From positions 1-26,450 of IMG/VR virus record IMGVR_UViG_3300034102_004172: a stretch of DNA of 26,450 nucleotides; one strand, 5' to 3'. The number at the start of each line of letters is the position of its first letter. The stretch's first letter is position 1. This document shows, one piece after another, positions 1 to 26,450 of the stretch. The translations under genes were made by a program, and so were the position numbers. The notes under the pieces were generated by a model, which was not told the origin of the DNA, ran no database searches, and was given only the letters and a program-made list of their open reading frames with translations. Source of the DNA: a virus.

Positions 1-955
1 TTGCTGGTAAAAATGATGATGGTTTATCCTCAAGGTCGTCATATGAACCAGTTATAGCTACAGTAGATAAATTTGGTTTATTGGTCAAATCCAAATAATC
101 TAGTTGAATTCTGCTTCCAGATCCTAGATTGTCCCAATATGAAGCACTTGTTGGGAGAATGGCATCATTATTTGCCTTTGCTTTGTATACGTTACCGTTG
201 TAGTAAACGATATCTCCAACTAAATATGGATTACCATTTGAGGTTGAGTGACTTTGTGTGAATGGTGCTGCAGATAATGGAGGAACAGTGGGTTTGTTTG
301 TTAGGTCATTGTATGAACCAGATAAGGCAACTGTTGATAGTGCAGGCGCATCATTTAGATCATCATAACTACCGCTTAATGCTACATCAGATAAGACTGG
401 GGCACCTGTCAGTGATGAATAGGATAAAAATCCATTAGAAAATCCAACCCCATCAAATTTCACAACATGTCCACTTTGTGGAGATGTAATTGTAACATCA
501 GTCAAATCAGTTAATGCTTCTACTGAAGATTCTTCTACGGATTGATTAATCCAACCATTTCCATTCCATCTAATTGTTTGACCTACTGATGGAGCTGTAA
601 TATCAACATCTGTTAAAGTGCTGAGAGTAGTTGTAATACCTGGTTTATTTTTGATGTAATCCAGTGCATTAATATCAGATTGATTCCAGTCTGTTTGAAC
701 TGGTGGTTGTGGAATAGTTGGTCTGTTTGAAATATCTGTATAATTTAATGTTGCGGGAATGAAATTGGTACCATCGGATCTCAACACTTGCCCTTGAGTG
801 AAGTTCCCACTGATATTGATTTGTAAATTTGTACCATTACCGAGATCATTATAAATTTCGTTAATGGTAGAATTTACTTTTTGAGCACCAGTGCGAAGAG
901 TATCCCCAGTACCATCATTCGATTGTGATCCCACATTGATGGTTTGTTTTGCCAT
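1..955 (-). CDS. Tail-fibre/baseplate protein with gp10-like N-terminus (partial, C-terminus off window)
   Basis: The frame is open from ATG at 955 to the left edge, so at least 318 residues are present and the C-terminus is missing. The N-terminus (MAKQTINVGSQSNDGTGDTL, then KVNSTINEIY) matches the T4 gp10 start pattern of a short beta strand, DDGTGD and INENFDELY, which in T4 roots the fibre on the baseplate. Downstream are phage-fibre repeats: two 'LTDV-ITsP-G' units near residues 125-185 and three 'VALSGSYDDL-ND/TNKP' units near 200-315. Residues about 240-278 (YLVGDIVYYNGNVYKAKA ... SYWDNLG) look like a carbohydrate-binding module of the CBM5/12 type. An AAGGAG ribosome site (969-974) lies 13 bases upstream, behind a late promoter. 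Position after the giant gene equals that of gp10 in T4. Fibre identity is fairly sure; gp10 orthology rests on the N-terminus and order only. Confidence 0.8.
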   Translation of the reverse strand, partial: MAKQTINVGSQSNDGTGDTLRTGAQKVNSTINEIYNDLGNGTNLQINISGNFTQGQVLRSDGTNFIPATLNYTDISNRPTIPQPPVQTDWNQSDINALDYIKNKPGITTTLSTLTDVDITAPSVGQTIRWNGNGWINQSVEESSVEALTDLTDVTITSPQSGHVVKFDGVGFSNGFLSYSSLTGAPVLSDVALSGSYDDLNDAPALSTVALSGSYNDLTNKPTVPPLSAAPFTQSHSTSNGNPYLVGDIVYYNGNVYKAKANNDAILPTSASYWDNLGSGSRIQLDYLDLTNKPNLSTVAITGSYDDLEDKPSSFLPA

Positions 956-983
956 TTGTCTGTAACAGCTCCTTTCTATGTTT

Positions 984-991
984 TATTTATG
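984..991 (-). promoter_or_regulatory. T4-type late promoter (CATAAATA) for the fibre gene
   Basis: The minus strand reads CATAAATA, one base from the T4 late consensus TATAAATA and matching the NATAAATA form known from cyanomyoviruses. It overlaps the stop codon of the giant gene (987-989) and sits about 28 bases upstream of the fibre ATG, followed by the AAGGAG site. This should let the fibre gene be transcribed independently of the 16-kb gene before it. T4-type late transcription uses a gp55-like sigma factor, which is not in this window. Confidence 0.6.
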
Positions 992-3900
992 ATTGATCAA
1001 AGGTCACCGCAGTACCATCAAATGATACAGATGTTGAATCGAATAGGAAACTCTCTTCATTTTCATCTACTTCATTTATAATTTCAATAGTGGGATATGC
1101 ATAATTTGATCCACTATTCACTAGATCGACTCTGGATACACCAACTAATGCTTTGATTTGAGCATCAAATCCAGTAGCAGAGTCAATACTTACCGAAGGT
1201 CTTGATGTATATCCGTCCCCACTTGATGTAACCGAAAGAGTTTTAATTCTTCCCTTAATAATGTCTACTAATGCCGATGCATTTCTTCCAAATACAGATC
1301 CAGTATAATCGAACGTGACCAGAGAGTTTGATGACTCAATAATAGCAACTGTTCTATCTTTATCTTCACCTTCAATTTCCAGTTCATCTCCAGTTTCGAT
1401 TGGAGGAACAACGTCAGCAGCGATAACGTCAGCATCAGAACCAATGTAAGAGAATGCAACAAAACTGGATCCAGATCTAGGAATTTCTGCAAAAATAATT
1501 CTAGAACCAACTAGTTCAAATGCAACTCCAGGTTCCTGGATAACACCATTCAGTGAAACAATCAAGTTATTTTCTGGTTTAATATTTGAGGACTCGGAAC
1601 CAGCAGTAACAGTTAGTGAGTAGAATACTTCATCTAACTTGAGGTTGAAACTATTTCTGAGTGAGTCAAATTCAAAACTAATATCGTCAAGTTTCCTCAA
1701 TTTACCAATGTATGAAGAGTGGAATGTTGCCCCAAGTTCTGGGGGTTCTGAAAACTCAATGATGTCACTGAATGTGGTATATGATTGGCCTGGTGGTTGT
1801 AGAATACCATTTACGAATACTAATAAATGACCATCTGGATTTGGATAATATGCAGTTCCATTATTGATAGTTACCTTGAATGTACTTTGTACGCCATCAA
1901 ATCCTCTGAAACTCCTATCAATTCTACCAACAACTTCTCCAACTGAACTAATTATAGATCTATATCCAGACTTGGAAATAGTCTGTGCATATTGATTGAA
2001 TGTTCCCTTAACTCCACTTAGATATAGTCTGTACGCAGTACCAATAGGAATAATTCTCTCAACAAATCCATAAGCTTCTGATGAGATTATTTCTGCGTTG
2101 GCGATTTGCGCTACACCAACTGGGAAATTGTTATTTGGTTCATAGTATAGGATGGTGTCTCCGATAGCAAATAGATCTTCAGTTAAATTTCCAACATATA
2201 ATTCAACTGTACTACCCTCATTGATATAATCAATGATTCGTGCAGTCTGAGTCAAAATTGCTTCATTATTGACAACTCCACCAATCTCAAATACTGTAGT
2301 TTCTTCATCAGGTAAAGTTAGAGTCAATTTATAGATATTTGTCGTTTGAATTATATCAGCAAGACCAATTTGAGTACCCTCATAATACTCAACATCAATA
2401 TAGATATCACTAGTGCTTGAGTAAATTACAGAAGAAACATCAAAATTGCCTTCATAAAACTCAGTATCTAAAGTTAACTTGGATCCAGAATTGTCAAGTA
2501 CTGGAGCAGATACACTATAGAAGTTACTAATGGTTGAAATTGCACTAGTTTTAAATCCTTTTACTTTTTGACCATTTGTGAATGAACCAGTTAGATCTGA
2601 TACCTGTACTTTACTTGAGACTGATACCACAGTTGCCACATATCCATCATCATTTATTAGTATATTTCCGATTGAAAATTGACCAGAATTCATAACAATA
2701 TCTACATAATTAAAGTTTTCACTGTAACTATATGAATATACAGTTCCATTAATTGATGCAAATCCTTGTCTGGTGATTGTTTCGCCAACTTTAAAGATCT
2801 CAATTGGATTGCTGAAGTTTACTCTAATTCTAGTGAGTAATTTCTTTATTGTTGCACGGTTAGTAGTGATAGACTTAATCTCACCATTAATTTGAGATGT
2901 CAATCCATAGATATAGTCACCAGAATTTAATCCTCCTAGAATACCAGTATCATCTATTCTGGATGGGTATATTGAATTTGGTACTGTGATTCCATTTTCT
3001 GCAATAATTTCATTGTCTTCAATATATGATGAATTGTTTAGTGTATTGAGTAAGATTGACATCTTGCTATCAATAAACGCATTAATCTCAGATATTTCAG
3101 ATGCAGTTAAAGCAATACTAGTATCTGTATATGAATAGAATCCAGTATTAGGTGCTGGTGATACTAAACTCTCTGCTATGGCCTGCTTCATGTAATCCCT
3201 AACTTTAGTGTAGGCAAAGAGACTTTGTACTAACTCACCTTGTAGGGAAATGATAGTACCAGTTGCAGCATCAATATATGACTGAGTTGCGAATAGGATT
3301 GCACTATTTCCATTTGTCAATAGATCATATACAATCGCATCCATGATATACCCCATATCACGTAAGCACTTATCATTTCCACCAGGGACAGAGAATGTTG
3401 GGTAATTCTGTAGTGTCACTAGCATTGTCTCTGCCTTGATATAGTTCTTATTGAACATAATCAGTTTAGCAGCATTTCTATATGCAATATTTGAAGCACT
3501 GTCAGTTGTTCTAGTAATACCAGTTAGGTTTCCATTCTGTACTGCTTGTGATAGGATTGCGAATAGAGTAGTAATAGCGGAAGCAACATTAGCACATTTT
3601 GGTGTGCTTGTGTCTACAGTTACATCGAGGTCTTTGACTTGAGTTTTGGTTGTATATCCACCTAAAGTAATGGTCTCATTACGCATGGCCTGAATTGCCA
3701 TGTCCCTTGCCTGATTAAATGCATATACTGCTTGTACTTCCTCTCCAGCAAGATATCCATTAGTAATGTACAACTGAGCAGCATCATACATCTTATGGTT
3801 TCCACCATAACGAATATTGAAAGACAACTCACCAAGAATCGCAATGATATCATCAATACAATTCTGATTGCCATTTGGAATAGTGAACGTTGGATACTGA

Positions 3901-6900
3901 TTCAACATTCTTCCTACTGCAACTTCTGCAATTAGTTGCTTGTTTGCTTCAATTAGATTTGCTGCATCAAAGTTTCTATTCTGGTATTGATCTCTCTCTG
4001 GTAGAAGAATAGAGATTGCCTTTGTGAATAGAGTATCAATTGCGGATTTAATATTTGCACATTGACCACCATAGGTACCATCATCTAGAGTAATTGTATT
4101 GTCAGTGTACTTAGGTGTAGACGACCATTGTGCAGAGTATATTGTATTTGTTCCAGTAATTCTCCAATTATCTACAGCATATTGGCAAAGTCTATTTGTT
4201 TGCTCAAGAGCATAGATTGTTGGTAGAAGTTCATCCTTCACATATAGGATATCATTCACAGCATTGATATAATATGTCATAGCATCAATAGTATTAGCAT
4301 CACCACCAGAAATCAAGTCTGCGATGATTGATGGGATGATATAATCTTTAATGTCTCTAATGCAAGTATTTTTACCTTCTAGTCCGTTTGGATAAACAAA
4401 CGCATTATATGGAACTCCATTCAAGTAGTATGTGAAATAATTAGTAGTTAATCCTACAGATTCCTCTGCAATAAATTTCCTGTTGAACCAGAGAGCATTT
4501 GACGCATCCTTATATACATCACCAGTTGTGCATAGTACTTCATTGATCAATGACCACAAAGTATCAATTTTGGATCTAACGTCAGCGCAATCTCCAGGAT
4601 CTGTGGTAATGTCAAGAGGCTTAATAGGACTTTGATTTGTGTATTGTGGTGTTTGTGATAGATCTCCAATAACAGCTTGCTGACATAGAAGATTCATTTG
4701 CTCATGAGCATATAGACTTTGCAGAACCTGCTTAGTAATATATCTCAAACCGCCATTTTCATCAATATAGAATCTTGCTCCAGTTAAGGTATTATAATTT
4801 CCACCCTTTTCAATATCATCAGCAACTGCTTGTAGTAGAAGATTTAGGTCAAGTTTGCATCTGCTAGTTCCATCACCTGTTCCATCCTCATCTCCTGGAA
4901 TAATCAAATCAGAATATAGATTCTTCATTCTTCCAGCAGCTTCTTCGATGATATAAGTTGCATTCAATCTAATTAAATTAGCTGCATCTCTAAATCTGTG
5001 ATGTGTATCATCATAGAATTGATATGTGATAATTTTATCAGTTGCAGAATATACTTGCTCCACATCAAATGGGATATCCAAGTATGTGGAAATTATCGCA
5101 GTAACTGTTCCAATATTAGTTCTTGTTATAGAAGAAATTGATCCAGTGCTAATACCTTGGGTTACTATCGCAAATAATGTGGTGATAGAAGATGCAACGT
5201 CAGCACAATCTCCAGGGATATAAACTCCTGGTTCTCCAGATTGATCTCCCTCTACAGTCAGATCCTTCACTTGAGTTCTGGTTGTATAACCACCTAAAGT
5301 GATGGTCTCATTACGCATGGCCTGAATTGCAAGATCTCTTGCCTGATTAATTGCATAAACAGACTGAGTTTCTTCACCTGCCAAATATCCATTAGTGATG
5401 TATAATTGTGCTACATCATACGCTCTATGGTTTCCACCATATTTTACGTTAAAGCACAATTCATCCAAGATAGAAATGATATCATCAATGCAGTTTTGAT
5501 TTCCATTTGGTACAGTAAATCCAGGGAAGTTTGCTAGCATTCTTCCTACTGCAACATCCGCAATTAGAAGTTTGTTAGCAAGAATTAAATCAGAAGCATC
5601 TGCGTATCTTCCTGATACAATGTCATCATTTGAAACAAATGACTTATCAGTTGAAATTGTATCTCCAATAGAGAATGAACCAGACTTCTCACCAAGGAAA
5701 ACATATTTTAATGCATAGTTAACTCCAATAACCTCTGCTGTGAATCCGCCATTAGTTACAATTTGATCTCCTGCCTGGAAGTTTCCTCCCAATAGAGATT
5801 TGTATGCCAATTTCTGAACCATTGCAGTTTCATTAGCAGTAAAATCACCAGTTGAATTGATATATTCAATTTCTAGATTTTGGATAAATTCTCCATTTTG
5901 GAAAGTTGTGGAATCATCATATACATTTTCGAATGTTGTTGATGAAACAATTTCAAATTCTGGGAATTTACCTTCGACCTTTAAAGTGGAATCATCTAAA
6001 TCTACAACTTCAATACTAGACTTACTGATATCATCAATGATGACATTGGGGTATTCTGGTTGTATAATTCTGTTGTATAGCAGAGCAGAGAAAGTACTTG
6101 GATCACTAATTGAAATTGATGAAAGTGGTTCACCAGTTGTTGGATCAATGTATGGACTGATACTTGTTACTCTAGCAAGAATTCCTGTTTTAGCAGAGAT
6201 GATGTAATCATTAAACTTAATATCCAATAGTCCAGAAGGACTTTCATAGGTACCAGAAGTTTTACTAACGATAATTTCATTAGTTACTATACTTGTAGTA
6301 GAATCTAGGTTGATTTCTTCAACAACAGCAGTTTTTCCGCTGGTGTTTGTGATAGATTCTTGGAATTGGAAGGTATTTGTATTTTCTAGTTCTGTTACAG
6401 AAACTAAATTAGCACTCAATCCTGTTGCAGATGCAAGAATGATTTCACCTTCTTGGAAAGTTCCATTGATATTGAATACTCTAATGGTGGAAGTTGTTGA
6501 CGAAATTACAGTCGCTGTAGCAAGGCTCAAAATACCTCTAATTGTCTGACCAAGTTCTGGTAGAATACCACTAGAATCTTCAATTGCAATCTCATATGAT
6601 GGTAGGAATTGCAATGTTAACATTGCATAACTTACCTTTGTTGGTGCAGGAGGTGGCTCTTTAAATACGATGCTTCCTTGAATGATCTCATATGATTCTA
6701 CTGGTGATTGTGCAATACCATTCAGAATTACTTGTACTTGACTGGTATTGGCAATAATTGTAGAACCATCAATAGTTAGTGGGAAAGAAGTTCTTTCACC
6801 ATCAAATAGATTTGAAATATCATCAATTTTCTGTACATATGAAGTGAGAATTTCTTCCGATGAAGTTAGTCTCTTAGTTCTGAATAAAACTTGAGTATTA

Positions 6901-9900
6901 TCAAACTCTTTGTATACAGGTTCAACGAGACCAAAGTTGTCAATATTTGCAACTACTGAACTCTCAATCAAATTAACACTCTTTGTCAATTGGAAATCTG
7001 TTTTATCAGTCAGTCCTTTTTCTTCATTGTAAACTCCAATTTCACCAAATAATTTAAATCCAGTTGGGTGAGTGTTGTCTAGTACAATAGTCTTCCATTG
7101 GTCGATTGAAACTGGGCTCTTAATGTTATATGAGAAGGCCTGATATAGATAAGAGTCCTGTACCTTCTGTACAATCTCGTTGGTTTTACCAACGTCATCG
7201 AGGAACTTACCAGCAGTTTTTGTGATTGAATCGACCTGAATAACTCCTTTCGCAGCATTGATATTATTGATTGTTCCACTAGATTTAGAAATTGTTCCAG
7301 TCACAATCTGACCTTCTGCGAAGGTACCTTCGGTATCGATTAGTTTTAGTAGTCTAGGACCAATTTGCCATCCATCATTTCCAGAAACATATCCTTTTGC
7401 AGAAGAGTTTTCCAGAGAATCTCCCTGATAAACCAATTCACCAGAAAGGAATCTACCAGTTTCTACAACTGCTTCTGCAGATCCACCAAATGAATTGGTT
7501 AGTAGAATCTGTCTACCACTACCAGTATTCACGAATGAAATATAGTTACCAGATTCTGCATCTCCTGGTGTCAGAGCAATTCTCAACTGATCATTTTCAA
7601 GACCAGCAGTAGTTCCAGAAATAGCATAGTAAATTTGACCAGGAACAATGTATCCAAATGAAGTGATTGGGAATGCTGCACCCTCACCCAAATCTTGAAT
7701 GTCAAATGTTATTTCAGACCCATTTCCAATACCATGTGGGAATGGTAGTTGGAATAGACCAAGATCTAGGTTGATTACGTAGGTAAATGTAGATTTTAGT
7801 TCAATTGTTGGTTCGGTACTATATCCAAATCCAGGATTTTTGATTAGAATACCGCTAATTCTACCGTTTCTAATTTCTGCCTCAGCAGTAGCGCCAGATC
7901 CACCGCCACCAGTGATTACAACTTCAGGGATAGAAGTATAACCGCTTCCTGGATCAATTACTTTAATATTGCTCAGTACACTAGTATTGATTAATTGTAA
8001 GTTTACTGGGAAAGTGATTTCTGGTCTAAGTGTATAGTCATGGGTATAATCGAAACCAAAGTTATTGTTTCTTAATTTTTTGATTTTACCTACGTTCTCA
8101 CCCTTAACGAAAATAGAAGCTCCAGTTCCTTTTGGTGGAATGATTACCTCAAGAACGGCACCAGAACCAGCTAGATTTGGACCAAGAATACCATCAATAG
8201 CATCAACATCAACAAATGCCTCAGTGTATCCCTTTCCAGGATCCGTAACAACAACCTCAATGATTTGGCCAACTGGATCACTATTTCCATCTACTCTAAT
8301 TCTAACCTTACCTCCGTTACCATCTCCAAGAATTGGTACACCAAAGTACTCACCTGGTTCATATTCAGTTCCAGGAGTTCTAATTTCAACTCTCTCAATC
8401 TTTCTAGATGATTGGATGTCAGTAATGATTGGTAGTTTTTTGTAGAATCCACCACCACTGATCAGACGAATCGATGAAATCGATCCAGCAACTTTTGTTG
8501 ACTCTGTTGAGTATGATGATGTGAATGACTGTGCATTCTTTTCTGGGTCGATATCCAATTTAAACTTAAACTTATTAGCACCCGTAGTGACAGTAGCTCC
8601 TTCCAAAGAACTAATTTCAAATCTTCCAATGTATGGACTTCTAACTACGTCAATGTAGGAAGATTTTGCTACTGGACTGAATTCATTAATTCTGGATGGG
8701 TCTGCATAGTAACTGATATTAGAAACATCATCCGTAACCTTAAACGAAATGAATGGAGATACCCCAGGAGCATCTAATCCAGGAGTTCCTCTTCTTACAA
8801 TATTTTTGAATGTGTATTCAATCTTGTTGAGATTATCTCTATAGAATGATAGGTAATATCCTTGGTTTGATGGATCTGATACATCAAACGTATACTGTTG
8901 CCCATAAATGAATTTAAATACTGGATGCTTGACGTAAATTAAGATTTGCGTACCAGATCCAATAAACGATCCTGGAACTTCCCTTATTTGGAAAATAAAT
9001 TCTCTCTGAGAAAGAACCTGATCTACGTAGAAAGATCCATCTGCATAGGTATATTGTGGACTTGTTGATCCAAAAATATTATCTCCAGCATTTAAGTAAT
9101 GTGAAGTTGCACTTCTAATGTAAATTCTGTTTGTATTTGAAATTTCATCAATTTGAAGAGTCTTCTTGAGATTTGTGATTAGAGTAATCTTAGTTACAGA
9201 GGAAAGACCTGCAATAGTGACACTATTTCTTGCAGTATTGAAACTAAAATATGAACTTCCTAGAACAACTACAGAACCTTTAGCATACGGAGATCCTGCA
9301 ATAATTTCATCAATTCTTACTGCATAGTCATCATCACTATATGGTTTAAATGTTGCCTCTACTTCTACTGGGATATTAATTGCAAAAGTTCCTGGAGAAG
9401 TATTTACTACGCCCTCAAATCCATAATTTACAATTTCATTGATGGATTCATCCGAACTTCCTAAAGTGCCAGAATCAACTACAAAAGAACCAGTAGTATC
9501 AGCAACATAGATGTAATTATTGGAATAATCGATATCTACAATTTTTGCAGATGCAATGATAGCATTCAGACTATTTCTTTGAAGAAGATTTGTACCAACA
9601 TTGAATCTAAAATCTTGATTGATGTGTAATTGTCTAATGTTATCTAACTTCGATACATTGAAGTAATTGAAGAAGAATTTGCCAAATGCTTTAGATGAAA
9701 ATACTGCCTTTCTTCCACCTGGAGAAGGAACTGTAGCAGTTCTTGTACTCCAAGAATCATATACTGTGGTAGGAATATGATAATCTTGTGTCAATCCTGA
9801 TGTAGCAGCATTGAAATCTAATATTTGAAGTCCATCTGGACCAAGTGCATATGGGATATTGATGAGTTCTAAATTATTAACTACAGGAATAGTAATATTG

Positions 9901-12900
9901 GATCTGGTAATATCAAAACTATTATTTGTCAAATTGATAGTACCCATTCTCTCTGAGTCTGCATTCTTATCAAACTTCATTATGAAACCACTAGGATTCG
10001 CATAGTCAAAACCACTAAATTCTGCAGTAGGAGCACTGGTGTATGCTATAGCGTAATTACTATATCTGAACTCATCCAACTTGACTGGCCAAGAATTATA
10101 TGATGTAGTTGATCCAATTTCTACTGTTGATGGATTTAGATTGAAACCAGTGGTAATCTGTGCAACAGATGAACCATTAAAATATAAAGTATAAGTTGCA
10201 ATCGAAGAAGATGTGTTATAAGATTTGCTTACTGAAATGTGTCTATATCCACTACTCAACAGAGTCACTGCGTTAGTGATAGTAGTAAACTGTGAAATGG
10301 TAGCCCCACCATTGGAGATTCTTAATTTTCCAAAAGTTGATGGTGAAGAACTATCAGCAAATACCGAAACTTTAATTGAATTTGTTCCATCGGTTATGGT
10401 CAATAAATCTGGAACTTTTGCAGATGCTGCAGTATCCCACTTAAACCATCCTTCAATGGTCCAAACGTTTGACTGTGTTGTTAGTGCTGTTGCAGATAAT
10501 TTTGCATTTTGTGAAATAGTGTAGGCATTGGTGCCGAACTTGGGATCAGTGTTTACACTAACTGTTCCTGTGGATGTTAGGTTTGCATATCTACCTACAG
10601 TATCTGAATATGAAGATCCCTTATATAAGAACTGTGTTCTATTTTCAATGATATTACCAACTAAAGTAGGATCTCCAGAAACATCAGATGAACACTTGGA
10701 AATTTCTACTCCTTCTAGAGAGGTCATCTCATAAGAATTCAAGATATCACCATTAAACTTACACTTAATGATACCAGAATGCAATTGCGATGTGATATCC
10801 ACTGCAGTATATCCGATTGCAATTTCACCAAATATATCGATGGATGATTTTGCTGCGGATAGTGAAGTGATACTTGGGATTGAATATTCTTTATTGAAGA
10901 TTAAATCTCCATCTGCATCAACTTTAATTAGTGCTAGTTTTGTTTTTGTTGATGTGGATGAGTTCTCTAATGCAGATGTGATGTATAACTCATCATACTC
11001 ATCGATAAGCAGGCTCAGATCTTCGAACTTGGTATTTGAATATGATATTTCCTTTTGCCAAATCGTGTTGATCTTAGATCCATCAATCTTACACTTCACT
11101 AGAAGAATATTATCTGCTGCGGTTGACTGACCCAAAATATAAATGTTATTGTCACTATCAACTTGAATTGACTGTAGTTTTTCTGATGAAGATGTTGAAG
11201 TAATTTTTCTCTTGATTAGGACATCACCACCATTAGAAATATAGAATACAATTCCGTCGTTTACTCCATTGCTATTTGTTGTGGTATATCCACACGCAAC
11301 TACATTCTCTCCATATGCTGCAATATCTGTGATGTAATCATTTCTGTTTACTCCACTAATACCAGCAAGTTCTCTTTGCCAAGATAGAGATACTTCAGTG
11401 CCACTAGAATTTTCAGTATATTTTGCAATGAAAATATCTGGGTTGAATGCAGATGCTGAAAGTGGATTTGGGTAAGTTTGTCCAATTACATAAACATCTA
11501 GTCCATTTTTAGTTACGGATAATAATTGACAACGCTTCGCCTGTGCCGAAGGTTGAATAGATGTTAGTGATTTTGACCATAGTGTAGTACCCTCAGCATT
11601 TAACTTACTGATGTAACCATGGATATCACCATTTGTTGAAGTCACTGATCCAACATAGTATAGATTTTTGTTCTGATCTACAAATGAATTGTTAATGTTT
11701 ACTCCAGATTGATACTTTTTGTTTACTGAATAGTATACTGATCTCTTTTGGATTTGTGGGTGAGATATTCTAATTTTTGGATTGTCAACATATCCTCTAC
11801 CAGAATTTGTGATATTGATTTTATCGAGGATACCTGTTTTTCCTACTACTGCCTTGACCTCGGCTTCTTGACCACTAATACTATCGATAAATGCTTCAAC
11901 TTCGATATTTGGATCATATCCAATACCACTTACTTCTACACTTACTTCCTCTAAACCTTTTACGGTAATGACCTTGAGTGTTTTACTTGTAGGTTCCATG
12001 ATTGGAGTTGTATCAACACTCACAAAGTCACCGATTTCCATATTGTGTGGTACAGCGGTCTGTACTACACCAAAATATTCATCCTGTGCGGTATTGTATT
12101 CGTATGTGTATGAAGTGATCTGTTCTCCTTGAATGGATTTAATTGATGCAGATGCACCATATCCTTCTGTACCTTCATCATCAAAAATCAGTCTATCATT
12201 GACTTGATAGTTAATACCTGGGTTTTCGATCAAGAAGTCTGAAATTTTTGCTTCTTCAAACTTTGTTGTAGTTTCAACTTCAATATCAACCTTTGATGAA
12301 ATATCAATCTTGGGGAAATAATCGAAGAGTTCTAACTTAGATTCTTCGAAAATTTGATCAGGATCACTCGCCTCAGATGAATCGATGAAACCATCTCTAT
12401 TTTCATCCTCAATTTCAAACGTTAGGACATCACCATTCTCTAGAGTTAGAGCATTTGTACTTTCATTTGGATCTCTTTCTACATCAATATCAACATTTTC
12501 AAATGGTGCTCTGTATCTAACAATACCAGTAGGGATGTTAGACTGGATTGCAAACTGCGTTAGATTCCAACTATCTGGAATTGAGTAGAAGTTTGGTCCA
12601 ATGATATATGGGAAAGCAGCACTTCCATCTGCATTTAAAGTTACGAAATAAGCATACGTACCTTCTGGGAATTCAGGAGTTTTGGTGAATCTGCCATTAT
12701 ATTGATCGAGATAAAATGCCTCACTTCTGAATACATACTCATAATCTTGAATGAAAGTTCCTGCAGGGAAGTCTTGTAAAGATGGACCTGCAATTCTATA
12801 TGGTTCTGGGTTAGTTACACTATTGAATACCAGATTCGTCTTAAGGCTGTAACTACTTTGGATTGGTACAATGTTGCTACTTAGATTTGTTGGGTCAGAC

Positions 12901-15900
12901 AGTCCATATGGACCATAAATGGGATTGCCATCAAATGCCCATCCAATGATTGGAGAGTGAACAATACCAGACTGCTTCTCTACAATAACTCCATTTTCTA
13001 CAGTTAAGTTATCGCCAAGTACATATCTTAGTTGCTTTGGATTTGATACGTGCCCATATTCTCCACCAAATTGCTTGTTAAATCCTTCGAAGATAGAACC
13101 GTTTGCATAATCAAAGTTTGTGTTGCTGTTTAAGTTATAAGTCCACTCAAAAATTTCAGTTTGGAAATCTGCTCCTTCTCCAATAGATTCTAGTCTAATT
13201 TGAGTAGTACCTGGTTTATACCCAATACCTCTATTCAGAATAGTGATGGAAATCACTCTTCCTGCTTCTAGTCCTTCGGATTGAATATTTGCTCTTGCTA
13301 CAGCACCATAACCATCACCAGTAATAATGACCTTAGGAGCGGTAGTATAACCGTTACCAGAGGCGATAACTGCAATTGATACAATCCTGCCATTATTTAC
13401 ATACGCCTGTGCTGCAGCGCCTTCTCCGCTGCTTAGAACGACTTTAGGCTCTGATGTGTAATCTTGACCAGATGATACTACAAGTACTTCTTTGATTGGT
13501 CCTCTAACAAACGCCTCAGCAGCTGCTCCAGACCCTCCTCCACCAGTAATTGTAATGGTTGGTTTTGATGTATATCCTGAACCTGGGGTATTTACTAAAA
13601 TTCTAGATACAACTCCTTTTGTGACGATAGCAGTTGCTGATGCACCCTCTCCGTCGCCACCACCAGAAATTGAAACTAGAGGAGATGATGTGTATCCAGA
13701 ACCACTATTTGTTACAACAATCTCAGAAAGAGATCCATTTACGACAACACTACCAGATGCACCAGTACCATTTCCACCAACAAAATCAAGTACTGGTGGA
13801 TTTGCTGCGTCATAATTCTTTCCATAATTTAGTATATTTACTTTAGTTACTCCACCATATTTGTAGGTGGAATCTGATTTGTAGTTCCATACAGAAATAC
13901 CATTCACAAATGAACCAACAGGACCATATTGTGTTTCTGGTTTTAGTGAGATTGTTGATGGTACTTTGGGGAATCTATATAATTTTCTTTGGTTGCCTGG
14001 AAGTAATGAAGTACCTACAAAGGGACCAATCTTATAGTTTGGAATACCTGATGTAGCTACATAGACATACTTGCCATTAAAGAAAGTATTCTGAATATTG
14101 GTAGCAAACTTATTAATTGAGTTGTTGATTGATGGAACATCACTCTTTCCTTTGTTCAAGTCAATCGAGATTAGGATATTGCCTTGAGGATTTAGAGTTG
14201 CTGGTTGAGGAAGTTCGTATTTGAATACAGTTGCGCTTTCTCTTGAAGTTACTAGGAACGTTCCATTGTATACAATTGGGTTTGCACCATATACAGTAAC
14301 TTGATCTCCAACTAGAAGACCGTGAGCAGATGTGCAATTGACAGTCGCAGTTTGATCATTGATACCACCATATGTGATACTATCGATCTGCAGTAGTTTT
14401 TTGACGTTATACAACCAAGATCTGATTAGATTGTTATCTTCAATAGATCCTAATTTAGATACTGAAAGTTTATCTCCAGGTAGATAGTAACTACTTTCAT
14501 CAGTTAGTTGGGTATTACCAGACTCAACGATACCAAGAACTGATAGAACTACTTCTTCGGTAGTTCCCTGATTCGAATAGATGTAGAAGTTTGATGTACA
14601 AATAGTTCCAGAATCCCAAGACGCTGGTTCCTGATTAATGCCTCTAGTACATTCAATAAATTGAGTTAGTGATTTCTCCTTATAGCGAATTATCTCAGTA
14701 CCAATAATAACTTCTCCGTTCTTTTCTGGCCATCCAATTGTGGAGTCTACAGTAATAATAGAATCTTGATCTGATAGTGGTTCTGCAAGTCTAGTCTTAT
14801 ATGGAATGACGAATTTACCATTAATGGATTCTTCAGAAAGAATCAATTCATATACGTCAAAGTTTGCAGTCTGAATTGCAGTGAAGTTCTCTACTGTTGC
14901 AGATGCATACAGAACATTAGTATCCACTACATCCGCATTTTGCTCTAGAAGAGAGTCTTTTAGATTTTGGGGATTTCCAGAGATTAGTTTAGCACGAAGG
15001 ATGGTATCAATAGACCAAGTTGCTGCAGATGGTTTAATGATCTGGTCTTTTGGATAGGTGATATCAATTTCAACACCGTATAGAATTTTAAATAGGTATG
15101 CAATTGAATTCTTAGTACCCTTAGATGCATAGAAATCTTTTATAGTTCTAAGAACATTTGAGATGTCAATAGAATCAATATCCAGTTGAGGCATTCCTGG
15201 AAGATACTGAGATGTAATCTTCTCCATGATTTTTCTGAGGAATACCGCATCAAGTCCTTTAACATCGCTACCACTGATGTGAGATGCTTTGATGGATTCT
15301 GATTCTGATTTAAATACAGCATTATCCTCAGAATCATATTCTACGATTCCACTAACTCCTCTGCTACACTGAGCAAATTCTGACTTTGTATAGTTTTTAC
15401 CTGGGTTAATTACACGAAATCCAGTAATTTCACCAATTCCAATTTGAGCAGAAGCTTTTGCTCCAACTGGAGAAGAGATGAATACCTTTGGTGGAAACTC
15501 AATCGAATAATTTTCTCCAAATTCAGTAATATTGATATCGATAATCTGCCCGTTGAAAACTGTCGCTACAGCCTTTGCGCCAGTTCCTCCAATTGGGTTA
15601 CCTAAGTTATCTACTCTATCATCAACGATGTATACGCTAGGAACGTCATCATATCCAAAACCTCCAGATAGAAGTTCAATACCAATAACTCTTCCAAAAC
15701 TATCAACTTCAACATCCAAAATTTGAGCACCAGTTGGTTCAATTACCGAAACTCTTGGAAGTTCTGTTTGACTGTATCCAACTCCACCAGAGATGACAGT
15801 GATTGAAATGAGTTCACCAGAGGCGTTTATATTGCCCTGTAGGAGTGCTGTAATTCCATTTGCGGCGTCTGGGGCATCAATGTAGATTTGAGGCGCTGTA

Positions 15901-17255
15901 GAGTATCCAGAACCACCTTCTAAGACTTGTACAGATAGAACTACACCATTCTGATTAACGACAACATTTCCTACTTTTGCTCCAGATGGATTAACAAACT
16001 GAATTCTTGGTACGAAATCATATCCACTTCCACTATCGATAATATGGATTTCGTCAATACCACCATTATCGTTTACTGTAACGAGTCCTTTCGCAACAGA
16101 TCCTTCACCATTAGTGGGAGCTTGGATAGAAACTAGTGGAGGATTTTCCTTGGAGTATCCTTTTCCAGAGTCAATCAGTGTGACTGTTTTGACTCCACTT
16201 ACTAGAGCTTCTGCAGTTGCATTAGTACCAGTACTCTTAACGAGAGAGACTTTTGGTGTATTTTCTACTTTATATCCAGATCCACCATTTTTAACTAGGA
16301 TAGATTCTAGTTGACCAGAATCATTTACTACAGAAACTGCAGAAGCATCGCTACCAACATTAAGTAGAGGTGCATTGATGTATGCTACAAAAACCGATTC
16401 TGTTGGATACTGTTTAAAGATGATAGTGTCAGAATACAGACTAAAATCTTTAATTGGTGTTAGTAAATTTCCATCTACAATTGCAATAACTAAACTTGTA
16501 GATGAAGGAGAAGATGCAACTCCATTCACCTTAAGTTTGAAGTCATATCTAACTTCTTCTACGTTAGTATTGAGAATTGGTAATTGGTCAAATACCGCAA
16601 TTTCAGATTCTTGGAAACCCTTTAGATAGATAATTTTAATATCTTCACTAGTATCTCCAAGATTTATTGGATCATATTGTCTTGGTGGATTAGTGAATCT
16701 AATTTTGTCACTTAAGATTTGATAATCAACGCCAGGAATTAAGTATTCATTGTATAATTTTACAATGACATGCTCATTTGATGGTGGATAAACTGGTTCG
16801 TTATTTACCGTTAAATCGAACTCGAAGTTTATACCATCAAATTCTCTATATGGATTGAATAGAGGAACTAGTTTTTTATTGAATTCTGCATATGAAATAT
16901 CAGGAGTTAGGATGACATTTGGAGACTTCCTGACAAATTCATAATAAATTACTTCATCATCAATCAGTAGAGTTCCATTTTCTTCTGGAAATCCATCTGT
17001 TGTTTCTACTTCAATATTTCTGATATCTGCAGAGATGTCAGAAATCAACTTCGTATTGCTTCTTAACTGAGATACTTCATACTTAGAAAGATTGAAGTAG
17101 TCTGGTAGATTATTTAAAATGCCAACAGGCCCGCCACCTCTCTCCTGAGAACTATAATATGCTCTCAGAAATTTCTCGAAGAGTGGATTTTCCTCTTTAA
17201 TGAAATCTGGTACTTGATTTAGTACAGAAAGGGATGCTGATGCTAAGTTATGCAT
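987..17255 (-). CDS. Giant 5422-aa modular virion protein, in the gp7-gp8-gp9 position of the baseplate cluster
   Basis: One uninterrupted frame of 5423 codons, with ATG at 17255 and an AGGAG site (17269-17273) 13 bases upstream. The first 60 residues (FIKEENPLFEKFLRAYY, then GGGPVGILNNL) resemble N-termini of large cyanophage virion proteins. Visible modules by residue: 'NGILQ'-type beta modules about 140-300, 3480-3550 and 5117-5268; GSGY beta-repeat arrays about 305-630, 1140-1365, 2925-3150 and 5330-5395; IG-EIIxY...CTRG elements near 95 and 860; an HGLxVGD module near 980; a YHYH domain 1400-1555 (GWAFDGNPIYGPYG, YNGRF, TPEFPEGTYAYFVT, FPYIIGP); a beta-propeller-like region 1842-2200; a LamG-like domain 2250-2410; five helical repeats 3880-4710. 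I see no transmembrane segment or catalytic motif. It lies between gp6 and a gp10-like fibre, where T4 has gp7, gp8 and gp9, so a baseplate-periphery role is inferred. No clear gp7, gp8 or gp9 sequence match is visible to me. Confidence 0.9.
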   Translation of the reverse strand: MHNLASASLSVLNQVPDFIKEENPLFEKFLRAYYSSQERGGGPVGILNNLPDYFNLSKYEVSQLRSNTKLISDISADIRNIEVETTDGFPEENGTLLIDDEVIYYEFVRKSPNVILTPDISYAEFNKKLVPLFNPYREFDGINFEFDLTVNNEPVYPPSNEHVIVKLYNEYLIPGVDYQILSDKIRFTNPPRQYDPINLGDTSEDIKIIYLKGFQESEIAVFDQLPILNTNVEEVRYDFKLKVNGVASSPSSTSLVIAIVDGNLLTPIKDFSLYSDTIIFKQYPTESVFVAYINAPLLNVGSDASAVSVVNDSGQLESILVKNGGSGYKVENTPKVSLVKSTGTNATAEALVSGVKTVTLIDSGKGYSKENPPLVSIQAPTNGEGSVAKGLVTVNDNGGIDEIHIIDSGSGYDFVPRIQFVNPSGAKVGNVVVNQNGVVLSVQVLEGGSGYSTAPQIYIDAPDAANGITALLQGNINASGELISITVISGGVGYSQTELPRVSVIEPTGAQILDVEVDSFGRVIGIELLSGGFGYDDVPSVYIVDDRVDNLGNPIGGTGAKAVATVFNGQIIDINITEFGENYSIEFPPKVFISSPVGAKASAQIGIGEITGFRVINPGKNYTKSEFAQCSRGVSGIVEYDSEDNAVFKSESESIKASHISGSDVKGLDAVFLRKIMEKITSQYLPGMPQLDIDSIDISNVLRTIKDFYASKGTKNSIAYLFKILYGVEIDITYPKDQIIKPSAATWSIDTILRAKLISGNPQNLKDSLLEQNADVVDTNVLYASATVENFTAIQTANFDVYELILSEESINGKFVIPYKTRLAEPLSDQDSIITVDSTIGWPEKNGEVIIGTEIIRYKEKSLTQFIECTRGINQEPASWDSGTICTSNFYIYSNQGTTEEVVLSVLGIVESGNTQLTDESSYYLPGDKLSVSKLGSIEDNNLIRSWLYNVKKLLQIDSITYGGINDQTATVNCTSAHGLLVGDQVTVYGANPIVYNGTFLVTSRESATVFKYELPQPATLNPQGNILISIDLNKGKSDVPSINNSINKFATNIQNTFFNGKYVYVATSGIPNYKIGPFVGTSLLPGNQRKLYRFPKVPSTISLKPETQYGPVGSFVNGISVWNYKSDSTYKYGGVTKVNILNYGKNYDAANPPVLDFVGGNGTGASGSVVVNGSLSEIVVTNSGSGYTSSPLVSISGGGDGEGASATAIVTKGVVSRILVNTPGSGYTSKPTITITGGGGSGAAAEAFVRGPIKEVLVVSSGQDYTSEPKVVLSSGEGAAAQAYVNNGRIVSIAVIASGNGYTTAPKVIITGDGYGAVARANIQSEGLEAGRVISITILNRGIGYKPGTTQIRLESIGEGADFQTEIFEWTYNLNSNTNFDYANGSIFEGFNKQFGGEYGHVSNPKQLRYVLGDNLTVENGVIVEKQSGIVHSPIIGWAFDGNPIYGPYGLSDPTNLSSNIVPIQSSYSLKTNLVFNSVTNPEPYRIAGPSLQDFPAGTFIQDYEYVFRSEAFYLDQYNGRFTKTPEFPEGTYAYFVTLNADGSAAFPYIIGPNFYSIPDSWNLTQFAIQSNIPTGIVRYRAPFENVDIDVERDPNESTNALTLENGDVLTFEIEDENRDGFIDSSEASDPDQIFEESKLELFDYFPKIDISSKVDIEVETTTKFEEAKISDFLIENPGINYQVNDRLIFDDEGTEGYGASASIKSIQGEQITSYTYEYNTAQDEYFGVVQTAVPHNMEIGDFVSVDTTPIMEPTSKTLKVITVKGLEEVSVEVSGIGYDPNIEVEAFIDSISGQEAEVKAVVGKTGILDKINITNSGRGYVDNPKIRISHPQIQKRSVYYSVNKKYQSGVNINNSFVDQNKNLYYVGSVTSTNGDIHGYISKLNAEGTTLWSKSLTSIQPSAQAKRCQLLSVTKNGLDVYVIGQTYPNPLSASAFNPDIFIAKYTENSSGTEVSLSWQRELAGISGVNRNDYITDIAAYGENVVACGYTTTNSNGVNDGIVFYISNGGDVLIKRKITSTSSSEKLQSIQVDSDNNIYILGQSTAADNILLVKCKIDGSKINTIWQKEISYSNTKFEDLSLLIDEYDELYITSALENSSTSTKTKLALIKVDADGDLIFNKEYSIPSITSLSAAKSSIDIFGEIAIGYTAVDITSQLHSGIIKCKFNGDILNSYEMTSLEGVEISKCSSDVSGDPTLVGNIIENRTQFLYKGSSYSDTVGRYANLTSTGTVSVNTDPKFGTNAYTISQNAKLSATALTTQSNVWTIEGWFKWDTAASAKVPDLLTITDGTNSIKVSVFADSSSPSTFGKLRISNGGATISQFTTITNAVTLLSSGYRHISVSKSYNTSSSIATYTLYFNGSSVAQITTGFNLNPSTVEIGSTTSYNSWPVKLDEFRYSNYAIAYTSAPTAEFSGFDYANPSGFIMKFDKNADSERMGTINLTNNSFDITRSNITIPVVNNLELINIPYALGPDGLQILDFNAATSGLTQDYHIPTTVYDSWSTRTATVPSPGGRKAVFSSKAFGKFFFNYFNVSKLDNIRQLHINQDFRFNVGTNLLQRNSLNAIIASAKIVDIDYSNNYIYVADTTGSFVVDSGTLGSSDESINEIVNYGFEGVVNTSPGTFAINIPVEVEATFKPYSDDDYAVRIDEIIAGSPYAKGSVVVLGSSYFSFNTARNSVTIAGLSSVTKITLITNLKKTLQIDEISNTNRIYIRSATSHYLNAGDNIFGSTSPQYTYADGSFYVDQVLSQREFIFQIREVPGSFIGSGTQILIYVKHPVFKFIYGQQYTFDVSDPSNQGYYLSFYRDNLNKIEYTFKNIVRRGTPGLDAPGVSPFISFKVTDDVSNISYYADPSRINEFSPVAKSSYIDVVRSPYIGRFEISSLEGATVTTGANKFKFKLDIDPEKNAQSFTSSYSTESTKVAGSISSIRLISGGGFYKKLPIITDIQSSRKIERVEIRTPGTEYEPGEYFGVPILGDGNGGKVRIRVDGNSDPVGQIIEVVVTDPGKGYTEAFVDVDAIDGILGPNLAGSGAVLEVIIPPKGTGASIFVKGENVGKIKKLRNNNFGFDYTHDYTLRPEITFPVNLQLINTSVLSNIKVIDPGSGYTSIPEVVITGGGGSGATAEAEIRNGRISGILIKNPGFGYSTEPTIELKSTFTYVINLDLGLFQLPFPHGIGNGSEITFDIQDLGEGAAFPITSFGYIVPGQIYYAISGTTAGLENDQLRIALTPGDAESGNYISFVNTGSGRQILLTNSFGGSAEAVVETGRFLSGELVYQGDSLENSSAKGYVSGNDGWQIGPRLLKLIDTEGTFAEGQIVTGTISKSSGTINNINAAKGVIQVDSITKTAGKFLDDVGKTNEIVQKVQDSYLYQAFSYNIKSPVSIDQWKTIVLDNTHPTGFKLFGEIGVYNEEKGLTDKTDFQLTKSVNLIESSVVANIDNFGLVEPVYKEFDNTQVLFRTKRLTSSEEILTSYVQKIDDISNLFDGERTSFPLTIDGSTIIANTSQVQVILNGIAQSPVESYEIIQGSIVFKEPPPAPTKVSYAMLTLQFLPSYEIAIEDSSGILPELGQTIRGILSLATATVISSTTSTIRVFNINGTFQEGEIILASATGLSANLVSVTELENTNTFQFQESITNTSGKTAVVEEINLDSTTSIVTNEIIVSKTSGTYESPSGLLDIKFNDYIISAKTGILARVTSISPYIDPTTGEPLSSISISDPSTFSALLYNRIIQPEYPNVIIDDISKSSIEVVDLDDSTLKVEGKFPEFEIVSSTTFENVYDDSTTFQNGEFIQNLEIEYINSTGDFTANETAMVQKLAYKSLLGGNFQAGDQIVTNGGFTAEVIGVNYALKYVFLGEKSGSFSIGDTISTDKSFVSNDDIVSGRYADASDLILANKLLIADVAVGRMLANFPGFTVPNGNQNCIDDIISILDELCFNVKYGGNHRAYDVAQLYITNGYLAGEETQSVYAINQARDLAIQAMRNETITLGGYTTRTQVKDLTVEGDQSGEPGVYIPGDCADVASSITTLFAIVTQGISTGSISSITRTNIGTVTAIISTYLDIPFDVEQVYSATDKIITYQFYDDTHHRFRDAANLIRLNATYIIEEAAGRMKNLYSDLIIPGDEDGTGDGTSRCKLDLNLLLQAVADDIEKGGNYNTLTGARFYIDENGGLRYITKQVLQSLYAHEQMNLLCQQAVIGDLSQTPQYTNQSPIKPLDITTDPGDCADVRSKIDTLWSLINEVLCTTGDVYKDASNALWFNRKFIAEESVGLTTNYFTYYLNGVPYNAFVYPNGLEGKNTCIRDIKDYIIPSIIADLISGGDANTIDAMTYYINAVNDILYVKDELLPTIYALEQTNRLCQYAVDNWRITGTNTIYSAQWSSTPKYTDNTITLDDGTYGGQCANIKSAIDTLFTKAISILLPERDQYQNRNFDAANLIEANKQLIAEVAVGRMLNQYPTFTIPNGNQNCIDDIIAILGELSFNIRYGGNHKMYDAAQLYITNGYLAGEEVQAVYAFNQARDMAIQAMRNETITLGGYTTKTQVKDLDVTVDTSTPKCANVASAITTLFAILSQAVQNGNLTGITRTTDSASNIAYRNAAKLIMFNKNYIKAETMLVTLQNYPTFSVPGGNDKCLRDMGYIMDAIVYDLLTNGNSAILFATQSYIDAATGTIISLQGELVQSLFAYTKVRDYMKQAIAESLVSPAPNTGFYSYTDTSIALTASEISEINAFIDSKMSILLNTLNNSSYIEDNEIIAENGITVPNSIYPSRIDDTGILGGLNSGDYIYGLTSQINGEIKSITTNRATIKKLLTRIRVNFSNPIEIFKVGETITRQGFASINGTVYSYSYSENFNYVDIVMNSGQFSIGNILINDDGYVATVVSVSSKVQVSDLTGSFTNGQKVKGFKTSAISTISNFYSVSAPVLDNSGSKLTLDTEFYEGNFDVSSVIYSSTSDIYIDVEYYEGTQIGLADIIQTTNIYKLTLTLPDEETTVFEIGGVVNNEAILTQTARIIDYINEGSTVELYVGNLTEDLFAIGDTILYYEPNNNFPVGVAQIANAEIISSEAYGFVERIIPIGTAYRLYLSGVKGTFNQYAQTISKSGYRSIISSVGEVVGRIDRSFRGFDGVQSTFKVTINNGTAYYPNPDGHLLVFVNGILQPPGQSYTTFSDIIEFSEPPELGATFHSSYIGKLRKLDDISFEFDSLRNSFNLKLDEVFYSLTVTAGSESSNIKPENNLIVSLNGVIQEPGVAFELVGSRIIFAEIPRSGSSFVAFSYIGSDADVIAADVVPPIETGDELEIEGEDKDRTVAIIESSNSLVTFDYTGSVFGRNASALVDIIKGRIKTLSVTSSGDGYTSRPSVSIDSATGFDAQIKALVGVSRVDLVNSGSNYAYPTIEIINEVDENEESFLFDSTSVSFDGTAVTFDQS
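3629..3950 (-). repeat. Near-duplicate DNA copy, helical repeat 4
   Basis: This segment aligns without gaps to 5261-5582 at an offset of 1632 bases over about 270 bases or more. Roughly four of five bases match by eye. At the protein level about 80 of 98 residues are identical, from AVGRML to TQVKDL, including 20 consecutive shared residues around QAMRNETITLGGYTT. The other repeats in the array are far more diverged, so this pair looks like a recent duplication or gene-conversion pair. Confidence 0.8.
5261..5582 (-). repeat. Near-duplicate DNA copy, helical repeat 1
   Basis: This is the partner of the copy at 3629-3950, in the same orientation and reading frame. The two are separated by repeats 2 and 3, which do not share this level of identity. 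Confidence 0.8.
7790..8480 (-). repeat. GSGY beta-repeat array 3 (giant protein, residues about 2925-3150)
   Basis: Five degenerate units are visible, with signature turns GGGFYKKL, GTEYEPGE, GKGYTEAF, GSGYTSIPEVVITGGGGSGA and GFGYSTEP. Between turns the pattern is (I/V)xx(I/V)xVxxxG, typical of short alternating beta strands. Confidence 0.75.
13180..13850 (-). repeat. GSGY beta-repeat array 2 (giant protein, residues about 1140-1365)
   Basis: This is the most regular array, with six units. Turns are GKNYDAANPP, GSGYTSSP, GSGYTSKP, GQDYTSEP, GNGYTTAP and GIGYKPG. Each is followed by a VxIxGGGGxGAxAxA glycine/alanine loop and a GxVxxIxVxxxG strand, giving a period of about 35-40 residues. The array precedes the YHYH domain. 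Confidence 0.85.
15370..16350 (-). repeat. GSGY beta-repeat array 1 (giant protein, residues about 305-630)
   Basis: Eight units are visible, with turns GGSGYKVENTP, GKGYSKENPP, GSGYDFVP, GGSGYSTAP, GGVGYSQTELP, GGFGYDDVP, GENYSIEFPP and GKNYTKSE. They alternate with Gly/Ala-rich linkers such as PSGAKV and GTGAKA. The same unit recurs singly near residues 1770, 1825, 5345 and 5380, and in the separate 1402-aa protein. Confidence 0.85.
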
Positions 17256-17292
17256 TTTGTATTACTATCTCCTATACTTATATTTAACAGAG

Positions 17293-19701
17293 TTATGCGA
17301 AGCAGGTATCAGATGTTGTTGAATCTGCCTGTGTTAGGGATGGGTATGATACGACTGTTGGAGTTGATGTTATTGCCGTTGCTGGTGCAGATGCAAGACT
17401 TCCTGGAGCAAATGCTGCCACTGTAGCACTTCCTGGGGCCACTACAGTAATTGATGGTGGTGTAAGCGAAATCAACGTTCCTGGCGATCCAGCAGCGCCT
17501 GGAGTTGCTATAGCAGCAGTTGCAGTTACGGTAGTACCATTAGAAGTTGCCGCCGCTGCTGTAGATGAAGTACTGGCAGTTGTTGATGATGTCAACGATG
17601 CAGTTGTGGATGTTGTGGATGAAGTTAGTGAAGTAGTTCCACCAGATGTTGTTACACCACCAATAGTTAAAGAACCTCCAGAGATACCTGTTCCTGCCGC
17701 TCCACCAGAAACAATTTGACCATCAATTGTAATGAGACCAGAACCCTGACTTGATGTAGTTGTCTGACCCCCACCAGTTGCTGATGTACCAGAGACCAAT
17801 GCGCCAGAAGTTGATAGAACTTGCGTTGTATTTGGATCTGCAGAAATTGACTTTCCTGGTGTTAGTAGGCTCTTTGCAATTAACTTCCCACTAACTTCTC
17901 CAGGAGCAATGTTTGCTGGGTTCTTAGGTTTAATTGATAATTGGAGATAATTGACATCTCCTACAGGTGATATTGGACCAACTCTAACAATACCAGTAGA
18001 GCAATCATACAATCCAGCATTGTTGTTTGTGTACACCTTTTTATTATTTGAGATGTAATATTGTCTTAAATTGCCAATACCATCATCTTCTAGATATTGT
18101 AAAGTGCTAGGGCGGTCTGCAGTGTAGAATCCACTGGATTTAATTACATCGCCAGGAGAAGATGAGCATGAGCAATCTAACTCAATACCATAGTTCACAT
18201 CCCAAGTAGTTGGAAATCCTTTTTGTTCCTCTGATGGGTATCCAAGTAATTTAAATACAGAAACCTGAAGCATCACATCAACAATACTCTTGTCTGCTTG
18301 TAAGATTTCTTTTTGTATTTTTGATGTTGATAGTGTTTTATTGAAATTACCAAGGTCTTCTAAAGCACCAAATCTCTTGATAGCATTCAATGCTTTCTCT
18401 TTAATGATATCTGCAGTTCCTTCAGGTAACGCTTGAGATGTAGATGAACCAGATGTAAGAGCACTTTTAAAAGTATCTGCGACGACTAGGATATTTAAAT
18501 CCACAAAAATGTCTTCTGGGTCCTGAACCACAACCTCAATAGATGCCATTGAGTATGGTCTTAGGTCTTCGATTATTTGCTTTTTCGATAAGTTGTTTAA
18601 TCTGGTGTTGTTTTTTGTTTTTACTGAGATATAAATTTTGCCGTATACTGGAGGACTTAGTGTTTCTCCTCCAGTTGCTAGTACATATCTAGCGTTTGGG
18701 TAGATTGATTTTACAATATTTTCGTAGTCTTTTGTAGTTACTGCTCTATTCTGAGAAGCATAATATCTTGGAGCATTGAATTTGATGGACTTTAGAGTTT
18801 CTGGTTTATCTCCAAGTTGAGTTTTTTGATTCAATTCAAGTCTAACTCTAGATGGAGAGATTACTCTATCATCGGAATCAATGATCGACCCATTGAATGC
18901 CATAGTGGAAATATTGTTTCCATCAGGCCCATTTGTTCTGATATACTCAAAGATTACAATATTACCATCTTCTAATGCTTTACCTACAACGCCATCACCA
19001 AAAGTAATTTCATATCTTCTGTCCTCAAACTCACTAAGGAAGTATGCTCTTGATGTACTATCAATGTTGGTGATATTTTTTACTAGATTGTATCTATCTA
19101 CAGTTGTAGACTGGGCATTTTGCTTTACATACACTTGCAAAGTATCAATATCTACCCAATCGTTAGGAACGATGAATTTTTGATTTGTTGTCGTATCAAC
19201 TGTATATGTGTAACTTAATAGATCACCTTCATAAACTTTAAATGGTCCTATGGTAGCAATACCAGTTGTCTTATCTACTTCTGCTGTTTTATCTTGTGTG
19301 ATGGAAAAGGTGAAATTCTGTCTACCATTATTTCCACCAGCAACCGTACCCTTTTTAATCGTGACAGTTCCAGGGTATGATTGGGTCTGATTGAATTCTG
19401 TCTGCACCTGAAGAGTCACACACCCCCAAGCAGCCTTTGCTGATCTAGGTACGTAATTTAGCATTCTTGCTAGACTCGCAACATTGTCTCTAATGGTTGC
19501 GGTATCCAAAAATAGTTCATTCAATGCCATATTCGCATTAAATGAAGTGTAATACGTATTATAAGCTAGAACATCGAGCAAATACGATAGAGTTGAACCA
19601 TTGAAGTCATAATCAGAGAACTCTGGTCTGGTTCTCATGTATGATTTAATGGATTCCCTTATCTCATTAAAATCTAGAGTAGTTAAATTTGATGGTTTCA
19701 T
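17293..19701 (-). CDS. gp6: Baseplate wedge protein gp6 with Ser/Thr/Ala/Gly-rich C-terminal extension
   Basis: This 802-aa protein is the inner-ring baseplate wedge subunit, which in T4 forms the dodecameric ring with gp25 and gp53. The N-terminal region matches the gp6 pattern: an FxEIRExIKSYM-like helix, then SDYDFNGSTLSYLLDVLAYN near residues 24-43 (T4: LDYDFEGSRLNVLCDLLAYN), ELFLDTATIRDNV and ARMLNYVPRSAKAA. The central RYYASQNRAVTTKDYENIV segment (about residues 305-325) is typical of baseplate J-like/gp6 proteins. T4 gp6 is about 660 aa; here the last 190 or so residues are low complexity (TSLTSSTTSTTASLTSSTTA and similar), ending DTCFA. The ATG overlaps the gp25 stop as TAATG, implying translational coupling. 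Identity is secure; the role of the tail is unknown. Confidence 0.93.
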   Translation of the reverse strand: MKPSNLTTLDFNEIRESIKSYMRTRPEFSDYDFNGSTLSYLLDVLAYNTYYTSFNANMALNELFLDTATIRDNVASLARMLNYVPRSAKAAWGCVTLQVQTEFNQTQSYPGTVTIKKGTVAGGNNGRQNFTFSITQDKTAEVDKTTGIATIGPFKVYEGDLLSYTYTVDTTTNQKFIVPNDWVDIDTLQVYVKQNAQSTTVDRYNLVKNITNIDSTSRAYFLSEFEDRRYEITFGDGVVGKALEDGNIVIFEYIRTNGPDGNNISTMAFNGSIIDSDDRVISPSRVRLELNQKTQLGDKPETLKSIKFNAPRYYASQNRAVTTKDYENIVKSIYPNARYVLATGGETLSPPVYGKIYISVKTKNNTRLNNLSKKQIIEDLRPYSMASIEVVVQDPEDIFVDLNILVVADTFKSALTSGSSTSQALPEGTADIIKEKALNAIKRFGALEDLGNFNKTLSTSKIQKEILQADKSIVDVMLQVSVFKLLGYPSEEQKGFPTTWDVNYGIELDCSCSSSPGDVIKSSGFYTADRPSTLQYLEDDGIGNLRQYYISNNKKVYTNNNAGLYDCSTGIVRVGPISPVGDVNYLQLSIKPKNPANIAPGEVSGKLIAKSLLTPGKSISADPNTTQVLSTSGALVSGTSATGGGQTTTSSQGSGLITIDGQIVSGGAAGTGISGGSLTIGGVTTSGGTTSLTSSTTSTTASLTSSTTASTSSTAAAATSNGTTVTATAAIATPGAAGSPGTLISLTPPSITVVAPGSATVAAFAPGSLASAPATAITSTPTVVSYPSLTQADSTTSDTCFA

Positions 19702-20120
19702 TAATTTACTGGTCTCTCTAATAGGAATTTGTTATTAATGATTTGAGGTTCTCCAATAATTCTATATGTCAGAGTAACTACTATTGCACTATCATCATCT
19801 TCTATAGCAGTCACAAGAACATCTAAAACATCAACTCTAGGTTCAAAATTTCTAATAGTATTTAGTATCCTATCCTTCAAATCTATAGCAGAAAATGCAT
19901 CAAGAGGTTCGAATAGCATATTATATACATCAGAACCAATTGATGGATCCATTAATTTTTCACCAAACTTGGTCATAATCAAGTTTTTAATAGATTGTGT
20001 AACGGCAGATTCGTCTCTGAGAGAGATTACGTCGTTAGTTAGGGGATTTTTGCTGAAATTTGTGCCTACATCTCTAAAAGATCTAGGCGTAGCCCTAAAA
20101 ATACTATCGGAATCTGCCAT
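19701..20120 (-). CDS. gp25: Baseplate wedge protein gp25 (TssE/gp25 lysozyme-like fold family)
   Basis: This 139-aa protein is close to the length of T4 gp25 (132 aa). It carries the family's conserved EPR core motif in IRNFEPRVDVLDV (about residues 88-100), preceded by the SIKNLIMTKFGEKLMDPSIG segment (about 43-62) typical of gp25. In T4, gp25 staples wedges to each other and to the sheath initiator. Despite the historical 'lysozyme-like' label, no catalytic site is expected. The gene is the first of the late operon, 29 bases downstream of an exact late promoter. Its ribosome site is weak: only GAAG at 20135-20138 is visible. The stop is shared with the gp6 start. Confidence 0.93.
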   Translation of the reverse strand: MADSDSIFRATPRSFRDVGTNFSKNPLTNDVISLRDESAVTQSIKNLIMTKFGEKLMDPSIGSDVYNMLFEPLDAFSAIDLKDRILNTIRNFEPRVDVLDVLVTAIEDDDSAIVVTLTYRIIGEPQIINNKFLLERPVN

Positions 20121-20148
20121 TATATGACACTATACTTCTATTTTGTAT

Positions 20149-20156
20149 TATTTATA
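20149..20156 (-). promoter_or_regulatory. Late promoter TATAAATA upstream of gp25
   Basis: The minus strand reads TATAAATA, an exact match to the T4 late-promoter consensus recognised by the gp55-type sigma with the sliding-clamp activator. It lies about 29 bases upstream of the gp25 ATG and 10 bases past the stop of the 59-aa gene. It should drive gp25, gp6 and the giant gene. I found no equally good late promoter between gp6 and the giant gene. Confidence 0.75.
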
Positions 20157-20165
20157 TGGGATATC

Positions 20166-20345
20166 TTAGTGCCATCGCTCCACATAATCATCAAAACCAC
20201 CCTTACCTCCACATGGTCGTGAGTACCTATCGATGGGTGGGTCATTTTTTCGCATTTCGGGAACGTAATCGGTAACTAATCTAGTAGTACCCCACATTTC
20301 CTTCATGTATTTGGTGTCTCTGTCAGGATTTGAGTTCATTGCCAT
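20166..20345 (-). CDS. Small hypothetical protein, 59 aa
   Basis: A complete short gene: ATG at 20345, TAA at 20166-20168, with an AGGAG site at 20353-20357 only 7 bases upstream, among the best-placed in the window. The product starts MAMNSNPDRDTKYMKEMW and ends GGKGGFDDYVERWH. It is polar, rich in charged and aromatic residues, with one cysteine and no membrane segment. I do not recognise it. It sits between an intrinsic terminator (20399-20440) and the gp25 late promoter, so its own promoter must lie in about 55 bases where I see no convincing box, or it depends on read-through. The strong ribosome site supports a real gene. Confidence 0.7.
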   Translation of the reverse strand: MAMNSNPDRDTKYMKEMWGTTRLVTDYVPEMRKNDPPIDRYSRPCGGKGGFDDYVERWH

Positions 20346-20398
20346 CTGTTTTCTCCTAAGAATAGATTAAAACAGAACTTTTTACGGGGTTGCTATCC

Positions 20399-20440
20399 CG
20401 AAAATAAAAGGGTACTACACTCAAATGAGCGTAATACCCT
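20399..20440 (-). terminator. Rho-independent terminator
   Basis: On the minus strand AGGGTATTACGCTC pairs with GAGTGTAGTACCCT over 14 bp, including two G-T wobbles, around an ATTT loop. A TTTTATTTT tract follows at once. It ends transcription coming from the 46-aa gene and the PAAR operon before the 59-aa gene and gp25. On the plus strand the stem is not followed by a T tract, so it acts in one direction. Confidence 0.9.
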
Positions 20441-20471
20441 GCATGTTAGCAAAAATTAGTGTAAAAGTTGA

Positions 20472-20612
20472 TCATCCCTGACCCCTGTAACGCTTTCGAG
20501 CCTTATTTCGACTGGTAGAAGCATATTTAGTGTGCTTGCCAAGACCTTGACGAGACTTTTTGGGTTTGGATTCGATGATATCTTTGTTTGTCAGTGAAGG
20601 ACGCTTTGCCAT
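20472..20612 (-). CDS. Small very basic protein, 46 aa (conserved in cyanophages, function unknown)
   Basis: ATG at 20612 and TGA at 20472-20474. The product starts MAKRPSLTNKDIIESKPKKS and continues RQGLGKHTKYASTSRNKARK to RYRGQG. It is dominated by Lys and Arg with only two acidic residues, and has no hydrophobic core large enough for a stable globular domain, so nucleic-acid binding is a reasonable inference. From memory, short proteins with the KPKKSRQG...KYxxTSRN...RYRGQG pattern recur in marine T4-like phages; I cannot name a function. No clear ribosome site precedes the ATG. The gene has its own sigma70-type promoter upstream and an intrinsic terminator downstream, unlike its late neighbours. 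Confidence 0.78.
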   Translation of the reverse strand: MAKRPSLTNKDIIESKPKKSRQGLGKHTKYASTSRNKARKRYRGQG

Positions 20613-20639
20613 ATTCGGATATCGGTTAAAGACTTGAGT

Positions 20640-20668
20640 AGTATACCATATTTTGGGTCATTTGCCAA
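20640..20668 (-). promoter_or_regulatory. Sigma70-type promoter for the 46-aa gene
   Basis: The minus strand has TTGGCA (20663-20668), exactly 17 bases, then TATACT (20640-20645). Each hexamer is one mismatch from consensus. The -35 box overlaps the last codons of the PAAR gene. Predicted initiation near 20633 gives a leader of about 20 bases. A host-type promoter here suggests early or middle expression. Confidence 0.6.
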
Positions 20669-21179
20669 CCATTACATTGATTGAACCGCTAGCAATTACT
20701 GATCTACAAGGCGGTCCTAGTGGATCTCCTACCGTTGCAAGTGGTCTACCATTGACTAGAACCGATTTTCCGCTCGCATAGACCTTCCTATCATGCCCCC
20801 TGCCATTATAAATCATGTCTTCAGTTGATAATTTGCCACATGGAATCGATTTTTGGTCCAATCTTGCACAACTATCACCCGAAGGGACCAATCTTGTAAC
20901 TAAATTTGTACATGATGAGGGATGAATGGTCAATAAATCACCATGAAGGAGCGGAACTTGACCATTAATCAGTACATTTCTGGCAATAGGTACCTTTAAA
21001 CGAGTATTTAAGGGAGGCCAATTACAAGTTGCGTCTTTAGTTGAGACTGGTTTTGGTATAATTGGGAATGGTGAAGTATATGGAGGGGAGCAAGCACCTA
21101 AAAATTGGTGAATGTGCTCTGGAATGCACACTCCATGACCACTACAAGTGCCCGCTACAGTTGCTGCTAGTCCTGGCAT
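20658..21179 (-). CDS. PAAR-like baseplate spike tip protein
   Basis: This 173-aa protein is likely the sharpened, metal-binding cap of the central tail spike, the role of T4 gp5.4. Evidence: GHGVCIPEHIHQFLGAC near residues 14-30 with clustered Cys and His, the NVLINGQVPLLHGDLLTIHP strand-turn unit near 68-87, and the C-terminal pair VLVNGRPLATVGDP (about 140-153) and ASGSINVMVGK (163-173). The latter is the classic PAAR ending in which SGSxNVxxxGK forms the last strands. Ten or so Cys/His residues spread along the chain could bind more than one metal. It is about twice the length of a minimal PAAR domain and looks like two half-repeats. The ATG is 1 base after the upstream TGA, with AGAGGG 8 bases before it. 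Confidence 0.82.
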   Translation of the reverse strand: MPGLAATVAGTCSGHGVCIPEHIHQFLGACSPPYTSPFPIIPKPVSTKDATCNWPPLNTRLKVPIARNVLINGQVPLLHGDLLTIHPSSCTNLVTRLVPSGDSCARLDQKSIPCGKLSTEDMIYNGRGHDRKVYASGKSVLVNGRPLATVGDPLGPPCRSVIASGSINVMVGK

Positions 21180-21180
21180 A

Positions 21181-24100
21181 TCAATAACCCTCTGGTACAG
21201 TCTCGCTTAATTGTGTTGGTGCTTCAGAATCATCATTATTCTGAGCGTCTTCTGTAATATATAGGTCTTCCTCACCCAAATCACCATATTGCCTGTTGCA
21301 AACAAAGTCATATGGATTTCCATATTTGTCAACAGACTCCGCAAATATTTTAGTCTCTTGAGTCAAGTCATGATAGATTTGCAATCTGCCATGAACTTCA
21401 TAACTACGGCATCCATCCGAAACCATACGGTCACCAACTCTATATCCAGAAAGTTCCATTAGACTATTAATGTTGTTATACCAAACACCCCCAATGTATC
21501 CTCCTTTATCTGAGAATGGTACTGCATATGTAGTGGCGTTTTGCGTCACACCAAGACCCATTCCACCATACCAACCTAGAGTTGGTAATCCATATTCACT
21601 GACACAAAAAGCATCTTCAATATCAAGAGTAGAATCTTCGAATGTATTTCTGATTTGCTGCAGAACTGTCTGTAGGGCTGGTTGATCTTCCAAACATTTT
21701 GTGCATACAGTTAAGTCGGGATTATTTGGATCTGGTGGATTTTTGATTACACCCAATCTTATTGTGATATGTGTCCAAGGCCTTGGATCTGGACAAAATC
21801 TTCTCATCAGATATAAATTCTCATCATCACGGCATGGTAATGCAAAGAACGATTTCTCTGTGACCATCATGGACGTATTATTCCAAGTACCATACCTATA
21901 GTCTTCAAGATCTCTTTCCCACATTTCATCTAATGATTCTGTGAGTTGATTTTCCTGAACTTGGATAGAGTTTGGTACAGAGTTCACATAGTCCTTTCCA
22001 TATCGTACATTTGGATTTCCCTTTCCTAATTTTCTGGTGAAATCTTTGAACTCTTTAGTGTAACTAACATTTCCTTCACTTGTTGATGGAACTTTACTCT
22101 TCACCAATGATGGATTTGATTTTGCTGAAATATCATTCACTACATCTTCAGTACCTTCTGGAGCAGCAGATGTATTGATTACTGTTCCAGTAGGACTCGA
22201 TAGACTTATTGTGGATACTGAAGAATATGTACTGAAAGCACTTCTTTGACTTGCAGAAAGTTTGTTGGTGATGTAAGTATTCACAGCACGAGTTTGTTCC
22301 TCGGTCCATTTACCAGTAGTGATATTCTGAGTGGTTGTATTTGCAATAGTAATATTTTCAGAATTGAATTTGGTCACTGATGGAATATTACTATACTCAT
22401 CTCTTCTCTCTTTTAGTTTTTTGATTTGCTGCTGCTGGTCTGCAGTTAAATCATTTTCACTGAATGCCCTAATGAAGTTTTTCTTGACACCACGATCTTC
22501 ATATCTAAAAGATCTTTTGGTATTACTTTGACGCATGGAATCGACATCTGGTTTTAATCTAGATGTAATAACTTCATTATGAACATCGGACTGTTTCTTA
22601 GAATAACTCTGCCAGTCTAATCCAGTTTTGCTATATGATTGGAAAATTGGAGATTCTTTAAATACTCTATAATTATCTGCCTCAGCAATGTTTATATCTT
22701 TTGCTTCTCTGGCAACTGTATCTATCTTCCTCGCAATGTAAGGAACAAATACGTCAGGTGGATTTGTAGATGAGTATCCAGATCCACCATTCAATACTCT
22801 TACATCAACCAAACGGCCGCGAGAAATGATTGGTTCTAGTTGAGCAATGACACCAGTACCCTTACATCTTCTTTTTGCTTTTGCTACAGACACTCCTTGA
22901 TTGATTAGAGTGTTGTACAAATCGTGATTAAAGTAGGTTGGTGGAGGCGATACTGAAAGTTTAATATTTTCGATGTTTTTATTTGTAAGACCCCTGCCCT
23001 TACTTATGATCTTTATTCTAGAAACACGACCATTTTCGATTTTTGCAACACACTTTGGTTTGATGATTTTTGGTGCAAACGGAATCCCCTCATTTGGAAT
23101 TGCTGTACCATATTCTATTTCTTTTTTCTTAAATTCGTACTTGCCAATTAATATTGCTCTATCCTTAATGCCCCATCCAGCAACAACTTTGATATTCTGA
23201 CCATTGCTTGCAGTATATACTGCATCCTTCGTAAAGTCTGCAGTTCCGTTAGAGAGTTCTGCCAAGTGCATATTGAACTCATTATCACTATGCTTTACAT
23301 TTTTAATGGCCCATCCATTGACAGTCATATTGGTTGATAGGTAATCAACATCGTCAACCACTTCTTGAGTATCCTGAGTTTCTGAGATAACCAGAGTGAC
23401 TGATATTCTATCCTCAGCATCTTTATCTGGGAAGTACAATACAAACTTATTTTGATCAACAAAGTCCACACCATTCCCAGGAGAATACCCATACCCACGA
23501 TTGAGTATGCGATCTATCTTCCAAATTGTGTTATATTGATTTGTGTTACTATCCCACTCAGAATTGATTTTCATTCTTATGCGAAGACCACCATTCATTG
23601 TGTAGTCTTTGAAGACGGTTGTATTATTTGATACCCAACAATCACCAGAAGTTGATTTAAATGCAACTCCTTCAGATCCATTCCATGAGTCTACAAACCC
23701 TGCCTGCTTGAGAGTCATACCTCTGAAGCAGTCTCCACCATTGATACCATTCACAGCGTTCCTAGAGGTCCATACGATGGATCCAGCGAGGTTCTTGAGA
23801 ACGATTGCATATCCAGCAGGATTGGCAGTCCAACTTGTATTAGTGCCACCATTCCTCACCTTGATACGGAAATTGATATACCCTGCTTTCTGAACAGTAA
23901 AGGTACCAGTGATGGGAGATCCATTATATCCACCCGATACTGTAAACTGTTTATTCTCATCAGATGAGACTAGGATATAATCATCACCTTCATTGGTAAC
24001 ACCGTAGGAATCTACTGCAATCGTACCTTCATCATCGATTGCCATTTCTAGGGAATATGCTCCTGCAGAAACAGGAATCTTCTTATTGATGATATTGACT

Positions 24101-25389
24101 TCTCTACCAACAAGATTATTCTGCATGTTGTTGGTCCATACCATGTAGTTGTTGGCAAAAGTATTCCAACCAGAATTGCCACTCACAGCAAACAATCCAC
24201 CAACAAACTTAGATTCCTTCAGCATGAAATCTACAGGTACACCACCAATCTTTCCACTTGGATTATCTTTATCTCCTACAGGAACAATAATGATGTCCCC
24301 CATAATCTCTTGAGTGATAATTGAGTTAGTGACCAAACTGGTTGGTTTCACTGCAACTCTTGTTCTACTTGATGGCCATCCACCAGAAGGTAGTGATACA
24401 ACTCCGTTGACCTTAACTTCAGTATTAGCGTGGTTTCTATCTGTTCTATGTGATCTGAATGTCATATCCAAGATCATACCATTTGAGAATGATACGTTCT
24501 GGCGAGATTCATATCCATTGGGATATTGAGTTCCATAGTCCTCTTTACTTCCCCACATCTTAATACCCCAGCGAGTATAGATGTAGTTCCCCAAGGATGC
24601 ATTGTGTCTATAGACTAAATGACTTTCACTGCCTTCATTTGGTCTATAGCGAAGCATTACTGCTGAACTCTTTGTTGTGTAGCGAAATGCTACTGCTTGA
24701 CGTTTTGTACCAACTGCCCAGAACAATGGATATGCATCTTCATCGTATGCAGGGTTGGTTATTCCATCTTCTAAGTTATATCTGATGTAGGTTTCGTCTG
24801 GATGGCAAGGACATTCAAACGGGGTTTTTCTCATCTGATAAGTCCAGCGTGGAGCCGTAGCACCATCACCAGATCCACCTCCAGCAAAATAAGTCACTGT
24901 GAAACACCAAGAGTGGCAAGGTGTTCCAGTGACTCCGTTGTAGGTATCAAACATGTAATAGAACCAACTATCCGAGAAGTTTGGTTCAAAACTAATCTCT
25001 GATGGATAGTGATCCCAGTAACGAGTTTTTACAGGATTTACAATTGCACCAGGAACAAGAGCATTGGTACATGCAAATCCATTAGCCTCCCACCACTTCG
25101 TTGTGACGATGGGAGCATTTAATTTTCCTGCGTTATCTCCAATATCATTCTTATTGCCGAAGAGATAATCAGGTGTAGTTGTTGGACTTGTAGAATATGT
25201 GCTGTAACGATTGGGCGCAACAGACTGACACACATCATCAAAGTCATACATCACACGATCACGTTCCCAAGTAGGAGCATTGATGTGATTCGTATTTCTC
25301 TTTGGATAGTTCTCTTTAGACATGAGGACCCCAATATTGGGATCATTCAGTGGACTAAAATCTGGACATGATTTACTGTTGCAAGGCAT
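21181..25389 (-). CDS. Large virion-associated protein, 1402 aa, unrecognised
   Basis: I recognise no known family over the full length. The N-terminal 220 residues are aromatic and cysteine-rich (MPCNSKSCPDF, CHSWCFTVTYFAGGG, FECPCHPDE). Residues about 480-560 look like a beta sandwich (SGGYNGSPITGTFTV, FRIKVRNGGTNTSW). Residues about 770-880 hold two GSGY-type units (GRVSRIKIISKGRG and GRLVDVRVLNGGSGYSS) like those in the giant protein. Residues about 965-995 form a charged helix (TADQQQQIKKLKERRDEY). The C-terminal 230 residues contain a CTKC pair, glycine/aromatic-rich GWYGGMGLG and an acidic tail. The gene is 3 bases after the coiled-coil gene and 1 base before the PAAR gene, so co-translation and a structural tail or spike role are likely. 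There is no signal peptide. Confidence 0.85.
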   Translation of the reverse strand: MPCNSKSCPDFSPLNDPNIGVLMSKENYPKRNTNHINAPTWERDRVMYDFDDVCQSVAPNRYSTYSTSPTTTPDYLFGNKNDIGDNAGKLNAPIVTTKWWEANGFACTNALVPGAIVNPVKTRYWDHYPSEISFEPNFSDSWFYYMFDTYNGVTGTPCHSWCFTVTYFAGGGSGDGATAPRWTYQMRKTPFECPCHPDETYIRYNLEDGITNPAYDEDAYPLFWAVGTKRQAVAFRYTTKSSAVMLRYRPNEGSESHLVYRHNASLGNYIYTRWGIKMWGSKEDYGTQYPNGYESRQNVSFSNGMILDMTFRSHRTDRNHANTEVKVNGVVSLPSGGWPSSRTRVAVKPTSLVTNSIITQEIMGDIIIVPVGDKDNPSGKIGGVPVDFMLKESKFVGGLFAVSGNSGWNTFANNYMVWTNNMQNNLVGREVNIINKKIPVSAGAYSLEMAIDDEGTIAVDSYGVTNEGDDYILVSSDENKQFTVSGGYNGSPITGTFTVQKAGYINFRIKVRNGGTNTSWTANPAGYAIVLKNLAGSIVWTSRNAVNGINGGDCFRGMTLKQAGFVDSWNGSEGVAFKSTSGDCWVSNNTTVFKDYTMNGGLRIRMKINSEWDSNTNQYNTIWKIDRILNRGYGYSPGNGVDFVDQNKFVLYFPDKDAEDRISVTLVISETQDTQEVVDDVDYLSTNMTVNGWAIKNVKHSDNEFNMHLAELSNGTADFTKDAVYTASNGQNIKVVAGWGIKDRAILIGKYEFKKKEIEYGTAIPNEGIPFAPKIIKPKCVAKIENGRVSRIKIISKGRGLTNKNIENIKLSVSPPPTYFNHDLYNTLINQGVSVAKAKRRCKGTGVIAQLEPIISRGRLVDVRVLNGGSGYSSTNPPDVFVPYIARKIDTVAREAKDINIAEADNYRVFKESPIFQSYSKTGLDWQSYSKKQSDVHNEVITSRLKPDVDSMRQSNTKRSFRYEDRGVKKNFIRAFSENDLTADQQQQIKKLKERRDEYSNIPSVTKFNSENITIANTTTQNITTGKWTEEQTRAVNTYITNKLSASQRSAFSTYSSVSTISLSSPTGTVINTSAAPEGTEDVVNDISAKSNPSLVKSKVPSTSEGNVSYTKEFKDFTRKLGKGNPNVRYGKDYVNSVPNSIQVQENQLTESLDEMWERDLEDYRYGTWNNTSMMVTEKSFFALPCRDDENLYLMRRFCPDPRPWTHITIRLGVIKNPPDPNNPDLTVCTKCLEDQPALQTVLQQIRNTFEDSTLDIEDAFCVSEYGLPTLGWYGGMGLGVTQNATTYAVPFSDKGGYIGGVWYNNINSLMELSGYRVGDRMVSDGCRSYEVHGRLQIYHDLTQETKIFAESVDKYGNPYDFVCNRQYGDLGEEDLYITEDAQNNDDSEAPTQLSETVPEGY

Positions 25390-25392
25390 TAC

Positions 25393-25740
25393 TTACTTAC
25401 CCTGGTCAAATAGTTGGTTCTCAATTTTATTTAGACGTTCGTAAATAAGATCGAGATTACCACCAAGACCAACGTAATCATCATTCCCAGGAGGTTTGTA
25501 CTGTAGACTCGATTTACCAAGAAGTTCTGTAGTAACAAACTTCTCAATGTTATCCAATCGAGTCTCTACACTTTCTTTGATATACTTTTCAATATCACTG
25601 GTGCGTTCAATGAGTTTTGTAATGATATCATTAATGATCTCATGTGCTTTCTCATTATCTTTAAATTTAAAGTCCATGTATCCACGATCTTGTTGAAGTA
25701 ATAGTTCCTTCAGTTTCGTGTTGGGATTTTCTTCAGTCAT
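25393..25740 (-). CDS. Hypothetical coiled-coil protein, 115 aa
   Basis: ATG at 25740 with AGAGGT (25751-25756) 10 bases upstream. The product is charged and mostly helical: EKAHEIINDIITKLIERTSD and VETRLDNIEKFVTTELL (residues about 30-74), a PPGNDDYVGLGG hinge, then a short heptad segment LDLIYERLNKIENQLF at the C-terminus. The heptads suggest an oligomer, perhaps a trimer attached to a virion part. It lies directly before the 1402-aa gene with a 3-base gap, so a shared structural role or chaperone-like role is possible. I do not recognise the family. Confidence 0.8.
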   Translation of the reverse strand: MTEENPNTKLKELLLQQDRGYMDFKFKDNEKAHEIINDIITKLIERTSDIEKYIKESVETRLDNIEKFVTTELLGKSSLQYKPPGNDDYVGLGGNLDLIYERLNKIENQLFDQGK

Positions 25741-25762
25741 GCTATAATATACCTCTAAGTTT

Positions 25763-25786
25763 TACGCGGTAAACGGGCTACGCGGT
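25763..25786 (-). repeat. Tandem 8-bp direct repeat ACCGCGTA (possible operator)
   Basis: The minus strand carries ACCGCGTA at 25779-25786 and again at 25763-25770, a 16-base period, between the AbrB-like stop and the ribosome site of the 115-aa gene. A third copy, in the longer form ACCGCGTAGC shared with the 25777-25786 copy, lies at 26014-26023 inside the 77-aa gene. GC-rich octamers repeated three times in 260 bases stand out in AT-rich DNA. An operator role is inference. Confidence 0.4.
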
Positions 25787-25795
25787 TTTTTTTTC

Positions 25796-25960
25796 TCAAA
25801 TGTCCTTAAACATTCTCACACCAGTTCCGTCGTCATCAATTTCGTACCTTAATACGTCTCCTTCCATTAATCCGAGTTCATCAATAATCTCTTGAGGAAA
25901 CTCTAAAATTAAATCCCCTTCTGGGGTCTCTTCTAACTCTATGATAAACTTTCTTGACAT
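25796..25960 (-). CDS. AbrB/SpoVT-like small protein, 54 aa
   Basis: ATG at 25960, TGA at 25796-25798. The product starts MSRKFIIELEETPEGDLILE and continues FPQEIIDELGLMEGDVLRYE, then ends in a short strand and DGTGVRMFKDI. The order strand, GDLxLxxPxEIxDELGLxEGDxLxxxxxDDG is the swapped-hairpin AbrB/SpoVT/MazE-antitoxin pattern, in which two chains form one DNA-binding barrel. The length of 54 fits a single domain. In bacteria such proteins are transition-state regulators or antitoxins; small phage versions are common and their targets are mostly unknown. The basic residues of the first strand are few (R3, K4) and the surface is acidic, so DNA binding is not certain. The start follows the upstream TGA by 1 base. 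Confidence 0.75.
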   Translation of the reverse strand: MSRKFIIELEETPEGDLILEFPQEIIDELGLMEGDVLRYEIDDDGTGVRMFKDI

Positions 25961-25961
25961 G

Positions 25962-26186
25962 TCATACCTCTTCAAGTACTTCTGTGATATATCTATACTC
26001 GGAGAGTTTTCTAGCTACGCGGTGTGCTTCCTTCTCATCAAATAACAGGTACTGACCTTTCGTATCACAACACTCCAAGTGTCCCTCCTCTTCGAGAAAT
26101 TTGGATAAATTGTGAAAGATTGGTCCTGCCTGTTTTGTTTGATCGTAGGGTATCGCAACCCTCACATAATGCTTAGTAGTCATCAT
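25962..26186 (-). CDS. Hypothetical protein, about 74 aa
   Basis: The frame ends with TGA at 25962-25964. I prefer ATG at 26186 or 26183 (MMTTKHYVRVAIPYDQ) over the GTG at 26195, because GTGGTGGGT just upstream of the ATGs is the only ribosome-site-like run and the longer start adds only MVG. The product has a beta strand (HYVRVAIPYD), a helix (PIFHNLSKFLEEEG), a CCDTKGQYLLF hairpin and a helix (EKEAHRVARKLSEYRY), which suggests a small alpha/beta fold. I do not recognise it. The start overlaps the end of the upstream gene and the stop lies 1 base from the AbrB-like start, so the three genes are one translation-coupled set. Confidence 0.7.
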   Translation of the reverse strand: MMTTKHYVRVAIPYDQTKQAGPIFHNLSKFLEEEGHLECCDTKGQYLLFDEKEAHRVARKLSEYRYITEVLEEV

Positions 26187-26450
26187 ACCCACCACTAGCG
26201 AGGCTTGCCTGAAACTCAGGACTCTCGTAGATTCTTTTGATACTTCTCTGAAAAGGTGTTAATTCCTCCTCTGTAATTTCATCGCGGTTCAATCCGTAGG
26301 CTTCACGAATATCTTTGAATTCCTCTAACGTGAGAACTTTGATAGAATCTTCAACGGCTTCCTTGACGAACCACTTGAAGGAATCCACTGCGCGTTCCTC
26401 AGATTCTCCTAGAATCCCTACGAACTTCGTCTCGTTCTTTGTGTCAGTAT
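26173..26450 (-). CDS. Hypothetical protein, C-terminal part only (start off window)
   Basis: The frame is open from the right edge to TAA at 26173-26175, giving at least 92 residues. The GTG at 26386-26388 is not a convincing start: it has no ribosome site and coding-like sequence continues in frame upstream (KNETKFVGILGESEERA). The visible part is helical and acidic (FKWFVKEAVEDSIKVLTLEE, EEELTPFQRSIKRIYESPEF), ending ASGGYDDY. The product is unrecognised. Its last bases overlap the next start, so they are co-expressed. Confidence 0.65.
   Translation of the reverse strand, partial: TDTKNETKFVGILGESEERAVDSFKWFVKEAVEDSIKVLTLEEFKDIREAYGLNRDEITEEELTPFQRSIKRIYESPEFQASLASGGYDDY

Follow-up and report, generated by a model that had tools for sequence, protein, structure and literature searches.

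The window analysed here is the whole 26,450-base virus record, a fragment of a T4-like cyanophage, and it carries the following genes around one very large open reading frame.

2..955, minus strand: gp9/10-type connector or fibre gene, cut by the window end (PF07880, 2.1e-6; phrog_677 'connector', 4e-25)
987..17255, minus strand: giant gp7 (baseplate wedge), 5422 aa (open reading frame; phrog_701; same length in S-CREM1; dN/dS 0.051)
17293..19701, minus strand: gp6, baseplate wedge, upstream of the giant (PF21379, E 1.6e-16; phrog_219, 8e-183)
19701..20120, minus strand: gp25, baseplate wedge, upstream of the giant (PF04965)

Beyond gp6 and gp25, on the upstream side of the giant, lies the gene of a PAAR protein, and the gene directly downstream (2..955) has an N-terminus of the T4 gp9/10 type. 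The giant starts with ATG, contains no internal stop and occupies 61.5% of the window, in agreement with the preliminary description, which had placed a single gene of more than 60% of the window between gp6 and a fibre with a gp10-like N-terminus; both neighbours were identified by profiles (PF21379/phrog_219 and PF07880/phrog_677). Among isolates, Synechococcus phage S-CREM1 is the closest; its ORF163 has the same length of 5422 aa, occupies the same place and aligns with the giant over its full length at 89.45% identity with zero indels. The overall dN/dS between the two orthologues is 0.051 at a dS of about 1.3, that is, with strongly diverged synonymous sites, and the values for individual blocks range from 0.019 to 0.068, every block being constrained. 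Given an S-CREM1 frame of the same length without any indel and this low ratio, the giant is a real gene and not a chance frame.

Two further stretches on the upstream side were noted. For a 1402-aa protein (21181-25389, minus strand) that adjoins the PAAR gene, phrog_719 'baseplate wedge subunit' gave a match at 4e-89; ORF157, the orthologue in S-CREM1, carries the annotation 'lipoprotein lipase' and was judged unlikely to be structural (PMC9964418), contrary to which a tail-structural role looks more likely to us. The 537 bases at 20121-20657 hold no ORF of at least 80 aa, and the corresponding stretch of S-CREM1 is annotated with two ORFs, of 46 and 59 aa.

The gene order gp25-gp6-slot-gp8 is fixed in the relatives, the slot being the position after gp6 that the giant fills here, and the slot proteins range from 503 to 6483 aa:

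Marzo (Stenotrophomonas phage): 503 aa
Mosig (pelagiphage): 874 aa
Melnitz: 896 aa
phiM19: 1007 aa
T4: 1032 aa
S-CRM01: 1454 aa
S-CREM2: 1937 aa (from PMC10665884)
ME01: 1942 aa
S-CAM7: 4314 aa
P-HM1: 4446 aa
P-SSM2: 5195 aa
window: 5422 aa
S-H38: 5512 aa
Syn19: 6483 aa

Zero to four genes stand between the slot gene and gp8 in the phages compared, and in several of them a VrlC gene is annotated after gp8. The position of gp8 is seen in the genomes of the relatives; the window ends before it. The records of P-SSM2, P-SSM4, P-HM1 and S-CRM01 already name the slot protein gp7, and these proteins, together with phrog_701, are orthologous to the giant.

Given that a phmmer comparison of the first 1000 residues of the giant with PDB sequences returned no match, a profile and fold approach was used. 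The T4 gp7 profile (phrog_964), run against whole genomes, gave a single match in each of S-CREM1 and Syn19 (E 2.8e-5 and 8.5e-6, respectively); each match lies within the giant and covers T4 731-758, and the search of these genomes for a separate gp7 gene thereby led back to the giant itself. PF23786 had the slot ORF as its only match in 11/11 non-T4 phages scanned. A slot-family profile, built from eleven slot proteins (N-terminal parts, window group excluded), reached the T4 gp7 family in hhalign at 98.3% (E 2.3e-14, T4 644-830) and was itself matched by the window family at 99.9%, while scores against it stayed at 17 or below for a partial gp18 and for seven further tail proteins of T4. 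The window family alone matched T4 gp7 directly at 94.4% with a score of 67.4, compared with a maximum of 23.5 among 60 column-shuffled controls; the hhalign E-values are those of single comparisons, for which the shuffles serve as the control. This direct sequence match spans about 31 residues, and beyond it the case for gp7 is carried by intermediates and structure. The core motif region of T4 gp7 (T4 725-760) is present in the giant. The helical domain (T4 643-689) scored 20.4 against the window family alone, no better than noise, and its match is reached through the slot-family profile, with an alignment that runs from T4 644. Neither of the Pfam families Gp7_5th and Gp7_6th matched the giant, the latter (domain VI, T4 920-1012) giving nothing at E 1.

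The core of T4 gp7 (644-904), which comprises about 260 contiguous residues in T4, is present in the giant in the same order, spread over residues 11-3416. It is interrupted by about 520 and about 2,300 inserted residues, and about 2,000 more are appended at the C-terminal side. The three pieces are:

16938..17225, minus strand: gp7 N-cap, residues 11-106, corresponding to the helical domain of T4 gp7 (about 644-700); all smaller slot proteins match it with their N-terminus
14502..15377, minus strand: gp7 middle core, residues 627-918 (pairwise matches to 960), DFYxSKGT motif and domain V; phrog_964 (on S-CREM1 and Syn19), hhalign and Foldseek/VIA
7008..7484, minus strand: gp7 C-core, residues 3258-3416, IKS..W..v...HPxGF motif (T4 gp7 845-904); hhalign 89%, E 2.3e-6

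The E-value of the C-core was obtained before T4 entered the model, and this piece then also turned up C-terminally in each of the slot proteins and in the seven T4-type gp7 sequences, without exception; the aligned segment reads KSPVSIDQWKTIVLDNTHPTGF against KSNLPSSRWKSDVIRFVHPVGF. Since the N-cap and the middle core adjoin each other in S-CAM7 and P-HM1, residues 107-626 are an insertion of the window group. An AlphaFold2 model of residues 1-960 (35 sequences, mean pLDDT 77.8) had gp7 chains as its top three Foldseek matches in the PDB (9f4a, 5hx2 and 5iv5), and VIA aligned domain V of gp7 (763-851) with residues 745-918 of the giant at a Z of about 9. Model confidence was low in the motif helices (residues 707-750), and global TM-scores were also low, which we attribute to the 520-residue insertion and an uncertain arrangement of the domains. 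A profile search against T4 gp7, as suggested in the preliminary description, thus did recover the gp7 core, by way of the window and slot families and of the fold.

The giant accordingly shares with T4 gp7 the slot after gp6, a helical N-cap (recognised by way of the slot family), a DFYxxKG core, the domain V fold and a terminal HPxGF, all in the same order. The two proteins differ in that the 640 extra residues of T4 precede the core, whereas the roughly 5,000 extra residues of the giant lie inside and after it, and in that the Pfam families of domains V and VI do not match the giant. The compact gp7 proteins of Marzo (503 aa) and Mosig (874 aa) have the same slot and core pieces without the large insertions. 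Homology with gp7 and the conserved order of the core pieces are demonstrated here by computation: the giant is gp7, a name that is itself not new, as some cyanophage records use it.

Two other proteins have been given this role. According to earlier work, pelagi- and cyanomyophages lack gp7 and have VrlC in its place (PMC7029224), in which case the giant would be an extra peripheral protein. Against this published view, two VrlC proteins scored as noise against T4 gp7 (23 and 19) and showed no alignment to the slot-family core motif, phages with a plain slot protein of 874-1007 aa carry VrlC too, and the gp7 profile matches nowhere but the giant in the genomes of S-CREM1 and Syn19. We regard the substitution as very improbable and conclude, on these sequence comparisons, that VrlC is not the counterpart of gp7. 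Even less credible as the true gp7 is a 702-aa protein further downstream (S-CREM1 ORF166), in spite of its annotation as 'baseplate wedge initiator' in S-H38 (39380-41485) and its match to phrog_708 'baseplate wedge subunit': it has no gp7 core, it scores 19.6 against T4 gp7, and the gp7 profile again matches only the giant. Its likeness to the giant and its gp7-type name probably come from shared repeats.

The preliminary description had further proposed that the giant replaces the whole gp7-gp8-gp9 interval, on the grounds that neither gp8 nor gp9 could be recognised. Within the window there is indeed no visible gp8 or separate gp7, but gp8 could not have shown there because the gene that follows the giant is already cut by the window end, and that gene (2..955) is itself the gp9/10-type connector. 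In the complete genomes of the relatives, gp8 was found as a separate gene, namely ORF167 of S-CREM1 (510 aa, PF09215, E 1.8e-16), four genes downstream of the giant, and Syn19_091 of Syn19, three genes downstream (located by scanning the whole genome, T4 being the positive control), and a gp9/10-type gene lies directly downstream of the giant in both phages. PF09215 has no match in the giant in the Pfam search. The separateness of gp8 is thus established computationally, and the replacement claim has to be abandoned, the giant itself being gp7; the idea that it has absorbed wedge functions holds for gp7 and fails for gp8 and gp9. A fusion that took in gp8 and gp9 as well has only the size and position of the giant in its favour and, with gp8 encoded by its own 510-aa gene, PF09215 unmatched in the giant and a separate connector, we find it scarcely believable. 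The baseplate operon of S-CREM1 also contains a subtilase (PF00082, 3e-29; ORF165, 2846-4525) between the connector and gp8.

Apart from the gp7 core, the giant contains several other modules in its N-terminal half:

16602..16868, minus strand: domain resembling the N-terminal adaptor domains of T7 gp17 and TSP4, residues 130-218, inside the first insertion (VIA Z 6.2-7.3; moderate)
15423..16295, minus strand: seven GxGY beta repeats, residues 321-611, inside the first insertion (repeat HMM)
13239..13829, minus strand: second GxGY repeat block, residues 1143-1339 (repeat HMM)
12630..13241, minus strand: YHYH domain, residues 1339-1542 (PF14240, E 4.8e-31)
10611..11708, minus strand: possible beta-propeller (SBBP-like), residues 1850-2215 (weak: SBBP, E 0.076)

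A LamG/concanavalin module seen by eye at about 2221-2430 received no support from Pfam at E 1 and was dropped. The mosaic of adhesin-like modules that had been described for this protein is therefore clear as regards the YHYH domain and weakly suggested for the propeller; its LamG-type module was not confirmed, and the phycobiliprotein-like block treated below had been missed. The repeat regions of the giant (321-611, 1143-1339 and 5342-5380) also match phrogs 438, 460 and 1922, which are families annotated as gp8, head closure Hc2 and hub lysozyme; one repeat seems to be common to unrelated virion proteins.

Residues 3884-4739 form five tandem helical domains that resemble phycobiliproteins, the pigment proteins with which the host harvests light:

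5151..5606, minus strand: phycobiliprotein-like domain 1 (3884-4035), CIDD and second Cys
4533..4994, minus strand: phycobiliprotein-like domain 2 (4088-4241), CKLD and second Cys
4005..4514, minus strand: phycobiliprotein-like domain 3 (4248-4417), CIRD and second Cys
3540..3968, minus strand: phycobiliprotein-like domain 4 (4430-4572), CIDD and second Cys
3039..3482, minus strand: phycobiliprotein-like domain 5 (4592-4739), CLRD, no second Cys

PF00502 matches the giant at E 2.7e-14, with 53.9 bits against a gathering score of 22.2, and in a profile search of PDB sequences all matches at E <=0.01 (32/32) were phycobiliproteins or related bilin proteins. An AlphaFold2 model of residues 4401-4750 (pLDDT 86) was closest in fold to beta-phycoerythrin, with a best VIA Z of 16.8 (149 residues, 2.5 A), and 50/50 of the matches listed were phycobiliproteins or bilin proteins. 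According to the tool's own note, a largely helical model that lacks a clear match usually reaches about Z 14 at most. Fused haemoglobin chains, the first Foldseek matches of the helical model, were rejected as chain-length artefacts (rmsd 19). Against cyanobacterial beta-phycoerythrin-type proteins taken from genome contigs, hhalign gave 41.3, compared with a shuffle maximum of 17.9, and the phage Cys falls on the Cys of the CLRD motif. A different family, PF10849 (DUF2654, 70 positions), also scored above its cut-off inside domain 1, at about residues 3960-3999 (29.3 versus 25 bits).

The equivalents of the bilin-attachment residues Cys84 and Asp87 are kept in 120 of 121 distinct near-full copies of the domain and in 5/5 copies of the window. 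Among the 121, the motif types are CxRD (53), CxDD (48) and CxLD (13); CXRD is a bilin attachment motif in which the Cys forms the covalent bond (PMC10151467), and its Arg at position 86 occurs in those 53/121 distinct copies and in window copies 3 and 5. A second Cys at a beta-155-like position is found in 155 of the 178 copies that reach that far, including window copies 1-4, and the attachment Cys is retained even in copies without it. The pocket loop CYPNRRM (Asn72, Arg77/78) is absent, leaving a 7-residue gap in the alignments of the phage domains to phycobiliproteins, and for this reason we call the domains phycobiliprotein-like and not phycobiliproteins. With phycobiliprotein beta subunits (PF00502) and bilin-binding globins (BBAGs, PMC10151467) they have in common the fold, the DA..N register and the Cys-x-x-Asp motif, and often the second Cys, in some cases in a G-D-C context; they differ in their tandem arrangement within a virion protein, in the missing NRR pocket loop and in position 86, which is not Arg in more than half of the copies. 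The phage domains are likely homologous to phycobiliproteins, as the computed profile and fold matches show.

The domain turned up in 349 phage records, whose names all point to phages of Synechococcus, Prochlorococcus or cyanobacteria with the exception of one 'Marine'; the genes that encode it are those of baseplates and tail fibres. It is not confined to gp7: in P-HM1 (82.4-82.9 kb), S-WAM2, S-CAM1 and MED4-213 it lies in genes whose annotation is tail fibre or short tail fibre. It is absent from the pelagi-, methylo-, rhizobial and Stenotrophomonas phages with a gp7 slot that were found, a search of a plasmid collection gave no match, and the literature searched holds no mention of PF00502 together with phage.

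As to their use, we lean towards these domains being remote globin-fold relatives or structural spacers that carry no bilin and keep the Cys and Asp for disulfides or packing. The low sequence similarity to phycobiliproteins (about 20%), the missing 7-residue bilin-pocket loop CYPNRRM and the fact that globular domains can act as spacers in a virion arm all fit this, whereas the exclusively bilin-type PDB profile and listed VIA matches, the PF00502 score, the hhalign result with its aligned Cys, the retention of this Cys even without the second one and the domain not having been found in non-cyanophages speak against it. A purely structural use is fully possible. The bolder proposal, which we hold to be unlikely, is that the domains bind bilin covalently at the invariant Cys and that lyases of the host or the phage, such as CpeT, load them during infection, so that the virion carries pigment and cpeT, pebS and pcyA serve the particle at least in part and not host light harvesting. 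CpeT is present in S-CREM1, S-H38, Syn19 and P-HM1, and its benefit to phages has been described as speculative (PMC10452541). Among 14 genomes, cpeT occurs in 4/4 with a PF00502 match and in 2/10 without, the sensitivity of PF00502 being below that of the phage-domain HMM, and this co-occurrence is confounded by ancestry since all four PF00502 genomes are marine or estuarine cyanophages; we consider it suggestive and did not use it as evidence. CpeT was not found in several IMG/VR records that hold the domain, which may be fragments. A bilin reductase (PF05996) is present in P-HM1 and was not found in S-CREM1, S-H38 and Syn19, where any bilin would therefore have to be host-derived. Compared with bilin loading, a spacer or host-contact arm of host-protein origin is the safer reading.

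The structural role that had been proposed for the giant agrees with published proteomics of relatives, by which its presence in virions is supported: T4-GC969, the orthologue group of the Syn19 giant (Syn19_088), was identified in particles of S-SM1 (PMC3037559), and S-CREM2 ORF122, a shorter slot protein, yielded 91 peptides (PMC10665884). We contend that the best explanation as a whole, to which we assign a probability of roughly 0.9, is that the giant is the wedge protein gp7, with its core opened at two points and extended C-terminally and with the added blocks forming a skirt. As in T4, the gp7 core would sit in the wedge beside gp6, gp25 and gp53. The inserted blocks (fibre-adaptor-like, GxGY, YHYH and the five phycobiliprotein-like domains) would project outward as a peripheral skirt that may dock fibres and touch the host surface; gp8 and the gp9/10-type connector are kept as separate genes.

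No description of the core scattering or of the phycobiliprotein-like block was found in the literature searched, and such a row in a virion protein appears to be previously undescribed. The published puzzle of a gp7 that is 'absent' in cyano- and pelagimyophages and 'substituted by VrlC' is removed, as gp7 is present and, in the giants, scattered over more than 3,400 residues. In cyanophages, virion proteins contain phycobiliprotein-like domains in rows, with a bilin-attachment motif that is invariant; such domains are missing from those relatives found that infect non-photosynthetic hosts. It thereby becomes a testable question whether cyanophage particles carry bilin and whether phage CpeT serves this end.

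Follow-up and report, generated by a model that had tools for sequence, protein, structure and literature searches.

The preQ1-I riboswitch and the leader of T4 gene 32 are short H-type pseudoknots with an A-rich third loop that lie near the ribosome-binding site, and in the T4 gene 32 mRNA this leader holds a protein-binding autoregulatory element. The manA, wcaG, glnA and PhotoRC-II elements are described as cis-regulatory RNAs of T4-like cyanophages in the available portion of Weinberg 2010 (PMC2864571), while excerpts of two further studies (Sullivan 2010, PMC3037559; Puxty 2018, PMC5931967) describe a division of labour in T4-like phages between sigma70 early promoters and gp55 late promoters. 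In the present study a stretch of 26,450 nucleotides of viral DNA (IMG/VR record IMGVR_UViG_3300034102_004172; hereafter the window) was analysed around a gene for a basic 46-aa protein, and the main novelty of the locus is an RNA leader that adjoins this gene.

The leader resembles the preQ1-I and gene 32 pseudoknots in its proposed short H-type form, its A-rich third loop and its location near a ribosome-binding site, but differs from them in having its own loop words (AUAGNAAC and GUUCU), in possessing a further covarying hairpin of which GUUCU is also a part, and in lacking a match to any family of Rfam 15 at gathering score (best score, freshwater-2 with 18.6 bits against a cutoff of 49.9). 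It shares with the manA, wcaG, glnA and PhotoRC-II RNAs an apparently cis-regulatory character and carriage by T4-like cyanophages, although its sequence is different and it accompanies other genes. The promoter of the 46-aa gene is of the same extended -10 sigma70 type as the early promoters of T4-like phages, as opposed to the TATAAATA late type, and differs from them in lying inside the late structural region, where it overlaps PAAR codons.

The locus and its relatives

Synechococcus phage S-CREM1, the closest cultured relative and a T4-like cyanophage belonging to the Kyanoviridae, is 82% identical to the window over positions 18000-23000. The genes of the minus strand are arranged in the order 1402-aa structural protein, PAAR, 46-aa ORF, 59-aa ORF, gp25, gp6 and 5422-aa ORF (Table 1). 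The last of these occupies positions 987-17255 (minus strand) as a single reading frame, and its S-CREM1 counterpart is annotated as a baseplate wedge subunit. The original prediction had placed the 46-aa gene, as a unit of its own, between two late structural operons, which holds in so far as PAAR lies upstream and gp25, with its TATAAATA promoter, downstream; however, the gene of the 59-aa protein intervenes between the terminator and the gp25 promoter.

Table 1. Positions of the genes, signals and RNA elements of the locus, in window coordinates
Feature	Position	Strand	Basis
PAAR-motif spike-tip protein, 173 aa	20658..21179	-	phrog_281 E 1e-22; Pfam PAAR_motif 27.2 bits, cutoff 27
Sigma70-type promoter TTGGCA-17-TATACT, extended -10 TGG; predicted start near 20633	20640..20668	-	direct reading and scan
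46-aa basic protein, PHROG 516	20472..20612	-	phrog_516 E 6.3e-23
Intrinsic terminator, 14-bp stem and U tract TTTATTTT	20409..20440	-	scan, folding
Structured RNA leader of the 59-aa gene	20346..20402	-	recurrence, covariation, folding
Leader stem 1 CGGG/CCCG	20400-20397 with 20388-20385	-	covariation
Leader proposed pseudoknot AG-N-AAC/GUUCU	20394-20389 with 20378-20374	-	complementarity, N bulged
Leader hairpin CUGUUUU/AAAACAG	20375-20369 with 20352-20346	-	encloses ribosome-binding site AGGAG (20357-20353)
59-aa protein, phrog_1414 (unknown function), 3' of RNA leader	20166..20345	-	phrog_1414 E 1e-6
T4-type late promoter TATAAATA of gp25	20149..20156	-	one of only two ATAAATA sites in window
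gp25 baseplate wedge	19701..20120	-	phrog_261 E 1.2e-48, Pfam GPW_gp25
gp6 baseplate wedge	17293..19701	-	phrog_219 E 8e-183

The Lys/Arg-rich 46-aa ORF was found as predicted, with a net charge of +13 and a pI of 11.5, and matches the PHROG 516 profile over its full length (profile positions 4-47 of 48). The S-PM2 member of this family is S-PM2p079, labelled T4-LIKE GC 394; it is the same protein over its full length and occupies the same place upstream of gp25, and what is added here to this known hypothetical protein is its promoter and terminator context. By tblastn (E up to 10) PHROG 516 was detected in 450 of 50,697 phage records, by name 443 Synechococcus, Cyanophage or Prochlorococcus, five Marine, one Pelagibacter and one Bifidobacterium, and a second query returned 449 records, all with cyanophage or Marine names, suggesting that essentially all carriers are T4-like cyanophages. 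As the window gp25 matches 373 Synechococcus and 61 Cyanophage records, the two genes are about equally common in cyanophages. The PHROG 516 gene is unannotated, or lies under a different overlapping ORF, in P-SSM2 (L005), Syn19 (L007), S-CAM1, S-CAM8, P-RSM3 and P-RSM6. No PHROG 516 gene was seen just upstream of gp25 in the stretch of S-CREM2 examined (L277), for which reason the available part of the S-CREM2 virion proteome (PMC10665884) is uninformative on the 46-aa protein; cluster C cyanophages may lack the gene or carry it elsewhere.

For comparison among phages, an alignment scan of viral contigs yielded at least 506 relatives; the best 80 were kept and supplemented by the window, by S-CREM1 and by nine loci from reference phages, giving 91 sequences. 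Removal of 11 that failed the motif pattern, four duplicates and two that were cut short left 74 unique loci, the identities and counts of which, being those of the best matches of at least 506 plus hand-picked phages, do not describe a random sample. Cellular genome contigs contained a further 13 loci of the 46-aa gene; a cellular origin was considered and rejected, these loci being read as phage or contaminant since gp25 lies beside the gene in all of them. In the locus from a Nonlabens xiamenensis isolate (L110, NZ_RMVE01000006.1, 188,235 bases) the adjacent gp6 is 99.6% identical to that of cyanophage P-TIM40 (188,632 bases), and this contig is probably a contamination.

An RNA leader preceding the 59-aa gene

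Past the terminator, the stretch TTCGGGATAGCAACCCCGTAAAAAGTTCT recurs with very little change in loci that are otherwise divergent. Viral contigs were scanned with exact patterns, each scan returning at least 120 stretches, and at least 166 unique copies of the leader were collected. An ORF of at least 30 aa follows in 165 of 166 copies, many of these ORFs being similar to the 59-aa protein of the window, and four of five downstream ORFs tested matched PHROG 1414 at E 0.1 or better. Judged by pattern, 30 of the 74 loci have the leader in the interval that separates the 46-aa gene from gp25. A covariance model recovered it in 15 of 59 sources examined at E <1e-5 (two of the 15 being S-CREM1) and in L108 at E 0.005; its matches include the marine phages S-RSM4 and ACG-2014f, and four S-PM2 stretches gave none. 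Copies are also present in loci L004, L006 and L012-L016. The core words of the leader were not found in a literature search, and the S-CREM1 annotation lists manA, wcaG and glnA, with nothing at the leader's place. Neither the leader nor a function of the 46-aa gene is named in the accessible parts of the P-HM2 transcriptome (PMC5082946) or of PMC3037559, PMC5931967, PMC2864571, PMC9964418 and PMC10665884. As far as the Rfam scans and the literature search show, the leader is undescribed.

Stem 1 of the leader covaries. When this stem was left free in the scan, new copies were obtained in which both arms had changed together; among the at least 166 copies the arms read CGGG/CCCG in 117, AGGG/CCCT in 25, GGAG/CTCC in two and TGGG/CCCA in one, along with others, and mismatches are also present (e.g. 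AGGG/CCCG in eight copies). In 74 thinned copies 38 double-change cells were counted, a figure inflated by the relatedness of the copies, and the covariation score was 0.291, a value that none of 500 shuffled alignments reached (0.088 in shuffles) and that fell to 0.051 or less when the stem was slid. The outer pair occurs as CG, AU, GC, UA and UG; only two of the four pairs vary, and the pair and type counts fall within those of shuffles (104 and 226 of 500, respectively, reach them).

The loop AG-N-AAC is complementary to GUUCU, the variable base being the bulged N. The five pairs of this proposed pseudoknot are invariant in all 74 copies, these bases having been fixed in the search patterns, and a scan in which they were free produced no new locus among the matches listed. 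Since the pairs never vary, the pseudoknot is conserved but without covariation support. The second hairpin begins inside GUUCU and comprises at least 5 bp in 69 of 74 copies, compared to 26 in shuffled copies (maximum 38), with arms such as CTGATTT/AAATCAG, CTGTTTT/AAAACAG and CTAATTC/GAATTAG. The ribosome-binding site is paired with the GUUCU segment in 36 copies and located in the loop in 23; the second stem covers or encloses it in 59 of 74, the remainder consisting of ten copies without a recognisable site, three without the stem and two with the site elsewhere. Minimum free energy folds contained both stems in four of five examples, another pairing being favoured in the fifth (L242).

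Because the GUUCU bases are common to the pseudoknot and the hairpin, the leader probably switches translation of the 59-aa gene. It would fold either into the pseudoknot or into the hairpin, in which the ribosome-binding site is covered or enclosed, and a translational ON switch, active when the pseudoknot is stabilised, would be the simplest reading. A consensus scan detected no promoter-like site between the terminator and the leader in the window, and the 59-aa gene may therefore depend on read-through or on upstream transcripts. A TAAATA box lies no more than 30 nt upstream of the leader in 17 of 166 copies, in which a late transcript would thus begin with the leader. It is somewhat probable, in our view, that the leader represents a class of cis-regulatory RNAs that is common among T4-like cyanophages and, according to our searches, undescribed, in which a metabolite- or protein-driven pseudoknot frees the hidden ribosome-binding site of a small protein, and which, together with the host-promoter gene, would provide a two-step control at the late border. 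That the element is a protein-binding autoregulatory one, as in the T4 gene 32 mRNA, rather than a metabolite riboswitch is a serious possibility, if one to which we would give slightly less than even weight: a proposed H-type pseudoknot with an A-rich loop lies just upstream of the start codon and the ORF of a small protein follows in 165 of 166 copies, but the small size and variable sequence of the proteins encoded downstream do not resemble those of a conserved RNA-binding partner.

Conservation and probable expression class of the 46-aa protein

Comparison of the 46-aa gene with that of S-CREM1 (NG86) revealed three amino-acid changes and 14 synonymous nucleotide differences (dN 0.034, dS 0.76, dN/dS about 0.04), indicating that the coding frame is real and under strong purifying selection. 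Thirteen of the 46 positions are invariant in 72 aligned sequences, including P17-K18, Q22-G23, S34-R35-N36 and R43-G44-Q45-G46. The median identity to the window is 74% for the 46-aa protein as against 40% for gp25 and is higher for the former in 69 of 69 loci, these having been chosen by similarity to the peptide; across eight reference phages the corresponding ranges are 53-87% and 33-42%. A Shine-Dalgarno sequence is absent ahead of the ORF (20613-20630) in the window and S-CREM1 and present in S-PM2 and S-RIM32. PHROG, Pfam, NCBIfam, PADLOC and PDB sequence searches identified no homologue of known function, 'phrog_516' was not found in a literature search, and the AlphaFold2 model is of low confidence (mean pLDDT 62, pTM 0.19).

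A peptide that is small, basic, probably disordered and highly constrained most likely binds a conserved acidic partner, and the 46-aa peptide would most likely be disordered when free and fold on that partner. Its charge and very high conservation suggest that ribosomal RNA or the ribosome, or host RNA polymerase or nucleic acid, is a more likely partner than a virion protein. The original proposal that it acts on nucleic acid is plausible in the light of its charge and predicted disorder. A ribosomal bL27-like peptide was considered as a candidate identity on account of a resemblance of STRNG to TSRN.

The late box sets the gene apart from gp25. TAAATA occurs within 60 nt upstream of the 46-aa gene in none of 74 loci, compared to 53 of 65 for gp25, and within 110 nt in one of 74 and 57 of 65, respectively. 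In the window, TATAAATA at 20156-20149 precedes the gp25 start (20120), and ATAAATA is depleted on both strands (two sites against 11.4 expected); its rarity and the position of both sites just ahead of gene starts fit a functional late promoter. The claim that the 46-aa gene is expressed unlike its neighbours is consequently upheld in part: it has a host-type promoter and, unlike gp25, no late box within 60 nt, but the pattern is not general, as in 13 of the 21 loci with PAAR just upstream it starts no more than 10 nt from the PAAR stop, without a promoter, and there it should be co-transcribed with structural genes. Synthesis at a different time, although plausible for the window, thus cannot be a general rule. 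The gene appears to stay upstream of the late boundary, and its expression, alone or with PAAR, would differ between lineages.

Owing to the fixed neighbourhood, the main rival to these readings is a baseplate or virion-assembly factor, i.e. a late protein of small size with gp25, gp6 or PAAR as its binding partner, for which the sigma70-type promoter would be a minor extra. In 72 of 74 loci gp25 is located downstream, in 21 PAAR directly precedes the gene, and the 13 promoterless loci in which the gene is fused to the PAAR end are as such a role would have it. We nevertheless regard this role as rather unlikely, given that the protein is far more conserved than gp25, unlike a co-evolving partner, and that a late box of its own is never found within 60 nt. 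The available part of the S-CREM1 virion proteomics (PMC9964418) reports only 14 proteins as detected.

Promoter, terminator and the late border

The predicted promoter overlapping the end of the PAAR gene is present on the minus strand, with -35 TTGGCA at 20668-20663, inside the last codons of the PAAR ORF, -10 TATACT at 20645-20640, and TG one base upstream of the -10. It matches 10 of 12 consensus positions with a spacer of 17 (the test allowing -35 and -10 hexamers at 16-18 nt). Promoter-like sites are not enriched in 14000-26450 (34 found against 44.1 expected in a consensus scan versus shuffles), and the promoter is therefore weak as a single-sequence feature, the case for it being carried by conservation in relatives. 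Using a pattern of an extended -10, or TTGAC with a -10, at -65 to -12, a sigma70-type promoter was found 5' of the 46-aa gene in 24 of 74 unique loci (17 of 52 clusters at 80% identity), compared to a mean of 0.68 and a maximum of 4 in 200 dinucleotide shuffles; the other 50 loci lack one under the patterns used. The extended -10 and a TTGGCA-like -35 align across divergent phages as TTGGCA..TGNTATAATA....AGT. Where the gap after PAAR measures 35-58 nt the promoter is present in eight of eight loci, and where it is 10 nt or less in none of 13.

Across the genomes of S-PM2 and S-CREM1, extended -10 sites show no enrichment. Copies of the same extended -10 word precede psbA and hsp20 of S-PM2 by 90-105 nt (about 135234, L094; 96091, L093), and it is possible that these genes and the 46-aa gene share a promoter class. 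An AGTY word 3' of the -10 was considered as an additional promoter element and rejected, being weak genome-wide.

The 14-bp terminator after the 46-aa ORF is likewise as predicted, a GC-containing stem being followed by a U tract, with a folding energy of -23.9 kcal/mol (z -5.8; 0 of 200 shuffles equally stable). In 14000-26450, terminator-like sites are about as frequent as expected (seven against 6.5), and the terminator, like the promoter, is thus weak as a single-sequence feature. The S-CREM1 counterpart consists of a long stem (15 pairs including wobble) and a tail. A terminator lies within 120 nt downstream in 17 of 74 loci (16 of 52 clusters), as against a mean of 0.35 and a maximum of 1 in 20 shuffles, the other 57 having none under the patterns used. 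Promoter and terminator occur together in three loci, namely the window, S-CREM1 and L022 (two of 52 clusters). Conservation of the promoter-gene-terminator arrangement in relatives was accordingly borne out for each signal but not for the combination, and the self-contained one-gene unit appears to be lineage-specific.

The scarcity of loci with both signals would also be expected if the arrangement were a coincidence, the gene being simply the last of the preceding operon and the terminator an insulator of the late operon, and in many loci the 46-aa gene does come last in a series of small genes, followed by a terminator but lacking a promoter close by. This is an unlikely explanation, since the promoter frequency exceeds the shuffled level more than 30 times, promoter presence agrees with the PAAR gap without exception in 21 loci, and the spacing and the -35/-10 words align across phages. 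Promoter and terminator would instead act as punctuation between gene classes, with the 46-aa gene probably expressed as an early or middle gene.

We judge it an evenly balanced proposition that the interval constitutes a regulatory boundary in a T4-like cyanophage, made up of the host-promoter 46-aa gene, the terminator, the switch-like leader and the late gp25-gp6 operon; the parts, their conservation and the covariation of stem 1 are observations, and inference supplies the timing, the partner of the peptide, the mechanism of the switch and its ligand. Host RNA polymerase with the housekeeping sigma factor would initiate at the promoter, which overlaps the stop codon of PAAR, and transcribe the 46-aa gene, a core gene of cyanophages, and the terminator would stop most transcription ahead of the gp25-gp6 operon, itself equipped with a gp55-type late promoter. 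The supply of the peptide would in this way precede the late programme or not depend on it, and transcripts passing the terminator would enter the leader of the 59-aa gene. It is very improbable that the peptide is an internal head or DNA-condensing peptide packed with the genome, as are the T4 internal proteins: its strong positive charge and small size would suit this, and by inspection many copies have, ahead of xPK, an [IV]E-[SAG] similar to a maturation cleavage site, but this site misfits the T4 protease rule and is absent from several members, and the gene has no link to head genes.

PHROG 516 is about as common in cyanophage records as gp25 and more conserved, yet it is without an assigned function, and the gene's own host-type promoter makes an early action of the 46-aa peptide on the host testable. 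If the leader is a real switch, it would be a new phage riboregulator, potentially with a new ligand, carried by viruses that rank among the most abundant in sunlit waters.
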